Assembly: GCA_903861005.1 (NCBI GenBank)
Contig: CAIOSP010000181.1
Span: 1 to 64,000 of the forward strand
Source: an uncultured Pseudomonadota bacterium
GTDB lineage: Bacteria > Myxococcota_A > UBA796 > GCA-2862545
Length of the DNA: 64,000 bases
Direction of reading: 5' to 3'
Shown: piece after piece, positions 1 to 64,000 of the stretch
Position numbering within the stretch: position 1 is the stretch's first letter
Layout of the letters: every line of letters begins with the position of its first letter
Program-made: the position numbers and the translations under genes
The notes under the pieces: model-generated
The model's database searches: none
Told to the model about the DNA's origin: nothing
The model's input: the letters and a program-made list of their open reading frames with translations, nothing else

Positions 1-219
1 CGACCCTCCCGCCTGAGTCCCGTCCGATTCGCTGGGGCACGGACAAGCGCGCGCGCATGGAGTGGAGATCGCGCGCGCACCTTGAGCTCTGGTGGCAGGT
101 GGTGCATTCTCCCCGTGCTCGGGCTGCCGCGCAGCCGGTTCTGCCAGCGCCGCGCGCTGCGCGACCGTCGCGTCGTGAGCGCCGCCCAGGTGCCCCGGGA
201 CAGGCGCTGGACGACATGC

Positions 220-1473
220 TCAAGCAGCTCTCGAAGCGTCAGTGATGTTGGTGGTCGAAGGACCTTCCCAGTCGATCGGCGGGATCGCGTCGACTGCCTT
301 GTGCAGGTTGCCTGCAACCGACTTGTCGTCGACGTAGTGTCGGGCGCTGGTGCTCGCTGCGTGGCCGACCAGGCGCTGGATGTCAGACGTCGCGGTGCCG
401 AGGTTCTCCAGCGCGGCCATGAAGCCGGCGCGGAAGGCATGGAACGGGCGCTGCTTGCGGCGCGTTTCTGGCTCCAGAACCTCCTGGCGAACCAGCCCGT
501 CCGCGCAAGCCGTCTGCCAGGCGATCTTCACACCCGAGTACGGGATGTTCGCCGGGCTAGCCGAGTCGCCCCCGGCCCGTACTTGTCGGACAAGCCACTG
601 ATCATGGGTACGGTCGAGCACGGGGCAAAGCGCGTCGATGAGGTGCTGCGACACCGGCATCACGCGCCCGAGCTTCTCTCGAGCCGACTTGCCGGTCTGA
701 ACACGGAGGGTGCGCGCCTCGATGTCGAGGTCGCCGCGCCTCAGCTTCAGGATCTGGCTGACCCGCAGACCGGTGAACCTAGCGACGATGCAGATGTGGA
801 GCGGCACGCGTCGGCGCCAGTCCTTCGCCAGCTCACGGAGCACCGCATCCATCTCGGCGACGGTGGGGGCGGCCGAGGGCATGGCAGGGGGCAACTTCCT
901 CGTCAGGCCCTTTCTCCTGGTGGGCGGTTGCGGCACGCCCGGCCACTTGGTCGGATCTTCGTGCATCCACGCCCAGAGATCGAGCAAGCGCGTCGTGTTG
1001 AGATGGATGGTGCGCGGCGCGATGCCGTTTGCTTCCCACCCGACGCGAGCTTGCGTGATGATCTCCCTGTTGAGACGTTCCACGGGGAAGACTTGGTCGG
1101 CGGGAACACCAGCGACCTCGCGGAGCATCCTGAAGCAACTCTTCAGGGCGTAGCCCCAGCGCTTGATGGAGTTCGGCGAGTCTCCGTTCACGAGCAGCTC
1201 TCGCAGGTACGATGCGGCCGCGTCCTCAGGATTCGTCAGACCGTCCGCGACCTTCCGGGGTCGGGCGGGCGCGACCCGCGGTGGAGCTTCGTAGTACCCA
1301 CGCGTCTCGAGCGCCCGCAGGACGTCGGACTGGAGGTGGGTTGCCTCGAGCAGCGTCTTGACGACCTTACCGCGCTCTGCCCAGACTGTTCGGTTACCCT
1401 CCTTGCCGTTCTCCTCGCGCCAGCGGACGCGGTACGTGCCGTTCTTCCTCTCCGTGAAGCTGACCCTGTCCAT
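220..1473 (-). CDS. Tyrosine recombinase / phage-type integrase
   Basis: A 417-residue site-specific recombinase. The N-terminal ~60 residues look like an arm-type DNA-binding segment. A SAM-like core-binding region follows (around AASYLRELL...NSIKRWGYALK). The C-terminal catalytic domain shows the first catalytic Arg in FTGLRVSQILKLR, the HxxR box as HAFR, a His in LVGHA and the nucleophilic Tyr in ARHYVDD. All the signature residues are therefore visible and the enzyme should be active. I chose the ATG at 1473 because AGAGGAGG sits 8 nt upstream; a longer open frame reaches 1524 but would run through tandem repeats that look like binding sites. It stands alone: no excisionase, relaxase or other mobile genes are seen to the right, so any element it moves would lie left of the window. 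Confidence 0.9.
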   Translation of the reverse strand: MDRVSFTERKNGTYRVRWREENGKEGNRTVWAERGKVVKTLLEATHLQSDVLRALETRGYYEAPPRVAPARPRKVADGLTNPEDAAASYLRELLVNGDSPNSIKRWGYALKSCFRMLREVAGVPADQVFPVERLNREIITQARVGWEANGIAPRTIHLNTTRLLDLWAWMHEDPTKWPGVPQPPTRRKGLTRKLPPAMPSAAPTVAEMDAVLRELAKDWRRRVPLHICIVARFTGLRVSQILKLRRGDLDIEARTLRVQTGKSAREKLGRVMPVSQHLIDALCPVLDRTHDQWLVRQVRAGGDSASPANIPYSGVKIAWQTACADGLVRQEVLEPETRRKQRPFHAFRAGFMAALENLGTATSDIQRLVGHAASTSARHYVDDKSVAGNLHKAVDAIPPIDWEGPSTTNITDASRAA

Positions 1474-1498
1474 GACCCCGACCTCCTCTGAGACGCCC

Positions 1499-1520
1499 GT
1501 TGTGGCACCGTTGTGGCACG
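1499..1520. repeat. Tandem 11-bp repeat upstream of the integrase
   Basis: Two abutting copies of GTTGTGGCAC(C/G) lie 26 bp upstream of the integrase start. Tandem short direct repeats beside an integrase gene are typical of recombinase arm-type sites or an autoregulatory operator. That role is inference; only the repeat is seen. Confidence 0.5.
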
Positions 1521-1532
1521 GCACCCGGATCG

Positions 1533-1562
1533 TTCCGACGGTCCAAAAACAAACCGTCGAAA
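1533..1562. promoter_or_regulatory. Inverted repeat between integrase and ubiA-like gene
   Basis: TTCCGACGGT and ACCGTCGAAA form a 10-bp inverted repeat with one mismatch, around an A-rich 10-nt spacer. It lies in the short divergent region between the integrase and the prenyltransferase. It could be a recombinase core or crossover site, or an operator for either gene. The A-rich centre stands out in this GC-rich sequence. Confidence 0.4.
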
Positions 1563-1580
1563 AGTGTCCTGGAACCTAGC

Positions 1581-2423
1581 ATGAGCGCCCTCGTCGTCTA
1601 CTCTCGGATGATCAAGCTGTCGCACTCCATCTTCGCGCTGCCGTTCGCGCTGGCGGCGGCGGTGCTGGCGTCGCGTCAGGTGACGGTGACGCCCACGCAG
1701 GTCGGGCTGATCGTGCTGTGCATGGTGACGGCCCGCTCCAGCGCCATGGGCTTCAACCGCCTGGTCGACCGGCGCTACGACGCCGCCAACCCGCGCACCG
1801 CCAACCGCGAGATCCCCGCCGGCGAGATCGGCGTGGGCGCGGCCTGGGCCTTCACGCTCGGCAGCGCGGCCCTGTTCGTGGGCTTCTCGGCGCTGCTCGG
1901 GCACGCCACGCTGCTGCTGTCGCCCGTCGCGATCGCCGTGGTGTGGGGCTACTCGCTGACCAAGCGCTTCACGGCGCTCTGCCACGTCGTGTTGGGCGTC
2001 GCGCTCGGCATCGCGCCGACGGCGGTCTGGATCGCGCTCACCGGCACGGCCAGCGTCATCAGCCTGCTGCTCTCCGTCGCGGTCGCCACCTGGGTCGCGG
2101 GCTTCGACATCCTGTACTCGTGTCAGGACGCGGAGTTCGACCGCTCGGTCGGCCTGCGCAGCATCCCCGCGGTGCTCGGCAACCGCGGCGCGCTCATCGT
2201 CTCGGCGCTGCTGCATGTGGTGACGGTCGGCTGCCTGGCTGCGCTGCCGACGGCGGTGGCGCTCACCTGGCCCTACGGGGTCGGTGTGGCGGCCATCACC
2301 GCGGTGCTGGTCTACGAGCACTGGATCGTGCGCCCGAACGACCTGTCGCGGATCGACAAAGCGTTCTTCGATTTGAACGGCTACATTTCGCTGGCCTTCC
2401 TGCTCGCCGTGGTCCTGGCCTGA
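1581..2423 (+). CDS. UbiA-family prenyltransferase, probably menaquinone (MqnP-like)
   Basis: A 280-residue integral membrane enzyme that would attach a polyprenyl chain to an aromatic acid. The first Mg2+/diphosphate-binding motif is NRLVDRRYDAANPRT (about residue 59 on). The second aspartate-rich motif is DILYSCQDAEFD (about residue 175 on). Hydrophobic segments throughout fit the usual nine-helix UbiA fold, and the length is normal. The start at 1581 (MSALVVYSRMIKLSHS) is the family's usual N-terminus; the frame stays open upstream to 1500 but encodes nothing typical. No ubiquinone genes are nearby. A long UbiD-family decarboxylase at 46114 makes the futalosine menaquinone route the likeliest setting, but the substrate cannot be read from sequence alone. 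Confidence 0.85.
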   Translation: MSALVVYSRMIKLSHSIFALPFALAAAVLASRQVTVTPTQVGLIVLCMVTARSSAMGFNRLVDRRYDAANPRTANREIPAGEIGVGAAWAFTLGSAALFVGFSALLGHATLLLSPVAIAVVWGYSLTKRFTALCHVVLGVALGIAPTAVWIALTGTASVISLLLSVAVATWVAGFDILYSCQDAEFDRSVGLRSIPAVLGNRGALIVSALLHVVTVGCLAALPTAVALTWPYGVGVAAITAVLVYEHWIVRPNDLSRIDKAFFDLNGYISLAFLLAVVLA

Positions 2424-2444
2424 CGTGGACTGGATGAGGATCTC

Positions 2445-3548
2445 GTGACCCACACCCTGCTCGCCCTGCTTTGGCTCTCGACATCGCACGCCGACGATCT
2501 GGGCGCGCTCGGTGCGCTCGACGCCGGCGCCGACGCGCTCCCCGCGCTCCCCACGCTGCCGGACGACGTCGATCCGCAGGGCGTGTGGGGCGGCACCAAG
2601 GTGGGCGGCACCAAGCTGCGCGAGGTCGTGTCGCTCTACATCGGCTACGCCAACGGCAACTCGGTCGCGGGCGGCACCTTCTGCTCGGGCACGTTGATCC
2701 ACCCGGACTGGGTGATCACCGCCGCGCACTGCGTCGCGGACGTGCAGCCCTACCTGGACTCAGGCGCGCACCTGTTCGTCGGCGTGGGCGCCGGTGATCC
2801 CTTCGACAAGCACGCCGAGTGGTACGATTGGCACCAGCACCCCAAGTACAACCCATCGGCGGGCGCGGGTGCTGGCTACGACATCGCGCTGATCCAGCTG
2901 GTCACGCCGATCAACAACGAGCCCACCATGCCGGTGAACACCACCAAGGTGGACTCGTCGTGGATTGGCATGGACCTGACGCTGGTCGGCTACGGCATCA
3001 CCAACGACAACCTCGACGACAGCGGCATCAAGCGGTCCGAGACGTCCCCGCTCATCCGCTACGAAGGCGACCTGATCTTCGGCTTCAACGGCTCGACCAC
3101 CTACGACCGCCGCACCGGGATGTACTACGAGACCGCCACCGACTCGTCGTCCAACCTGTGCCAGGGCGACTCCGGCGGCGCCACGCTCGCCAAGGACGCC
3201 AACGGCAACTACGTGCTCGTCGCGGTGAACGTGATCGTCACGCCGGCCTGCAAGAACGGCGGCGCGGGCTCCACCCGCACGGACCTGTACGCCAACTGGA
3301 TCTCCACCTACGTCGACCTGTCCACGGCGGACCAGCCGTCGACCGGCGGCGGCGCCTCCTTGCCGGACTACTCGGTGGACGAGACGCCCCGAGGGTCGCT
3401 CGTGCTTCCCCAGCGCGACGCGCCGATCACGCCCGACGTGGGCGCGGCCTACCCGACGAAGATCGCCTGCTCGGTGGGCCCAGACGCAGGCGCGGCGTGG
3501 GGTGCGCTGGGGTTGGCGGCGTTGGTCGCGCGGCGTCGGCGTCGGTAG
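2445..3548 (+). CDS. Secreted trypsin-like serine protease with MYXO-CTERM-like anchor
   Basis: A 367-residue S1-family protease. It begins with a short signal peptide (MTHTLLALLWLSTSHA, then DD). The catalytic triad is visible: His95 in TAAHC, Asp146 in YDIALIQL and Ser243 in CQGDSGGA. The C-terminus carries a Cys (IACSVG), a hydrophobic stretch (AAWGALGLAALVA) and five arginines. This resembles the tripartite MYXO-CTERM sorting tail, by which myxobacterial proteins are processed and anchored or released at the surface, although the residues around the Cys are not canonical. The GTG start has GAGG 5 nt upstream. It starts 21 nt after the prenyltransferase and may be cotranscribed, though no functional link is apparent. 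It ends convergently with the Uma2 gene. Confidence 0.9.
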   Translation: MTHTLLALLWLSTSHADDLGALGALDAGADALPALPTLPDDVDPQGVWGGTKVGGTKLREVVSLYIGYANGNSVAGGTFCSGTLIHPDWVITAAHCVADVQPYLDSGAHLFVGVGAGDPFDKHAEWYDWHQHPKYNPSAGAGAGYDIALIQLVTPINNEPTMPVNTTKVDSSWIGMDLTLVGYGITNDNLDDSGIKRSETSPLIRYEGDLIFGFNGSTTYDRRTGMYYETATDSSSNLCQGDSGGATLAKDANGNYVLVAVNVIVTPACKNGGAGSTRTDLYANWISTYVDLSTADQPSTGGGASLPDYSVDETPRGSLVLPQRDAPITPDVGAAYPTKIACSVGPDAGAAWGALGLAALVARRRRR

Positions 3549-3593
3549 GCGCAGTCCGCGTCGGCGAGGCGCCGCTAGAAAGGTCAGCGCGCC

Positions 3594-4208
3594 TCAGCCC
3601 AGGTCCGCCCACCACGTCGGCAGTGCGACCGGCTCGCCTCCGAACGGCTGCAGCGCCGCGCGCTCCTCAGCGGCGACCGCGGCCACGCGCACGTAGGCGC
3701 GGTCCTGGCGCTCGAACACCTCCACGAAGCGCGCGATCGGGTCGATCAGCCAGTACCAGTCGACGCCCGCGCCCGCGTAGGCGGCGGCCTTCTTGAGCCG
3801 GTCGTAGCGCTGCGTGGACGGCGACAGGATCTCGCAGACCCAGTCCGGCGCGACGACGACGCCGTGGCTGCCCGGTGAGCGCGCGAAGCGTTCACGGCGC
3901 CACCCGGCCACGTCGGGCACGAGAACGAGCGACTTGGGCTCCGCGCCACCCAGCCACAGCTCGGGGCCCGGCGCGAACACCCAGCCGGTGGGTGGCTCGG
4001 ACCCATCGGTGGTGGGCGCCGCGAACCGGCGATCCAGGCTGCCGCACAGGCGGAACAGCACCGACTGGTGGTCGAACGCCGGGTGGGCCTGGAGGAAGAG
4101 CTCGCCGTCGATCAACTCCGCCCGGACGCCCTCGGGCGCCGCGAGCAGATCGTCATAGGTGGCGGGCGGCTGGTTCATTTCGCGCATTGTAGCGTGCGTG
4201 CTTCGCAT
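3594..4208 (-). CDS. Uma2-family (DUF820) putative PD-(D/E)XK endonuclease, copy 1
   Basis: A 204-residue protein of the Uma2/DUF820 restriction-endonuclease-like family, usually of unknown biological role. Visible family motifs are AELIDGELFLQ (first acidic residue), LVLVPDVAGW, the core DWVCEILSPST, and the helix with KKAAAYAGAGVDWYWLIDP. The start at 4208 is chosen because GAGG lies 6 nt upstream, and the same arrangement is conserved in the neighbouring paralogue. Downstream starts at 4187 and 4178 are possible. It is a tandem duplicate of the gene at 4315: the first ~35 residues are nearly identical, and the rest is recognisably related but diverged. Confidence 0.85.
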   Translation of the reverse strand: MRSTHATMREMNQPPATYDDLLAAPEGVRAELIDGELFLQAHPAFDHQSVLFRLCGSLDRRFAAPTTDGSEPPTGWVFAPGPELWLGGAEPKSLVLVPDVAGWRRERFARSPGSHGVVVAPDWVCEILSPSTQRYDRLKKAAAYAGAGVDWYWLIDPIARFVEVFERQDRAYVRVAAVAAEERAALQPFGGEPVALPTWWADLG

Positions 4209-4259
4209 GGCAAACCTCGCGCCCCTCCTCCCACGCCCGGGGTGCGGGCAGGGAGGAAG
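4118..4259. repeat. Duplicated 5' end and leader, copy 1 (partner at 4869-5010)
   Basis: About 70 bases across the start codon and leader (about 4151-4222) match the second Uma2 gene (about 4902-4973) without a mismatch. Weaker similarity continues on both sides, including a shared GGCAGGGAGGAAG stretch upstream. The conserved block is both coding and non-coding, so it reflects recent segmental duplication or gene conversion rather than protein-level selection alone. Confidence 0.7.
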
Positions 4260-4314
4260 TGCTGAGGCCTTGGTCCAGGTTCGCGTCGGTGAGGCCCCGC
4301 GCCACGTCGTCCCA

Positions 4315-4959
4315 CTACGGAGCGCGGTCCGCGCCGCCGTCAGCCTTTGCGACCAGCCCCGGCCACCACGCGCCCACATCGAGCTCGACCCCAAACGGCG
4401 GCAACGTGGCGCGCTCGCCGGTCTCCGCGGCGCGGACCCGGGTCCACAGGCCGTCGTTCTGTGCGTAGACCTCGACCATGCCGGCGTCGGGGTCGATGAG
4501 CCACATCCACGACACCGCCGCACGCGCGTAGGCGTCGGCTTTGCGCAGGCGGTCGAAGCGCTGGGTGGAAGGGGACAGGATCTCGCACACCCAGTCCGGC
4601 ACCACCTGGATCCCATGGTCGGCGTGTTCGACCGGGAAGCGCGCCTCGCGCCAGCCCGCGAGGTCCGGGCAGAGCACGAGGCTCTGCGGCAGTGGCGCGC
4701 CCAGCCACAGCTCCGGCCCCGCGATCAGCGCCCAGCCGCCGGGTCGCGTGGGCGCGTCTGAGCTTGGCCCGTCAAAGCGATGACCGAGGTCGACGGCGAG
4801 CTTGAGCGCGATGCGCTGGTGGAGCGTGGACGGCGCGGCCTGGAGGAACAGCTCGCCGTCGATCAGCTCCGCGCGCACGCCGTCGGGGGCGGCGAGCAGG
4901 TCGTCATAGGTGGCGGGCGGCTGGTTCATTTCGCGCATTGTAGCGTGCGTGCTTCGCAT
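4315..4959 (-). CDS. Uma2-family (DUF820) putative PD-(D/E)XK endonuclease, copy 2
   Basis: A 214-residue paralogue of the gene at 3594. It has the same N-terminus (MRSTHATMREMNQ), the acidic AELIDGELFLQA strand, LVLCPDLAGW, the core DWVCEILSPSTQRFD, and the WLIDPDAGMVEVY segment. The start at 4959 has GAGG 6 nt upstream. Copy 2 lies upstream of copy 1 in transcription direction with a 106-bp gap that repeats much of the leader, so each copy may have its own promoter. Uma2 genes are often amplified in cyanobacteria and Myxococcota; a transposon-derived or defence-related origin has been suggested for the family but no function is established. Confidence 0.85.
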   Translation of the reverse strand: MRSTHATMREMNQPPATYDDLLAAPDGVRAELIDGELFLQAAPSTLHQRIALKLAVDLGHRFDGPSSDAPTRPGGWALIAGPELWLGAPLPQSLVLCPDLAGWREARFPVEHADHGIQVVPDWVCEILSPSTQRFDRLRKADAYARAAVSWMWLIDPDAGMVEVYAQNDGLWTRVRAAETGERATLPPFGVELDVGAWWPGLVAKADGGADRAP

Positions 4960-5056
4960 GGCAAACCTCGCCAGCCTTCTCGCACGCGCGGGGTGAAGGC
5001 AGGGAGGAAGCGAGGAGGCGTTGGTCCAACTGAAGTCGCGGCGGTCGCCCGATCGC

Positions 5057-8000
5057 TCACTCCAAGTACCGGAAGATCGCCCGCTTCCTCACTTCATCGC
5101 TCGTGGTGACCGGCAGGCTCTCCACGAAATCCTTGGCGAGCTCCGCGCCGATGCGCTTGTGGCGACGCGCCTCCTCACCCGCGGTGGTGGACGCGAGCAG
5201 CGCGCGCGCTTCGAGCGACAGCATGCGGAACGCGCGCGCGGCGGGGGTGCGGAGCAGCTCTTGGGCGTGGTCGGTGGCGCGGGCCTTGTCGCCCACGGCG
5301 AGCCAGCCCCAGGCGAGCGCGAGCAGCACCTGCAGGCGGCGCGGCGTGTGGAGCGACCCGAGCGAGTCCTCCACCGCGTGCAGCAGCGACACGGCCATCT
5401 CGGTGCGCGAGCGGGCGAACGCGCGGGCGAGCAGGGCGCGCAGCAGCGGCAGGTAGTGCTCCGGGTCGCGAGCGGTGGCCGCCTCCAGGCCGCGGGCGCC
5501 ATGCTGGGCGGCGCCCGCCAGATCGGAGCGGTCCAGGCACAGGCGGGTGAGCGCCACGCTGCACGACAGCACCTCGCCCTGCAGGCCCAGGCTCTGCGCG
5601 ATCCGCAGGCCCTCCAGAAGGTCGTCCTGCGCGGGCAGGTAGCGGCCCAGGTCCAGGCCCGCAGCACCCCGTGCGCGCAGGCCCGCCACGCGGCCGAGCG
5701 CGTAGCCCAGGTCGGTCGCGGTGCGGACGGCGTCGTTCGCGCGGCGGTAGGCCTCCTCGGCCTCGCCGTGCCACGCGTGCAGCTCGGACAGGTTGGCGAG
5801 CGCGAGCACGTGCAGGGTCTTCATGCGCAGGTCGGTGAAGATCTGCTCGGCCTCACCCAGGCCGTGCACGGCGGTGGTGAGCTGTCCGCGCATGCCCTGG
5901 GCGGACGAGCGCACCATCAGCAGCTGCGCGCGCTCGTTGGCCAGCGCGGGGCCCTGCGTGGTGAGCAGGCCCTCGTCGGCGAGCGACTCACACTGCTCGA
6001 TGTCGCCGTCGTCCCAGGCGAGCGCGGCGAGCGCGAGCAGCGCCTCGGCCACGCCCTTGCGGTAGTGCAGGTGCCGCGCGAGCACCAGCGCCTCCTGCGC
6101 GAACGTGAGCGCGCGGTCGGACTCGCTCAGGCGGCGCAGCGTGACGGCCAGCTCGATGCGCGCGTCGCAGCCCGCGCGATCGTCGGACGCGTCGTCGGCG
6201 ATCTGCAGCATCTCCTTCCAGGTGGCGGCAGCGCCGGTCCACTCGCCGCGGTTCTCCTGGGTGGCGCCGGTCACGCGCAGCAGGTCGAGCTTGAGCGCGG
6301 TGAAGCGCTTGGCGTCGAGCATCCCGCGTGCGGAAGACTCCATGCTGGTGGCGTGGCGTGCCAGCTTGGACGCCTCCTCGGGCATGGAGCGCTCGACCAA
6401 CCGACGCGCCGCGACGACCAGGTGATCGTAGGCGCGGGCGGGCTGGTCCGCGTGGCGGAAGTGCTCGCCGATCAGCTCCAGCGTGGCCGGGTCTTGCGCG
6501 CCCGACTCCTCCAGCGCCTCGGCCAGGCGACGGTGCAACATGACCGTGCGCTGCGGCGCCAGGTCGAGTCGCAGCAGGTCGCCCAGCTTGGCGTGCACGA
6601 TCTCATACGTCACGTCGTCGGTGCGGCGGCTCTCACGCACCAAGCCCGTGTCGATCAGCGCGTCCAGCCGCTGCAGCAGGCTCTCCTCCTCCAACTCGAC
6701 CGCGAACAGCAGCGCGTCGAAGGTGGTGGGGCGGCCCGCGACCGCGAGCGCGTCGAGCACCGTGCGGCCCTGGGGCGTGACGCGGTCCAAGCGCGAGCGC
6801 AGCATCTGGCGGATCCCGGGCGGGATCTCCAGGCGGCCCTCGGCCAGGTCGTTCGGGTCGACCATCAGGACCCAGCCGTTGTCGCGGCGGCTGAGCAGGC
6901 CCTGGCCCATCAGCGAGCGCAGGAATTCCGACACGAAGTACGGGTTGCCGTTCGACTCGGCGTGCAGTCGTTCGGCGACCTTCACCGTGGCGCGCGACGG
7001 ACCCAGCAGCGACTCGACGATCACCACCACGTCAGCCTGCGTGAGCGGGTTGAGCGTGACGTCGCGCGTGGTCTCGGCGATCGTCCATGCGACGTTCGAC
7101 GCCTCGCCCGCCTTGCGACCGGCCAAGATCAGCAGGAGTGGCAGCTGTGCCGCGCCGATCAGGTGACGCACCAGGTAGCGGAACAGGTCCGCCTCGTGCG
7201 GCGACGCGGCGTGCGCGTCGTCGAGCAGCAGCACGCGCGGGTGGTCTTCCAACAGCTTGGAGAGCGCGCGCTTGAGCACGTCGTACAGCGCGTAGCGGGT
7301 GTCGCCGCGCAGCGCGCCGCCCTCAGACCACGCGGTGGCGAGGCGGTTGATCTCCAGCGCCTCGGCCTCGGGCAGGTCACGCGCCAGGTCTTTGGCGAAC
7401 GCGAGCGCGATGCCGTAGGCGGGGCCCTCCTCGGGGAACGCGTAGCGGTGCACGGGCAGGCCCAGCGCGCGCGCGCGCGTGATCGCCGCGGCCATCACGC
7501 GCGACTTGCCGCTGCCGTCGTCGCCGAACACACGCACCACGCCGCCGCGGCCCGCGGTCAGGCCCGCCACCGACTCCTCGACCAGCGCGAGCGCGTCGCG
7601 GTGGCCGGTGAGCGGCGGCTCCCACCCGCCGTGGTCGGCGGTGTTGTCGTGCGGGTCGTCCGCCTCCAGGCGGAACAAGATCTCGTTGGCCGACTGGAAG
7701 CGGTCGCGCGGGGCCTTCTCCAGCAGGCGCGCGCAGATCTCGTCGAGCTCGTGCGGCACGCTGGGGCGCACACGCGACGCGCGCGGCGGGATCTTGTCGC
7801 GGTGGGCGACCAGGTACCCAGACATGCCCTCAGCCGCGAAGGGCCGCTTGCCCGTCAGCATGGCGAACAAGATCACGCCCAGGCTGTACAGATCCGAGCG
7901 GTGGTCGATCGGCAGGCCGCAGATGTGCTCGGGCGAGGTGTAGGCCCAGGTGCCCACCAGCGTGGTGGACAGCTCGGCGCTGGCGCCGGACTCCAGGTCC

Positions 8001-8578
8001 TTCACGATGCCAAAGTCGGTGAGCTTGGCCGTGCCGCGGCGGGTGAGCAGCACGTTGCTGGGCTTGAGGTCGCGGTGGACCAGCCCGCGGCGGTGCACGG
8101 CGGCCAGCGCGCGGCAGATGTCGATCAGGATCTCGCGGACGCGGGCGTAGCGGCGGACGTCGTCGATGTTCTTGAAGTCCCGCACGACGCGGTGGAGATC
8201 CGGCCCGTCGACGAACTCCATGGCGATGTACGGGTGGCCGTGCAGGTCGCCGTAGGCCTCGACGTGGACCACGTTCGGGTGGTCGATGCGCGACAGGGCG
8301 TGGAACTCCCGGCGGAACCGGCCGAGGCCGGTCTCCAGGCGGTTGGCGCGCAGGACCTTCAGCGCGATCCGGCGGCCCTCGGGCGTCTTGGCCAACAGCA
8401 CGCGCGCCATGCCGCCGCTGCCCAGCTCCCGCTCGAACACGTAGGCGCCGATGCGCTCCCCGGGGCGCAGCTCGCGCCCGCCGAACACCAACGGCTCGGT
8501 CTCGCCCGGGTCCGACTGGATGACGTCGGCGTCCAGCGGCTGGGTGGTGTCGTCGGGATCGGACGGCGCGCCAGACAT
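5057..8578 (-). CDS. Ser/Thr protein kinase - ATPase - TPR signalling protein (kinase C)
   Basis: An 1173-residue multidomain regulator. After an acidic N-terminus containing DDTTQPLDAD, a PknB-like kinase domain spans about residues 35-300: Gly loop LGSGGMARV, catalytic Lys in IALKVL, HRDLKPSN and DFG in LTDFGIVKD, all intact. An AAA/STAND-like ATPase module follows, with Walker A GDDGSGKS (about 350-357) and Walker B RVLLLDDAH. The C-terminal ~500 residues are helical repeats of TPR type. The architecture matches the large cytoplasmic kinases common in Myxococcota. The ATG at 8578 has GAGGAG 6 nt upstream. It is the last of three consecutive genes of this design; the gap to the preceding one is 32 bp, so cotranscription is likely. 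Its substrate is unknown. Confidence 0.9.
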   Translation of the reverse strand: MSGAPSDPDDTTQPLDADVIQSDPGETEPLVFGGRELRPGERIGAYVFERELGSGGMARVLLAKTPEGRRIALKVLRANRLETGLGRFRREFHALSRIDHPNVVHVEAYGDLHGHPYIAMEFVDGPDLHRVVRDFKNIDDVRRYARVREILIDICRALAAVHRRGLVHRDLKPSNVLLTRRGTAKLTDFGIVKDLESGASAELSTTLVGTWAYTSPEHICGLPIDHRSDLYSLGVILFAMLTGKRPFAAEGMSGYLVAHRDKIPPRASRVRPSVPHELDEICARLLEKAPRDRFQSANEILFRLEADDPHDNTADHGGWEPPLTGHRDALALVEESVAGLTAGRGGVVRVFGDDGSGKSRVMAAAITRARALGLPVHRYAFPEEGPAYGIALAFAKDLARDLPEAEALEINRLATAWSEGGALRGDTRYALYDVLKRALSKLLEDHPRVLLLDDAHAASPHEADLFRYLVRHLIGAAQLPLLLILAGRKAGEASNVAWTIAETTRDVTLNPLTQADVVVIVESLLGPSRATVKVAERLHAESNGNPYFVSEFLRSLMGQGLLSRRDNGWVLMVDPNDLAEGRLEIPPGIRQMLRSRLDRVTPQGRTVLDALAVAGRPTTFDALLFAVELEEESLLQRLDALIDTGLVRESRRTDDVTYEIVHAKLGDLLRLDLAPQRTVMLHRRLAEALEESGAQDPATLELIGEHFRHADQPARAYDHLVVAARRLVERSMPEEASKLARHATSMESSARGMLDAKRFTALKLDLLRVTGATQENRGEWTGAAATWKEMLQIADDASDDRAGCDARIELAVTLRRLSESDRALTFAQEALVLARHLHYRKGVAEALLALAALAWDDGDIEQCESLADEGLLTTQGPALANERAQLLMVRSSAQGMRGQLTTAVHGLGEAEQIFTDLRMKTLHVLALANLSELHAWHGEAEEAYRRANDAVRTATDLGYALGRVAGLRARGAAGLDLGRYLPAQDDLLEGLRIAQSLGLQGEVLSCSVALTRLCLDRSDLAGAAQHGARGLEAATARDPEHYLPLLRALLARAFARSRTEMAVSLLHAVEDSLGSLHTPRRLQVLLALAWGWLAVGDKARATDHAQELLRTPAARAFRMLSLEARALLASTTAGEEARRHKRIGAELAKDFVESLPVTTSDEVRKRAIFRYLE

Positions 8579-8610
8579 CAGCCGCTCCTCGAGACCTGGG
8601 AGGCCCCCAC

Positions 8611-11600
8611 TTAACGGATCGCCCCGGGATCGTCCGGAAGGCGGAGCTGGTCGATCTCGGGCCTGCGGACAAACCCTTCGCGCAGGCGCGGCGGGAGGCT
8701 GTCGCGGATGCGCGTGGCCCCCGCCAGCGCGTCTCCGGACGGGGCGCCGTCGATCGACGCGCGCAGCAGGGCGACGTCGAGCAAGATCCCGTCACAGCGG
8801 CCGCTCGGCATCAAGGCGTCGATCTCGGCGACGGCGTCGCGGGCGGCGGGCAGGTCGTCCAGCCGGACGTAGGCGACCGCCAGGTCCGCCAGACGCTGGA
8901 TCTGCGACAGGCTCCACCGCGCGGGAGGCACGGCCTTGGCGGCGGCGATCTCCACGCGCGCGGCGTCGGCGTCGGTCCGCGCGAGCACGCGGGCGGCCAG
9001 CGCGTGCGCGAGCCCCGCGGGGCCGTAGACCTCGGACCGGTCGGTCATCAGCGCGCGGAGCAGCGCGACGTCCTCGGCGCGCGCGGCGTCGGCGGCGTCG
9101 ATCACGCGCACCGCGCGTACCACGCCGGACCAAGAGCGGCCGGGCTGGCCGCGGGCCAGCAGCAGCGCGCGGCGCGCGAGCGTGACGGCCTCCGCGGTGC
9201 GGCCCAAGATGCGGTTGACCACCGCCGTGCCCGCGAGCGCCTCCGGCAGGCGATCGGTGCGGTGCTGGGCGTGCAGCAGGTCGACCAGCTGGTCGGACCG
9301 CTGCAGCGCGAACGCGTAGCGACCGCCGGCCAGGTCGAGCTCGATCGTGCGGATCAGCACGCCGATGCGCACGTTCGGGTCGCCGTCGGGAACCAGGAGC
9401 TCGTCGGCCTGCTCCAGCTGACCCGCGGCCTCGCTGTAGCGACCCTCCAGCCCCAGCACGTGCGCGATGCCACGCCGCGCGCGCGCCTCGCCGTCGCGGG
9501 AGCCGCGGTCCGTCGCCGTCTCCAGCGCCTCACGCAGCAAGGACATCGCGACGTCCAGGTGGCCCTTCTGCAGGTGGATGTCGGCCAGCGCGCGGCGCGC
9601 CGTGGCGGCGACCGCCTCGTCGGTGGCGTGCAGCAGGGCCTCTTCCAGCACGGGGGCGGCGCGCTCGAAGCGCCCCAGGCGGTACAGCGCGCGACCAAAG
9701 GCCGACGCGCTGCGCGCGATCGTCGCCGGGTCGCCCTGAAGGCGGGCGATCTCCAGCGCGTGCTCCAGGGCAGGCACGGCCTCCGGCCAGCGGCCGAGCA
9801 GCAGCAGCGCGTTCCCGCGGATGGACTGCAGGCCGCGGCGCAGGCGCTCGATCTCAGCGCCGGGCAAGATCTCGGTCGCTGCCACCAGGGTGCGGACGCC
9901 CAGGTCGGCGGCGCGGAGCGCCTCTTCGGACTGCGACTCCTCCATGTGCGCGCGCGCGGCGGCCAGGAAGAGCGGCGCGGCGTCCTCGGACCGACCGCCC
10001 GCCGCTAGGTGCTCGGCGGTCTCGGTGGAGGTGCGTCGGCGGCGTCGACCCAGCGCGTTCGCCAGCGCGAGGTGACGCTCGCGGGCGCGCTCGACCGGCA
10101 TGCTGTCGCGGACCAGCGCGCCCGAGGACGCGTTGGCCAGACGAAGGGCAAGGTCCTCGTCGCCCGGCTCCGCCTGGATCCAGCCCGCGGCGATCAGGCG
10201 ATCGACGGCGATCGGCACGCGCGGTGGGGAGGACGCGGCGCGCGCCAGCAGCGTCGCGCTCGTGGACCGGCCGCGCAGCACGAGCAGCTCCAGCAGCTCT
10301 CGCGCGTCCTCGTCCAACATGCTCAGGCGGCCGACGAGCGACGCCCGCAGCGCGTCGGACACGGGCAGGTCTGCGTCACGGAAGTCGGTGAGGGGGCGTG
10401 TGGTCTTGAGCGCGCCCCCGTCGACGAACAACCAGCCCGCGCGCACGAGCGCCGTGAGCTGGTCTTGGAGCGCGCCGGGCTGCGCGGCGTCGTCGACCAG
10501 CCGGGCGGCGAGCGCGGTGGCGATCGCGGTGGGCACGCCCGACTCGCGGAGCAGGCGGATCGCCGCGCGACGGCCGAGCGGCCCCAGCTCCACGCGGTCG
10601 ATCTCCACGCTGCCAAAGTCGGGCTCGCGGGCGGGTGCGGACGACGCCAGCACCAGCTTGCCGTGGCGGAGCGCGTCCATCACGCGCCGCTTGGTGGCGC
10701 CGCTCACACGCTCCAGATCGTCGACCACGTGCAGGTCGCTGACGCGCTCGTCGTGGGCGGGGTCGGCGATGGTCAGGCCGGACTCACGCGCGAGCAGCTC
10801 CAGGTGCCGAAGCAGCGTCGAGCGGCCTGATCCCGCGGGCCCTTCGAGCAGGAACATCCCGCCGTCGCCGTTGCGCCACGCGGTCAGGCGCGCGCGCCAC
10901 TGGGCGATCACCTCTTCGCGGCCGTGCACCGGCGCCTGGGCGCGGTCCTCGTGGTCGAGCGCGGCGGCGGCGGCGGCGGCGGACGCGTAGCGGCGGGCCG
11001 GGTCCTTCTCCAGCAAGCGCACGCACACGCGCTCCAGGTGGGTCGGCACGTCGGCGTCCACCTCGTGCGGCGGCGTGGGCACGGCGGTGAGGTGGCGCGC
11101 CAGGTAGCCCGCCACGCTGTCGGCCTCGATCGGGCGCTGGAGCGTGAGCATGGTGTAGAGCACCGCGCCCAGGCCGTAGAGGTCCGCGCGCGCGTCCACC
11201 GACTCCTCGGAGATCTGCTCGGGCGCCATGAACGCGATGGTGCCGACCAGGCGTCCGGTCATCGTGATGCGGCTGACCTCGCCCGTGACCACCACGCCAA
11301 AGTCCGACAGCTTCACCGAGCCGTCGCGCGCGATGAGGATGTTCGCGGGCTTCACGTCGCGGTGCACGAACCCGCGGTCGTGCAGGTGCTGCAGCGCCGC
11401 GCAGGCCGCGCGGAAGATGCGCTCGACCTCGACGAAGCGCGCGGGGTCCGGGTTGGCCGTCCAGCGTCGGATCACCGCGTCCAGGTCGTCGCCCTCGACG
11501 AATTCCAGCGCGAGCCACGCGACCGCGCCGCTGGTGCCGCCGCCGAGCACGCGCACGATGTTCTCGTGATCGAGCGCCTCCAGCGCGGTGCGCTCGCGCT

Positions 11601-11796
11601 CGAAGCGACGCACCGTGTCCTCACCGACGTACGCGGCGTCCAAGATCTTGAGCGCGACGACCGCGCCGTCGTCTGACACGGCCTGCCACACGCTCGCGTG
11701 GCCGCCCACGCCGAGGCGACGACGAAGCAGGTAGGGGCCGACGCGCGCTCCGGGGCGCGGTCCGTCGGCGAACAGCATGTCGTCGGGGCCGTTCAT
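8611..11796 (-). CDS. Ser/Thr protein kinase - ATPase-like - TPR protein with P-loop Lys to Arg (kinase B)
   Basis: A 1061-residue protein of the same plan. The kinase domain (about residues 18-275) has LGVGGHASV, VVALKILD, HRDVKPANIL and LSDFGVV, so it looks catalytically complete. The ATPase-like module has the P-loop GPAGSGRST (about 318-326), in which the Lys that normally contacts the phosphates is Arg; ATP hydrolysis is therefore doubtful. The acidic Walker B region is weak (LHVVDDLERV). About 500 residues of TPR-like helices follow. The ATG at 11796 overlaps the TGA of the upstream kinase (ATGA), indicating translational coupling; an in-frame upstream start at 11820 would extend into that gene and is not needed. 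It probably forms one operon with the two neighbouring kinases. Confidence 0.88.
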   Translation of the reverse strand: MNGPDDMLFADGPRPGARVGPYLLRRRLGVGGHASVWQAVSDDGAVVALKILDAAYVGEDTVRRFERERTALEALDHENIVRVLGGGTSGAVAWLALEFVEGDDLDAVIRRWTANPDPARFVEVERIFRAACAALQHLHDRGFVHRDVKPANILIARDGSVKLSDFGVVVTGEVSRITMTGRLVGTIAFMAPEQISEESVDARADLYGLGAVLYTMLTLQRPIEADSVAGYLARHLTAVPTPPHEVDADVPTHLERVCVRLLEKDPARRYASAAAAAAALDHEDRAQAPVHGREEVIAQWRARLTAWRNGDGGMFLLEGPAGSGRSTLLRHLELLARESGLTIADPAHDERVSDLHVVDDLERVSGATKRRVMDALRHGKLVLASSAPAREPDFGSVEIDRVELGPLGRRAAIRLLRESGVPTAIATALAARLVDDAAQPGALQDQLTALVRAGWLFVDGGALKTTRPLTDFRDADLPVSDALRASLVGRLSMLDEDARELLELLVLRGRSTSATLLARAASSPPRVPIAVDRLIAAGWIQAEPGDEDLALRLANASSGALVRDSMPVERARERHLALANALGRRRRRTSTETAEHLAAGGRSEDAAPLFLAAARAHMEESQSEEALRAADLGVRTLVAATEILPGAEIERLRRGLQSIRGNALLLLGRWPEAVPALEHALEIARLQGDPATIARSASAFGRALYRLGRFERAAPVLEEALLHATDEAVAATARRALADIHLQKGHLDVAMSLLREALETATDRGSRDGEARARRGIAHVLGLEGRYSEAAGQLEQADELLVPDGDPNVRIGVLIRTIELDLAGGRYAFALQRSDQLVDLLHAQHRTDRLPEALAGTAVVNRILGRTAEAVTLARRALLLARGQPGRSWSGVVRAVRVIDAADAARAEDVALLRALMTDRSEVYGPAGLAHALAARVLARTDADAARVEIAAAKAVPPARWSLSQIQRLADLAVAYVRLDDLPAARDAVAEIDALMPSGRCDGILLDVALLRASIDGAPSGDALAGATRIRDSLPPRLREGFVRRPEIDQLRLPDDPGAIR

Positions 11797-14700
11797 GTAG
11801 GCGCCTGCGCCCCGCCCCACTTCCTGGTCAGGAACGCCTCGCTGTCTTCCCGCGCGAGCGACCCGGCGATGCCTTTGGCCAGCGTGCGTGCGCGGCCGGC
11901 GTGGAAGGCGCGCGTGGTCTCGTCCTGCGCGGTCTCAGCGAGCTCGTGATGCGCTTGCAGGGCGAACCAGCGGTAGCCGATGCGCTCGGCGGTGGTGAGC
12001 GCATCGGTGAGCAGCCCGCGCGCTTGCTCGGTGCGACCCAGGCGCATGGCGGCGCGAGCCAGCGCGAGCTCCGAGCGCACGGCGACGTGTGGGAATGTGG
12101 GCGCTTGTCGGGCGGCGTCGAGCACAAGGGCCGCGCGCGCGGGGTCACCGGTGTCGACGAGCGCGATCGCGTGGAGCGCCGCCACCTGCGCGCCCAGGCC
12201 TTCGCTGTCGCCGTGCGCGAGCAGCGACTCCAGCGCGTCGAAGCGAGGGAGCGTGGCGGCCGCCATGTCCATCTCGAGCATGGCCTCGATCAGCGTCTCC
12301 ATCGACGCGACCTGCTCGTCGACCGTGCCGATCTCCGCGGCGATGCGCAGCGCCTCCATCGCGTGGCGTCGCGCCTCGTCCGTGCGACCCAGCGCCAGCA
12401 GCACGCGCGCGCGCCACGTCAGACCTAGGCTCTGACCCAGCGGGTGGCCCAGCTCGCGCGCCTCGGCGAGCGTGGTCTCCGCCAGCTGCAGGGCGCGACG
12501 CAGCGCGCCCGTACACAGCGACAGCTCGATGAGGTTCACACGCGCGACCGCGAGGTAGTCGAGCACGCCGGCGGTGCGGAAGATCTCGGCCGACCGCTCC
12601 AGCAGCGCGCGCGCCTCGTTCGGGCGACCCCGGCACATGTCGAGGATGCCCAAACCGTTGTAGGCCATGCCTTCGCCGCGGCCGTCGCCCACCTGCCGCG
12701 AGACCTCAAGCGCGCGGTTCCAGCAGCGCTCCGCCTCTTCCAGCGAGCCGTCGCCCCAGGCGATCGCGCCCAGGTGGTAGAGCGCGCGGGGGAGCAGCGA
12801 CACGTCGCGCGCCTCCTCGGCGGCGCGCAGGGCGGTCTCCAGGTGGGCGCGCGCCTCACGCGGGCGGGACTGCGTGCGCAGGATGCCGCCGACGCGGGTC
12901 TCGGCCTTGGCGATCAGGCGGTTGTCGCGCAGGGTGGTGGCGAGCCGCGCCGCGGCCATGGACTCCGCCAGCGCCTCGTCCCAGCGACCCAGGTGGTACA
13001 GGCAGCGCGCGCGGGCAATGCGCGTCTCGGCCAGCTTCTGATCGGCCTCGGCGAGCATGAGGAAAGGCCGGGCCGCGGGCTCGGCGAGCAGGGCGCGATC
13101 CAGGTAGATCAGGCCCTCTTCGTGCAGGCCGCGGCGGATGTGCTTCCAGCCGGTCTGCGCCAGATACGCGTAGGCCTTGGGAGGCAGCCCCGCCTGCTCG
13201 AAGTGCCAGGCGAGCCGCTCGACCGCCTCGTGCGGCTGGTGGCGGGTGCGGCGCTCGATGATCTCACCCAGCACCTGGTGGCGACGGCGGCGGTCCTCGG
13301 GCTCCAGGTCGTCGAGCAGCACGTCGCGGTAGCGCGCGTGCGACAGCTCGAAGCGCTCCAGGTCGCCCAGGCGGCGCTCGATCACGATGCCTGCGTCGAC
13401 CAGCTCGTCGAGCGCGTCCATCACGCGCGCCTCGAGGAACGGCGCCGACTCCACCACGGTGTCCAGGTCCAGGCTGGAGCGGGCGATCGCCAGCACGCGG
13501 CCGATCTCGCGGGCGTCCTCGTGGATCGGCTCCAGGCGCGCGGCGAGCACGGCGCGCAGCGACGCGGGCAGGGGCAGCGCGGTGTGCTCAATGTCCGCGG
13601 CGTCCAGCGTCAGGCGCCAGCGGTCGCGCTCGCGGACCATGAGTCCTTCGTCGGACAGGCCGCGGAGCATGTCGGCCAGGTAGGCAGGCGACCCGTGCGT
13701 CTCGGTGTGCAGCCGCTTGGCGAGCGCGGTGCTGGCGGCGTCGTCGGGCAGGAAGGTGAGGACCAGCTCCTCGACCTCGGACGGGGTGAGCGGCGGGAGC
13801 ACGTGCCGTTGGGCCGCGCCCAGCGAAGGCAGCGGCGCGGGGTTGCCCTCGGACGTCTCCCCGGCGAGCACGAACGCCACGGGCAGATCGGCCAGCTCCA
13901 GGGTGTTGCGCACCAGGTAGTCGAGCAGCTCGCGGGTGGCGGCGTCGGCGCGCTCCACCTGGTCGAGCAGGATCACGCAGGGTGCTGCCTTCTCGATGAG
14001 CGTGCGCATGGCCGCGACCACCGGGTACCGCTCGGCCGGGGCGCCGTCGGGCGGGCCGAACGCGCGGATCAGGATGTCGGGCGCGTCTTCGCCGCGCAGG
14101 GTCTCGAAGATGGTCGTGAACGCGCCGAACGGGCGGTCGTGCAGCTGACAGCGCCCGCGCGCCACGGTGACGCCGCGACGACGGGTGACGCGCTCGACGT
14201 GGTCGAGCAGGCGGGTCTTGCCCGCGCCCGCCGCGCCCAGCATCAGCAGCGCCGCGCCCTTGCGCCCGGCCGCCACGTCCTCCACCACCGATCGCGCCCA
14301 CGCCTTCACGTCGCGGCGGCCGACCGAGCGCGGCGGCCAGCGGTCGCGGGCCTCCAGCGGCTCCTTGTCGTCCAGCACGAACAGCAGGTGCGCGGCCGAC
14401 GCAAAGCGCAGGTTCGGGTCCTTCTCCAGCAGGCGCATGCACACGCGGTCGAGCAGGTCCGGGACCAGCGGCTCCAGCTCGTGGGGCGGGCGGGGGCGCT
14501 CGCGCAGGTGCTTCTCAATCCAGCCCTGGACGGTGTGCGCCAGGAACGGCTTGCGGCCGGTGAGCGCCTGGTAGAGCACCGTGCCCAGCGCGTAGAGGTC
14601 GGCCCGGCCGTCGATCGGCTGGCCGGATAGCTGCTCGGGCGCGGTGTGGGCCAGGGTGCCTAGGATCTCGCCGTCGGTGGTCAGGCCGCTGTCGACCTCG

Positions 14701-15236
14701 GAGACCAGACCAAAGTCGGTCAGCTTCACCACGCCGTCCGGGCGGATGAGCAGGTTCCCCGGCGACACGTCGCGGTGGATGAGGCCGCGCTCGTGCACGT
14801 AGGCCAGCGCGCGGGCGGTCTGGATGAGCGTCGCCCGGATGTGGAGGAAGCGGTCGGACGGCTCAAGCTCGGCCCACTCGACCATGGCCTCGCGGAGCGA
14901 CACGCCCTCGACCAGCTCCATCGTGAACCAGGGGCGACCGGACCAAAGCCCCCACTCCTCGACCCGAGCCAGATTTGGGTGTTGCAGGCGTTGGAGCGCG
15001 CGGAATTCGCGGCGCAGGCGCGACTGGGCCGCCTCCGCCTCGCCGATCGGCAGCAGCAGCTTCATGGCGGCTTGGTGGCCGTCGCGGGTGTCGCGCACCA
15101 CCAGCACGCGCGCCGTGCCGCCGCGACCGACCGTCCCCTCGACCACGTACGGGCCGATCTGCACGCCAACACCAACGCCGCCGAGGTGGCGCGCGTCGTC
15201 GTCAGGCTGGACCGGCAGGTCCGGGTGGAAGGTCAA
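11793..15236 (-). CDS. Ser/Thr protein kinase - ATPase - TPR protein, first gene of the kinase operon (kinase A)
   Basis: An 1147-residue protein. The kinase domain (about residues 20-285) has VGRGGTARV, AAMKLLL, HRDVSPGNLL and LTDFGLVSE. The HRDxS variant is frequent in myxobacterial kinases, so activity is likely. The ATPase module has an intact Walker A, GAAGAGKTR (about 335-343), and a Walker B PCVILLDQVERA. The rest is a long array of TPR-like helices. I set the start at TTG 15236 (LTFHPDLPVQ) because GGAG lies 7 nt upstream; the open frame continues to 16139 only because it runs antisense to the phosphatase gene. It is divergent from the PP2C gene across 90 bp with a palindrome, suggesting joint control of kinase and phosphatase. 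Confidence 0.87.
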   Translation of the reverse strand: MTFHPDLPVQPDDDARHLGGVGVGVQIGPYVVEGTVGRGGTARVLVVRDTRDGHQAAMKLLLPIGEAEAAQSRLRREFRALQRLQHPNLARVEEWGLWSGRPWFTMELVEGVSLREAMVEWAELEPSDRFLHIRATLIQTARALAYVHERGLIHRDVSPGNLLIRPDGVVKLTDFGLVSEVDSGLTTDGEILGTLAHTAPEQLSGQPIDGRADLYALGTVLYQALTGRKPFLAHTVQGWIEKHLRERPRPPHELEPLVPDLLDRVCMRLLEKDPNLRFASAAHLLFVLDDKEPLEARDRWPPRSVGRRDVKAWARSVVEDVAAGRKGAALLMLGAAGAGKTRLLDHVERVTRRRGVTVARGRCQLHDRPFGAFTTIFETLRGEDAPDILIRAFGPPDGAPAERYPVVAAMRTLIEKAAPCVILLDQVERADAATRELLDYLVRNTLELADLPVAFVLAGETSEGNPAPLPSLGAAQRHVLPPLTPSEVEELVLTFLPDDAASTALAKRLHTETHGSPAYLADMLRGLSDEGLMVRERDRWRLTLDAADIEHTALPLPASLRAVLAARLEPIHEDAREIGRVLAIARSSLDLDTVVESAPFLEARVMDALDELVDAGIVIERRLGDLERFELSHARYRDVLLDDLEPEDRRRRHQVLGEIIERRTRHQPHEAVERLAWHFEQAGLPPKAYAYLAQTGWKHIRRGLHEEGLIYLDRALLAEPAARPFLMLAEADQKLAETRIARARCLYHLGRWDEALAESMAAARLATTLRDNRLIAKAETRVGGILRTQSRPREARAHLETALRAAEEARDVSLLPRALYHLGAIAWGDGSLEEAERCWNRALEVSRQVGDGRGEGMAYNGLGILDMCRGRPNEARALLERSAEIFRTAGVLDYLAVARVNLIELSLCTGALRRALQLAETTLAEARELGHPLGQSLGLTWRARVLLALGRTDEARRHAMEALRIAAEIGTVDEQVASMETLIEAMLEMDMAAATLPRFDALESLLAHGDSEGLGAQVAALHAIALVDTGDPARAALVLDAARQAPTFPHVAVRSELALARAAMRLGRTEQARGLLTDALTTAERIGYRWFALQAHHELAETAQDETTRAFHAGRARTLAKGIAGSLAREDSEAFLTRKWGGAQAPT

Positions 15237-15250
15237 CGGGGGTCTCCAAG

Positions 15251-15273
15251 ACGAACGGGATCGCACCGTTCGT
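15251..15273. promoter_or_regulatory. Perfect 8-bp palindrome in the kinase/phosphatase divergent promoter
   Basis: ACGAACGG, 7-nt spacer, CCGTTCGT. It is a perfect inverted repeat placed centrally between the TTG start of the first kinase gene and the TTG start of the PP2C gene. The half-site spacing fits a dimeric repressor or activator. A TATAAG -10-like hexamer for the phosphatase lies just downstream at 15295-15300, without a clear -35. Binding by any regulator is inference. Confidence 0.5.
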
Positions 15274-15326
15274 GCGCGCGCTACGCCGCGCAAGTATAAG
15301 GCCGGAATCGGGTCGGAGACCAGCGC

Positions 15327-16091
15327 TTGAAGCAGGTGGATGCATTCGGTCGCACGGACTGCGGTCCGGTCCGCGACAACAACGAGGACGCGCTCCTGCT
15401 GGATCCCGAAGCGGGCATCTTTGTGGTGGCCGATGGCATGGGCGGACACGCGGCGGGCGAGGTCGCGTCGGACATGGCCGTACGCGCCGTGCACGACATC
15501 CTCATGGGCGCCGGTGACCCCGACGAAACACGTCTGGTGCGCGACATCGAGTCGATCGACCCCGCCGACGTCATGCGCGAGCGCCTGCGCTACGCGATGA
15601 ACCAGGCCTCGCACCAGATCCGACGCGCCGCCGACGCCAACCCGTCGCGCCGGGGCATGGGCACCACGGTGGTCGTGCTGGTGATCGACGCGGGCCGCGC
15701 CCACCTCGCCCACGTCGGCGACAGCCGCGCCTACCTGTACCGCGCCGGTCGAATTGAGCGCCTGACGCGCGACCACACCGTCGTGCAGAACGAGATCGAC
15801 CAGGGTCGCCTGACGCCCGAGCAGGCGCGTCGGCTCCCGCACCGCAACATCCTGTACCAGTCGGTCGGCTTCAACGGCCCGGTCGAGCCCGACACCAGCA
15901 CGCGCACTGTCCAGGCGGGCGACGTGTTCGTCCTGTGCTCCGACGGCCTGACCGACGTGCTCGACGACGAGGCCATCGGCGCGGTGATCGGCGCGCACCG
16001 TCCGGACGCGCTCGCGGACGCGCTGACCGAGACGGCGCTCGACGCGGGCGCTGAGGACAACGTCACGGTCGCGGTGGTCGTCGTTCACTAG
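15327..16091 (+). CDS. PP2C-family Ser/Thr protein phosphatase
   Basis: A 254-residue, single-domain Mg/Mn-dependent phosphatase of PP2C (Stp/PrpC) type. The family motifs are in order: GPVRDNNEDALL, VVADGMGGHAAGE (metal-binding Asp), RRGMGTTVVVL, HVGDSRAYLYR, LCSDGLTDVL and AEDNVTVAVV, which contains the C-terminal metal-binding Asp. Length matches the stand-alone family and no membrane segment is present, so it should be cytoplasmic. The TTG start at 15327 is preceded by GGAG 8 nt away; no in-frame ATG exists close by. Divergence from the kinase operon suggests it reverses phosphorylation made by those kinases, a common pairing in bacteria, though the real substrates cannot be known here. 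Confidence 0.93.
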   Translation: MKQVDAFGRTDCGPVRDNNEDALLLDPEAGIFVVADGMGGHAAGEVASDMAVRAVHDILMGAGDPDETRLVRDIESIDPADVMRERLRYAMNQASHQIRRAADANPSRRGMGTTVVVLVIDAGRAHLAHVGDSRAYLYRAGRIERLTRDHTVVQNEIDQGRLTPEQARRLPHRNILYQSVGFNGPVEPDTSTRTVQAGDVFVLCSDGLTDVLDDEAIGAVIGAHRPDALADALTETALDAGAEDNVTVAVVVVH

Positions 16092-16102
16092 ACGTCCGCT
16101 TA

Positions 16103-16126
16103 GGTCGACCGACGCTTCGGTCGACC
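16103..16126. terminator. Hairpin in the PP2C/DUF4340 convergent gap, GTCGAC repeat family
   Basis: GGTCGACCGA, loop CGCT, TCGGTCGACC: a perfect 10-bp stem 11 bases after the phosphatase stop, in the 89-bp convergent gap. No T-tract follows, so it is not a classical intrinsic terminator. Its right half plus GGCGG (TCGGTCGACCGGCGG, 16117-16131) recurs exactly at 60496-60510 in another convergent gap, so it may belong to a small REP-like repeat family. Confidence 0.5.
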
Positions 16127-16180
16127 GGCGGTCGCGCATGCCGGGCCGCCCTTCGGGGGCGACCGCGGCGGCGGCGTGGT

Positions 16181-17419
16181 CTATGGAGCGGGCGGCGCGG
16201 CGGGCGGGGGCGGCGGCGCTCCGCCAGGGCCTGCGGGCACCGGCATGGCGGTCGGGGGCAGGGCGCCCGCGGGCACCGGCGAGGGCGGCGCGTTGGGGTC
16301 GGCCGGGGCCGGGGCCTCGTCCTCTTCCACCTTCTGGCCGTCAAACAGCGCGGGCAGGTCGGCGATCGCCTCGTCGGCGAGCGAGCGCGTGAGCGACACG
16401 ACCGCGCGGTTGTACGACGACAGCGCGTAGTACTCGGTGGCGCCGTCCTTCTGCGCGGACACGATGGTCACCGTCCACGTGTCCTTGCTGCCCTTCACGT
16501 CGAACGCGAACACGGGCTTGGCGTCGGCGGGGACGTCCGCCTTCTCGACGTAGTCCTTCACGCGCAGGCGGAAGAGCTTGCCGAGCCACGCGGACGCCTC
16601 GACGTCGCGGTCTTCGGGGGCCTTCACGTCGGCCCAGAAGGCCTTGGGGCGGTCGTCGGCGTTCTTCTGCGCGAACACGCGCTGGTCGTTCCCGTTCTTC
16701 ACGGACACGGCCAGGATGTCCTTCTCTTCCAGCGGGAAGAGGGCGCGCTCGACCAGGCGGGACTTGGCGAACTCCAGCGGGCGCAGGACCTCGTCGTCGA
16801 TCAGGAAGACCTTGGCGTCGATGCTGACGTAGCGATCGCGGGTGCCGTAGGCTTCGCCGCCGATCTGCAGCGTGACCGTGCTGCCCTCCAGCGCGACCTC
16901 GACGGTGGCCTTGGGCTTGTCCAGTCCGTACGCTTCCAGCGTGGTGCCGGGGGCGATCGTCAGCTCACGCAGGGCGTAGAGCGGGCCGAACTGCTTCCAC
17001 AGATCGTTCGCCTGCGCGCTGCCCTCAAACCGCGTGGTCGTGGTGACCGTGGCGGGCGGGAGGACGGGCTCGGCGGGCCTTGCCGGGTCGGTCGGCGCCG
17101 CGGGGTCCGCGGGCTTGGCCGGGTCCGCGGGCTTGGCCGCGTCTGCCGGCTTTTCGGTGTCGGCCGGGGGCTTGGACTTGTCGACCGTGGTCTCGGTGAC
17201 CTCGAACCACACGTACTCGCCGACCCCATCCTTGGGGTGGGTCATGACGATGGTCTTCTTGTCGTCCTTCCAGGTGACGGACTTCAGCGTGGTCGCGTCA
17301 GACCGCACCGCGATCACGTCTGTGACCTTGGCGTTGTCTTCCGGGGGGTGGGTCCACGACCAGTAGGAGCCGACCAGCGCGACCGCCAGAAGCCCACCGA
17401 GGATGCTTGCCTGCCTCAT
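16181..17419 (-). CDS. DUF4340-domain envelope protein of the GldG-type ABC operon
   Basis: A 412-residue protein with a single N-terminal membrane anchor or uncleaved signal (about residues 5-22, ending SYWSWTHPP). The DUF4340 region (about 35-350) includes the usual LKSVTWK start and repeated beta segments such as ATVEVALEGSTVTLQIGG. Residues ~65-105 are a Lys/Pro/Ala-Asp-Pro linker. The C-terminal ~50 residues are almost entirely Pro/Ala/Gly. DUF4340 proteins are regularly encoded after GldG-like ABC components, as here: the gene starts 13 bp after the gldG-like stop, with GGAGG 5 nt before the ATG. Its role is unknown, presumably periplasmic and linked to the transporter. Confidence 0.82.
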   Translation of the reverse strand: MRQASILGGLLAVALVGSYWSWTHPPEDNAKVTDVIAVRSDATTLKSVTWKDDKKTIVMTHPKDGVGEYVWFEVTETTVDKSKPPADTEKPADAAKPADPAKPADPAAPTDPARPAEPVLPPATVTTTTRFEGSAQANDLWKQFGPLYALRELTIAPGTTLEAYGLDKPKATVEVALEGSTVTLQIGGEAYGTRDRYVSIDAKVFLIDDEVLRPLEFAKSRLVERALFPLEEKDILAVSVKNGNDQRVFAQKNADDRPKAFWADVKAPEDRDVEASAWLGKLFRLRVKDYVEKADVPADAKPVFAFDVKGSKDTWTVTIVSAQKDGATEYYALSSYNRAVVSLTRSLADEAIADLPALFDGQKVEEDEAPAPADPNAPPSPVPAGALPPTAMPVPAGPGGAPPPPPAAPPAP

Positions 17420-17432
17420 AGGAACCTCCTGC

Positions 17433-19307
17433 TCACGCGCCGGCCGTGCGACGACGCACGATCACGGCACCAAGGGCCAACACGGACAACGGGATGCCAA
17501 AGATGATGGCGTAGAACCACACGACGTCCTGCTCGTGGGTGTGCTCGATCTGCACGTCTTCCTCGCTGGCGATCTCGCCCGCGATGTCTTCATCACCGAC
17601 CAGCCAGCGGACCGCGTCGAGCACCAGCACCTGGTTGCCCTGCGCGCGCTCCAGCACGAAGTCGGAGGCGGCGCTGACGTCGCCCAGGATGACCGCACGG
17701 TACTTGGCCGTCTCGGGGCCCTGGACGGCCATGGCCATCACGTAGACCTTGCTGGGCTCGTCCTTGTCCTGGACGAGGTTGTCATTGAGGTCTTCCCAGG
17801 TGTCTTCGTAGCTGCGGATCAGCGGCGTGTACTTGGCCGGGCCGGGCACGGTGCCGGCGCCGGTCTCGCTCACCGCGACGACGGTGGGCAGCACGACGGC
17901 GGCCTTGGTCGCGTACTTGGACAGCGTGGCCGTGACCGGGTGGCTGCCGAAGCGCTGCGAGATCAGGTTGGCCTTGTCCATCGGGCCGTTCGTGATCGGG
18001 ATGATCTTGGTGTTGTTCGCCAGCGGGTGCGTGCCGACGCTGACGCCCAGGTGGCTGAGCAGCTCGGGCATCGGGTCGCGCTGCGGATCGGCGAACACGA
18101 ACAGCGCGCCGCCCTTGTCGGCGTAGGCGGCCAGCGCCTTGGACTCTTCCGGCAGCAGCGCCTTCTCGGGCGCGGCGACGATCACGAGCGCGGCGTCATC
18201 GGGGACGGCGGTCGCGGAGCCCTGCTCCAGGCCGAAGTCCTTGACGTCGTAGTTCTGGTTCGTCAGCTCGGTCTTCACGTCGTTGAGCTTGAAGAACGGG
18301 TTGGTCTCACGCGGAGACGCCTCGTTGTGGCCCGTGAGCATGTAGACCACGCGCTTGCCGCGGGTCAGCTTGAGCAGGTACTTCTGGACCGTACCGTCGA
18401 GCTTCTTGAGGTCCTTGCGGGCCTTCTTGATGTCGGTGTCGACGCGGAACTTCTCCTTCGCGTCGCCCTTCTTCAGCACGATGTAGCCGTTGTCGCGGAC
18501 GGACAGCTCCTTGGAGAGCTCCGGCTCGGACGGCTGGTCGAGCAGCTTGAGCGTCAGCTTGCCGCCCGAGTTGGCGACGAGCTCCTCGAAGTAGGGGACC
18601 AGCTGCTCGCGGGTGTCGTTCGCGGGCGGGTAGAAGAGCATCACCTCGACCGGCGCGTCGAGCGTGGCGACGATCGCCAGCGTGGACGTGCCCGGTCGCG
18701 TGACGCGGAAGTACGAGAAGTCCCAGTCCGCGTCGTGCTGGTTGGCCAGGTAGTTGACCGGGAACACGAGCGCGAGGCCGAACGCGAGCGACAGGCCGGA
18801 GGCGACCGCGTGCTTGCGCGCGCCCTCGGGCATCTGCACCGGGTGCGCGGCCAGGACGTTGTCGAGCAGCAGCACGGGCAGCGCGCCGACCAACGCGAGG
18901 ATCGGCCACAGGGCGGTCCAGGCGACGGTCCAGCGGTCCAGCGCGTCGCCGGTGTAGCCGAGCGCGTCAGTGACCTTGGCGGTGGTCAGGAACCACACGG
19001 CGATCGACGACGTGCCGATGAGCTGCCAGATCAGCGCGGCGCGCTCGGTGGCGGCGGCGGCGTCCTTGGCGGCGGTCATGGAGCGCACGCGCAGCACGAC
19101 CGTGGCGAACACGACGAGCAGACCGGCGACCGTGGCCGGCAGGCTGGCGTCACCGCCGCCGAGCAGGCGCTGGCCGATCCACACCAGGGCGAGGCCGCCC
19201 AGCCAAGACAGGCCCACGCCGCGGCGCGGGAGCAGGAATGCGATCGACAGGGAGGCCAGGGCGACAAGCGCCGTCAAGCCGTACTGGATCGTGGAGTAGT
19301 CGGTCAT
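17433..19307 (-). CDS. GldG-like ABC transporter auxiliary protein
   Basis: A 624-residue protein with several N-terminal membrane segments (first ~170 residues). A large soluble domain of the ABC_transp_aux/GldG type follows (from about LAIVATLDAPVEVMLFY), with VVYMLTGHNEASP, a family hallmark. A C-terminal membrane helix (FYAIIFGIPLSVLALGAVIV) and basic end complete it. Such proteins act with a GldA/GldF-type ABC transporter; in Bacteroidetes the set is needed for gliding, but many non-gliding bacteria have it and the transported substrate is unknown. The ATG overlaps the permease stop codon (ATGA). The polytopic N-terminus is longer than the one-helix start of typical GldG proteins. Confidence 0.85.
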   Translation of the reverse strand: MTDYSTIQYGLTALVALASLSIAFLLPRRGVGLSWLGGLALVWIGQRLLGGGDASLPATVAGLLVVFATVVLRVRSMTAAKDAAAATERAALIWQLIGTSSIAVWFLTTAKVTDALGYTGDALDRWTVAWTALWPILALVGALPVLLLDNVLAAHPVQMPEGARKHAVASGLSLAFGLALVFPVNYLANQHDADWDFSYFRVTRPGTSTLAIVATLDAPVEVMLFYPPANDTREQLVPYFEELVANSGGKLTLKLLDQPSEPELSKELSVRDNGYIVLKKGDAKEKFRVDTDIKKARKDLKKLDGTVQKYLLKLTRGKRVVYMLTGHNEASPRETNPFFKLNDVKTELTNQNYDVKDFGLEQGSATAVPDDAALVIVAAPEKALLPEESKALAAYADKGGALFVFADPQRDPMPELLSHLGVSVGTHPLANNTKIIPITNGPMDKANLISQRFGSHPVTATLSKYATKAAVVLPTVVAVSETGAGTVPGPAKYTPLIRSYEDTWEDLNDNLVQDKDEPSKVYVMAMAVQGPETAKYRAVILGDVSAASDFVLERAQGNQVLVLDAVRWLVGDEDIAGEIASEEDVQIEHTHEQDVVWFYAIIFGIPLSVLALGAVIVRRRTAGA

Positions 19308-20026
19308 GCCCAGCGCCTCCCCTCTTGGACCTTGGTGGCGAACAGCAGGCCGATGAAGGTGATCGAGCCGTAGTAGACGAGGTCACGCACGTGCAGGCGG
19401 CCTTCCTGGAAGGTCGTGAAGTGCTTGTCCCAGTAGGCGACGTACGCGAGCACGTCGGTGAACGGCGCGTCGGTCTTGTCCGACAGCATCCAGCCGAGCA
19501 GCATCGTCACGACGACGACGGCGGCGAGGATGCCCGCGGGCAGCTGGCTCTTGAACAGCGAGCTGGACGCGATGCCAATGGCGATGGTGGCCGAGCCCAG
19601 CGCGAACAGGCCCAGGTAGCCGGTGGCGATGTGCGCCGGGCTGACCTTGCCGTTCACGAAGATGAGCGCGGGCATGTACACGGTCAGCGCCAGCATGATG
19701 GTCAGCACGCCAAGCGCCGCCAGGTACTTGCCGAGCACGACCTGCAGGTCGCTCGCGGGCGAGGTGAACAGCAGCACGTCCGTGCCCATCTGCCGCTCTT
19801 CCGCGAGGCTGCGCATGGTGAGCAGGATGCTGGTGATCATCACCAGGCCACCGCAGTTCTCGAAGAAGGTCTCCAAGATGTCGTGGCTGTATTGGGCGCC
19901 AGCGCCCAAGCCGCGAACCTGGAAGAGCAGGCCGGTGATGAAGAGCGCGGCCGACAAGATCACGTAGCCGGCGTACCCGTGAAGGTACGCGCCGAGATCG
20001 CGCCGCGCGACGGTGAAGGTGTACAT
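19304..20026 (-). CDS. ABC-2 type permease (GldF-like)
   Basis: A 240-residue membrane protein with about six hydrophobic segments and the ABC-2 pattern TVARRDLGAYLHGYAGYVIL at the N-terminus. The loop with LTMRSLAEERQMGTDVLLF is the conserved cytoplasmic helix of this family. It would pair with the ATPase encoded immediately upstream. The start codon overlaps the stop of that gene (TGATG), and its own stop overlaps the next start (ATGA), so the three components are translationally coupled. Length and topology are normal for GldF-type permeases. Confidence 0.88.
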   Translation of the reverse strand: MYTFTVARRDLGAYLHGYAGYVILSAALFITGLLFQVRGLGAGAQYSHDILETFFENCGGLVMITSILLTMRSLAEERQMGTDVLLFTSPASDLQVVLGKYLAALGVLTIMLALTVYMPALIFVNGKVSPAHIATGYLGLFALGSATIAIGIASSSLFKSQLPAGILAAVVVVTMLLGWMLSDKTDAPFTDVLAYVAYWDKHFTTFQEGRLHVRDLVYYGSITFIGLLFATKVQEGRRWA

Positions 20027-20958
20027 CAGGCCGCTCCCGCCTTGCCCGAGGCAAGTCCCAAGAAGACTTCTTCCAGCGCGTCACCGGCGCCGCGCAGCTC
20101 GCGCAGGCCGAAGCCCGCGGCGATCAGATCCGCCGCCAGCTGCTCGCGCGCGTCGGCGCGGAGCGTGACCACCGCCGACGTCGTGCCGTCCGACATGGGT
20201 CGGGTCACGGCGTCTTCGACGGCCGGGTGCTTGGTCAGCCACTCGACCAGCGTGTTCGCGTCGCCGCGAACGACGATCTGCATCTTGCGGTTCTGGTCCG
20301 CGGTGAGCGCCTCTTCGGTGCCCTGCGCCACCAGCTTGCCGTCGCGCAGGACCAGCAGCCAGTCGCAGGTCTGCTCGACCTCGCGCAGGATGTGCGACGA
20401 CACCATGACCACGCGGCCCTTGGCGAGGTCGCGGATGACCTTGCGCATGTCGCGGATCTGCACCGGATCCAAGCCGCTCGTCGGCTCGTCCAGGATCACC
20501 AGACGCGGGTTGGCGATCACCGCTTGGGCGATGCCGACGCGCTTGCGGTAGCCGTGCGACAGCGTGCCGATCACCTGGTTCTCGCGGCCGCCCAGCGCGG
20601 CGGTGGCGAGCACCTCAGGCAGACGCGCGTCGACCTCGGACGCGGACATACCCTTCATGCGGCCGATGTGGCGCACGAACGACGTGACCGTCATGTCCTC
20701 GTAGACCGGCGGGTCTTCCGGCAGGTAGCCGATGCGGCTGCGCAGGCGGTGCGGCTCGGCGACCATGTCGATGCCGTCCACCGTGACCGTGCCCGAGGAC
20801 GGCGGGATGAGGCCCGCGAGGATCTTCAGGGTGGTGGACTTCCCGGCGCCATTACGGCCGAGCAGGCCGATGACCTGGCCCTCCGTCACCTTGAAGGACA
20901 CGTCCGTCAGGGCCGCGAATTCCCCGTAGTAGCGTGTGAGGTTGCGTACCTCGATCAT
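20026..20958 (-). CDS. ABC transporter ATP-binding protein (GldA-like)
   Basis: A 310-residue ATPase and first gene of the ABC operon. Walker A is GRNGAGKST (about residues 34-42), the Q-loop region follows, the signature motif is LSHGYRKRVG, Walker B is LVILDEPTSGLD, and the switch His is in MVSSHIL. The last ~90 residues are an extra alpha/beta domain common in ABC-2 exporter ATPases. The ATG at 20958 has GGAG 8 nt upstream. It energises the permease and the GldG/DUF4340 partners encoded behind it; the transported molecule is not predictable. Confidence 0.92.
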   Translation of the reverse strand: MIEVRNLTRYYGEFAALTDVSFKVTEGQVIGLLGRNGAGKSTTLKILAGLIPPSSGTVTVDGIDMVAEPHRLRSRIGYLPEDPPVYEDMTVTSFVRHIGRMKGMSASEVDARLPEVLATAALGGRENQVIGTLSHGYRKRVGIAQAVIANPRLVILDEPTSGLDPVQIRDMRKVIRDLAKGRVVMVSSHILREVEQTCDWLLVLRDGKLVAQGTEEALTADQNRKMQIVVRGDANTLVEWLTKHPAVEDAVTRPMSDGTTSAVVTLRADAREQLAADLIAAGFGLRELRGAGDALEEVFLGLASGKAGAA

Positions 20959-20982
20959 TGGCGAGCTCCAGACCGGCGGGCT

Positions 20983-21010
20983 GCTGTACGCACGAACGGC
21001 GAACAGTCAA
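20983..21010 (-). promoter_or_regulatory. Candidate promoter of the ABC operon
   Basis: On the minus strand TTGACT (21010-21005) is followed after 16 nt by TACAGC (20988-20983), 25 nt upstream of the ATPase start. The -35 is close to the sigma-70 consensus but the -10 is weak. The 210-bp gap to the SUKH-domain gene shows no other feature. Confidence 0.35.
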
Positions 21011-21168
21011 GGTGCGACGGGGGTGTCGTTTGGAAGGGCACCGCTAACCTCTGGGAAGAGGAGGAGGGGAGGGAGTGACCCGGACGCGCTGCTACGCACG
21101 ACCGAGCCCGGTTGTTGCGATCATCGCGGAATGGGCCCTGCGCGCGGCCGCGATCCGACGACGCGGCG

Positions 21169-24099
21169 CTAGTCGATGCCGACTCCGTGCAGGTACCAGC
21201 GGCCGGCCGGCATGCGCATACGCGCCTTGGCCCACCACGTACGCCACGCCCGCAGGTGCGCCTGCTGGACGCGCCACGGGCCGTCGGTGTCGAACGGCAG
21301 GTGCTCGCCGCTGGTGATGACCAGCTCGTCGTAGGCGGTGCGGCGCACCCAGGCGTCGTCGTGCTCCATCTTCTCGATGAGCAGGCCGGCGTCGAACACG
21401 CGACCGTCGCGGTGGCGCATGCCCTTGGGGAACCGATCGCCGTGATCGTCCCACCAGGCGTGCCAGCGACGGACGTAGCCGGGCTCGTCCAGATCCTCGC
21501 GGTGGCCCGTGAGGATGGACAGGGCGCCCGCGGCGACCTCGGCGCGCGTGCGATCCTTGGGATCCAGCGCCTCAAGCAGCACGTCCACGCCGCGCGCATC
21601 ACCCAGCAGGCCCAGGCCCTGGAGCGCGCCCAGCGCCACTTCGTGCTCGTGGCTGCGGGCGGCGGTGGACAGGACGATGAGGTGGCTGGGGCCGCCGTAG
21701 CGACCCACGATCTCGCCGGGGTGGCCGGAGAGGTCCTTGCGCTGCTGCGACAGGGCGCGCGCGTGGAAGTCGATGCCGCGGCGCTCGCCCAGCATCAGCA
21801 GCGACAGGGCGGCGGGCTCGGCCAGCGTGGGCTCGCCGAGCGCGGGCAGGATCACCTCGACCGCGGCGCGATCGTGGATACGACCGAGCGCGACGATCGC
21901 GGCCTTGCGCGCGAGCGGGCTGGAGTCCGGTGAGGCGATGCGGATCAGGGGCTTGGTCGCCTCCTTCTCGCGGCGCAGGCCCAGGATCTCGGCCGCGGTG
22001 GCGACCGCCGTGGACGGGATGTGCGTCGGGCGCTCCACACACTGAAGCAGGCCGTCGACCAGCGCCGCGTTCGGCGAGCGGGCGATGGCGCCGTAAAGCG
22101 CCTGCTGGGCGATGCCGTCGACCACGTCCTCGACCACGTGGCGCAGCAGCACCTGCGCGGCTGGGTAGCTGCGGTGACCCGCGAGCAGGTCGACCGCCGC
22201 GATGTAGCGCAGCACAGGCGGATCGAGCGGGCGACCACGACCGGAGCGGATGGCGCGCGCGGCGGCCTCCATCTCGGCGGTGAGCGCGTCGACGACGTCC
22301 TCGTGGCAGGCGGCGATCGCCATGCGGTGCGCGCCGATGCGACGCTCGGGGCGCTCGGCGTCGGACCGATGCCACGGCGGCTTGCCGCGCTGGGCGTTGT
22401 GGCGGGCGCGCGCATGCTCGGTGGCGCGGTCCAGGTGCCAGGCCAGGCTTGCGGCGGGTGCGCCCTGATGCGTGTCGACCGCGGCGACGCCGGCGGCCAA
22501 GTCGGCGTCCAGGAAGCGGGCGCGGGCGGCGCCGAGCATGGGCGTGGGGTCCTCGGCGACCTGCGCCATACGAACCAGCGCCCAGGCCTCGCGGAGCGGG
22601 AGCTCTTGCGCCTGGAAGCCGAACGCGGCGGTCTTGTAGCGCTGCATGGCCTCGGAGCGGTCGTGCCCCAAGCGGGCCAGATCACCCAGGCGCAGCTCGA
22701 TGCGGAGCTTGACCTCAGTCGCGGGGCGGTCGCCCAGGATGTCGAGCGCGCGGCGGAGCGCCTCCCGGGCGGCGCCCTCGTCGTTGGTCTGGAAGGCGAC
22801 GTCGGCTTCGGCGAGCGCGGTGCGGGCGCGCAGCCAGCGGGGTGCGCCCCCGGCGACCAGCTTGCGGGCGGTGTCCATCCAGCGCTGGCCGTCGTCGCGG
22901 CGGCCCTGACGGACAGCGCGCTCGACGCGCAGCAGCGCGACCTCGATGCGGGCGTCGTCGTCGGCGGCGGTGACGAAGGCCTCGTCGAGGATCTCCTCCG
23001 CCCAGGGCTCCTCGCGCATCACCACGAGGCGACCGAGCAGCAGCACGGCCGGGCCATGCGTGTGGGCCGGGCCCTCCATGCGCAGGCGGCGGATGTACTT
23101 CTCGGCCTCGTCGTGGTGGCCGAGGTCGATCTCGAGCCCGGCGAGCGACAGCACCAGGTTCCACGGCACACGACGCGCCTCGAACAGCGTGCTGCGCGTG
23201 ACCATGTCGGCGAGGACGTCGCGGGCGCGGGTGCGCTTGCCGCGACGGGCGAGGCTGTCGGCCAGGGCCGACGTGGCCATCATCAGCAGGTCGAACTCGG
23301 CGCTGGCGCGCACCTCGTGGACGCGCTCTTCGAGCAGGCGCTCGAGCTCGCGCTCCCACTGCTCGGGCTCGGGGAAGGAGCGGGCGAGGCTGGCGAAGAC
23401 CTCAGGGTCCAGGATCGGGGCGCCGGGCCACGGCAGAGGCAGGCGGACCTGGTGGAGGGCGCACAGCCACGCGCGGCGGCTGGCGACGCGATCCGTGACG
23501 GCCAGGGCGTCGCCGAGGCGCTGCCACGCGAGGACGTTGGTGGGGTCGGCCTGGGTGGCGCGCTCCAGCAAAGGCGCCGCGTCTTCCGGGCGACCGGCGC
23601 TCAGCGCGCGCAGGCCGGCGTGCAGCAGCTGCCAGGAGTCGTCGGCGTCCGCCTCGTAGCGGATGGCGTCGCGGTCCTCGGCGCGGGACGCGCGGGCGTC
23701 CATCACGTCGAGCGTGGCGTCGAACCAGCCCTGGAAGGTGGCGTGGAGCGGCTCCAGGTTGTCGCCGTCCCACGTGCCGAAGGCGTGGCGACCATCATGG
23801 TTGCGGCCAAACGCCCACTGCGGGCCGTCCGGCTGGTCCGCGAACAGGATGACCGTGCGCGCGCCGTCGGACGCCACGGTGATCTCGGACGTGCTGCGCA
23901 GGCGGAGCGCGCCGCGGAACAACTCGGCGCCGTTGTGCCGGGTGAGCAGCTCGCGCAGCCCATGCGGAAGCCTGCGGCCAAGGTGCGACTCAAGGGCCGC
24001 GATGGCGTCCGGCGTGGCCGGTTCGGCCAACAGATGCACGTCCCGCCGGTACTTGTGCAGCACCCGGTCGAGGTTGGCGAAGGGGTCGGGTGTGGCCAT
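21169..24099 (-). CDS. SUKH (SMI1/KNR4) - TPR - HEAT repeat protein
   Basis: A 976-residue cytoplasmic protein with an unusual domain order. Residues ~1-135 look like a SUKH/SMI1-KNR4 domain: ESHLGRRLPHGLRELLTRHNG, then FADQPDGPQWAFGRNHDGRHAF and the ATFQGWFD end. Residues ~150-520 are TPR-like helices (LHAGLRALSAGRPEDAAPL, then WQRLGDALAV). The C-terminal part contains HEAT/PBS-lyase-like repeats (ARKAAIVALGRIHDRAAVEVI, then ALGALQGLGLLGDARGVDVL). The start at 24099 (MATPDPFANL) gives a sensible SUKH N-terminus, but no clear ribosome-binding site precedes it; the frame is open to 24162. SUKH domains are best known as toxin-immunity or scaffold modules, so a large scaffold is a reasonable guess, not a demonstrated role. 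Confidence 0.75.
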   Translation of the reverse strand: MATPDPFANLDRVLHKYRRDVHLLAEPATPDAIAALESHLGRRLPHGLRELLTRHNGAELFRGALRLRSTSEITVASDGARTVILFADQPDGPQWAFGRNHDGRHAFGTWDGDNLEPLHATFQGWFDATLDVMDARASRAEDRDAIRYEADADDSWQLLHAGLRALSAGRPEDAAPLLERATQADPTNVLAWQRLGDALAVTDRVASRRAWLCALHQVRLPLPWPGAPILDPEVFASLARSFPEPEQWERELERLLEERVHEVRASAEFDLLMMATSALADSLARRGKRTRARDVLADMVTRSTLFEARRVPWNLVLSLAGLEIDLGHHDEAEKYIRRLRMEGPAHTHGPAVLLLGRLVVMREEPWAEEILDEAFVTAADDDARIEVALLRVERAVRQGRRDDGQRWMDTARKLVAGGAPRWLRARTALAEADVAFQTNDEGAAREALRRALDILGDRPATEVKLRIELRLGDLARLGHDRSEAMQRYKTAAFGFQAQELPLREAWALVRMAQVAEDPTPMLGAARARFLDADLAAGVAAVDTHQGAPAASLAWHLDRATEHARARHNAQRGKPPWHRSDAERPERRIGAHRMAIAACHEDVVDALTAEMEAAARAIRSGRGRPLDPPVLRYIAAVDLLAGHRSYPAAQVLLRHVVEDVVDGIAQQALYGAIARSPNAALVDGLLQCVERPTHIPSTAVATAAEILGLRREKEATKPLIRIASPDSSPLARKAAIVALGRIHDRAAVEVILPALGEPTLAEPAALSLLMLGERRGIDFHARALSQQRKDLSGHPGEIVGRYGGPSHLIVLSTAARSHEHEVALGALQGLGLLGDARGVDVLLEALDPKDRTRAEVAAGALSILTGHREDLDEPGYVRRWHAWWDDHGDRFPKGMRHRDGRVFDAGLLIEKMEHDDAWVRRTAYDELVITSGEHLPFDTDGPWRVQQAHLRAWRTWWAKARMRMPAGRWYLHGVGID

Positions 24100-24251
24100 C
24101 GGCGCCGCGGGGTGGGGTGGGGGAGTTGGGCTCCTATCCTGATGCGCGCGCCGTGCGCCCATCCAAGGTGCGCTCTCGCAAATCAGGCCCCTGCAGCGGG
24201 TCCGCGCCCGTTGGAACGACGGCGAGGGAGCGGGCAGGCCGCTCCAGCGCC

Positions 24252-24500
24252 CTAGCGCGCGGGCATGGTGGGCGGCTCGAAGACGTGGGTGCCGCGGTCC
24301 ATGGTCTCCAGGCGGCGGACGGTGTCGCCGGCGTGGTGGGCCATACGCTCGAACAGGCGACCGGCGGCCTTCAGGGCCGCGACGGTGTCGTCCATCTCGT
24401 CGTCCTGCCAGGGGAGGACGAGGATGCCTGCCGCGGCGATCGACACGAGGACGCCGGAGAAGGACGCGAGGAAGAAGAAGTCGAGAAGGTGGCCAGTCAT
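24252..24500 (-). CDS. Small single-pass membrane protein of unknown function
   Basis: An 82-residue protein starting MTGHLLDFFFLASFSGVL, with one membrane helix (about residues 5-30). A short, amphipathic cytoplasmic tail follows (DDEMDDTVAALKAAGRLFERMAHHAGDT). The start at 24500 is supported by GGAGG 5 nt upstream, and a good promoter precedes it. I recognise no family. It lies between the SUKH-repeat gene (same strand, 152 bp downstream) and the divergent WYL regulator, so it is a candidate target of that regulator. Confidence 0.7.
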   Translation of the reverse strand: MTGHLLDFFFLASFSGVLVSIAAAGILVLPWQDDEMDDTVAALKAAGRLFERMAHHAGDTVRRLETMDRGTHVFEPPTMPAR

Positions 24501-24521
24501 GGGTGCCTCCGCAGTGGGACC

Positions 24522-24551
24522 ACGATAACAGAACGGATGTTCACGTGTCAA
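24522..24551 (-). promoter_or_regulatory. Strong sigma-70-like promoter for the small membrane protein
   Basis: On the minus strand a perfect TTGACA (24551-24546) is followed after 18 nt by TATCGT (24527-24522), preceded by TG one base upstream as in an extended -10. It lies about 22 nt before the start codon at 24500. Direct repeats TGTTCA at 24538-24543 and 24553-24558 overlap or flank the -35, and could be an operator for the divergent WYL regulator. Confidence 0.55.
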
Positions 24552-24673
24552 GTGTTCAGTATCGGATGCCGTCGGAGGTCCTTTCCGGCGGGTCATCCAC
24601 AGCATGACACGCTACGGGGGCAAAAATTGTCCGCTTCACAAGAGTTTCCGGGTCGTGGTCGGGGAGGTCGGTC

Positions 24674-25648
24674 TTGAACAAGGCGCAGAAGCTGGTGGAG
24701 ATGATGGAGTTGGTGCGGCGCGCGGGCGGCGTTCGCGCTGCGGAATTGCGAAATCGTTTCGATCTCGACGCGCGCTCGCTGCGTCGCTACCTCGCGGACC
24801 TGCGCACCCTGGGCGTCCCTTTGGTGGATGACGGCCGTGGGGATGAGCGCGTGGTGTCGGTCGAGCCGCGCTGGCGGCGTTCAGGCGTGCAGATGTCGCT
24901 GGCCGAGGTCCTGTCGCTGCACTTTGGCCGCAAGCTGTTCACGTTCCTGAACGGCACGTCCTTCAGCCAGGACATGGACGACGCCATCGAGCGCCTTGAG
25001 CCCGCCATCTCCCGCACCCACAAGGAGCTGTCGCGGCAGCTGGACCGCAAGTTCCTGGCCGTGCCCGAGCACGCCAAGGACTACACGGGTGACCCGTCGG
25101 ACGTGATCGATGACCTGGTGTCGGCGCTGGTCTTCGACAACCCGGTGGAGGTCCGGTACCAGAACGCGCAGGGCGTGACACGCCGTTACCGGCTTCGTCC
25201 CTACACGCTCGCGGTGTACCGCCAGGGCCTGTACGTGTTCGCGTTCGACGAGGAGGCGGGCCAGGTCAAGACCTTCGCGGTCGAGCGCATCGCCGAACTG
25301 GTGCGCGTGTGGAACGACAAGTTCGAGATCCCGCCCGACTGGGACCCCAACATCCACCTCAAGCACGCGTTCGGGATCATCATCGGCCCGCCGGTGCGCG
25401 TACGGCTGGCCTTCGCACCGGAGACCCGCACCTTCGTCCGCGAGCGCCGCTGGCACCCGTCCCAGCAGCTTCAGGTGCGGCCGGACGGCTGGCTTGAGCT
25501 GACGCTGGACGTGGCGCTGAACTTCGAGCTGGTGTCGTGGGTGCGCAGCTTTGGTCCGGACGTTCGGGCGCTTGAGCCCGCGGCGCTGGTGGAGCAGCTT
25601 CGGTCCGATCTGGTGCGCACCGCGCGCCTGTACGACCGCGAGTCCTGA
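24674..25648 (+). CDS. WYL-domain helix-turn-helix transcriptional regulator
   Basis: A 324-residue regulator. Residues ~1-60 form a winged HTH of DeoR-like type (MELVRRAGGVRAAELRNRF, then DARSLRRYLADLRTLGVPL). A linker follows. The WYL domain (about 150-225) is recognisable as VEVRYQNAQGVTRRYRLRPY and YRQGLYVFAF, with VKTFAVERI; the signature W-Y-L positions read L-Y-V. A C-terminal WCX-like region (RVRLAFAPETRTFVRERRWH) completes the usual layout. WYL proteins often sense ligands or nucleic acid and control DNA-damage or defence genes. The start is TTG at 24674 with GGAGG 8 nt upstream. A 298-residue unknown protein begins 4 bp after its stop. Confidence 0.87.
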   Translation: MNKAQKLVEMMELVRRAGGVRAAELRNRFDLDARSLRRYLADLRTLGVPLVDDGRGDERVVSVEPRWRRSGVQMSLAEVLSLHFGRKLFTFLNGTSFSQDMDDAIERLEPAISRTHKELSRQLDRKFLAVPEHAKDYTGDPSDVIDDLVSALVFDNPVEVRYQNAQGVTRRYRLRPYTLAVYRQGLYVFAFDEEAGQVKTFAVERIAELVRVWNDKFEIPPDWDPNIHLKHAFGIIIGPPVRVRLAFAPETRTFVRERRWHPSQQLQVRPDGWLELTLDVALNFELVSWVRSFGPDVRALEPAALVEQLRSDLVRTARLYDRES

Positions 25649-25652
25649 TCCC

Positions 25653-26549
25653 GTGAAGAGCGCGCCCCTGCTCGGCCTGCCGTGGTCCTCGCTTGAGGAG
25701 GCGCGCGAGGATCACGCCGGCTGGTTCGGCCCGCACGCGCTGGATCAGGCCTCTCACGATCGCTCGCTGGCCGAGGTGTCTGCGGCGCTGGAGAGCGTGG
25801 AGCGTGGCGTGGTGCCTGACCTGCCCACGCTCCGCGCGGCCACCGCGCGGCTCGGACTTCGCGCCGCGCCGCCGGTGAGCGCCCAGGTGGTGACGCGCGC
25901 GGTCGACGTCGCGGCCACCGACGAGCTCGTCCGGGTGACGCTCGACTACGAGCCCGACGCGGGCGAGCTCGCGCTGGAGGCGGTGCTCGGTCCTTGGGCG
26001 CCTCGCCTGGACCTGCGAAAGCCGCTGCACCGCCGCGCGTGGATCGCCGCGGTGGCGGTGGCGGCGTTCGCCGATCACCCGGGGACGGACCACCCGCCGA
26101 TGCGGTCTTGGGTGCTCGACCGCAAACGCAATCGGCTGGATGCGTACCGACAGCGCATGCTCGCCATGTCGAACACGCCGCCCGCGCCGTGGCGGCTGGT
26201 GGCGCAGGCGGGAGGTGGCTGGACGGTCGCGCCGCTGCTCCCGATGCACGCGGACTGGGTGCCGTCAGGCCCCGTCGATCTGTCCGAGGCGGGCGCGGTG
26301 GACGGGGAGCTTGCGCCCGGGGCGCTGCTGTGGGCGCGTCTGGTGCCCACCACCACCGGTCACGTCGCGCGGGCCGCGCTGGTGCTGCCGCGCGTCCCGC
26401 CGCGCGAGCTGCTGATGGGCTCGATCGTGCAGGTGGGGCTTGCCTCGTCCACGTCCGGCCGCGCGCTCAAGCTGGAGGATCTGCTGCGGCTGTGCGGACA
26501 CAGGCTGATCCGCTCAAGCCACGTCTGGCACGCGGTCAGTGGAACGTGA
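25653..26549 (+). CDS. Unknown 298-residue protein cotranscribed with the WYL regulator
   Basis: I do not recognise a family. The protein is soluble with no signal peptide or membrane segment, moderately rich in Ala, Leu, Arg and Val. Notable stretches are VRVTLDYEPDAGELALEAVL, SWVLDRKRNRLDAYRQRM and the Pro/Arg-rich ALVLPRVPPRELLMGSIVQV. The GTG start at 25653 lies 4 nt after the regulator's stop, so translation is probably coupled. The frame is open further upstream only within the regulator gene. Its 3' end overlaps the convergent small secreted protein gene by 14 bp. Coupling suggests it acts with the WYL protein, for example as a cofactor. Confidence 0.7.
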   Translation: MKSAPLLGLPWSSLEEAREDHAGWFGPHALDQASHDRSLAEVSAALESVERGVVPDLPTLRAATARLGLRAAPPVSAQVVTRAVDVAATDELVRVTLDYEPDAGELALEAVLGPWAPRLDLRKPLHRRAWIAAVAVAAFADHPGTDHPPMRSWVLDRKRNRLDAYRQRMLAMSNTPPAPWRLVAQAGGGWTVAPLLPMHADWVPSGPVDLSEAGAVDGELAPGALLWARLVPTTTGHVARAALVLPRVPPRELLMGSIVQVGLASSTSGRALKLEDLLRLCGHRLIRSSHVWHAVSGT

Positions 26550-26952
26550 TCTTGCGGATCTTCTCGACCTCGATCTTGTAGTTCCCGAACACCGCCGCGC
26601 CGTAGCAAGGCACGTCCCGCTCCACGATCACGCGCACCGTGGTGCCGTCCTTCAGCGTGGCCAGCGCCACCCGGCGGGTCTCGTCGTTGGTGGGCTCGAC
26701 GCGCACGGTGGCGATCTTCTCGAACGGCACGGCGACCTGCGCCTCGCCGATCATGCCCGCCAGGTAGACGTCGCCGTCGAAGGTGACGTGCGTCACGTCC
26801 ATCACCGTGCCCGACACGTCCTCGACCGTGGCCGAGAATTCCGCGGAGGGGACGGGGATGCGGGTGGGCGTGTCTCCGCCCAGGCCCATGGCGAGGGCGG
26901 CCGCCGGGGCGGCGAGGGCAAGGGACAAGACGAGCGCGCGCTTGCGCGACAT
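26536..26952 (-). CDS. Small secreted protein of unknown function
   Basis: A 138-residue protein with a typical signal peptide (MSRKRALVLSLALAAPAAALA, cleavage probably near residue 22). The rest is a beta-rich domain (VEDVSGTVMDVTHVTFDGDV, then AVPFEKIATVRVEP and VIVERDVPCYGAAVFGNYKI) with one cysteine. It is expected in the periplasm. No family is recognised; the strand pattern resembles small beta-barrel (SH3- or PilZ-like) folds, but that is a guess. The ATG has GGAG 6 nt upstream. The gene is divergent from ribF and convergent with the WYL partner gene. Confidence 0.7.
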   Translation of the reverse strand: MSRKRALVLSLALAAPAAALAMGLGGDTPTRIPVPSAEFSATVEDVSGTVMDVTHVTFDGDVYLAGMIGEAQVAVPFEKIATVRVEPTNDETRRVALATLKDGTTVRVIVERDVPCYGAAVFGNYKIEVEKIRKITFH

Positions 26953-26975
26953 GGAGAACTCCGGCGGAGGATCGG

Positions 26976-27004
26976 GGCGTACGCGGGGCCATCCCCCGTG
27001 TCAA
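26976..27004 (-). promoter_or_regulatory. Candidate promoter of the small secreted protein
   Basis: TTGACA (27004-26999, minus strand) with TACGCC 17 nt further on (26981-26976), about 24 nt before the start codon. The -35 is perfect and the -10 poor, as in several GC-rich promoters here. Confidence 0.35.
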
Positions 27005-27082
27005 GCGGCCGATAGCCGCCGCCCCCGGCGTGCGTTACCCGCGGCCACCCGCGAGCCTGCGCTCGCGCGTCGGTGACGCGCT

Positions 27083-28012
27083 TTGTCCGACCGTCCCCTC
27101 GTCTTCCAAGGCTCCGACTCGGTCCCGCCTCACGCGCGCGGCGCCGTGGTGACCATCGGCAACTTCGACGGGGTCCACCTGGGTCACCGCGCCCTGCTCG
27201 CCGCGGCGCGGCAGCTCGCGGGCGACGGCCAGGTGTGTGCGTTCACGTTCAACCCGTCGCCGCGCGACGTCCTGGCGCCGCCGGACAAGCGGCAACCGCT
27301 CCTTCAGCCGATCGACGAGCGGGTCGACGCGCTGCTCCGGTGCGGCGCCGATCAAGTGGTCGTCGAGCCCTTCGACCGGGCGATGGCCGCGCTGGAGGCC
27401 GCCGACTTCTGCATTGAGATCCTGCGCCGTCGCCTGGGGGCCAGCGGCGTGGTCGTCGGCTGGGACTTCCGCTTTGGGCACGGCCGCGCAGGCGACGCCG
27501 GCGTCATCGAGCGCGTCCTGGGCCTGCCCGTCGTGCAGGTCGGCGGGGTTGAGGTTGATGGCGTCGTGGTGAGCAGCTCCCGTGTGCGCCGCTGCCTGGC
27601 CGACGGCGACGTGGCGCTCGCGGCCCGCCTGCTCGGTCGCCCGCATGACGTCGCCGGCGTGGTCGAGCACGGCGATCAGCGCGGTCGCACCCTCGGCTTC
27701 CCCACGGCGAACGTCGGCGTGACCGGCGGCCTGGTCCCGGCCCACGGCGTGTACGCGGTGCGAGCCCTGGTGGGCGGCGTGGTTCGGCCCGGCGTGGCGA
27801 ATGTCGGCACGCGGCCTACGTTCCACGGCACCGGCGTTCGGGTCGAGGTCCACCTGTTCGACTTCGCGGGCGACCTGTACGACGAGCCCATTCGCGTGGA
27901 CTTCATCGAACGCGTGCGCGAGGAGCGGCCGTTCCCGGGCCTGGACGCGCTGGTCGACCAGATCCGCGCGGACGCGGACTTTGCGCGTGCCGTGCTGGCG
28001 GAGCGCCCGTGA
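27083..28012 (+). CDS. ribF: Bifunctional riboflavin kinase / FMN adenylyltransferase
   Basis: A 309-residue enzyme that phosphorylates riboflavin to FMN and adenylates FMN to FAD. The N-terminal adenylyltransferase domain has the nucleotidyltransferase signature IGNFDGVHLGHR (about residues 25-36) and VVVGWDFRFGHGRAGD. The C-terminal kinase domain has GRTLGFPTANV, VANVGTRPTF and VEVHLFDFAGDLYDE. Length is normal (E. coli 313). The TTG start at 27083 begins SDRPLVFQG; no better start is near. The stop overlaps the aroE start (GTGA), so the two genes are translationally coupled, although the pathways are unrelated. Confidence 0.95.
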   Translation: MSDRPLVFQGSDSVPPHARGAVVTIGNFDGVHLGHRALLAAARQLAGDGQVCAFTFNPSPRDVLAPPDKRQPLLQPIDERVDALLRCGADQVVVEPFDRAMAALEAADFCIEILRRRLGASGVVVGWDFRFGHGRAGDAGVIERVLGLPVVQVGGVEVDGVVVSSSRVRRCLADGDVALAARLLGRPHDVAGVVEHGDQRGRTLGFPTANVGVTGGLVPAHGVYAVRALVGGVVRPGVANVGTRPTFHGTGVRVEVHLFDFAGDLYDEPIRVDFIERVREERPFPGLDALVDQIRADADFARAVLAERP

Positions 28013-28848
28013 TCACCGGTCGCACACGGACCTTCGCGCTGCTCGGGCACCCGGTCGCGCACAGCCGGAGCCCCGAGCTTCACAACGTCTGGTTCGCCGA
28101 GCACAATGTGGACGCCCGCTACGTCGCGCTCGACGTCGACCCGGCCCGCGCCGATCAGGTGGTGGCCGCCCTGCGCACCCTGCCGCTCGCGGGCGTGAAC
28201 CTCACCATCCCGTTCAAGGAGGCGGTGGTGCCCGCGCTGGACGCGGTGGAGGGCTTCGCCGCCCAGGTGGGCGCGGTGAACACCGTGGTGCGCGAGGGCG
28301 ACCGCCTGATCGGCCACAACACGGACGGCCTGGGCTTCCTGGCGGGCCTCCGGGCCGAGTTCGGCGACCGGGTGACGGGGGCGCGGGTGCTTGTGCTCGG
28401 CGCGGGCGGCGCGGGCTTGGGCGTGGGCGCGGCCTGCGCGTCGGCGGGGGCGCGGTCGGTGACCTGGCTCAACCGCGACGTGACGCGGGCGCAGGCGGCC
28501 TGCGATCGGACCACCACCCACTGGCCGGGCGTCGCCGTCGACGCGGGCGCGCTCGACGCGGCGGCCTTTGCGGCGCGGGCGGCGGAGGTCGACCTAGTCA
28601 TCGCGGCCACGTCAGGGGGCGCCGCGGACACGCTGGCGTCGTTCGACGTCGACTTGCTTCGCCCAGACGCGGTGTGGTGCGACCTGAACTACTGGATGTC
28701 CGCGCCGCCCTCGTTGGCCAGGCTGCGGGCGCGTGGCGTGGCGGTCCAGTCGGGCATGCCCATGCTGGTGTATCAGGCGGCGGAGGCCTTCCGTCTCTTC
28801 ACGGGTTTGACGGTGGACGCGGCGGGCGCGCTGCGTCGGATGGTTTAG
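28009..28848 (+). CDS. aroE: Shikimate dehydrogenase
   Basis: A 279-residue NADP-dependent enzyme of aromatic amino acid synthesis, reducing 3-dehydroshikimate to shikimate. Substrate-binding SRSP (in AHSRSPELHN), the catalytic Lys in NLTIPFKEAV and the NTDGLGF motif are present. The dinucleotide-binding loop reads GAGGAGLG, and the YQAAEAFRLFTG end is typical. The GTG start overlaps the ribF stop by four bases. The length is that of the family. An FHA gene follows after 23 bp, so the ribF-aroE pair may be read through into the FHA operon. Confidence 0.95.
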   Translation: MITGRTRTFALLGHPVAHSRSPELHNVWFAEHNVDARYVALDVDPARADQVVAALRTLPLAGVNLTIPFKEAVVPALDAVEGFAAQVGAVNTVVREGDRLIGHNTDGLGFLAGLRAEFGDRVTGARVLVLGAGGAGLGVGAACASAGARSVTWLNRDVTRAQAACDRTTTHWPGVAVDAGALDAAAFAARAAEVDLVIAATSGGAADTLASFDVDLLRPDAVWCDLNYWMSAPPSLARLRARGVAVQSGMPMLVYQAAEAFRLFTGLTVDAAGALRRMV

Positions 28849-28871
28849 ACTGCAAGCAGGGGTGAGTTCGG

Positions 28872-29252
28872 ATGTCGGACAGGCTGGTGCTCTTCGGAAC
28901 GTCGGGGGTCGTCGCGGGGCGGGTCATCCCGATCGCGGACGGGGACACGAGCGTCGGCCGGGCGCCAGAGAACGGCTTGGTGCTGGATCAAGATGGTGTG
29001 TCCCGCTTCCACGCCCGCCTGCGCTACGACAACGGCACCCTCTGGATCCAGGAGGCTGGGTCGCGCAATGGGGTGTTCGTGAACGGTCAACGCATCGCCG
29101 ACCACAAGGCGTTACGCGTGGGCGACGTGGTCCGGATCGCGGACTGTGAGCTCGAGGTGCGGTGGGACACCCCTGAACCCGCCCCTCAAACCCCGCCTTC
29201 GGCCTCGGAGTCGGAAGGCAAGACGCAGCGGCGCCGTTGGTTCTGGCGATGA
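28872..29252 (+). CDS. Small FHA-domain protein
   Basis: A 126-residue cytoplasmic protein that is essentially one FHA phosphothreonine-binding domain. The conserved residues are in place: GRAPENGLVL (phosphate-contacting Arg), SRFHARL (Ser and His of the SxxH motif) and GSRNGVFVNG (GSxNGxxxN). The C-terminal ~28 residues are acidic, then basic (KTQRRRWFWR), and might touch membrane or protein partners. It opens a four-gene run with a second FHA protein, a lipoprotein and an AAA+ ATPase. It most resembles stand-alone adaptors such as GarA in size; its partners are unknown. Confidence 0.9.
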   Translation: MSDRLVLFGTSGVVAGRVIPIADGDTSVGRAPENGLVLDQDGVSRFHARLRYDNGTLWIQEAGSRNGVFVNGQRIADHKALRVGDVVRIADCELEVRWDTPEPAPQTPPSASESEGKTQRRRWFWR

Positions 29253-29262
29253 GGAGCGACTC

Positions 29263-30156
29263 ATGATCGAGCTGGTGATTCGTAGGGAGGGCGAGGCCGA
29301 GCGCAAGCTCAAGCTCGCCGATGGCGCGTTCGGCATCGGTCGCCAGGAAGGCAATGAGATCCGCCTCGACGACAAGGAGGTGTCGCGCAAGCACGCCCGC
29401 CTGCTCGTCGACGGCGAGCTGGTCGTGGTCGAGGACCTCGGCAGCGGCAACGGCACCTTCGTCGACGGCACCCAGGTCACCAACGGCGTGGTCGCGTTGG
29501 GCGCGGTGATCGAGATCCTCCCGTTCACCATGCTGCTCCAGCGGGCAGACACGGTCGAGCAGCCCGGCGCCGAGCTGGTCGGCGTGGACGGCCCCGACGC
29601 GGGCAAGCGCTTCCCGCTGCGCGGCACCAGCGCGTCGATCGGCCGCGGCGCCGACCAGGACGTGCACCTCGACGACAAGGGCGCCTCGCGCGCGCACGCC
29701 CGGCTGGTCCGCCGCGGCACCACGTGGTCGCTGGTCGACAACGACAGCGCCAACGGCGTGTTCCTCAACGACGAGCAGGTGTCTGACGCGGCGCTCCGCC
29801 ACGGCGATCTGGTCGCCCTGGGCAATTCGGTCCTCCGCTTCGAGCTGACCGGCGGCGCGTCGGCGCCCGCGCCGGCCCCTGCGCCCAAGCCCAAGCCCGT
29901 CGCCGTTGCGGTCTCCGTGCCGGCGCCCACGCCTGCTCCGGCGCCGGCTCCGATCCCCGCGCCCGCTCCGGTCCCCACGCCTGCGCCTCCGCCCGCGCCC
30001 GTGGTCCGCGCGCCGGTGCTCCCCGTGCAGTCGCGCATGAACCAGCCGGCCGTCGCGCAGGACAACACGGTGATGTGGATCCTCGTGGGCATCCTGGTCG
30101 TGGGCTCGCTCGTCACCTGTGGCGGCGTGTTCGCCTTCCTGGCGATGCCGCGGTGA
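29263..30156 (+). CDS. Double-FHA membrane protein
   Basis: A 297-residue protein with two FHA domains. The first (about residues 1-95) shows GRQEGNEIRLDD, SRKHARLLVDG and GSGNGTFVDG. The second (about 105-195) shows GRGADQDVHLDD, SRAHARLVRRG and NDSANGVFLND, where the usual Gly-Ser reads Asp-Ser. A ~60-residue linker made almost only of Pro, Ala, Val and Lys leads to a C-terminal helix (WILVGILVVGSLVTCGGVFAF). It is therefore probably tail-anchored with both FHA domains in the cytoplasm. GAGGAG lies 7 nt before the ATG at 29263; in-frame codons upstream overlap the preceding gene. Its stop overlaps the next start (GTGA). Confidence 0.9.
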   Translation: MIELVIRREGEAERKLKLADGAFGIGRQEGNEIRLDDKEVSRKHARLLVDGELVVVEDLGSGNGTFVDGTQVTNGVVALGAVIEILPFTMLLQRADTVEQPGAELVGVDGPDAGKRFPLRGTSASIGRGADQDVHLDDKGASRAHARLVRRGTTWSLVDNDSANGVFLNDEQVSDAALRHGDLVALGNSVLRFELTGGASAPAPAPAPKPKPVAVAVSVPAPTPAPAPAPIPAPAPVPTPAPPPAPVVRAPVLPVQSRMNQPAVAQDNTVMWILVGILVVGSLVTCGGVFAFLAMPR

Positions 30157-31268
30157 ACCGCCTCCTGCCGGTCGCGTGCGCGGTCGGCATGGCATGTCGG
30201 CCGATCTCTCAGCTGCCGCTGGACACCACGCTGCCGGACGGCGAGCCTCTGGCCGCAGCACCCCCGCTCGACATCCTCAAGAAGCTGGCGGCCGACACCG
30301 ACCCGGACACCCGCGCTATCGCGCTGACCGGGCTGGCCCGCGCCCCCGCGCTGGCCGCTGAGCGCGGCGCCTGGGTGGAGCGCGCCCTGTACGACCCGGA
30401 CCCCTGGGTGCAGCGCGCCATGGTCGCGAGCGGCCTGGATGACGCCACGCTCGACGCCTACGCGGTGCAGCGCTCGGCGGACGCCACGACCCGCGCGTCC
30501 GTCGCGTTTGACCGCCTGGCCCACGGCGCCACCTTCCCGCTCGACACGTTCGATGTGGGATCGGGCACCGCCAAGGCCGACCGCGCGCCGCTCGGGCTGG
30601 TGCGCGTGGCGCTTGGGGACGAGGCCGCCAAGGCGACGGTCGCCAGCACCATCGATCACGGCGACCTGCGCGACGACGTCATGCTCCTGGGCACCATCGC
30701 CACGCACGGCTGGCCGGAGCTGGCCGCGGCCTTGGTGGGCGCCGAGCGCTGGGTCGAGCCGGACGCGATCGCCCGCATGCAGGTGGTGCGCGCCCGCCTG
30801 GGTGATCCGGACGCCCGCGCCGCTTGGCGTTCGTCGGTGCGCGCGGACGCGTCCGTGGGCTGGGATCTGGCGGAGCTGATCGCCGCGCTGCCGGACGCCG
30901 ATCGCGCCGAGCTGGCCCGAGACCTGTCGACGGTGGGGGACAAGCCCCTGCGCGATGCGCTCGCCGTGCTGGTCCACCCGTCGGCCGCCGCCGTTCGCCA
31001 CGCGATCGAGAGCGACGACCCCACCGCCCGCGAGCTGGGCTTTCAGCGCCTGAAGATGCTGCCCGACGCGGACGCCATCGAGCTGGTGCGCCGCGTGCTC
31101 CGCGCTGACGACCCCTGGACCTGGGCCTCGGCCTCGCGGGCCGTGTCGGAGACCGGGCTGTGCGCGCTACAGGACACGTTCGCCACTCGCCTTCAGGACG
31201 ATCGCAACCAGGTGCGCGCGGCGGCCGCCGCGGTGGTCGCGCGCTGTGACACGGGGAACGCGCCATGA
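30153..31268 (+). CDS. HEAT-like repeat protein, probable lipoprotein
   Basis: A 371-residue protein with a short hydrophobic N-terminus (MNRLLPVACAVGMAC). This resembles a lipoprotein signal with Cys15, though the lipobox VGMAC is imperfect. The body is a string of helical pairs of HEAT type: ILKKLAADTDPDTRAIALTG, then ALYDPDPWVQRAMVASGLDD, and near the end TRLQDDRNQVRAAAAAVVAR. The GTG start overlaps the stop of the double-FHA gene, and its TGA overlaps the AAA+ ATPase start (ATGA), so production of the three proteins is probably stoichiometric. If lipid-anchored it would face the periplasm, opposite to the FHA domains. The function is unknown. Confidence 0.75.
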   Translation: MNRLLPVACAVGMACRPISQLPLDTTLPDGEPLAAAPPLDILKKLAADTDPDTRAIALTGLARAPALAAERGAWVERALYDPDPWVQRAMVASGLDDATLDAYAVQRSADATTRASVAFDRLAHGATFPLDTFDVGSGTAKADRAPLGLVRVALGDEAAKATVASTIDHGDLRDDVMLLGTIATHGWPELAAALVGAERWVEPDAIARMQVVRARLGDPDARAAWRSSVRADASVGWDLAELIAALPDADRAELARDLSTVGDKPLRDALAVLVHPSAAAVRHAIESDDPTARELGFQRLKMLPDADAIELVRRVLRADDPWTWASASRAVSETGLCALQDTFATRLQDDRNQVRAAAAAVVARCDTGNAP

Positions 31269-32968
31269 GCCCGATCCTGCCCGGCTGGGCCACCACCCTG
31301 CGCGACCGCTACCTGTCTGGCGAGGCCAGCCTGTTCCTGGTGCACGGCAACGTCCGTGACCTTCACCCGTGGGATGACGGCGCCGACAAGGTGGAGTGGC
31401 TGGATCTGCGCTCGTTCTTGGAGCGCTTCCTGCTCCGCACACGCGACGTGGTCGCCTACTACAATGTCTCGCAGGGCCTGTGCTTCACCGAGAAGGAGCA
31501 CGAGAAGCGCTTCCGCGCCATCCTCGACGCGCGCCGCATGCTCACCGGCCAGCCGCGCGTGGACGCGCTCCCGCGGGGCCTCTCTGAGGTGCTGAGCGCC
31601 ATCGAGGTGCTGGTCACCGACCAGACCCGCTCCACCGGCGCGGTGATCGACTTCTTCGAGACGGTCGCGCCGCGCGCCGACGTCGCGTTCATGACCCAGG
31701 ACGACAAGGCCAACTTGGTGACGCTGCGCCGCTGGTCGAGCGATCCCGCGCTGCTCGCCACGAACAACCTGGTGATCCTGGTCGCCGAGCAGCTGTCCGA
31801 CGTGGCGCCGAGCGTGGTCGCCAGCCCTCAGCTGGTCACGCTGCGCGTCCCGTTCCCCGACGAGCCGATGCGCGACGCCTTCCTGGCGGTCGAGCTCACC
31901 GCCGACGTGCCGACCGACCTGCCTGGGCCGCAGCTCGCCAAGATCACCGCCGGTCTGACGCTGTTGCAGCTTCGCGGGCTGCTCCAGGTGGCGCGCCAGT
32001 CGCACGCGTCGATCCGCTTTGAGACCGTGGCCCAGCGCAAGAAGGTCATCCTGGAGCAGGAGTGCCAGGGCCTTGTGGAGCTGGTGGCCCCCCGCCACGA
32101 CCTGTCGTCGGTGGGCGGCATGGACGAGGTGAAGGCGAACCTGCTGCGCATCGCGGACGCCATCAAGACCGGCAAGAAGAACCAAGTGCCGATGGGCATG
32201 ATCTTCGTGGGCCCCATGGGCACCGGCAAGACCTTCGTCGCTGAGGCCTTCGCGGCTGAGTCGGGTCTGGTCTGCCTCAAGCTCGCCAACTTCCGCGACC
32301 GCTGGGTGGGCGCCACCGAGTCCAACCTGGAGAAGGTGCTCGATCTGGTCGAGGCCCTTGGGTACGTCCTGCTCATCATCGACGAGGCCGAGCGGGCGCT
32401 GGCGTCGGGCGAGCAGGACGGCGGCACCGGCAGCCGCGTGATCGCGCGGCTCAAAGAGTTCATGTCCGACACCTCGCACCGTGGGCGCGTGGTCATGCTG
32501 ATGATGACCAACCGGCCCGACCGCCTCGACACGGACCTCAAACGCCCGGGCCGCTTCGACCTGAAGATCCCGTTCTTCTTCCCCCAGTCGGTGGAGGAGC
32601 GCCGCAGCGTGCTGGCCGCGCTGGCCCGCAAGAACGACGTGGGCTTGGGCGGCGACGTGGATCTGGCGCCCATCGCCGTGGCGACCGAAGGGTGGTCAGG
32701 TGCCGAGCTTGAGTCCGTCGTGCTCGCCGCCGCCACCGCGGCCGCCAATGACGGCCGCGACCTGGTGAGCGGGCAGGACCTGGCCGCTGCCGCCGTGGAC
32801 GTGGTGCCGTCGCGCGATGTCCGCATGCTCGAGTACATGGAGCTGCTGGCGGTGTTTGAGTGCAGCGCCCGCCGGATGCTGCCCGAGCGCTACCAGGGGA
32901 TCGACACCCAGGACGTGCTGGCTCGGCTGGACGGCCTCAAGGCCAGCCTCGGGTGGCGGGCGACCTGA
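31265..32968 (+). CDS. AAA+ ATPase of the FHA operon
   Basis: A 567-residue ATPase. The N-terminal ~265 residues form a family-specific domain without a clear relative. They begin with LFLVHGNVRDLHP, seen in some AAA proteins that bind a regulatory ligand. The AAA+ core (about 270-480) has Walker A GPMGTGKT (about 316-323), the pore-like region RDRWVGATESN, and Walker B LLIIDEAERA (about 369). Sensor-1 is MTNRPD, and the arginine-finger region is DLKRPGRFDLKIPF. This fits FtsH/Cdc48-type remodelling ATPases, but no protease or membrane segment is present. The ATG overlaps the stop of the preceding lipoprotein gene. It is likely the effector of the FHA module (inference). Confidence 0.87.
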   Translation: MSPILPGWATTLRDRYLSGEASLFLVHGNVRDLHPWDDGADKVEWLDLRSFLERFLLRTRDVVAYYNVSQGLCFTEKEHEKRFRAILDARRMLTGQPRVDALPRGLSEVLSAIEVLVTDQTRSTGAVIDFFETVAPRADVAFMTQDDKANLVTLRRWSSDPALLATNNLVILVAEQLSDVAPSVVASPQLVTLRVPFPDEPMRDAFLAVELTADVPTDLPGPQLAKITAGLTLLQLRGLLQVARQSHASIRFETVAQRKKVILEQECQGLVELVAPRHDLSSVGGMDEVKANLLRIADAIKTGKKNQVPMGMIFVGPMGTGKTFVAEAFAAESGLVCLKLANFRDRWVGATESNLEKVLDLVEALGYVLLIIDEAERALASGEQDGGTGSRVIARLKEFMSDTSHRGRVVMLMMTNRPDRLDTDLKRPGRFDLKIPFFFPQSVEERRSVLAALARKNDVGLGGDVDLAPIAVATEGWSGAELESVVLAAATAAANDGRDLVSGQDLAAAAVDVVPSRDVRMLEYMELLAVFECSARRMLPERYQGIDTQDVLARLDGLKASLGWRAT

Positions 32969-33031
32969 CGGGATGCGGCCTCAAAGCGACCGCTGTGGCC
33001 GTGATCTCGCTGGATCCGAGGTGGCTGCGAC

Positions 33032-33058
33032 TTGACGGAGAGCGGGCGATCCTATAAG
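33032..33058 (+). promoter_or_regulatory. Candidate promoter of rplU-rpmA
   Basis: TTGACG (33032-33037) and TATAAG (33053-33058), with a short 15-nt spacer, about 104 bp upstream of rplU. It leaves a leader of roughly 95 nt that contains two hairpins. Confidence 0.4.
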
Positions 33059-33075
33059 CGGGCCGGGCTCGCCGT

Positions 33076-33145
33076 CCGCACAAGATGCGGCGGTCTGATC
33101 ATGGATACGGCGCATCCAGCGCCCGCCCGTCTCCGGTTGGAGACG
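33076..33145 (+). promoter_or_regulatory. Structured leader of rplU with two hairpins
   Basis: A first small stem, CCGCA-CAAGA-TGCGG, lies at about 33077-33091. The second, CGTCTCC, loop GGTT, GGAGACG (33128-33145), is a perfect 7-bp stem ending 3 nt before the AAGGAG ribosome-binding site of rplU. Bacterial rplU-rpmA leaders are known sites of ribosomal-protein autoregulation in several phyla, so this may be a control element. That the element here binds L21 is inference. Confidence 0.45.
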
Positions 33146-33161
33146 CCAAGGAGCACTTCCA

Positions 33162-33470
33162 ATGTTCGCGATTGTTGAGACTTCTGGCAAGCAGTACCGC
33201 GTCGAGCCCGGCGCACAGGTCGTCGTCGACCACGTCGACGCGGAAGAGGGCAGCACGATCATCCTCGATCGCGTCCTCATGATCGGTGATGATGGCGTCA
33301 AGGTCGGCACCCCGCTCGTCGCGGGTGCCAGCGTTGAAGCCAAGATCGTCGACCACCACCTGGGTGAGAAGGTGAAGGGCATGCAGTACCGCCGCCGGCA
33401 CCGCATGCGTCGCTGGTTCGGCTTCCGCCACAGCCACACCACCCTCGAAATCATCTCGATCAAGGCCTGA
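33162..33470 (+). CDS. rplU: 50S ribosomal protein L21
   Basis: 102 residues, the normal length for bL21. The N-terminus MFAIVETSGKQYRVEPG and the conserved C-terminal KGMQYRRRHRMRRWFGFRHS signature are unmistakable. It binds 23S rRNA in the large subunit. The ATG is preceded by AAGGAG at 8 nt. It is followed after 12 bp by rpmA and then obgE, the usual bacterial arrangement. Codon choice is strongly restricted (mostly C-ending codons), consistent with high expression. Confidence 0.98.
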   Translation: MFAIVETSGKQYRVEPGAQVVVDHVDAEEGSTIILDRVLMIGDDGVKVGTPLVAGASVEAKIVDHHLGEKVKGMQYRRRHRMRRWFGFRHSHTTLEIISIKA

Positions 33471-33482
33471 AGGGAGCTCACG

Positions 33483-33743
33483 ATGGCGCATAAGAAAGGT
33501 CAGGGTTCTACCCGAAACGGCCGCGACTCCAACCCCCAGTACCGCGGCGTCAAGCGCTTCGATGGTGAGACGGTCTCGGCCGGCAGCATCATCGTGCGTC
33601 AGGTCGGCTCCAGCGTTCACGAGGGCGAGAACGTGGGCCGCGGCAAGGACTTCACGCTGTTCGCGCTGGTCGACGGCACGGTCAAGTTCGGCACCCGCCG
33701 CAACCGCAAGATCGTGAACGTCGAGCCGCTCGCCGCCGAGTAG
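33483..33743 (+). CDS. rpmA: 50S ribosomal protein L27
   Basis: 86 residues. [20 protein letters not shown] is the canonical N-terminus that reaches the peptidyl-transferase centre, and there is no cleavable extension of the Firmicute type. The family signature [19 protein letters not shown] follows. It is cotranscribed with rplU. A strong hairpin lies between it and obgE. Confidence 0.98.
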
Positions 33744-33763
33744 CAAAACCCGCGTGGTGCAGG

Positions 33764-33799
33764 ACGGGATGATCCCCCATGTTCGGGGGGTCATCCCGT
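33764..33799 (+). terminator. 15-bp stem hairpin between rpmA and obgE
   Basis: A 15-base arm beginning ACGGGATGA (33764-33778), loop ATGTTC, and its complement ending TCATCCCGT (33785-33799), fully paired with one G-T pair. Only a weak T-rich stretch follows (TCGTACTTTCC), so it is at best a leaky terminator. It would lower obgE, rsfS and rlmH output relative to the ribosomal proteins, or act as an RNA processing site. Confidence 0.65.
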
Positions 33800-33829
33800 T
33801 CGTACTTTCCGGGCACGAGTGAGCACCCA

Positions 33830-34840
33830 GTGCAGTTCATCGACGAAGTGGTCATCTACATCCGCACCGGCAAGGGCGGGGACGGTCACGTCTCCTTCCG
33901 CCGGGAAAAGTACGTTCCCCATGGCGGTCCCGACGGCGGTGACGGCGGACGTGGTGGCAACGTGGTCTTCGAGGCGGTGTCCCGCAAGAACACGCTGATC
34001 GACTACCTGCGCGCGCGTCACCACTTCGCGGAAGACGGCGAGAAGGGCGGCAACAGCCAGCTCTACGGCGCGGGCGCTGAGGCCAAGGTCCTGCCGGTCC
34101 CGTTGGGCACGCTGATCTACGACGATGAGACGGACGAGCTGCTGGGCGAGCTGATGAACGAGGGCGAGCAGCTCACGTTCCCGGGCGGCAAGGGCGGCCT
34201 GGGCAACATGCACTTCCGGTCGTCCACCAACCAGACGCCGCGTCAGTTCCTCCCCGGCGAGCCCGGCGAGGAGCGCACGCTGCGCTTGGAGCTCAAGCTG
34301 CTGGCGGACGTCGGCCTGCTTGGCTTCCCCAACGCCGGCAAGAGCACGTTCCTGGCTCGGGTCAGCGCGGCGCGTCCCAAGATCGCCGACTACCCGTTCA
34401 CCACGCTCGTGCCGCAGCTCGGCGTCGTCGTCCTGTCGGACGAGCAGACCTTTGTGCTGGCGGACGTCCCGGGTGTCATCGAGGGCGCAGCCGACGGCGC
34501 TGGCCTCGGCGTCCAGTTCCTCAAGCACCTGGAGCGCTGCAAGTGCAGCATCCATCTGGTGACGGCGGACGACGAAGACGGCGACCCGGTCCACCAGCTC
34601 AAGACCCTCAACGAGGAGCTCAAGGCCTTCGGCGGGGCGCTCGGTCAGCAGCCGCAGATCGTGGCGCTCAACAAGACCGACGTGATGTCCAAAGCGGACG
34701 TCACCAAGTGGGTCAAGAAGCTCGAGAAGGCCACCGGCGCCCGCGTCTTCCCCATCTCGGGGATCACCGGTGACGGGGTACCCGCGCTCATCGCCACCGT
34801 GTGGCAGGTGCTTGCGCTTCGACAGGGATCCGGCGCATGA
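33830..34840 (+). CDS. obgE: GTPase ObgE/CgtA
   Basis: A 336-residue ribosome-assembly GTPase. The glycine-rich Obg fold covers residues 1-158 (FIDEVVIYIRTGKGGDG, FRREKYVPHGGPDGGDGG). The G domain has G1 GFPNAGKST, switch region and G3 DVPGVIEGAA, and G4 NKTD, with ISGITG near the end. There is no C-terminal OCT extension, as in many Gram-negative Obg proteins. The start is GTG at 33830, giving VQFIDEV, the normal N-terminus; the frame is open to 33779 but those codons lie in the hairpin. The stop overlaps the rsfS start (ATGA). Confidence 0.96.
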   Translation: MQFIDEVVIYIRTGKGGDGHVSFRREKYVPHGGPDGGDGGRGGNVVFEAVSRKNTLIDYLRARHHFAEDGEKGGNSQLYGAGAEAKVLPVPLGTLIYDDETDELLGELMNEGEQLTFPGGKGGLGNMHFRSSTNQTPRQFLPGEPGEERTLRLELKLLADVGLLGFPNAGKSTFLARVSAARPKIADYPFTTLVPQLGVVVLSDEQTFVLADVPGVIEGAADGAGLGVQFLKHLERCKCSIHLVTADDEDGDPVHQLKTLNEELKAFGGALGQQPQIVALNKTDVMSKADVTKWVKKLEKATGARVFPISGITGDGVPALIATVWQVLALRQGSGA

Positions 34841-35277
34841 TGACCACAGGGACGCCCGATTCCACCCCCAAGCCCCTGGAGGCCCCCATCGATTCCAAGC
34901 AGCTCGCCGACGTGATCCTCCACGCCGCGCTGGAGAAGAAGGCGTTCCAGCCTGTGATCCTCGATGTCGTGGAGCTCGTGAAGTACTGCGACTACTTCGT
35001 GATCGTCAGCGCGCGGAACCCCCGCCAGGTCCGCGCGATCGCCGATGAAGTCCGTCACGTCCTCAAGAAGGACTACAGCCTCCTCCCGATCAGCGTGGAA
35101 GGCGCGGCGGGCGGCAACTGGCTGTTGGTCGACTTCGACGACGTGGTGCTGCACGTGTTCCAGGAGAGCTCGCGCGGCTTCTACGACCTCGAGGGCCTGT
35201 GGAGCGAAGCGCCCCGCCTGCCCGTGCCCGAGGTCGACGAGGTCGACGAGGATCGTCCCCTGTTCTCGTTGCCGTGA
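34837..35277 (+). CDS. rsfS: Ribosome silencing factor RsfS (YbeB/Iojap family)
   Basis: A 146-residue protein that binds L14 and blocks subunit joining in slow growth. The family core is clear: DVVELVKYCDYFVIVSARNP, then ISVEGAAGGNWLLVDFDDVV and FYDLEGLW. The acidic C-terminal tail (EVDEVDEDRP) is a lineage extension. ATG 34837 overlaps the obgE stop, and the stop overlaps rlmH (GTGA), so obgE-rsfS-rlmH form a translationally coupled string, as in many bacteria. Confidence 0.95.
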   Translation: MMTTGTPDSTPKPLEAPIDSKQLADVILHAALEKKAFQPVILDVVELVKYCDYFVIVSARNPRQVRAIADEVRHVLKKDYSLLPISVEGAAGGNWLLVDFDDVVLHVFQESSRGFYDLEGLWSEAPRLPVPEVDEVDEDRPLFSLP

Positions 35278-35735
35278 AGCTCCGGCTCGTGGTCGTTGGA
35301 CGCGGTGGCGTGGCTTGGGCCGACGCCGCCGTGGACGACTGGGCCCGACGCCTGAAGCGCTACGGCGGAATCGAAGAGACCCAGATCCGCCCCGAATTGT
35401 TCCGCGGCGACATCGAGGCGGTCCGCGACGCCGAGGCCAAGCGTGTGCTCGCCGAGGTGAGCCCGCGGGATCGCCTAGTCGCGCTCGACGAGCGCGGCGA
35501 GCGGCTGGACACCCACCAGTTCGCGTCGCTGGTCGAGCAGGGCATGGGCGCCGGTGGCTCGCTCGTGCTGGCGATCGGCGGCCCCTACGGTCATGGCGCG
35601 GCGGTGCGCGCGGCGGCGTGGCGGACGCTGCGGCTGTCCGACATGGTCCTGAACCACGAGGTCGCGCGGGTGGTGCTCTACGAGCAGCTCTACCGCGCCT
35701 ACACCGTGCTGCGCGGCGAGCCCTACCACCACTGA
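35274..35735 (+). CDS. rlmH: 23S rRNA (pseudouridine-1915-N3)-methyltransferase RlmH
   Basis: A 153-residue SPOUT methyltransferase that modifies helix 69 of 23S rRNA. The knot region is visible as LVLAIGGPYGHGAAVRAAA with SDMVLNHEVARVVLYEQLYR, ending in the invariant LRGEPYHH. Length matches E. coli (155). The GTG start overlaps the rsfS stop. Upstream in-frame codons (from 35199) lie inside rsfS and are not used. Confidence 0.95.
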   Translation: MKLRLVVVGRGGVAWADAAVDDWARRLKRYGGIEETQIRPELFRGDIEAVRDAEAKRVLAEVSPRDRLVALDERGERLDTHQFASLVEQGMGAGGSLVLAIGGPYGHGAAVRAAAWRTLRLSDMVLNHEVARVVLYEQLYRAYTVLRGEPYHH

Positions 35736-35836
35736 CCGTTCGCCCGTGGACGTTCGCCGCGTCGACTCGAGCGGTCGTGTCGGCCCGCCACCTGCGGTTG
35801 GACGTGGTAGAGGTTGGCCCCCTTGTGGAGGCTACG

Positions 35837-36931
35837 ATGGCGCGCGCGTTCAACTTCTCGGCCGGCCCCGCCCTCATCCCCGAGCCCGTGATCCGCGAGG
35901 CGCAGGACGCGCTGTGGGAGCTCGAAGGCACCGGCATGGGCCTGCTGGAGATCTCGCACCGCAGCAAGGCGTTCGAGGCGGTGATGGATCGCGCCCGCGA
36001 CCGCCTGACCCGCTTGCTCCGCCTGTCGCCGGATCAAGAGATCCTCTTCCTGCACGGCGGCGCGCGCACGCAGTTCTTCCAGGTGCCGATGAACCTGCTG
36101 CGCGGCGCTCGCGCGACCTACTTCGACACCGGCGTGTGGTCAGCCGGCGCCATCGAGGAGGCGGCGCGCTTTGGCACCGTCGACGTGCCGTTCAGCAGCA
36201 AGTCCACGGGCTACGATCACGTCCCGCGCGACGGGTCGTGGGGCGAGCTGCCCGCGGGCACGCGCTACCTGCACTACACCGCGAACAACACGGTGGTCGG
36301 CACCGAGTACGACTACGTGCCCACCGTGAAGGACGCCTGGCTGATCGCCGACGCCAGCAGCAACATCCTCTCACGTGACCTCGACGGCTCCAAGTTCGAC
36401 CTGCTCTACGCGGGCGCGCAGAAGAACCTGGGCCCCGCGGGCGTCACGCTCGTCGTCATCCGCAAGACGCTGCTCGACGCCGCGGATCGCGACCTGCCGA
36501 GCATGCTCCGCTACGACATCCACGCGGCCAAGAAGAGCCTTTACAACACGCCCGCCACCTTCGCGATCTACGTGGTCGAGCGGATGTGCGCGTGGATCGA
36601 GTCCCAGGGCGGCGTGGCCGCGATCGAGGACCGCAACGCCCGCAAGTCCGCGCGCCTCTACGCCGCGATCGACCAGAGCCCGCTGTTTCAGGGCAAGGTC
36701 CGGCCGGACTCCCGCTCGCGCATGAACGTCACCTTCACCACCGGCACGCCAGAGCTGGACGCCAAGTTCGTCGCCGAGGCGAACATCAACGGATTGCTTG
36801 GCTTGAAGGGCCACAGCTCGGTGGGCGGTCTGCGCGCCAGCTTGTACAACGCGCAGCCCGAGGAGGCGGTCGAGGTGCTGGTCGGCTTCCTCGCGGACTT
36901 CGCGGCGCGCAACTCGGTCGGCAAGGCCTGA
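35837..36931 (+). CDS. serC: Phosphoserine aminotransferase
   Basis: A 364-residue PLP-dependent class-V aminotransferase of serine synthesis, converting 3-phosphohydroxypyruvate to phosphoserine with glutamate as donor. The start MARAFNFSAGPALIPEPV is the family N-terminus. LEISHRSKAF, LFLHGGARTQFFQVPMNL and the PLP-binding Lys in YAGAQKNLGPAG are all present, and the C-terminal LLGLKGHSSVGGLRASLYNA is typical. GGAGG precedes the ATG by 5 nt. It begins 101 bp after rlmH and probably has its own promoter; no serA or serB is seen nearby. Confidence 0.96.
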   Translation: MARAFNFSAGPALIPEPVIREAQDALWELEGTGMGLLEISHRSKAFEAVMDRARDRLTRLLRLSPDQEILFLHGGARTQFFQVPMNLLRGARATYFDTGVWSAGAIEEAARFGTVDVPFSSKSTGYDHVPRDGSWGELPAGTRYLHYTANNTVVGTEYDYVPTVKDAWLIADASSNILSRDLDGSKFDLLYAGAQKNLGPAGVTLVVIRKTLLDAADRDLPSMLRYDIHAAKKSLYNTPATFAIYVVERMCAWIESQGGVAAIEDRNARKSARLYAAIDQSPLFQGKVRPDSRSRMNVTFTTGTPELDAKFVAEANINGLLGLKGHSSVGGLRASLYNAQPEEAVEVLVGFLADFAARNSVGKA

Positions 36932-36955
36932 TCGTTCTTCGTACCGGCCGGGCCG

Positions 36956-36980
36956 CAACGCCGATCGTTCCTCGGCGTTG
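36956..36980 (+). terminator. Hairpin after serC
   Basis: CAACGCCGA, loop TCGTTCC, TCGGCGTTG: a perfect 9-bp stem 24 bases after the serC stop codon. No T-run follows; a role as transcript end or stabiliser is likely but unproven. The rest of the 165-bp gap before the next gene shows no clear promoter. Confidence 0.5.
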
Positions 36981-37096
36981 GACCCGGGTAAAGCCGTCGT
37001 CTTTCGTGTCGATGAATGCAGGGGTGACGCGCCCTGCTCCGCCGGGCGATACTGCGCCGTACGGCCGGCACGGACTGCGCACGGCCAGGGGACTGC

Positions 37097-40000
37097 ATGG
37101 ACATCGGCATCGGCGTTCCGCCACCTCCCAAGTCGTTCGTCGGGCGACAGCAGGAGTTGGAGTACCTGGGTGGCTGGCTGCGGCCGGGTCGCAGCCTCGC
37201 GCTCGTCGCGGAGGCCGGCACCACCGGCGTCGGCCGCACCTCGCTCGCTCGGGCCTTCGCCCACGAGACCCGCGCCTTCAAGGGCGTGCTCGGGTGGACG
37301 CTCCAGGCCGACGGCCCCCGTCCCCACGCCGCGCTGCGTCGCTGGGCGCTCCGCCTGGGCGCGCCGATCCGCGGTCGCATCAGCCTGGGCCAGCTCCTCG
37401 CTGAGATCTCCACCGCCTTGCGGGCCGCGGGCCCCGTCCTGGTCGTGATCGACGGCGTGCGCGAGCGCGACGTCAGCGTTGTCCGCCGCGTGATCACCGC
37501 GCTCCCGTCCGACGCGTGCGTGCTCTACACCATCGACGACCTCAAGGCGGCCGACCGCATCGGCGCGCGCACGCTCGAGATCGCGCCCCTGGGTGACGAC
37601 GAAGGCATCGAGCTGCTCGAGGCTGTGATCGGTTCGGCCGTGCCCAGCATCATCGCGGGCGCCATGCTCCAGGCCGTCGGCTACCTGCCACTCGGCGTCG
37701 TGTTGGCCGGTTCGCGCCTACGTCAGGCCACCGGCGAAGAGTCCGGCTCTTGGGGCGGTGAGGTTGATCCGCGTCGTGCGGCGCGCCTCGGCGGCCCGAT
37801 CGGCGTCGCCCGATCCTTCCTCGACGCCTACCGTCGCCTGGGCGAGGGCACCGCGCGCGTGCTTCGCGCCACCGGCTTGTTCCAGCACGGCCCCATCCAC
37901 GCCGAGCGCCTGTCCGCGCTGCTCGGGTTGGACCTCAAGGTCGCCACCACCGAGCTCGAACGCCTCGCGGGCTACGGCATCATCGAGCCGCTCGACACCG
38001 GCGCGTGGATGTCGCACGCCCTGGTGTCCGGCTACGCGTACCGCCTGCTGGAGGAGTCCGGCGAACTGGACCGCCTGCAGAAGCGTAGCCTGTCGTTGGT
38101 GCTCCAGTCTGAGGGCGCGCCCGGCGGCGGCCTGACCCCGTCGGACATCCTCGACGTCGTGCACCGCTCGATCGAGCGCGGCGACCTGGAAGACATGACC
38201 GCGCTCGCCACCCGCATCGGCGACGAGCTGGCGTCGTGGTGCTTGGAGGGCGCGCTGGCGCTGGTGGGCGAGGCCCGCGAGCGCGCGCAGGCGACGCGCA
38301 ACCGCGCGCTCGGCATCCTCAAGACCCGGCACGAGGCGCTGCTGGAGTCGGCGGCCTCGCTGGGCGTGAAGGACGAGGACGTGCGCCTGGACGGCTCCGA
38401 GCCGGATGAGGAGGTCTTTGACGTCCGCCCCGTGAACGCGCCCGCGCCCGCGCCGGCCAAGGCTGGCGGGCGTTCGGACGACGCGGTGGCCGACCCGCTC
38501 ACCGAGGAGCTTGGCGGCTTTGCGCCTGCGCCCGCACCCGCTGCAGAGCCCGTGCGCGCGCCGGTGACGCCCGACGAGCCCACCTTCGCCGCTGTGGTGC
38601 CCACGCCCAAGCCGCCCGCCGCCGACGCGTGGTGGGTGGTTCGCCCCGACACCGCCGAAGCGGCCGCCGCCAAGAAGGCGTCCGAGGACTGGAGCACGCC
38701 GCCGCGCGTCAGCTCCGCGTCGCAGAACCAGCTCCGCGCCGCGGTGGACGAGGTCGAGCGAAACCCCGTCGCCCCCGACCCCTCCGGCGCGCAAGACGAG
38801 CAGGAGAAGACGGTCGGTCGCCCGGTGCGCGCGTTCCAGCGCGGCGCGCCGGATGGCCCCGATGACGCGCGCATGTACGGCGCCGCGAAGCACGCGGCGA
38901 CGCTGCGCGGAGACTCGACCGAGCAGGTCCGCGCGGACTGCCTGGTGCGCGCGCGCGCCGCGTCCTCGTCGGCGGCGGACATCCAGGATCGCCTCTCGCT
39001 TCGGCTGGAAGAGGGCGAGCGCGACCTGCGCGGCCGCCAGGACCCGGTGCTGCGGGCGCCGATCGATCGCATCACCGTGCTGACCCGCTCCGTCGTCGAT
39101 CAGGTTCGTGCCGCGCGCGCCTCGATCGCCGTGATCGAGCACGCCGGAGATCTGGAGCGCATGCGTCGCGCGGCCGAGCGCGCGGAGCGCGCCCGGGACG
39201 TGTCGGTGGAGGCCGTCGAAGAGGCGGACGCGCTGTGGACGGCGTTCTACGACTCGCTGTCCAACCTGCAGGAGTCCGCGGCGCGTCGACGCGCGGCCGT
39301 GCAGCGCGCGCGCAACGATGTCGCCGCCGCGCGCACGGCGATGGACGAGGCCACGCACCGCGTCAACGCTTGGCGCTCGGTCGACACCACCGCCGACTGG
39401 TCGCAGGTCGACGTGCTGCTCACCAAGGCCACCGAGGCCTTCGCGCGCGCTGAGGTCGCCTCGGCCACGCTGGAGTCGGGTGGAGATCCGGAGACCGCGT
39501 CGTCGGTCGCGTCGGACGCCCGTCGCGACGCGGAGCGCTTCGCCCGCGAGGCCACCTCGCTCGGCAACCGCGTGGTGGAGACGTCTCGTGAGATCAAGCG
39601 CACCCGCGAGGTGCAGCGCGAGGTCGCGGACCACGTCGATCGCATCGACCGCGACGCGATCAGCTTCGACGCGCTGCGTGACGAGCTGCTCGTGCGGATG
39701 GCGGGCAGCACCGACGACGCGGCCGCCGGCCTGTCCCGTCGCATCGACGCGCTGACGACCCGCGTGCACCGCGGTCGCCGCTTCGCGTCGTCTCAGGGCA
39801 ACGCGAACGTGGACGCCGACGGCACCGAACGCCTAGCGGCCACCGCGCGTGACGTGGGCGCTTGCCTCGCCGAGATCCAGCGCCTGGCCACAGAGGTCGA
39901 CGCGTGGGTCAAGTCTCGCGGCTCGGCCGAGGTGGACTCGGCGCGTTTCGAGCTGATCGCCGAGTCGCTGACGCAGCTCGCGATGATGGAGTCGACGGGG

Positions 40001-41980
40001 GCGGTGGCGCGTCGCGCGTCCAGCCGCGCGTACGGTGCGGCCGCCGGCGTGGACGACGCTGAGGTCGGGCGCCTGGTGGGCCAGCTTGAGTCAGCGGAGG
40101 TCGCGCTGCGCGACGCGCTCGAGTCGGCGCGCGGCGCGGTCGACGCGATCGAGTCTGCGCAGTCCAAGGTCGGCGCTGAGGCGGCGGCGCAGTCTGCGAA
40201 TGCGGTGATGGACGTCGCGGTGGTCCACGCCGATCGCGTGCGCTCCACCGCTGAGACCCTGATCCAGGCGGCGGACGCGCGTCGTGCGTCGCTGCTCGAC
40301 ATGCTGCGCGAGGACGGTCGCGCGCTGGCTGAGCGCGTGCTGCAGAGCACCGTCGACGTCACGCGGGTCTCCGACGAGGCGAACGTGCTCGGGTCGTCTG
40401 CGGGCGCAGGCGGAACGCCCTGGTTGGAGGCGATCTCCGCGGCCCTGGCGCGCGCGACCGACGCGCGCGAGGCGGTGCAGGAAGGCGAGCGTCGCCTGCG
40501 GCACTACGGCGATCCGGGCGTGCTCACGCGCGTGGTGGACGCCATGCAGGACGCGTCGGACGTGTCGTCTGCGGCCGTGATCGAGGTCGAGGTCGCGCGG
40601 GCGAAGCTGCGCTCCCTGGCCGGTCGCGCGGCGACCGAGGCGCGCGCCGAGGTGAAGACCGAGCCGATGTTCGAGTCGGACGAGCGCACCGATCCGACGG
40701 TCATCCTCTCGCCGATGTCGGAGCGGACGCTCACGTCGATCACCGTGGCCCGTATCTCCGAGCTGGACGGTCTGGACGAGGACGTGTCGGTGGCGCTGCC
40801 CGCGGGTTCGCGCGTCGAGGCGACCCTCCCCGTGGTCGAGGTCACCGCAGGCCGCGGCGGCGCGTCGGAGCTGACCGTCCCGTCGGTGACGTCGAACCTG
40901 CCCTTGGGCGAAGAGGCCTACTGGGTCGACGAGCACACGTCGGAGCTGGAGTTCGCTCCGGTGATCACGCCCGCCGTCGTCGCAGCTGCCCCCGCCGTCG
41001 CTGAGCCCGCGCTCGACGACGAGGACGGGATGACGGTGGTCGACAAGCCGGTGGAGGTCGACTTCGACGAGTTCGACATGATGGAGGCGCCGGTCACCGA
41101 CGCCGACCGCGCCGAAGCGGAGGCCGCCGTCGCGTGGGCCAAGGTCCGCGCCGCGCGCGCTCGCTCGTCGTTCGACGGCGCGCGTCGCGCGCTGACGGTG
41201 TCGTCCGATCTTGCGGTGTGGGCCTCGCTGGTCGAGGGTCGCTCGATGATGGCCGCGGAGGCGAGCCGCCTCGACGACGTGATCGACTCCGTGCACGGCC
41301 GCTTGGCCTGCGCGCACCGCGTCAGCTTCCTGGCCGAGGCGGTCATCCGCCTCGCGAGCGAGTTCCGCCCGGGTCCGCTGCCGCCCGAGGTGCGCCGTGA
41401 CCTGCGCGAGCGCGCGGTGCGCCCGGTGCAGACCTACGACCCGGCTGTGGTCCGGGATCTGGCGGCCTGGGATGTGGCGGTCGACGCGTGGTCGGCCGGC
41501 TGGACCGAGCGCAGCGTCCTCGACGCCCGCGACACCGCCCGCGTGGCGATCGCGGTCGCGCGTCGCGCGCGCCCGGGTGATCGCACGGCGGCGCACGGTG
41601 CGGCCCGCGACGCGGTGGACGCGCTCGCCGCGGCGCTCCGCGAGGCGGCCCGCGTTCGTGACGCCGCGTGGTCGGACGTGAACGCCCGCGGCGCGGGCCA
41701 CGCCCGCGCGGCCTGGGCGGCGCTGCGCGTGGAGGACCTCTCCGGTGCGCTGGAGCAGGCCCGCGCGGCGGCGCAGATTTCGGCGGCGCCTGAGGTGCGG
41801 GTGACCGCGTCGCTGGTGCTGCGCGCGCTCGGTCGTGTGCATGAGGCCGAGGCCTGCCTGGAAGGCGTCGACCACCCGCTCGCGGCGCGCGTGCGGTCGC
41901 TCGACGCGGGGCCGCTCCCCGTGGAGCCCGTCCACCGCAGCGTCCTCGCGGCGGTCGAAGCGCGCGACGCGATCCACTGA
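37097..41980 (+). CDS. Giant STAND/NB-ARC-like protein with long helical tail
   Basis: A 1627-residue protein. Residues ~10-330 resemble an NB-ARC/STAND nucleotide-binding module: FVGRQQELEYLGGWL, P-loop GTTGVGRTS (about residues 41-49) and Walker B VLVVIDGV (about 115). A winged-helix-like region follows (RVLRATGLFQHGPIHAERLS). The P-loop Lys is Arg. Residues ~430-560 are Ala/Pro-rich. From ~600 on the chain is nearly all Ala, Arg, Glu, Asp and Val in long charged helices with coiled-coil character. An acidic, Thr-containing stretch (ERTDPTVILSPM, GMTVVDKPVEVDFDEFD) lies at ~1195-1340. No signal or membrane segment is seen. The gene is monocistronic. Function is unknown; a signalling scaffold is a reasonable idea. 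Confidence 0.8.
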   Translation: MDIGIGVPPPPKSFVGRQQELEYLGGWLRPGRSLALVAEAGTTGVGRTSLARAFAHETRAFKGVLGWTLQADGPRPHAALRRWALRLGAPIRGRISLGQLLAEISTALRAAGPVLVVIDGVRERDVSVVRRVITALPSDACVLYTIDDLKAADRIGARTLEIAPLGDDEGIELLEAVIGSAVPSIIAGAMLQAVGYLPLGVVLAGSRLRQATGEESGSWGGEVDPRRAARLGGPIGVARSFLDAYRRLGEGTARVLRATGLFQHGPIHAERLSALLGLDLKVATTELERLAGYGIIEPLDTGAWMSHALVSGYAYRLLEESGELDRLQKRSLSLVLQSEGAPGGGLTPSDILDVVHRSIERGDLEDMTALATRIGDELASWCLEGALALVGEARERAQATRNRALGILKTRHEALLESAASLGVKDEDVRLDGSEPDEEVFDVRPVNAPAPAPAKAGGRSDDAVADPLTEELGGFAPAPAPAAEPVRAPVTPDEPTFAAVVPTPKPPAADAWWVVRPDTAEAAAAKKASEDWSTPPRVSSASQNQLRAAVDEVERNPVAPDPSGAQDEQEKTVGRPVRAFQRGAPDGPDDARMYGAAKHAATLRGDSTEQVRADCLVRARAASSSAADIQDRLSLRLEEGERDLRGRQDPVLRAPIDRITVLTRSVVDQVRAARASIAVIEHAGDLERMRRAAERAERARDVSVEAVEEADALWTAFYDSLSNLQESAARRRAAVQRARNDVAAARTAMDEATHRVNAWRSVDTTADWSQVDVLLTKATEAFARAEVASATLESGGDPETASSVASDARRDAERFAREATSLGNRVVETSREIKRTREVQREVADHVDRIDRDAISFDALRDELLVRMAGSTDDAAAGLSRRIDALTTRVHRGRRFASSQGNANVDADGTERLAATARDVGACLAEIQRLATEVDAWVKSRGSAEVDSARFELIAESLTQLAMMESTGAVARRASSRAYGAAAGVDDAEVGRLVGQLESAEVALRDALESARGAVDAIESAQSKVGAEAAAQSANAVMDVAVVHADRVRSTAETLIQAADARRASLLDMLREDGRALAERVLQSTVDVTRVSDEANVLGSSAGAGGTPWLEAISAALARATDAREAVQEGERRLRHYGDPGVLTRVVDAMQDASDVSSAAVIEVEVARAKLRSLAGRAATEARAEVKTEPMFESDERTDPTVILSPMSERTLTSITVARISELDGLDEDVSVALPAGSRVEATLPVVEVTAGRGGASELTVPSVTSNLPLGEEAYWVDEHTSELEFAPVITPAVVAAAPAVAEPALDDEDGMTVVDKPVEVDFDEFDMMEAPVTDADRAEAEAAVAWAKVRAARARSSFDGARRALTVSSDLAVWASLVEGRSMMAAEASRLDDVIDSVHGRLACAHRVSFLAEAVIRLASEFRPGPLPPEVRRDLRERAVRPVQTYDPAVVRDLAAWDVAVDAWSAGWTERSVLDARDTARVAIAVARRARPGDRTAAHGAARDAVDALAAALREAARVRDAAWSDVNARGAGHARAAWAALRVEDLSGALEQARAAAQISAAPEVRVTASLVLRALGRVHEAEACLEGVDHPLAARVRSLDAGPLPVEPVHRSVLAAVEARDAIH

Positions 41981-41998
41981 CCTTCGTCCTCGGGCCCG

Positions 41999-43687
41999 TC
42001 AGGGCCTGGGGAGCAGCGTCACGTCGAGGATCTGATCCGCGTCGACGTCGGTGAGCGTGGTGGTGCGGCCGTCCGGCCAGAACAACTCCACCTTGTCGAG
42101 GCGGGTGGCGCCGCCCAAGCCGAATATCACCTCGGGCGGACCGGAGGAGTACATGCTGGTCCCGCCGGCGTGCACCCAACGGTTCCACACCCGAGCGCCC
42201 GCGGTCACGCGCACCCGGGTGGAGATGCCGAACGTGTTTGGCGGCGGCGCGTGCGTTCGGACGCGCAGCCACGTCCCGTCGCCGCAGCGGGACACGTAGA
42301 GCAGCGGCGGCGAGTCGAGCAGCCGCTTGAGCACGTCCGGCCAGCCGTCGTTGTTGAAGTCGGCGACCACCAGCCCGCGGCTCGGCTCGCGCGCGGCCAT
42401 TCCCCAGGCCACCCCCTCATCGTGGAACTGACCGTCCTCGCCCTGCACGAACACGGCGTCGGGCTCCCAGTCGGCGTCATGCCACTCGTCCCAGTAGCCA
42501 AAGTTCATCAGGACGTCGGCGTCTCCGTCCACGTCGAGGTCGACCACCTCGGTGCCCCACCCGAACTCTTGCAGGTCGCCGTCGCCCTCCCAGGTGGCGA
42601 CCAAGCCGCGGCTCGACGCGCCTTCGAACCACCCGATGGGCGTGGAGAGCAGCAAGCTGGCGGCCTTCCACGAGGACTGCACGAAGTCGGGCCGCTCGTC
42701 GCCGTTGAGATCGCCGACGCCCAAGCCCATGCCGGCGAACGGGATCTCAAACCCGGACTGGTTGTCCACGTCGAGCGACAGGCCGGTGGGTGTGTTCCAG
42801 AACAGGCGGCTCGGGCGCGACCAGCCGTAGTCGTTGACCATCAGCAGCTCGGGCTGTTGATCGCCGTCCAGGTCTTGGAAGCTCGACATGAAGGTGTAGC
42901 CGCCCTTCACGTCGTCGGGGATCAGGTCTGAGCGGTCCAAGAACATGGCGCCGCCCAGATTCTCGAAGAGCCTGGGTGGGTCGGCGATCTCGGCGAGCGG
43001 CGTGTCGTGGGGGTTCTCCGGGGTGGGGCCGTAGCTGCCCACGAACAGGTCGAGGTCGCCGTCGCGGTCCATGTCGCCCCAGGCGCTGGTCTGCGCGCGC
43101 GTCGACACGTCGATCCCGGAGCCAGCGGTGGCGTCGGCGAACACGCCGCGACCGTCGTTGAGCAGCAGCAAGCTCGGCTTGGACCAGCGCGTGACGAACA
43201 GGTCGAGGTCACCGTCGCCGTCGACGTCCACGACGGTCGCGCCGGTGGACATCGACAGGTCCACGCCGGGGAAGCCTTCGTCCACCAGGTTGGTGAACGT
43301 GCCGTCCGCGAAGCCCACGCGGTACTGCGACGTGAACGCCCCCGGTAGGAGCATGTCGAGCAGGCCGTCGCCCGTCAGGTCGGCCACGACCGCGCCCCCG
43401 CCGACCAAGCGGTATTGGCCCTCGACGAGGTTCTCAAACGGCGCGTCCTGGATCGCCCAGCGGGCCGCGTCACGCTGCGTGGGATCGGCGCACGTGATCA
43501 CGCCGCTCGTGCGGACCGTGTGGTCGGGCGGCGGCGGGACGTCGGTGTCAGGCGGGACGTCGGTGTCGGGTGGGACGTCGGTGTCGACGGCGACCGCCAC
43601 GTCCTGGTCCGTGTCGACGACCGGCGCGTCAGGCACGCCGCAGCCGACCAGCGCGAGCGCGATCCAGGATGGACGAAGCGGCGGCAC
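41999..43687 (-). CDS. FG-GAP/VCBS repeat lipoprotein with ASPIC/UnbV end (CRTAC1-like)
   Basis: A 562-residue surface lipoprotein. The signal ends in the lipobox ALVGC (Cys16). A linker follows with three tandem DTDVPP units. Residues ~95-480 contain calcium-binding FG-GAP/VCBS blade motifs: ADLTGDGLLDMLLP, DVDGDGDLDLFV, DMDRDGDLDLFVGS, DLNGDERPDF, DLDVDGDADV and DFNNDGWPDV, suggesting a beta-propeller. The C-terminal ~80 residues are the ASPIC/UnbV domain (VTAGARVWNRWVHAGG, then KVELFWPDGRTTTL). Such proteins are thought to be extracellular and bind Ca2+; no enzyme activity is known. The gene is convergent with the giant STAND gene (18 bp gap). Confidence 0.88.
   Translation of the reverse strand: MPPLRPSWIALALVGCGVPDAPVVDTDQDVAVAVDTDVPPDTDVPPDTDVPPPPDHTVRTSGVITCADPTQRDAARWAIQDAPFENLVEGQYRLVGGGAVVADLTGDGLLDMLLPGAFTSQYRVGFADGTFTNLVDEGFPGVDLSMSTGATVVDVDGDGDLDLFVTRWSKPSLLLLNDGRGVFADATAGSGIDVSTRAQTSAWGDMDRDGDLDLFVGSYGPTPENPHDTPLAEIADPPRLFENLGGAMFLDRSDLIPDDVKGGYTFMSSFQDLDGDQQPELLMVNDYGWSRPSRLFWNTPTGLSLDVDNQSGFEIPFAGMGLGVGDLNGDERPDFVQSSWKAASLLLSTPIGWFEGASSRGLVATWEGDGDLQEFGWGTEVVDLDVDGDADVLMNFGYWDEWHDADWEPDAVFVQGEDGQFHDEGVAWGMAAREPSRGLVVADFNNDGWPDVLKRLLDSPPLLYVSRCGDGTWLRVRTHAPPPNTFGISTRVRVTAGARVWNRWVHAGGTSMYSSGPPEVIFGLGGATRLDKVELFWPDGRTTTLTDVDADQILDVTLLPRP
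43533..43586 (-). repeat. Three tandem 18-bp units encoding DTDVPP
   Basis: Three nearly identical 18-bp units at 43533-43550, 43551-43568 and 43569-43586 in the linker after the lipid-anchored Cys. Each is in frame, so copy-number change would alter linker length by six residues without a frameshift. Confidence 0.85.
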
Positions 43688-43746
43688 GACGGCTCAACCT
43701 CTGGGGTGGGAGCCGCTCTATAGCTGACCGAACCGCCGATCCGCAG

Positions 43747-45279
43747 CTACGCCGTCTCCTGGTCGAGCACGGCGACCGCACGCGCGGCCAGCTCCTCGGC
43801 GTCGTCGGCGCTGTCGCCGATCGCCACCAGGCCGACCTTCCCGAACTGCGAGAGCGCGCCCATCAGGTGGAACACGACGCCGCGCTCGGTGGGGGCGTGG
43901 AAGAGCAGCCCGTGAAGAACGGCGATGTCGATGAGGTCGTCCGGGCGCAGGCCGACGTAGCGCTGGCTCGTGATGTTGTCGGACGCGAAGTAGAACTTCT
44001 CGGCGCCCGACGCGCTGTGGAAGGTGCCGCGGCTCACGTCGTAGCGGCCGTCGGTCAGGAACTTGAGCGTGAGGAACGGGTGGGTGGTGCCGCCCTTGCG
44101 CAGGTTGATCTCGATCGCGAAGTGACGCCAGCCCCGCTCGCCGAGCACGGACACGTAGTCGATCCCAAAGCGGCCGATCACGCCGCGCTGCGCGAGCTCT
44201 TCGGCCACCTGCATGGCGCTCGCCTGCACGTCGGTGCGGTAGGCGCCGTCGGCGGGGAAGCGCGCGCCCAGGAACACCTGACCGTCCACGCCACCCAGCA
44301 CCTGATCGTGCGTGGAGATCGCCTGCGGCTCGCCGACCGCGTTCACGCGGCACTGCACGGACGGGCTCGCCTTCACCTCGCCGTCGATCCACTCTTCGAC
44401 CACGCCCTGCATGTCGCGCAGGCTGGTGGACCAGTCGTCCCAGGTCTCAGACGCTGACACGTACTGCAGCTGCGTGGGCAGGCGGTCGAGGATGCGCGCC
44501 GTGAGCTCATTCTCCGACAAGTTTGGATCGAGGCCGTCGAACGAGAGGACCGCGTTGCCTTCACCGGAGAAGCCGTCGTTGAGCTTGGTGACGGCGCGGC
44601 GCGCGTTCGGGCGTGCGCGTCGGATCGCGGCGAACGCGCGCGCGATGTCCTGCGGATCGCGCAGACGCTCAAAGCCGAACGGGAAGTCGATCCCGGCGGA
44701 GCGGAACACCTCGCGGGCGCCCGACTTGGTGCCCAGGTCGTACAGCGTGGGGTCGACCGCGTGCAGCGGCAGGCCCAGCCGCACCGCCAGCGAGCGCTCC
44801 AGCGTAGACGAGTTGAAGCAGACCAGGTGGCTGGTCTCGGGGTGGGCGATCTCCTCGCGGATGCGCTCGATCAGGCGCGGGCGGCGCAAGATCTTCTCGC
44901 TGAGCGGCGCCACGCTGCTGTCGGCGCAGTGCAGCATGACCAGGCGCGGGCGGGCGTGACTGGCGGGGACGCCGGGCAGCATGGCTAGGTAGTAGTCGAC
45001 GATGCCGGGGTCGATCGCGCTGCTGGTGACGTAGATCACCTTGGTGCGCGGCTGCTTGAGCAGCATCAGGTTCACCAGCATGCGCTCTTCGTAGTGCCAC
45101 ACGCCGGTGATCTTGTTCAGCTCACGCGTGGGGAGCGACAGCGACGGCACGATGACGCACGTCTGCGGCGTGGCCGCGTCGGCGGACAAGATCCGGAACA
45201 GGTCCGGGGTGCGTTGTTGGAGCGCGGCAAAGGCCGCGAGCTCCTCGACTGAGCCAGGGGTGAACATGCCGGCGAGCAT
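43747..45279 (-). CDS. ATP-grasp carboxylate-amine ligase, PGM1/peptide-ligase-related
   Basis: A 510-residue enzyme resembling the PGM1-related peptide ligases, which join a carboxylate to an amine via an acyl phosphate. An N-terminal pre-ATP-grasp Rossmann-like region (about 20-200) includes YVTSSAIDPGIVDYYLAML and HLVCFNSSTLERSLAVRLG. The ATP-grasp part has AVTKLNDGFSGEGNAVL (nucleotide-binding loop), VVEEWIDGEVKASPSVQCRV, and the metal-binding end AIEINLRKGGTTHPF. A C-terminal domain follows (LLFHAPTERGVVFHLMGALS). Starts at 45279 (MLAGMFTPG) or 45267 are both possible; neither has a good ribosome-binding site. Known relatives make small peptides or amino-acid conjugates, but no biosynthetic partners are obvious here. 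Confidence 0.82.
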   Translation of the reverse strand: MLAGMFTPGSVEELAAFAALQQRTPDLFRILSADAATPQTCVIVPSLSLPTRELNKITGVWHYEERMLVNLMLLKQPRTKVIYVTSSAIDPGIVDYYLAMLPGVPASHARPRLVMLHCADSSVAPLSEKILRRPRLIERIREEIAHPETSHLVCFNSSTLERSLAVRLGLPLHAVDPTLYDLGTKSGAREVFRSAGIDFPFGFERLRDPQDIARAFAAIRRARPNARRAVTKLNDGFSGEGNAVLSFDGLDPNLSENELTARILDRLPTQLQYVSASETWDDWSTSLRDMQGVVEEWIDGEVKASPSVQCRVNAVGEPQAISTHDQVLGGVDGQVFLGARFPADGAYRTDVQASAMQVAEELAQRGVIGRFGIDYVSVLGERGWRHFAIEINLRKGGTTHPFLTLKFLTDGRYDVSRGTFHSASGAEKFYFASDNITSQRYVGLRPDDLIDIAVLHGLLFHAPTERGVVFHLMGALSQFGKVGLVAIGDSADDAEELAARAVAVLDQETA

Positions 45280-45369
45280 AATGGCCGCTGTGCCGTCCGT
45301 CGCTCCCGCGCCAGACGCGCTGCACTCGGATATCGGGCGAAGGCCCAAACCAAGCCCTCCGGAGCGCCC

Positions 45370-46029
45370 GTGCACGATCTCATCTTGTCCCAAAGCCAGC
45401 CTGACGGCTCCGCCCTCCTTCGGCTGATCTTCGACCGCGCCGTCCCTGGCCATGTGGCGCCGGGCCAGTTCGTGACCGTGCACGTCGAGGGCCACAAGGC
45501 TGGCTACTTCGCGCTCGCGTCGGGCCCCGGGCAGCTCACCGAGCTGCTGATCAAGCCGCAGGGCCCAGTCGCCGAGCACCTCGCCGCGCTGCCCGTCGGC
45601 TCCGTGGTGCGGGTCTCGGACCCGATCGGCAAGGGCTTCGGCGTCGAGGCCGACGGTCGGCCCCTGGTGGTGCTGGTCAACGGCAGCGGCATCTCCGCGG
45701 TGCGCGGCCTGATCGACGCTGAGATCGCCGCGGGCCTTCCCCGTCCGGTGCACCTGCTCTACGGCGTGCTGACGCCCGGACACGCGGCCTTCCAGGAGCG
45801 GTTGGCGGCGTGGCGGGCGGCCGGCGTGGCGGTGCACCTGGTGCTCGACGCGCCGCAGGATGGCTGGGACGGGCCGACCGGGTTCGTGCAGCACCACGCG
45901 CAGCGCCTGGGCCTGGTGACCGACGCCGTGAGCGTTGCTCTGGTCGGGTTCCCCGCCATGATCGAGGAGACCAAGGCGCTCTACGCCGCCGCGGGCCTGG
46001 CGCCGGAGCGCGTCCGCACCAACTTCTAG
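45370..46029 (+). CDS. FNR-superfamily flavoprotein / oxidoreductase
   Basis: A 219-residue protein of the ferredoxin-NADP reductase superfamily. Residues ~1-95 form the FAD-binding barrel (APGQFVTVHVEG, GYFALASGPGQ). Residues ~100-219 form the NAD-binding half (LVVLVNGSGISAVRGLI, LLYGVLTPGHAAF, then VALVGFPAMIEE). The C-terminal aromatic ends as VRTNF. No iron-sulfur cysteines or partner domain are visible, so it should receive or give electrons to a separate protein. The GTG start has GGAG 6 nt upstream. It is divergent from the ATP-grasp gene, and the UbiD-family gene follows 84 bp downstream. Confidence 0.83.
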   Translation: MHDLILSQSQPDGSALLRLIFDRAVPGHVAPGQFVTVHVEGHKAGYFALASGPGQLTELLIKPQGPVAEHLAALPVGSVVRVSDPIGKGFGVEADGRPLVVLVNGSGISAVRGLIDAEIAAGLPRPVHLLYGVLTPGHAAFQERLAAWRAAGVAVHLVLDAPQDGWDGPTGFVQHHAQRLGLVTDAVSVALVGFPAMIEETKALYAAAGLAPERVRTNF

Positions 46030-46113
46030 GCTGGCGCTTCCTGTCCCGGAACGTTGCGAGCCGTCGTATCCGGGGCCTTGGATCGTTACGGCGCCAACCC
46101 CTTTGGAGGCCGC

Positions 46114-47907
46114 GTGGTCGTTCGCGACATCCCGACGTTCCTCGATCTGCTCCGCACCCGCCGTGACCTTGTGGAGGTCGAGGTCGAGGTCGACACGGAC
46201 CTGGAGCTTGCGGAGATCCACCGTCGCGTGATCGCGGCGGGCGGCCCGGCGCTGCTGTTCAAGCGGCCCAAGGGCAGCACGATCCCCGTCGTCACCAACC
46301 TGTTCGGCACGGCGGCGCGCGCGGAGCTGGCCTTTGGCACCCGGCCCAAGGACTTCGTCGAGACGGCGACCAAGCTGATCCACGAGCTGGTGCCGCCCAC
46401 GCTGGGCAAGCTCTGGCACCGCCGCGACTTCTTCGCGCAGGCCATGAAGATCGGGACCAAGTCGGTGCGCAACGCGCCGGTCATGGAGGTGGTGGAGGCG
46501 CCTGCGCTCGACCGCATCCCGATGATCAGGTCCTGGCCCAAGGACGGCGGCTCGTTCGTCACGCTGCCGCTCGTCTACACCGAGCACCCTGACACCCACG
46601 TGCCCAACCTCGGCATGTACCGCATCCAGCGGCACTCTCCGTCCACCACCGGCATGCACTGGCAGATCGGCAAGGGCGGCGGCTTTCACCACCACGTCGC
46701 GCAGTCGCGCGGCGAGGACCTGCCGGTCACGCTGTTCGTCGGCGGTCCGCCCGCGTTGATCCTGTCGGCGGTGGCACCGCTGCCCGAGAACGTGCCGGAG
46801 ATCCTGCTCGCCAGCCTGCTGGTGGGCGAGCGCCTGCGCGTGACCGACGGCCCCGGCGCCCACCGTCTGGTCGCGGACTGCGAGTTCGCGTTCGTCGGCC
46901 ACGTGAAGCCGCACGAGACGCAGCCCGAGGGTCCGTTCGGCGACCACTACGGGTACTACTCGTGGACGCACGACTACCCGGTGTTCCACGTCGACAAGAT
47001 GTGCCACCGCAAGGACGCCATCTGGCCCGCCACCATCGTGGGCAAGCCGCGCCAGGAGGACCTGTTCATCGGCGACTACCTGCAGGACCTGCTGTCGCCG
47101 CTGTTCCCGCTGGTCATGCCGAGCGTGATCGACCTGTGGACCTACGGCGAGACCGGCTACCACGCGCTCGCCGCGGCGGTGGTGCAGGAGCGCTACTCGC
47201 GCGAGGCAGTGGTGTCGGCGTTCCGCATCCTGGGCGAGGGCCAGCTGTCGCTCACCAAGTTCCTGTGGGTCGTGGACAAGCGGGTGAACCTCAAGGATCC
47301 GCGCGACGTGCTGGCGGCGCTGCTGTGCCGGTTCCACCCCGAGACCGACCTCTACGTGATCTCCAACCTGTCGATGGACACGCTCGACTACACCGGCCCG
47401 CGCGTGAACCACGGCAGCAAGGGCATCATGATCGGCGTGGGCGAGCCGTGGCGTGAGCTGCCGCGCGGCTGGTGCGGCGAGCCTCCATCGGGCATCCACC
47501 AGGTCGAGGTCTTCTGCCCAGGCTGCCTGGTGGTCTCAGGCCCTACCTGGGACGCGGAGGAGAGCCTGCCCGCGCGCATCGCGGCGGCCTTCCCCGAGTG
47601 GCCGATGGTCGTGATCGTCGACGACGCGAAAGTCGCGGTCCGCACGCCGTCGCGCTTCCTGTGGACGACGTTCACACGCTTTGAGCCAGCGGCGGACATC
47701 CACGCCGCGCGCACCCGCGTGCATCGCAACCACGTCGTCCGCGAGGGCACGATCACGATCGACGCGCGCTTCAAGCGCGAGTACCCCGACGAGCTGTTCT
47801 GCGACCCGGACACGGCCGCCACCGTCACCCGCCGCTGGAAGGAGTACTTCCCGAAGGGCGGCGTGGAGATGGGCGACTCGGACGCGGGTCACCTGGACAA
47901 GCTGTAG
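46114..47907 (+). CDS. UbiD-family decarboxylase, probably menaquinone type (MqnL-like)
   Basis: A 597-residue prenylated-FMN-dependent decarboxylase. It shows the family start RDIPTFLDLLRTRRDLVEVE, the cofactor region MYRIQRHSPSTTGMHWQIGK, KGGGFHH, the DCEFAFVGHVKPHETQPEG stretch with PFGDHYGYY, and DYLQDLLSPLFPLVMP. It is longer than E. coli UbiD (about 497) and close to the long forms annotated in futalosine menaquinone pathways. This agrees with the UbiA-like gene at 1581. I set the start at GTG 46114, just after GGAGG, because it matches the family N-terminus; the frame is open to 46054. No UbiX-type prFMN synthase is visible in the window. Confidence 0.85.
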   Translation: MVVRDIPTFLDLLRTRRDLVEVEVEVDTDLELAEIHRRVIAAGGPALLFKRPKGSTIPVVTNLFGTAARAELAFGTRPKDFVETATKLIHELVPPTLGKLWHRRDFFAQAMKIGTKSVRNAPVMEVVEAPALDRIPMIRSWPKDGGSFVTLPLVYTEHPDTHVPNLGMYRIQRHSPSTTGMHWQIGKGGGFHHHVAQSRGEDLPVTLFVGGPPALILSAVAPLPENVPEILLASLLVGERLRVTDGPGAHRLVADCEFAFVGHVKPHETQPEGPFGDHYGYYSWTHDYPVFHVDKMCHRKDAIWPATIVGKPRQEDLFIGDYLQDLLSPLFPLVMPSVIDLWTYGETGYHALAAAVVQERYSREAVVSAFRILGEGQLSLTKFLWVVDKRVNLKDPRDVLAALLCRFHPETDLYVISNLSMDTLDYTGPRVNHGSKGIMIGVGEPWRELPRGWCGEPPSGIHQVEVFCPGCLVVSGPTWDAEESLPARIAAAFPEWPMVVIVDDAKVAVRTPSRFLWTTFTRFEPAADIHAARTRVHRNHVVREGTITIDARFKREYPDELFCDPDTAATVTRRWKEYFPKGGVEMGDSDAGHLDKL

Positions 47908-47926
47908 CGCGACGAGCCGGCCTGAC

Positions 47927-48151
47927 TCAGTCGTCGTCGCCGTCAGCCGGGTACATGAAGTACGCCACGATGAACAGGCCGAACGCGGCGATCAGCGGGC
48001 CGTACATCGGGTCGCCGGGGAAGTCCGTGGCGGTCAGCGGCAGCGTGAAGAAGTCGTCGAAGTTCGGGTTGTACCAGACGCCCCAGACGACGATGCAAAA
48101 GCCGGCGAGCACCACCAGCAGGAAGGAGACGATTCGCTGAACGGCTTGCAT
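47927..48151 (-). CDS. Small two-helix membrane protein, unknown
   Basis: 74 residues: a membrane helix at ~8-27 (VSFLLVVLAGFCIVVWGVWY), a loop, a second helix at ~50-66 (GPLIAAFGLFIVAYFMY) and an acidic end (PADGDDD). No family is recognised. The ATG is preceded by GGGGACCCA, and a -10-like TACAAT lies at 48194-48189 on the minus strand. It follows a lipoprotein gene on the same strand after 42 bp. Confidence 0.65.
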   Translation of the reverse strand: MQAVQRIVSFLLVVLAGFCIVVWGVWYNPNFDDFFTLPLTATDFPGDPMYGPLIAAFGLFIVAYFMYPADGDDD

Positions 48152-48193
48152 TGGGTCCCCATGTGTGGGGGATGCCCCCCGGTCCAGATTGTA

Positions 48194-48631
48194 TCAGGGT
48201 TGCTCGGCCGGTTGGGCGCGTTGTGCGTACCAGGCCAGGATCACCTTGCGCTGGGACTCTAGCGTCTTGTTGAGGGTCTTCTGTTGGGCGGCGGGCTTCC
48301 CACCATTCTTGCGTACCGCGTCCCCGAACCGACCGAGGTCGTACTCCAGGTGGAGCGCCAGCATCTTGTCGGACGCGCGGATGGGCGCGAGCAGGTGTGC
48401 GCGGAAGATGGCGGTGGCCAGGATCCACTGCTGCTCGGCACCGACACGCTCGCCCGCGTCGTGGTCGGCGGCCGCCTCGCCGATCAGGTGCTGCACGTCG
48501 TCGATCAGCTCGCCCGGGTCATCGCCGATCGGGGGGACGACCAGCGCGTCGCGCTCGGCCGCCTCCGTGCTGTACCCCGACAGCGCGGAGCAGCTTCCCA
48601 GCATCAACGTGAGCGCGATCAGCAGACGCAA
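48194..48631 (-). CDS. Small lipoprotein, unknown
   Basis: A 145-residue predicted lipoprotein: MRLLIALTLMLGSCSALSGY has a clear lipobox LGSC with Cys14. The mature part is helical and charged (DDVQHLIGEAAADHDAGERV, then LNKTLESQRKVILAWYAQ). No family is recognised. The start is TTG at 48629-48631, with GGAG 6 nt upstream; an in-frame ATG nine codons later would remove most of the signal peptide. It is divergent from the TlpA-like gene. Confidence 0.72.
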   Translation of the reverse strand: MRLLIALTLMLGSCSALSGYSTEAAERDALVVPPIGDDPGELIDDVQHLIGEAAADHDAGERVGAEQQWILATAIFRAHLLAPIRASDKMLALHLEYDLGRFGDAVRKNGGKPAAQQKTLNKTLESQRKVILAWYAQRAQPAEQP

Positions 48632-48772
48632 CGAGGACTCCGTGCAATCCGTGCTTCGGCGGTAACGAGGGCAGGGGATCTGCGCGAGGGGTTGTCTCGG
48701 GTTCGTGCCGCGGTGTGCCGATGAGGCCGCGGACGGGGTATCCGTGGCGGGAACGGTGGACCGGGCCAGGAC

Positions 48773-49300
48773 ATGAACCGTCGCGAACAGATCGTCGGGT
48801 TGTTGAAGGACTGGGGCATCGCCGCGGCGGTGACCGTGGTGGTGGTGGGTCTGTGGCGGATGACGCAGCCCGATCCCATCCACCCGGGGTTGGACGCGCC
48901 CATCCTGACCACGCCGTATGTGGACGGTCGTCCTTACGATCTGGCCGCTGAGAGCGCGGACGTGGTCGTGGTGAACTTCTGGGCGACCTGGTGCGGACCC
49001 TGCCGCATGGAGATCCCCGACTTCAGCGCGTTCGCCACGGCCAACCCGGACGTGAAGATGCTGGGGATCAGCATCGACGACTCCATGCAGCCGCCGCAAT
49101 TGGCGCGTGCCGCCAAGGCGCTCGGCATCACCTACGACGTGCTGCACGACGCAGACGGCCGCGCGCGCGCCACCTGGGGGGTCGACAACTTCCCGACCAC
49201 CTTCGTGCTCGACAGCCGCCACGACGTGGTCGACTCGCACATCGGCGTGGCCAGCCGTCAGTGGCTGGAGCAGGCCGTCGCCAAGGCGCGCGCTCGCTAG
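48773..49300 (+). CDS. TlpA/ResA-type membrane-anchored thioredoxin
   Basis: A 175-residue protein with one N-terminal membrane anchor (about residues 15-30, AAAVTVVVVGLW). A thioredoxin fold follows: VNFWATWCGPCRMEIPDF holds the active-site Cys pair, and NFPTTFVLDS supplies the cis-Pro. The fold should face the periplasm and reduce disulfides, for example in cytochrome c maturation or of secreted proteins. No cytochrome genes are adjacent. Its stop codon directly abuts the stop of the convergent SpmAB gene. Confidence 0.9.
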   Translation: MNRREQIVGLLKDWGIAAAVTVVVVGLWRMTQPDPIHPGLDAPILTTPYVDGRPYDLAAESADVVVVNFWATWCGPCRMEIPDFSAFATANPDVKMLGISIDDSMQPPQLARAAKALGITYDVLHDADGRARATWGVDNFPTTFVLDSRHDVVDSHIGVASRQWLEQAVAKARAR

Positions 49301-50701
49301 CTAGCTGTTCCAGGCCAAGTAGAGCTTGCAGGCGACGACTGCGCCCGCGACCCCGGCGAAGTCCGCGGCGAGCCCGGCGATCAGCGCGTGTCGAATGCGC
49401 GTGACGCCCACCGATCCGAAGTACACGGCCAGCACGTAGAACGTGGTCTCCGTGCAGCCCATGATCGTGCTGACCAGCAGGCCCGTGTAGGTGTCGGGGC
49501 CGGTGGCCGGGTTCTGCAGGATCGACACCATCAGGCCCATCGCGCCCGACCCGGACAGCGGTCGGAGCAGCGCCATCGGGAGCGCCGCGCCGGGCAGGCC
49601 CAGCGGCGACGTGATCGGGTCCAGCACGCCCACCAGCATGTCGAGCGCGCCGCTCGCCTGGAACATGCCCACTGCGCACAGGATGGCGATGAGGTTGGGG
49701 ATGATGCGGATCGCGGTGTCCCAGCCGTCGCGCGCGCCAGCGACGAACGACTCGTAGACCTTCACGCCGCGGGCCGCGCCGAACGCGAGCATCCCAAATG
49801 CCATGCCGGGCACAATCCACGGGGCGAACACCGCGCCGTACAGCACCGACACCGGGATCATGGCGAGCAGGCACGCGATGGCGAGCCACGAAACCCACAG
49901 CGGGTAGCCGGGGTCGATCTCCTCGGCGCTGGGGACCTCGACCTCCTCGACGTCTTCAGGCGGGGTGAGCTGCTTCGCGGTCGCGAAGCGCGGCTCGATC
50001 AGCTTCACCACCAGGATCGCGAACACGGTCGAGCAGGCCGTCGCGAACAAGGTGGTCGGCAGCACGGCGGCCGGCATGCGCGAGCCGAGCGTCTGCCGGA
50101 GCACGATGGTGCCGGTGGGCAGCAGGGTGACGCCGCTCGTGTTGATCGCCAGGAACAGCACCATGGCGTTCGACGCGGTGCCCTTGAACGGGTTGAGGCG
50201 CGACAGCTCCCGCATGGCCTTGATGCCAAACGGCGTGGCCGCGTTGCCAAGCCCGAGCGCGTTGGCTGACAAGTTCAGCACCATCGCCGCCATGGCCGGG
50301 TGGTCAGGCGGCACGTCCGGGAACGCGGCGGTGAGCAGCGGACGGACCAGCCGGGCGATCACCTTGAGCAGGCCGCCGTCCTCCGCGACCTTCATCACCC
50401 CCAGAAAGAAGGTCATGGCGCCGACTAGGCCCAGCACCAGATCGACCGACGCCTTGGCGCGCTCGAGGATGGCGTCCTGCATCTTCTCCATGGGCGCGCG
50501 CGGCGGGGGCGGGGGCTTGGGCGCCGCCGCGTCGCGCAGGCGCGTGACCTCGGCGACGAGCGCCGCCACCGCCGGATCGTCGCTGTGGGGAAGCTCGGCC
50601 GCGACGACCGGGGGGGGGGGCGGGGGCGGGGTCCAGTGCAGCTGGGACCACGCGGCCATCGCGAACGCGACAGCGATCATCGCCATGAAGATCCGGTTCA
50701 A
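49301..50701 (-). CDS. SpmA-SpmB fusion (nucleoside recognition domain membrane protein)
   Basis: A 466-residue polytopic membrane protein that fuses the two spore-maturation-type halves. After a first helix and a Pro-rich segment, the SpmA-like half (about 70-235) has VLNLSANALGLGNAATPFG and SNAMVLFLAINTSGVTLLPT. The SpmB-like half (about 270-466) has RIIPNLIAILCAVGMF, LLRPLSGSGAMG and STIMGCTETTFYVLAVYF. These proteins carry nucleoside-recognition (Gate) domains and occur in many non-sporulating bacteria, so sporulation cannot be inferred; transport is likely but the substrate is unknown. The Pro-rich segment is encoded by an 11-base G/C homopolymer. Confidence 0.88.
   Translation of the reverse strand: MNRIFMAMIAVAFAMAAWSQLHWTPPPPPPPVVAAELPHSDDPAVAALVAEVTRLRDAAAPKPPPPPRAPMEKMQDAILERAKASVDLVLGLVGAMTFFLGVMKVAEDGGLLKVIARLVRPLLTAAFPDVPPDHPAMAAMVLNLSANALGLGNAATPFGIKAMRELSRLNPFKGTASNAMVLFLAINTSGVTLLPTGTIVLRQTLGSRMPAAVLPTTLFATACSTVFAILVVKLIEPRFATAKQLTPPEDVEEVEVPSAEEIDPGYPLWVSWLAIACLLAMIPVSVLYGAVFAPWIVPGMAFGMLAFGAARGVKVYESFVAGARDGWDTAIRIIPNLIAILCAVGMFQASGALDMLVGVLDPITSPLGLPGAALPMALLRPLSGSGAMGLMVSILQNPATGPDTYTGLLVSTIMGCTETTFYVLAVYFGSVGVTRIRHALIAGLAADFAGVAGAVVACKLYLAWNS
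50610..50620. repeat. 11-base homopolymeric G tract inside spmAB
   Basis: Eleven consecutive G on the + strand (C on the coding strand) encode part of PPPPPPP near residue 30 of the SpmAB fusion. Slippage would shift the frame and truncate the protein early. It may be a phase-variation tract or a sequencing-sensitive spot. Confidence 0.8.
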
Positions 50702-50828
50702 TCCAACTCCAAGGGCGTCGCGCGGGTGTCACGGTGGGTCAAGCGGCCCAGTCGTGACGGGGTCGCATGTTACAGCGGGTCGGATGTCGGGAGTACCACA
50801 GTTGCGGCCTGCTTGTTCCGGACTCATC

Positions 50829-51902
50829 GTGGCTCGGGCGCTGGGAGCATGGCTCCTGGTCGGCGCCTGTACAGACGCCGCGCCGAGTTCGCACACCACG
50901 GACGCCGCCGGCCCTGGCGCTGTGGACAGCACGCCGGTCGCGCGCTGGAAGGGCGGCAGCCTGACCCGCGACAAGCTCGAAGCCCGGCTGGCGGACGAGC
51001 TGCGCATGATGGACATCCAGTACCGCCTGGAGCGCTACGAGCGCCTGCACGACGCCCTCGACGGCGCGGTGGAGGAGGCGCTGCTGGACGCCGAGGTCAA
51101 GCGCCGCGAGCTCGACAGCCGCGAGGCGCTGTTCGCCGCAGAGGTGGACGCCAAGCTGACCGAGCCCACCGAGGACGAGCTCAAGGCCGAGTTCGCGCGC
51201 TTCGTCGAGCAGGTCCCTGACGCGGAGTTCGAGGCCGCCAAGCCCATCCTGCGCCGCGAGCTGATGGGCATGCGCAAGGACGCGCGCCGCGAGGCGTTCC
51301 TCTCCGAGCTCCGCAAGGCATCGGATCTGGTGATCGACTTCCCGTTCCCGGACCTGCCGCGCGTCAAGGTGCCGATCAACGCCGACGACCCCGCCCTGGG
51401 CTCGCCCGACGCGCCGGTCACCATCGTCGAGTTCGGCGGCTTCCAGTGCTACTACTGCCGACGGGTGAACGACGTCCTGCACCGCGTGGTGGACGCGTAC
51501 CCGGGCAAGGTGCGGCTGGTCTACAAGGACTTCCCGATCGCCGGGCATGACGCCGGTCGACAGGCCGCCGTGGCCGCCCGCTGCGCTGGGGCGCAGAACA
51601 AGTACTGGGAGATGTCGGACGAGCTGCTGGCCAACCAGGGTCGCCTGGAGCGTGACCATCTGGAGGGCTACGCGCGCGACCTGGGCCTGGACCTCGACAC
51701 CTGGCGCACCTGCACAGACGACCCAAGCTGGGACGCCAAGATCGACGCCGGCCTCAAGGACGGCCGCGACGCCGGGGTCACCAGCACGCCCACCTTCTTT
51801 GTGAACGGGCTCATGCTGACCGGCGCGCACTCCTACGACCGCTTCGTCGCGCTGGTGGATCAAGAGCTCGCTGCCGAAGCCAAGACGCCGTCGCGGCCCT
51901 AA
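50829..51902 (+). CDS. DsbA-like thioredoxin lipoprotein with chaperone-like N-terminal helices
   Basis: A 357-residue envelope protein. The signal ALGAWLLVGAC gives a lipobox VGAC. Residues ~40-175 are long charged helices similar to SurA/PpiD N-terminal regions (ARWKGGSLTRDKLEARLADE, FARFVEQVPDAEFEAAKPIL). The C-terminal ~180 residues are a DsbA-type thioredoxin fold with the active site FGGFQCYYCRRV, the cis-Pro region GVTSTPTFFVNG, and VYKDFPIAGH. It probably acts in disulfide exchange on periplasmic proteins. I set the start at GTG 50829; an ATG at 50784 would add 15 residues before the signal. Neither start has a strong ribosome-binding site. Confidence 0.83.
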   Translation: MARALGAWLLVGACTDAAPSSHTTDAAGPGAVDSTPVARWKGGSLTRDKLEARLADELRMMDIQYRLERYERLHDALDGAVEEALLDAEVKRRELDSREALFAAEVDAKLTEPTEDELKAEFARFVEQVPDAEFEAAKPILRRELMGMRKDARREAFLSELRKASDLVIDFPFPDLPRVKVPINADDPALGSPDAPVTIVEFGGFQCYYCRRVNDVLHRVVDAYPGKVRLVYKDFPIAGHDAGRQAAVAARCAGAQNKYWEMSDELLANQGRLERDHLEGYARDLGLDLDTWRTCTDDPSWDAKIDAGLKDGRDAGVTSTPTFFVNGLMLTGAHSYDRFVALVDQELAAEAKTPSRP

Positions 51903-51969
51903 ACGGGCCCCCCGTCGCCGTGCTATTCTCGGCGGGCGCCGCGAACCCTCTCCCGCTCGCCCGTTGGAC

Positions 51970-54900
51970 ATGCCCAAGGTCCCTGCCAACATCGGTCCCT
52001 ACGAGGTCATCCGCCCCATCGCACAGGGCGGCATGGCCGAGGTGTTCGAGGTCGTCGACCCGGACAGCGGCGAGCGCCGCGCGCTCAAGCTCCTCATGGA
52101 GCTCAAGACGTCGGTCAAGCGCTTCAACCGTGAGTTCGAGGCGCTCACCCGGCTGAACCACCCGAGCATCGTCCGGGTGTACCGCTACGGCTTCCACGAG
52201 AGCCACCCGTGGATCTCCATGGAGCTGCTCCAGGGCGTGCAGCTGCAGAGCCGCGTGAAGGACTTTGGCGCGCCCGGCACCACCGAGCGCACCCAGGAGG
52301 TCCTGCGCATCGCGTACTTCCTGGCCAACGCCCTGCAGTACATCCACGACCGCGGCCTGGTGCACCGAGACCTGAAGAGCGCGAACGTGCAGGTGCTCAA
52401 GGACGGCCGCGTGAAGCTGCTGGACTTTGGCACGGCCCATCTGGTCGATCCGCTGGAGCGCATCACGCAGGACGGCGACTTCGTCGGCACATTCAGCTAC
52501 GCCGCGCCCGAGCAGATCGTCGGCAGCAAGATCGACCACCGCGCAGATCTCTACGCGCTGGGCGTGCTGCTCTACCGCATGCTCACCGGCCGCCGTCCGT
52601 TCGCCGCGAACGACCCGCACAAGGTCGCCCACATGCACCTGCACGTGGAGCCTCGGCCCATGCGCGAGGGCACGCCGGAGCTGCCGCAGGCGCTCGACGA
52701 CCTAGTGCTCAAGCTGCTGGCCAAGCAGCGCAAGGACCGCCCCCAGGGCGCGGACGAGGTGGCGTCGGAGCTGGAGCGCATCGCGGGTCGCGCGCTGTCG
52801 CTGCCGGGTCTGGGCATCGCGATCAGCGAAGACCGCTCCTTCGGCCGCGCGCGCGAGCACCGGGCGCTGTGGCAGCGACTCGGCGAGGGCGAGGCGGGTC
52901 GGGTCGCGGTCGTGTACGGCGGCGACGTCGACGAGCGCAGGCGCTTTCTGCTCCAGGTGGGCCAGGACGCGCAGAAGCGAGGTCAGCTGGCCATTGTCGT
53001 GCGCCCCGCGGGCGAGCCGGCCACGCACCTGGCGCGCGCGCTCGCCGCGTGGATCCAGGGCGACGACGAGCAGGCTGGCGTGCTGCGCGAGCTGCTCCTG
53101 GGCGCCGACGGCTCGTCGCGGGCCACGCTCGTCGAGTCGATGCGCCGCGTGATCCCCGATCTGGTTGCCCGCTTGGTCATGCAGGAGACGGAGACGGTTC
53201 TGGGTGTGGAGGAGGCGCCGCACTGCGACGCCGCCGCGCTCGACCTGATCTCGCTGCTGGTCAAGGAGGCGGTCTCTCGCGGCGCCAAGCTGTCGGTCGT
53301 CGTCACCACGGAGCGCCTGCGCGCCGACGGCGTCGACGCGGTCACCAGCGTCGCGTCCGAGGTGACGCACATCCGGATGAACCCGCTCGACACGCGCGGC
53401 ACGGCGATCGCGGTCGGCCACTTGCTGCACCGTCGCCCCGCGCCCCCTGAGGCCGCGCGGCGCATCCAGCAGGCCACCGGCGGGCACCCGTCGTTGATCG
53501 AGGTCGCCGTGCGCGACATGGTCGCCGCGGGCCTGCTCACTGTGCGCGACGACGACGTGAACCGCGTGGAGTGGCCGCCTGAGGAGCAGATATCCACCGA
53601 CGTGAACCGTGGCGCCCACGACACGCTGGACACCCGCCTGGCCGCGGTGCCGGTGGCGTGGCGCTCGGTGCTTGAGGTGCTCGACGTCCTCGGCGGCAGC
53701 GCGCATCGCGCCGATCTCGCCAGCGCGCTGGGCCAGACCGAGGCGCAGATCGAGTCGGTGGTCGCCGACATGCTCGACGAGGACCTGCTGATGGTGCCGG
53801 ACGGCGATCCGGACATGGTCAAGGGCGTCGACACGCTGCTCATCCGCTACGTGGGCGCGTCCACCTCGCCGCTGCGTCGCGCGGCGATCGAGCACGTCGT
53901 GGCCGACTTCGTCGAGCGCATGCCGCCGTCGGAGCGCAACGTGCGCCTGCTGCTGGACGTGGGCCGGTCGAGCTCGGCGGTGGAGCGCGGCGTGCGCGTG
54001 GCGCGCGAGCTGGTCGCCCATGGCGAGCCCGCGCAGGCCGCGGAGCTGCTCGAAGCGCTCCGCGCGCACGCCGATCACCCCGGCCTGCCGGCCACGGTCC
54101 GCATCGAATTCCACCTGCTGTTCAGCGAGGCCGTGCACCGGGTCAAGCCGATGGACGCCCGCGCGGTGCGCGCGCTGGAGGCCGCCGAGAAACTGGCGAC
54201 CGACGACGCGTGGCGTGCGCGCGTGCGCTTGGGTCAGGCCGAACAGCAGCGCGCGATCGGTCACTACTCCAACCACCGCCGCTTCCTGATGGACGCGTGG
54301 GAGCTGCTGGAGCACTCCGAGGAGCGCAAGCTCAAGGCGCGCGTGGCGCTGGAGCTGGGCCACAGCCACGTGTACGGCGCGCAGATCCCGCAGGCGCGCA
54401 CCTGGTACGACAACGCGCTGGAAGGCGCCAACCAAGTTGCCGACCGCGAGGTCATCGAGCTCGCGCGGGTCGGCTTGGCCACCATGTCGCTCGCGCAGGG
54501 CAACGTGGAGGAGGCCGAGGTCATCTTCGAGGAGATCTCGCACACCCGCGCGTCGGACAGCCACGCGCCGGACGCGCGCTGGCTCGCGGTGGCCGGGTGG
54601 GGTCAGGCGCTGCGTCGCCAGGGCCGCTTCTCCGAGGCGTTCCCCATGCTCCAGGCCGCGCTCGCCGAGGCCCGCGACGCGCAGGCGATCACGTCCTGGT
54701 CGGCGCTCGCGTTCACGGCCGCCAGCTGCGAGCTGGACCTGATGCGCTTGGGTCGCGCGCAGGAGATCATCGAGGAGCTGGCCGCCGCGCTGGGTCCGGG
54801 CGAGCGCCTGCACCTCCGCCTGGAGACACGCCTGTTCCAGGGTCGCGTGGGTCTGGCCTCGGGGCAGCCGGTCGCCGCGTCCTTCCTGTTGGAAGAGACC

Positions 54901-55392
54901 GTCGGTCAGGCCGAGAAGGCTGGCCTGGTGCTGATCGCCGAGACCGCGCGCGCGCTGCTCGCGAGCGCGCGGTGGGCGCTCGGCATGGAGGAGGAGGGCC
55001 GCGGCCTCTACCAGAAGGCGCTGCTCGGCCTGATGAGCACCGGCGACGCGCTGTCGCTGTCTGACGCGGTCGTCGCGCGCGCGCGCGCGCTGGGCTCGAC
55101 CGAAGACCCGACCAAGGCGTTTAAGCTGGTGCGGCGCCTGCTCAACCGCTCGGCGCTGCAACCGCTCTACGTCGAGAGCCTGATGTCGGAGCTGCGCTGG
55201 CACACGTCGCACAACGAAGCGACGCTCGCGCGCCAGAGCCTGCGTGAGGTGCAGACCGCGCTCAACCGGATGGCGTCCAAGCAGAGCCTGATCGAGCAGG
55301 CCACGCTGCGCGTCCACCCGTGGGCGCACGAGATGCTGCGCGCGAGTGAGAGCCTGCCCGCGGCACCCCCGCCCGCGCCGACCCAGGGATGA
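51970..55392 (+). CDS. Ser/Thr protein kinase - degenerate ATPase - TPR protein (kinase D)
   Basis: An 1140-residue protein of the same architecture as the 5-15 kb kinases. The kinase domain (about residues 8-270) has IAQGGMAEVFEV, RALKLLMEL, HRDLKSANVQ and LLDFGTAHL, all intact. Where the relatives have Walker A, this protein reads VVYGGDVDERRRFLL (about 312-326), with no GKS/T, so the ATPase module is probably inactive. The C-terminal ~550 residues are TPR-like (ALELGHSHVYGAQIPQARTW, then GLATMSLAQGNVEEAEVIF). ATG 51970 is two codons after a possible TTG start. Its stop overlaps the start of the first bPH2 gene (ATGA), which couples a kinase to two membrane proteins. Confidence 0.88.
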   Translation: MPKVPANIGPYEVIRPIAQGGMAEVFEVVDPDSGERRALKLLMELKTSVKRFNREFEALTRLNHPSIVRVYRYGFHESHPWISMELLQGVQLQSRVKDFGAPGTTERTQEVLRIAYFLANALQYIHDRGLVHRDLKSANVQVLKDGRVKLLDFGTAHLVDPLERITQDGDFVGTFSYAAPEQIVGSKIDHRADLYALGVLLYRMLTGRRPFAANDPHKVAHMHLHVEPRPMREGTPELPQALDDLVLKLLAKQRKDRPQGADEVASELERIAGRALSLPGLGIAISEDRSFGRAREHRALWQRLGEGEAGRVAVVYGGDVDERRRFLLQVGQDAQKRGQLAIVVRPAGEPATHLARALAAWIQGDDEQAGVLRELLLGADGSSRATLVESMRRVIPDLVARLVMQETETVLGVEEAPHCDAAALDLISLLVKEAVSRGAKLSVVVTTERLRADGVDAVTSVASEVTHIRMNPLDTRGTAIAVGHLLHRRPAPPEAARRIQQATGGHPSLIEVAVRDMVAAGLLTVRDDDVNRVEWPPEEQISTDVNRGAHDTLDTRLAAVPVAWRSVLEVLDVLGGSAHRADLASALGQTEAQIESVVADMLDEDLLMVPDGDPDMVKGVDTLLIRYVGASTSPLRRAAIEHVVADFVERMPPSERNVRLLLDVGRSSSAVERGVRVARELVAHGEPAQAAELLEALRAHADHPGLPATVRIEFHLLFSEAVHRVKPMDARAVRALEAAEKLATDDAWRARVRLGQAEQQRAIGHYSNHRRFLMDAWELLEHSEERKLKARVALELGHSHVYGAQIPQARTWYDNALEGANQVADREVIELARVGLATMSLAQGNVEEAEVIFEEISHTRASDSHAPDARWLAVAGWGQALRRQGRFSEAFPMLQAALAEARDAQAITSWSALAFTAASCELDLMRLGRAQEIIEELAAALGPGERLHLRLETRLFQGRVGLASGQPVAASFLLEETVGQAEKAGLVLIAETARALLASARWALGMEEEGRGLYQKALLGLMSTGDALSLSDAVVARARALGSTEDPTKAFKLVRRLLNRSALQPLYVESLMSELRWHTSHNEATLARQSLREVQTALNRMASKQSLIEQATLRVHPWAHEMLRASESLPAAPPPAPTQG

Positions 55393-55877
55393 GCGACGCA
55401 CCGATGCACTGGCAGACCCTGCCCCCGCGTGCGCGCACCATGTTCCACCTGGCCTCGCTCGCGCGGTTCGGCCTGTTCTGGTTGCCGGTCACGGCGGTCG
55501 GCACGGTCGCGCTGGCGTCGGTGTGGGCGTGGACCTACGCGATGGCGCTGGGTGGCCTGTGGATCGCGTTTCAGCTGCTGCTCGCGCTGTGGCTGCCCGC
55601 GCTCGCGTGGAGCCGGTGGGCGTGGCTGATCCGCGAGCGGGACCTGATGATCGCGTCAGGCGTGATCTTCCGCTCGGTGATGTCGATCCCGTTGTCGCGC
55701 GTGCAGCACGTCGACGTGCAGCAGGGGCCGCTGGAGCGCGTGTTCGGGTTGGCGCGCGTGAACATCTACACGGCGAGCGGGTCCGGCGCAGACGGCGTGA
55801 TCCCCGGCATTGAGCTCGCGGACGCCGAGGCGCTGCGCGACCGGCTGGTGCGGGTGGAAGGCGATGCAGGCGTCTGA
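55389..55877 (+). CDS. bPH2-domain membrane protein (YdbS-like)
   Basis: A 162-residue protein with two membrane helices (about residues 28-75) and one bacterial PH domain of the YdbS type (WLIRERDLMIASGVIFRSV, then IPLSRVQHVDVQQGPLERVF and GLARVNIYTASG). It is translationally coupled to kinase D upstream and overlaps the YdbT-like gene downstream by 14 bp. In Bacillus, YdbS and YdbT form a pair that affects resistance to envelope peptides; the role here is unknown. Confidence 0.88.
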   Translation: MSDAPMHWQTLPPRARTMFHLASLARFGLFWLPVTAVGTVALASVWAWTYAMALGGLWIAFQLLLALWLPALAWSRWAWLIRERDLMIASGVIFRSVMSIPLSRVQHVDVQQGPLERVFGLARVNIYTASGSGADGVIPGIELADAEALRDRLVRVEGDAGV

Positions 55878-57345
55878 GTCGGACGACCTGACGCTGGAGG
55901 CGGGCGCCGAGCCGATCGACGCGGGCGACGCCGAACCCTGGCGCATGCTCCACCCGGCGTCGCTGCTGGTGAACCTGGTGCCGCGCGCCTGGGCGGTGGT
56001 GCGGCAGCTGTGGCCCTTCCTGCTGGTGGCCCTCGCGGGCGAGACGGCGGGCGGGCAGTCGGTGTTCGACCTGTCCTTCATCGTGTTCTTCTTCTTGATC
56101 GCGGTCGCGAACACCGTGGTCCACTTCGCGACGCTCCGCTACCGCGTGGCCGGCGGCCGGCTGGAGATCCGCAGCGGCCTGCTGAGCACCAACCGCCGCG
56201 TGGTCGCGCCGCGCGCCGTGCAGAACATCGAGCTGGTGCGAAACATCTTCCACCGCGCCGCGGGCCTGGTCGAAGTGCGCATCGAGACCGCGAGCGGCGA
56301 GGAGGTCGAGGGCCTCTTGTCGGCGCTGACGGTGGAGGAGGGCAACCGCCTGGTCGCGGCGCTGTCGCGCGCGCGTCGCGCGGCCCCGCAGACCGACGTC
56401 TCACCGGTGCTCGCGCACAATGACCTCAACGATCTGGTGCTGTTTGGCGCCGCCGGGACGCGTGTGGGCGCGGCGCTCATGGCGCTCGGCCTGCTGACCG
56501 ACTGGGCCGGCCTGCTCGACCCCAAGGGCCAGCAGGACCTGGGCCGTCAGTTCGGCGTGCTGGGCATGGCGCTGTTGTTCCTGGCGCTGCTCGGCGGCGC
56601 GTGGGTGTTTGGGATCGTGAGCGCGGTCATCCGCCACCATGGCTTCACGCTCAGCCTGTCGGGCGACGCGCTGGTGGCGGAGGAGGGCTTCTTCACCCGG
56701 CGGCGCGTCGAGCTCCCCCGACACAAGGTCCAGCTGGTCGACTGGAGCGAGCCTTGGATCCGCAGGCTGTTCGGGTTCGGGTCGATGACGGTCGAGTCGG
56801 CGTCAACCCGCGCGGGCGTGGGCGGGACCGAGCGTTCGCTCGCGTTCGTGCCGGTGATTCGGCCTGACGACGCGCTGCACCTGGTCGGTCAGGCGCTTCC
56901 CGGCCTGGACGTGCCGATGGACGCGTCGGTCTGGTCGCGGGCGGACGTTCGCGCGCGCACGCGGGCGTTAGCGATCGGCGGGTTGCAGTCGGTCATGATG
57001 TGGGTCGCGGCGGCCGTCATGGGCTTTGGGTGGGCGTCCGCGCTGCTGATCGTGGGCAGCGTGCTGCCGGTGGTCGGCGCGTGGTTCGACTGGTCGGCGC
57101 AGCGTTGGGCGGTGTCTGAGCGCTACGTGGTGTCCCGTCGCGGCTTCTTCGACCGGCAGACCACCGTGGTGGCGCGCGATCGCATCCAGTCCGTGCAGAT
57201 CGTGCAGGGCCCGATCCTCGTTCAGATGGGCCTTGCGCAGATCGTCCTGCGGGTGGCCGGGAGCGCGGTGCTGCTGCCGATGTTGGACGCGGACGCCGCC
57301 GTCGAGCTGGCGAACCTGCTGTCGTTTAAGGCCGGACGGTCGTAG
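55864..57345 (+). CDS. Multi-bPH2 membrane protein (YdbT-like)
   Basis: A 493-residue protein with about six membrane segments arranged in pairs and three bPH2 modules. The first is LRYRVAGGRLEIRSGLLSTN with VQNIELVRNIFHRAAGL. The second is SLSGDALVAEEGFFTRRRVE with HKVQLVDWSEPWIRRLFG. The third is AVSERYVVSRRGFFDRQTTV with DRIQSVQIVQGP. This is the normal YdbT plan. The start at 55864 overlaps the YdbS-like gene; the frame is open earlier only inside that gene. The 3' end overlaps rlmJ convergently by 20 bp. Confidence 0.88.
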   Translation: MQASESDDLTLEAGAEPIDAGDAEPWRMLHPASLLVNLVPRAWAVVRQLWPFLLVALAGETAGGQSVFDLSFIVFFFLIAVANTVVHFATLRYRVAGGRLEIRSGLLSTNRRVVAPRAVQNIELVRNIFHRAAGLVEVRIETASGEEVEGLLSALTVEEGNRLVAALSRARRAAPQTDVSPVLAHNDLNDLVLFGAAGTRVGAALMALGLLTDWAGLLDPKGQQDLGRQFGVLGMALLFLALLGGAWVFGIVSAVIRHHGFTLSLSGDALVAEEGFFTRRRVELPRHKVQLVDWSEPWIRRLFGFGSMTVESASTRAGVGGTERSLAFVPVIRPDDALHLVGQALPGLDVPMDASVWSRADVRARTRALAIGGLQSVMMWVAAAVMGFGWASALLIVGSVLPVVGAWFDWSAQRWAVSERYVVSRRGFFDRQTTVVARDRIQSVQIVQGPILVQMGLAQIVLRVAGSAVLLPMLDADAAVELANLLSFKAGRS

Positions 57346-58177
57346 CGAGCGTGCGCATCGACCAGCGGCCGTCGTGGGTGGCCATGCGCGCGCCCAGCAC
57401 TGCGGCCGCTGCGTGAAGCTCGACCACCACCGACTCCGGCGCGCCGATCAGCAACACGCCGCTGCCGTTGAGCGCGCGACGCTCGATCTCCATGGGCGTG
57501 ACCACCAGATCGATCGCGACGAACGGGACGCCGGCGGCGCGCAGACGGTCGTGGAGCGCGTTCGGGCGGGCCCAACGCTTGACCGGGTACCACAGCAGCA
57601 CGCGCGTGAGCTTGCTCTTGGCCACCACCGCGGCGATCACGTCCGTGGTGGTCTGCCACTCGTCCTTGGCGGCGAACGGCGGGTCGATCACCAGGGTGCT
57701 CGGCGTGGTGGGGAGTACGTCCATCACGCGCCAGCCGTCGCCGTGGACGATGCGCGCGCGGGTGTCGCCGGCGACCGCGCGACGCAGGGCCGCGACTGCC
57801 TGGTCGCTCTTCTCGTGCAGGATCATTCGCCCGTCGCGGGGGAGCGCGTCGAGCGAGAACATGGGCGAGCCCGGGTAGAAGCGATCGTGGCCGCGGGAGA
57901 GGCGGCGCAGGCGGCTGAGCCAGCGGTCGACGCCCGTGGAGCCCGTGGCACCCTCACGGGTCGCAGAGGCGGCGACGGCGCCGACGCCCGCGGTCCACTC
58001 GCCGGTGCTGCCCAGCGCGTAGGCGCCTTCGCCCGCGTGGGTCTCCAGCACCGTCTCGTCCTCGCGGGCGTGGTGCAGCAACGACAGCAGGGCGACGTGC
58101 TTCCACACGTCACCATGGTTGCCAGCGTGGTAACGATGGTCGTAGACGAGGCCGGTGTCGGAGGGCTGTTCAGGCAT
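57326..58177 (-). CDS. rlmJ: 23S rRNA (adenine-2030-N6)-methyltransferase RlmJ
   Basis: A 283-residue SAM-dependent methyltransferase, near the E. coli length of 280. The N-terminus DHRYHAGNHGDVWKHVAL is the family signature, ETHAGEGAY is the SAM-binding loop, and LVIDPPFAAKDEW holds the catalytic DPPF motif. MEIERRALNGSGVLLIGAP near the end is also typical. The start ATG at 58177 shares bases with the start of the divergent SRPBCC gene. RlmJ is best known from gamma-proteobacteria, and its presence here is worth noting. Confidence 0.93.
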   Translation of the reverse strand: MPEQPSDTGLVYDHRYHAGNHGDVWKHVALLSLLHHAREDETVLETHAGEGAYALGSTGEWTAGVGAVAASATREGATGSTGVDRWLSRLRRLSRGHDRFYPGSPMFSLDALPRDGRMILHEKSDQAVAALRRAVAGDTRARIVHGDGWRVMDVLPTTPSTLVIDPPFAAKDEWQTTTDVIAAVVAKSKLTRVLLWYPVKRWARPNALHDRLRAAGVPFVAIDLVVTPMEIERRALNGSGVLLIGAPESVVVELHAAAAVLGARMATHDGRWSMRTLATTVRP

Positions 58178-58727
58178 GGCGGTGCGCAAGCTTATCGTGT
58201 GGACGGTGATCGACGCTCCCCTAGATGTGCTGGGGAACGCGATGACAGACGCACGCGCGCTCGCCAAGGACGTCCCGCCGCCGCTTTGGTGGCGCGCGGA
58301 AGATCCAGATGCGCTGACGGCGGCGTGGCGCGCGGGGGCTCTGGGGCGCTTTGAGGTGGTCGGCGGGGCCGGGCCGGTGTCGCGCGCCTGGAACACCGAG
58401 ATCACCGACGGCGTGCCCGGCATGCGGGTCACCACGCGGGGCTCGCTGACGGGCGTGGGGTCGTGGGTCCACCGTCGCCACCTGGAGCGGGCGATCGGCG
58501 GGCGCGTGCGCATGGTGGACGAGGTCGTGTTCGTGGCGCCGCGGGGCGTGGTCGACGTGCTGACCGCGCTGGCCCGTCGCGGGCTGGTCGGCGTGCACCG
58601 CGCGATCACCGCGCGCACCGGCGGCCAGGGCAAAGAGATCGGCTGCTATCGCGTGTATCGCCTGTCGCAGGCCAACGCGGAGCACGCGCAGGATGCGCTC
58701 GCGGGCGGGCCGGACGTGGTCGCATGA
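58176..58727 (+). CDS. SRPBCC-like small-molecule-binding protein
   Basis: A 183-residue soluble protein. The first strand and helix (VWTVIDAPLDVLGNAMTDAR), the beta-strands FEVVGGAGPVSRAWNTEI and RVRMVDEVVFVAP, and the long C-terminal helix suggest the START/polyketide-cyclase (SRPBCC) fold. The match is by pattern only. The assigned ATG at 58176 overlaps the rlmJ start codon on the other strand; GTG at 58182 or 58197 may be the true start. A lipoprotein gene starts 23 bp downstream. Confidence 0.6.
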   Translation: MAVRKLIVWTVIDAPLDVLGNAMTDARALAKDVPPPLWWRAEDPDALTAAWRAGALGRFEVVGGAGPVSRAWNTEITDGVPGMRVTTRGSLTGVGSWVHRRHLERAIGGRVRMVDEVVFVAPRGVVDVLTALARRGLVGVHRAITARTGGQGKEIGCYRVYRLSQANAEHAQDALAGGPDVVA

Positions 58728-58750
58728 GCTTGGGTCGCAAGGAGATCGGG

Positions 58751-60430
58751 ATGCGTTGGATCGCCCTGGTGGGGCTGGTGCTGGGTGCGTGCTCGAACGG
58801 GGACAAGGCCCCCGCGGACACCGACGTGGCGGGCGACGACACGGATGTCGGGGCGGACACCGACGACACCGACGCCGTCGTGGACACGGACCTGGACGAC
58901 ACCGACGGCGTCGACTCGGACACCAGCGTCGCCATGTGGGAGACCGACTCGGGCGGCGGTGGGGGCGACACGGCGCCGGACCCGGACCTGGACGGCGACG
59001 GCTACACCGCCAGCTCCGACTGCGACGACGCGGACGCGGCGATCAACCCGGGCGCTGTGGAGCTGTGCGACGGGGTGGACAACAACTGCGACCCCGTCAC
59101 GGACGGCCAGGTCGCCACCTTCTTCCCGGCTACGGGCGCCCCGGTCGATCAGACGGCGGCCATGACGGGCACGCCGGGCTCGCCGGGAGTCGTCACGCTG
59201 CGCGCCGCGGGTGTGCTGCAGATCTGCCCGGGCTTGTGGCTTAGCCGCGTGTCGGTGCAGAGCGGGAACGTGACGGTCCGGTCCTTCGACGACACGGCCT
59301 ACACGGCGCTCGACGCCACCGGCTCGCCGGTCGGCACCGAGACGCTGCGCGTCAACGGCGACACGGTCGTGGTGCACGGCTTGGTGCTGCTCAACGCGAA
59401 CGGGCCGGTGGCGCGGGTGTCGCAGGGCTCCACCGACGTGCAGTTCGAGGGCACGGCGATCGCGGACGGAGACGGTGGCGCCGGGTCGGGCGGCCTGACG
59501 ATCGACGCGAACTCGGGCGTGACGCTGGTCGCGGGCATCGTGAAGACGAACACGTCGACGGGCGTGGGCGGTGGCGTGTCGGTGGGTGCCAACGCCACGT
59601 TGCTGGCCGACGGCACGGTGTTCGACGGCAATTCCGCGGACCGCGGCGGCGCGGTGTCCGTGGGCGCGGGCGCGGTGGTCGAGCTGATCGACGTGGTCGT
59701 GCGCAACAACATCGCTTTCGCGCGGGGCGGCGCGCTCTGGCTCGATGGCAGCGGCTCGCTGACCGTGACGCACGGGGCGTTCAACGACAACACGGCGACC
59801 GAGGGCGGCGCGCTGTGGGTGAGCGGCGCCAACGCCGCGCTGACGGTGGACGGCTCCACGCAGATCCGCGCGAGCGGCGGCGGCGCGGTCGTCCTGGACG
59901 GCGTCGGCACGGCCACGGTGAGCGACCTGCTCCTCGAGGACAACTCCACCGCCGGAGATGGCGCGGCGCTGCGCGTGCTGGGCGACTCGAACCTGATCTG
60001 GACGCGCGGGATCGTGCGCACCAACACCGCGGGTGTGCACGGCACCGTGCGCGTCGAGGGCGGCGTGGTCGCGTTGGAGTCGCTCCTCTTCCGCGGGAAC
60101 CTGACGGAGCAGGGCGGCGCGCTCAGCGTGTCGGGCGGCGCGGTCACGGCGACGGACTGTACGTTCGACGCGAACGAGGCCTCCGAAGACGGCGGCGCCA
60201 TCCACGTGCTCGCGGGCGCGCTGACGGTGACGGGCGGCGTGTGGTCCAACAACTTCGCCGTGCGCGGCGGCGGCCTGTTCCTCGAAGGCGGCACCGCCAC
60301 GCTGGACTCGGTCGACCTGTCGACCAGCTTGGACGACAACACGCCCAACGACATCGAGCTGCCTGCGTCGGTCGTCTACGCGTTCGACGCGCCGACGTCG
60401 GCGGTGTGCGACCCGACCGCGTGCCTGTGA
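58751..60430 (+). CDS. Surface lipoprotein with MopE-like motif and parallel beta-helix
   Basis: A 559-residue lipoprotein. The signal MRWIALVGLVLGAC has lipobox LGAC. The next ~70 residues are dominated by Asp-Thr repeats (DTDVAGDDTDVGADTDDTDA). Residues ~75-115 match the myxobacterial MopE-type metal-binding motif (DLDGDGYTASSDCDDADAAI, NPGAVELCDGVDNNCDPVTD). The remaining ~430 residues are a right-handed beta-helix with Pmp/Chlam-type turns such as FDGNSADRGGAVSV, FNDNTATEGGALWV and FDANEASEDGGAIHV. The start at 58751 is favoured by AAGGAG 6 nt upstream over an ATG at 58724. It probably sits on the outer surface; an adhesive or structural role is inferred. Confidence 0.87.
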   Translation: MRWIALVGLVLGACSNGDKAPADTDVAGDDTDVGADTDDTDAVVDTDLDDTDGVDSDTSVAMWETDSGGGGGDTAPDPDLDGDGYTASSDCDDADAAINPGAVELCDGVDNNCDPVTDGQVATFFPATGAPVDQTAAMTGTPGSPGVVTLRAAGVLQICPGLWLSRVSVQSGNVTVRSFDDTAYTALDATGSPVGTETLRVNGDTVVVHGLVLLNANGPVARVSQGSTDVQFEGTAIADGDGGAGSGGLTIDANSGVTLVAGIVKTNTSTGVGGGVSVGANATLLADGTVFDGNSADRGGAVSVGAGAVVELIDVVVRNNIAFARGGALWLDGSGSLTVTHGAFNDNTATEGGALWVSGANAALTVDGSTQIRASGGGAVVLDGVGTATVSDLLLEDNSTAGDGAALRVLGDSNLIWTRGIVRTNTAGVHGTVRVEGGVVALESLLFRGNLTEQGGALSVSGGAVTATDCTFDANEASEDGGAIHVLAGALTVTGGVWSNNFAVRGGGLFLEGGTATLDSVDLSTSLDDNTPNDIELPASVVYAFDAPTSAVCDPTACL

Positions 60431-60458
60431 GCGGCACGCGGCGAACGGTCCGCGGCTA

Positions 60459-60547
60459 GGCGCGCGACCGTCAGTCGACCGGCGGCGCGCGACCGTCGGT
60501 CGACCGGCGGCGCCGTGCTCCGCGACGCGCTCGCGCGGTCGACCGCG
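60459..60547. repeat. Tandem GTCGAC palindromic repeats in a convergent gap
   Basis: Two tandem 25-bp units starting GGCGCGCGACCGTC (60459-60483 and 60484-60508) differ at one base. They are followed by a perfect 14-bp palindrome CGCGGTCGACCGCG (60534-60547). TCGGTCGACCGGCGG at 60496-60510 is identical to 16117-16131. This occupies most of the 145-bp gap between the beta-helix lipoprotein and the kinase gene. Confidence 0.7.
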
Positions 60548-60575
60548 GCGTCGATCGGGTTGAGCGGGCCGCGCG

Positions 60576-61985
60576 CTAGAACTCGGGCAGGCCCTTGTAG
60601 CCATCGGGCGCGGTCGCGGGCTTGGGCGCAGGCTTCGCGGCGGGCGCCGGCTTGGCGGCGGGCTGCGGCGCAGGCTTGGGCGCAGGCTTGGGCGCAGCGG
60701 CCTTGCGAGGCTTGCTCGCGGGCTTGGCGGCGGCGGGCTTGGCCTCCTGGACAGGCTTGGCGGCTTCGACCGCGCCCGGAGCGGCGGCCGAGGGCGCGAG
60801 CGCCGCGGTCGGGGCGGCCGGCGGGGTACCCATCGCGCTCTGTCCGGCGATGATGTCGGGCAGCTGCGGTGACGTGTCCGCCTCCGGTCCGCCGGAGTTG
60901 AGCGCGAGCCAGGCGAAGGTCGCCACGACGAGGGCGCCGGCCACGGCGCCGATCACCCAGGTGGCGGGGACGGCGCGCGTATGCGCTGCCTCTCGCGCGA
61001 GCGAGGTGGTCGACTTGCGGATGGTCGACATGGTCAGGCCCGAGGCGGCCATGAACGAGTCGGAGATCTCGACGATCTCGGTCAGCGCCGTGATCAGCGA
61101 GGTCATGTCCGGGTAGCGGTCGACCGGGCGCTTGGCCAAGCAGTGGCGGACGATCTCCTCGAGGCCCGCGGGGACCACGACCTCAGGCGCCATGCTGTAG
61201 AAGGTGGGGACCGGCTTCTCGACGTGCGCGAGCATGGTCGCGGCGCCGTCGGCCTCGGCGAACGGGTAGCGGCCGGTGATCATGCGGAACAGCAGCACGC
61301 CGATCGCGTAGACGTCGGTGCGGCCGTCGATCTCGGACTCCATCACCTGCTCGGGCGACATGCACTGCGGCGAGCCCAGGATGAAGCCGGACTGGTCTTG
61401 CTCGTCGATGCCGCGCACCTTGGCCAGACCAAAGTCCACGACCTTGATGTGGTCGGCGCCATCCTCGTTGGTGTTCACGACGAGGTTGGAGGGCTTGAGG
61501 TCGCGGTGTACGACGCCCTTGGCGTGCGCGTAGCGCAGGGCGACGGCCACCTGGAGCATCAGGCGGATGGCGCGCTCGGCCTCCATCGGCCCTTCACGCA
61601 GCAGGTCCGTCAGGCGACGACCGTCCAGGTACTCCATGGCCAGGAAGTAGCGGCCGCCCTCGATCTGTCCGAAGTCGTGCAGGGTGACGATGTTGGGGTG
61701 CGACAGCGCGGCGAGCGCGCGGGCCTCGGTGCGGAAGCGCTCCTCGAAGTCGAACCCGTCGGCGCCCTCGGGCGGCTTGAGGATCTTGAGCGCGACGTTT
61801 CGACGGAGCTCGGCGTGCTCGGCCAAGTAGACCATGGCCATGCCGCCGCGCGCGATGAGCCGGTCGATCACGTACCGTCCGGCGATGCGCTCGGCGGGCT
61901 CCGGGATCGGGCGGGACACCTGCGGGTCCGTCTGGAAGTCTTCGTCCAAGAAGTGCTCGCGTGTGAGGTGATTGGACCATACCAC
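60576..61985 (-). CDS. Transmembrane Ser/Thr protein kinase (kinase E)
   Basis: A 469-residue PknB-type receptor-like kinase. The kinase domain (about residues 38-300) is complete: IARGGMAMVYLA, NVALKILKPP, HRDLKPSNLVV, VVDFGLAKV and GSPQCMSPEQVM. One membrane helix follows (about 345-365, VIGAVAGALVVATFAWLALN). The ~100-residue C-terminus outside the cytoplasm is a Pro/Ala/Lys tail (PKPAPKPAPQPAAKPAPAAK) ending DGYKGLPEF. It has no PASTA or other recognised sensor domain. The GTG start at 61985 lacks a clear ribosome-binding site, so the first ~15 residues are uncertain. It is divergent from the PLP-enzyme gene. Confidence 0.92.
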   Translation of the reverse strand: MVWSNHLTREHFLDEDFQTDPQVSRPIPEPAERIAGRYVIDRLIARGGMAMVYLAEHAELRRNVALKILKPPEGADGFDFEERFRTEARALAALSHPNIVTLHDFGQIEGGRYFLAMEYLDGRRLTDLLREGPMEAERAIRLMLQVAVALRYAHAKGVVHRDLKPSNLVVNTNEDGADHIKVVDFGLAKVRGIDEQDQSGFILGSPQCMSPEQVMESEIDGRTDVYAIGVLLFRMITGRYPFAEADGAATMLAHVEKPVPTFYSMAPEVVVPAGLEEIVRHCLAKRPVDRYPDMTSLITALTEIVEISDSFMAASGLTMSTIRKSTTSLAREAAHTRAVPATWVIGAVAGALVVATFAWLALNSGGPEADTSPQLPDIIAGQSAMGTPPAAPTAALAPSAAAPGAVEAAKPVQEAKPAAAKPASKPRKAAAPKPAPKPAPQPAAKPAPAAKPAPKPATAPDGYKGLPEF

Positions 61986-62100
61986 ACGGCCGTCTGTGCG
62001 CAGAAACCCTGACGTGCAGGTTCTTCACACCTTCGTCGGCCCGCTTCTGGTATCCACCGCGACGCGCGAATCGCCGCCGCGCCGCCACCCTGAGGGACGC

Positions 62101-63222
62101 ATGTCGCACGACGCCTACACCCGCCTGCTCCACGCCGCGCTCGGTCGCGAGGAGGGCTCCCCCAGCGCGCCGTCGATCGAGCTCGCGTCGGCCCGCCTGC
62201 TGACGGGGGACACGGCGGCGTCGCCCTACGCCTACCTGCGGCTCGGCAACCCCACGTGGGAGGCGTTGGAGCGAGCGCTTGGCGTGCTCGAAGACGCCGA
62301 CGCGCTGGTGTTCGCGTCCGGTCAGGCGGCGTCGTTTGCGGTGATGCTGGCGCTGGGCGCGAGCGGCAAGCGCTTCGTGGTCCCGCACGACGGCTACTAC
62401 GGGACCCGCAAGGTTGCGGGCATGCTGGGGCCGTTCGGCGTGGAGACCGTTCCGGTGGATCTGGCCGACCTGGACGCGGTGCGCGCGGTGATGGCGCCGG
62501 GGCGTTCGGTACTGTGGGCGGAGTCGCCGACAAATCCCTCGCTGCGTGTGCTGGACTTGGTGGCGCTGGCGCAAATCGCCACTGAGGCCGGCGCGCCGTT
62601 CGTCGTCGACAACACCACGGCGACCGCCGCGCTGCAGCGGCCGCTGGATCTGGGGGCCACGGTGACGGTCACCTCGCTCACCAAGTCGACGTCTGGCCAC
62701 GCGGACGTGGTGCTGGGCAGCGTGGCCACCCGCGATCCCGTCCTCCGCGACGCGCTGCGGATGTGGCGGGCGCAGGCCGGGTCCATCGCGGGACCGTTCG
62801 AGGCGTGGCTGGCCCACAGGGGGGTCTTGACCCTCCCGCTCCGCATCGCGCGCCAGTCTGAGAGCGCCGAGGCGCTGGCGCGCCACCTCGCGCGCCACCC
62901 CAGGATCCGCCGGGTGCGTCACCCCGCCCTAGAAATTTCGACCCTCGAAATCGCCCGTCGGCAGATGCCGAACGGGTTCGGGCCGCTCCTCTCGTTCGAG
63001 CTGGACGGCGACGCGGAGGCGACCGAGCGCGTGCTGGCCGCTGCAAAAATTTTCCGCTGCGCAACCAGCTTTGGCGGCGTGGAATCGACCTGGGAACGGC
63101 GGGCCCGATGGGCCTCTGAGACAGCCCCGGAGAGCCTTGTCAGGGTGTCGGTGGGGCTCGAAGCGGTGGCGGATCTGATCGCGGACGTGGATCAGGCTTT
63201 GAAGGTGGTTTCACAAGGATAG
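62101..63222 (+). CDS. Cys/Met-metabolism PLP-dependent enzyme (cystathionine gamma-synthase/lyase family)
   Basis: A 373-residue fold-type-I PLP enzyme. The active-site Lys lies in VTSLTKSTSGHADVVLG. Cofactor and substrate motifs include YLRLGNPTWEALERALGVLE, FASGQAA, HDGYYGTRK, WAESPTNPSLRVLDL and VVDNTTATAALQRPLDLGA. The C-terminal SFGGVESTWERRARW is the substrate-carboxylate region. Sequence alone does not separate gamma-synthase, gamma-lyase and beta-lyase activities. The start at 62101 follows GAGGGACGC; earlier in-frame codons overlap the kinase's divergent promoter. Confidence 0.92.
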   Translation: MSHDAYTRLLHAALGREEGSPSAPSIELASARLLTGDTAASPYAYLRLGNPTWEALERALGVLEDADALVFASGQAASFAVMLALGASGKRFVVPHDGYYGTRKVAGMLGPFGVETVPVDLADLDAVRAVMAPGRSVLWAESPTNPSLRVLDLVALAQIATEAGAPFVVDNTTATAALQRPLDLGATVTVTSLTKSTSGHADVVLGSVATRDPVLRDALRMWRAQAGSIAGPFEAWLAHRGVLTLPLRIARQSESAEALARHLARHPRIRRVRHPALEISTLEIARRQMPNGFGPLLSFELDGDAEATERVLAAAKIFRCATSFGGVESTWERRARWASETAPESLVRVSVGLEAVADLIADVDQALKVVSQG

Positions 63223-63279
63223 TGGCGCGCTCGTCATAAAAGGTGTAGTTTCGCGGCGCCCAAAACTGGAGGCGTTCCC

Positions 63280-63987
63280 ATGAACAGCAAGTCGTCCCTG
63301 TCCGTTCTCGTCGTTGCCATCAGCCTCGTCGGCCTTCTCGGCTGCGAGAGCGCCGAGCAGAAGGCCTGCCGCGAGGACGGCGCCGCCGCCCTGACGGCGT
63401 GGACCGCCGCCGCCGCTGCCGTTCCCGGCGCCAAGGACGCGGCCACCGCCGCGATCACCGCCGCCGGCACTGCCGCCGACACCGCGCTCACCACGGCCCA
63501 GGCCGCCCTCGCCGCCGTCCCTGCCGACGACGCGACCAACACGGCCCTCACCGCCCTGACCGACAAGGTCAAGGCGAAGGCCAAGGCCGATGACGCCAAG
63601 GTCCAGGCCGTCCTGACCGCCGCCCAGGCCGCCGCCAAGGGCGAGACCGCCGCTCCCCCGGCTGGTTTCGAGGCCGAGGTGACCGAGGCCACCGCGCTCT
63701 ACACCACGCTGAACGCCAGCGCCGAGGCCAAGACCAAGGCCCAGGCCGACGTCGACGCCGCCACGGCCGCCAAGGCCGCCGCTGACGCCCGCACCGCCGC
63801 CCTCGCCGGCCTCGACGGCCAGGTTGCCGACATCGGCACCGCCGCTGGCGCCTCCGACTGGACCGCCACTGGCGAGAAGTCGACCGCCCTTGGCGAGACC
63901 CTCGGCGACGCCGCCCCGGCCGAGCTGAAGACCGCCGCCGAGGCCGTCACCAAGGCCAAGGCCTCCTGCGACGCGGTGCCCAAGTAG
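63280..63987 (+). CDS. Alanine-rich helical lipoprotein
   Basis: A 235-residue lipoprotein: signal MNSKSSLSVLVVAISLVGLL with lipobox LLGC (Cys22). The mature part is about 40% alanine with Lys, Thr, Asp and Glu, and looks like continuous helix or coiled coil (NTALTALTDKVKAKAKADDA, AEAKTKAQADVDAATAAKAA). Cysteines occur near both ends (QKACRED, KASCDAV) and could form a disulfide. GGAGG lies 7 nt before the ATG. Codon use is strikingly restricted (Ala almost always GCC), like a highly expressed gene. It may be an abundant structural lipoprotein comparable in role to Lpp, but no homology is claimed. Confidence 0.82.
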   Translation: MNSKSSLSVLVVAISLVGLLGCESAEQKACREDGAAALTAWTAAAAAVPGAKDAATAAITAAGTAADTALTTAQAALAAVPADDATNTALTALTDKVKAKAKADDAKVQAVLTAAQAAAKGETAAPPAGFEAEVTEATALYTTLNASAEAKTKAQADVDAATAAKAAADARTAALAGLDGQVADIGTAAGASDWTATGEKSTALGETLGDAAPAELKTAAEAVTKAKASCDAVPK

Positions 63988-64000
63988 TTTGGCACCTGCC

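Follow-up and report, generated by a model that had tools for sequence, protein, structure and literature searches.

STAND proteins are generally regarded as switches operated by ATP. In the Streptomyces STAND regulator AfsR, which has a SARP-NOD-TPR architecture, the NOD and TPR parts keep the effector in check, and this inhibition is lifted when ATP binds (PMC10936776). In the plant NLR pairs RGA4/RGA5 and RRS1/RPS4, the P-loop of the sensor is dispensable (PMC9528088). Here we describe a gene from a 64,000-nt stretch of DNA (positions 1 to 64,000 of contig CAIOSP010000181.1, assembly GCA_903861005.1; hereafter the window) whose product joins a NOD with degenerate switch motifs to a long tail predicted to be largely helical (Table 1). 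Among the open-access papers listed in literature searches, we found no description of this serC-adjacent degenerate STAND family.

Table 1. Features of the gene and its neighbours, in window coordinates
Feature	Coordinates	Strand	Basis or remark
obgE	33779..34840	+	same obg-rsfS-serC neighbourhood in G006
serC (phosphoserine aminotransferase)	35840..36931	+	syntenic upstream neighbour in three genera
Whole gene	37097..41980	+	ATG start; 1,627 residues, then a stop; degenerate STAND of a single clade, with helical tail
Head, AfsR-type NOD (P-loop domain, helical domain, winged helix), residues ~14-320	37136..38056	+	profile A2 vs AfsR
Degenerate Walker A GTTGVGRTS, residues 41-49, Lys to Arg47	37217..37243	+	codons GGC ACC ACC GGC GTC GGC CGC ACC TCG
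Walker B-like LVVID, Asp119	37436..37453	+	A2; kept in 4/4 family members
Sensor-1 position, TID where AfsR has TxR	37529..37537	+	A2 and AfsR alignment
GLPL-like GYLPL, residues 195-199	37679..37693	+	kept in window protein; lost in G002, altered in G006
MHD-like MSHA, residues 305-308, opposite AfsR RFHDLV	38009..38020	+	His kept, Asp lost
Linker 1, residues ~435-607, Ala/Pro/acid-rich	38399..38917	+	low AF2 confidence where modelled; indels between two species
Helical region, residues 608-1184, helices of up to 110 residues	38918..40648	+	AF2, pLDDT 70-91 over 608-938
Linker 2, residues 1185-1334	40649..41098	+	predicted disordered, pLDDT 24-30
C-terminal helical region, residues 1335-1627	41099..41977	+	AF2; weak likeness to TPR over the final ~70 residues (TPR_2 E 0.37)
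FG-GAP/UnbV_ASPIC protein, convergent, downstream	41999..43687	-	Pfam; equivalent ORF follows the gene in L002

GC content at the first, second and third codon positions of the open reading frame is 0.776, 0.539 and 0.910, respectively, and GC3 holds at about 0.91 in each 200-codon block, as it does in the neighbouring genes; this position-specific composition and even, neighbour-like GC3 identify the ORF as the true coding frame. The same protein is encoded by a sister species in an independent MAG (CANJMY01), where it is split across two contigs (L003 and L002), with 98% identity over the head (L003) and 96% over the tail (L002). Relative to the sister species, dN/dS is 0.092 for residues 1-448 (head) and 0.117 for residues 560-1627 (tail). 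The 1,627-codon gene is intact, and purifying selection on both its head and its tail is strong.

Compared with Pfam as a single sequence, the head gave marginal matches to AAA_22, AAA_16 and NB-ARC, the last (PF00931) at E 0.036, under the Pfam cut-off. A profile of the aligned heads of the four family members (A2) matched the AfsR NOD (PDB 8k60/8jke) at E = 1.7e-12 over profile positions 16-317, an alignment that extends from P-loop to winged helix, and matched NRC1 weakly (E 0.19). The head is a descendant of an AfsR/NB-ARC-type STAND NOD and comprises the full domain. The domain starts at about residue 14; Pfam places no OmpR-type DNA-binding or BTA domain N-terminal to it, and Pfam, NCBIfam and PADLOC scans of the window protein detected no N-terminal effector domain.

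An earlier note on this DNA had proposed an NB-ARC/STAND-like head, and the end-to-end alignment with the AfsR NOD bears this out; the counter-possibility that it named, that the head is not a nucleotide-binding fold, therefore falls away. The note had also read the P-loop correctly as GTTGVGRTS, with Arg likewise in the sister species, and the frame that it described as held open over 4.9 kb does run exactly between the gene boundaries given in Table 1, with no stop and a dN/dS of about 0.1. Of the checks that it suggested, separate homologue searches led from the head to the AfsR NOD and to orthologues in two other genera, and gave no TPR/WD identity for the tail. Structure prediction returned a helical tail (pLDDT 70-91 over residues 608-938) but an unusable head (AF2 pLDDT 41), with which Foldseek found nothing significant (best E 0.07; CED-4 and ORC P-loop fragments at E > 0.07 are suggestive at most).

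The head profile also matches a stretch of a Streptomyces plasmid (E = 3e-9). This NOD-like coding stretch (L063 2001-2951; Streptomyces sp. CFMR 7 plasmid, 13972-14922) is 28% identical to the head and adjoins parA/parB, and no gene is entered there in the plasmid collection's table, which is incomplete.

Judged from the alignment of the four heads, loss of the Walker A Lys is a family trait, with the sensor-1 Arg and the MHD motif eroded too. The Lys is replaced by Arg in the genus of the window (g1), by Cys in g6 (SGMGCTT) and by Ala together with a deletion in g2 (CGGATT), and GxxxxGK[ST] is found in no family member. Where AfsR has TAR, the family has TID, TVD and FTD and thereby lacks the sensor-1 Arg throughout; the His of the MHD motif is retained in g1 only (MSHA) and is gone in g6 and g2. 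The Walker B Asp119 is invariant. An Arg in the P-loop can sometimes retain partial function and, with Asp119 invariant, the window protein may still bind some nucleotide.

Among the STANDs of the order, loss of the Lys looks recurrent, because 4 of the 28 other STAND (NOD) loci also lack it: 24 keep GxxxxGK[ST], whereas at that position L049 has R, L054 A, L055 a deletion and L057 T. All seven relatives that were scanned have TPRs, some of them weak, and each of the four Lys-less loci has at least a weak TPR. Some STANDs of the order start with a kinase or cyclase; the window protein opens directly at the NOD, with no TPR sensor detected.

For the tail, the AF2 model covers residues 560-1627 and was built from two near-identical sequences, with bundle packing uncertain. 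It predicts helices at residues 608-644, 650-682, 686-762, 769-793, 798-868, 874-901 and 907-940. Like helices are spaced by about 105-112 residues and two continuous helices exceed 70 residues, a predicted layout that resembles tandem three-helix bundles. Low-confidence linkers, rich in Pro/Gly or Val/Thr, divide the tail into two helical regions. The earlier note had pictured more than 1000 residues of helix with an extreme charge: the helical, charged and Ala-rich character stands, but the two linkers (residues ~435-607 and 1185-1334) break the helix in the AF2 model, and "extreme" is too strong for a DEKR content of 31%, which only slightly exceeds the 95th percentile for 112 local genes (27.6%; median 22.6%). 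Its view that the tail is not a usual effector or sensor holds, as Pfam, NCBIfam and PADLOC gave no TPR or WD family above cut-off.

Family scans of the tail pieces likewise placed no TPR, WD40, LRR or other family above cut-off, TPR_2 reaching E 0.37 at the extreme C-terminus. A TPR sensor was rejected for most of the tail on these grounds and on the AF2 helices of 70-110 residues. Foldseek with the tail model gave no significant match (best E 0.12); vinculin, catenin, talin, axonemal proteins, EzrA and plectin appear in the insignificant list at E > 0.1. No transmembrane anchor is evident, the maximum mean hydropathy (1.92) falling within the GLPL region of the NOD, and acid-Thr-x-Val kinase/FHA motifs in the linkers show no clear enrichment over shuffles (p 0.24, 0.38, 0.02, 0.28).

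Tails differ in length between genera, at about 1,200 residues in the window protein, 680 in G006 and 1,840 in G002, and are similar in composition; BLAST and hhalign detected no homology among the tails of the three genera beyond shuffled controls. Between the window protein and the sister species, residues 860-1159 carry about 32 replacement versus 52 silent changes, and residues 1160-1259 plus 1360-1559 about 5 versus 45 (Fisher p = 0.0003, for regions picked post hoc). Because of this low count, linker 2 ranks as one of the gene's most tightly constrained segments, with a dN/dS of 0.04 over residues 1160-1259. Linker 2 combines predicted disorder with high constraint and may hold a hidden motif or binding segment.

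The family is narrowly distributed. In scans that covered 63 genomes from the order and 379 from the phylum, matches above 500 bits occurred in only four genomes, the next reaching at most 44 bits; the 4 carriers among the 379 phylum genomes all belong to one clade and represent three genera. The G006 orthologue (L010:7445-10618, 1,058 aa) has a head 31% identical to that of the window protein, and the G002 orthologue (L019:8207-14890, a 2,227-codon ORF) one that is 26-27% identical (BLASTP E = 6e-11). The G006 and G002 heads gave no direct BLASTP alignment with each other and are linked through the window protein and their shared position. In both genomes the gene is flanked by serC on one side and by a convergent gene at the DUF1015 position on the other (confirmed by Pfam in G006, presumed from size and position in G002); the window keeps serC and obgE beside the gene, but an FG-GAP/UnbV gene lies downstream instead of DUF1015. 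In a tree of serC and obg, g1, g2 and g6 are monophyletic (support 0.995). Given the four-genome distribution, the shared position at serC and this monophyly, the gene was probably gained once and then inherited vertically.

ORFs of 1,065-1,228 residues near serC in L020, L021, L027 and L028 were considered as orthologues and rejected, being FHA-like proteins of a different family. An FHA-like protein of about 1,070 residues is itself conserved near serC/DUF1015 (L020:7819-11034, L021:6614-10300, L027:7913-10057, L028:4096-7293 and L010:11635-14598), with a weak Yop-YscD_cpl match in L010 and an adjoining kinase gene in L021. The neighbourhood in the window is kinase-rich, with three adjacent Ser/Thr-kinase genes and a fourth kinase elsewhere (5057-16139, minus strand, and 51964-55392, plus strand); AAA_16 occurs in two of the adjacent three and TPR in two. 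The C-terminal part of a frame at 43747-47499 (minus strand) matches ATP-grasp_IQCH and PGM1_C (E ~1e-13), which are uncommon in bacteria; the frame overlaps ubiD on the opposite strand, so its true start is internal. No RNA families were found in the 64-kb window.

Several readings of the protein have to be weighed. Loss of catalytic residues and a tail without a database family could point to a decaying pseudogene or an assembly artefact in the form of a chimeric frame, but that reading is refuted, and has practically no chance of being correct, given 4.9 kb without a stop, a dN/dS of about 0.1 and independent MAGs of the second species and of two more genera. In a working STAND switch, Arg47 would coordinate phosphate, the head would bind ATP/ADP and the tail would be a sensor controlling oligomerisation, the part played by TPRs in MalT and AfsR. 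The window protein does keep the Walker B Asp, the GLPL motif and the MHD His, and its NOD is the slowest-evolving large part (dN/dS 0.09); however, the orthologues show Cys or a deletion in the P-loop and lack GLPL or MHD too, the sensor-1 Arg is missing and no TPR, WD or LRR family in the tail rises above cut-off, which makes a switch rather unlikely. A cytoskeleton-like or cell-architecture protein, its tail active and its head a leftover cap, would suit the AF2 layout and the insignificant Foldseek list, both of which resemble spectrin, vinculin and EzrA bundles, as well as the free variation of tail length between genera. Such a role is improbable, since the head is constrained as strongly as the tail and the structural matches are insignificant.

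The earlier note had hinted at defence or signalling through oligomerisation. STAND ancestry is what recommends an anti-phage protein of the Avs or bacterial NLR kind, or the sensor half of a pair with a dispensable P-loop as in some plant NLRs (PMC9528088). Yet PADLOC assigns no family, its best match (E 0.36) being to JetC3 and falling in the helical tail; an effector domain was not found; and in the genome (a 97% complete MAG) no other NB-ARC protein was detected, the one weak match being the Lon protease, which leaves no evident canonical partner. The switch motifs are eroded family-wide, and the gene is inherited vertically among housekeeping neighbours, beside obg-rsfS-serC. The suggestion made in the note finds no support in these results, and defence is highly improbable; a structural or adaptor protein is more likely than a defence switch. 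A large STAND-like gene is not automatically one of defence, as this vertically inherited gene in a housekeeping neighbourhood illustrates.

We infer that the window protein is probably a clade-specific pseudo-STAND, working as a nucleotide-independent scaffold or adaptor. In such a scaffold's history, an ancestral AfsR/NB-ARC-type NOD without an N-terminal effector or the usual TPR sensor would have become established between serC and DUF1015 before the three genera split, and its nucleotide motifs would have decayed. The head would probably be past ADP/ATP switching, with nucleotide binding presumably lost, and may persist as a folded module for binding or oligomerisation; the tail of predicted helical bundles and disordered linkers could be a variable-length spacer or scaffold that gathers partners in the cytoplasm. 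A bolder form of the scaffold reading has a STAND switch of immune or regulatory origin turned into a constitutive, nucleotide-free architectural scaffold, in which the NOD is an oligomerising cap, partners are organised by a rapidly evolving helical rod 700 to 1,800 residues long and the conserved linkers possibly add kinase-site control; we hold this form only tentatively, as a minority possibility. A STAND lineage that keeps the fold under selection and discards the switch residues offers a natural test of a NOD without nucleotide.

Among described systems, the Avs/AVAST anti-phage STANDs have only the superfamily in common with the window protein, which has no PADLOC match, effector, detected TPR or defence context. 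Plant sensor NLRs can work with a mutated P-loop, but with a helper, and none is evident here. The NOD of NB-ARC proteins, APAF-1 and plant NLRs (PF00931; NRC1, CED-4) shares the motif order of P-loop, Walker B, GLPL and winged helix, whereas in the window protein the motifs are eroded and no LRR, WD40 or death/TIR effector is detected. The AF2 layout of the tail, with long continuous helices and short turns, resembles that of spectrin, vinculin and EzrA bundles; there is, however, no Foldseek match at E <= 0.001, no Pfam spectrin match and no sequence relation. The STAND-TPR proteins of the order (L007, L037, L039, L055 and L057) share the NOD but differ in having TPRs, in some cases a kinase/cyclase N-terminus and, in most, GK[ST]. 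AfsR is aligned with the head from the P-loop to the winged helix; relative to it, the window protein is without the N-terminal SARP and a detected arm/TPR sensor, has lost the Lys, the sensor-1 Arg and the MHD Asp, and carries a helix-and-linker tail of about 1,200 residues in place of the sensor.
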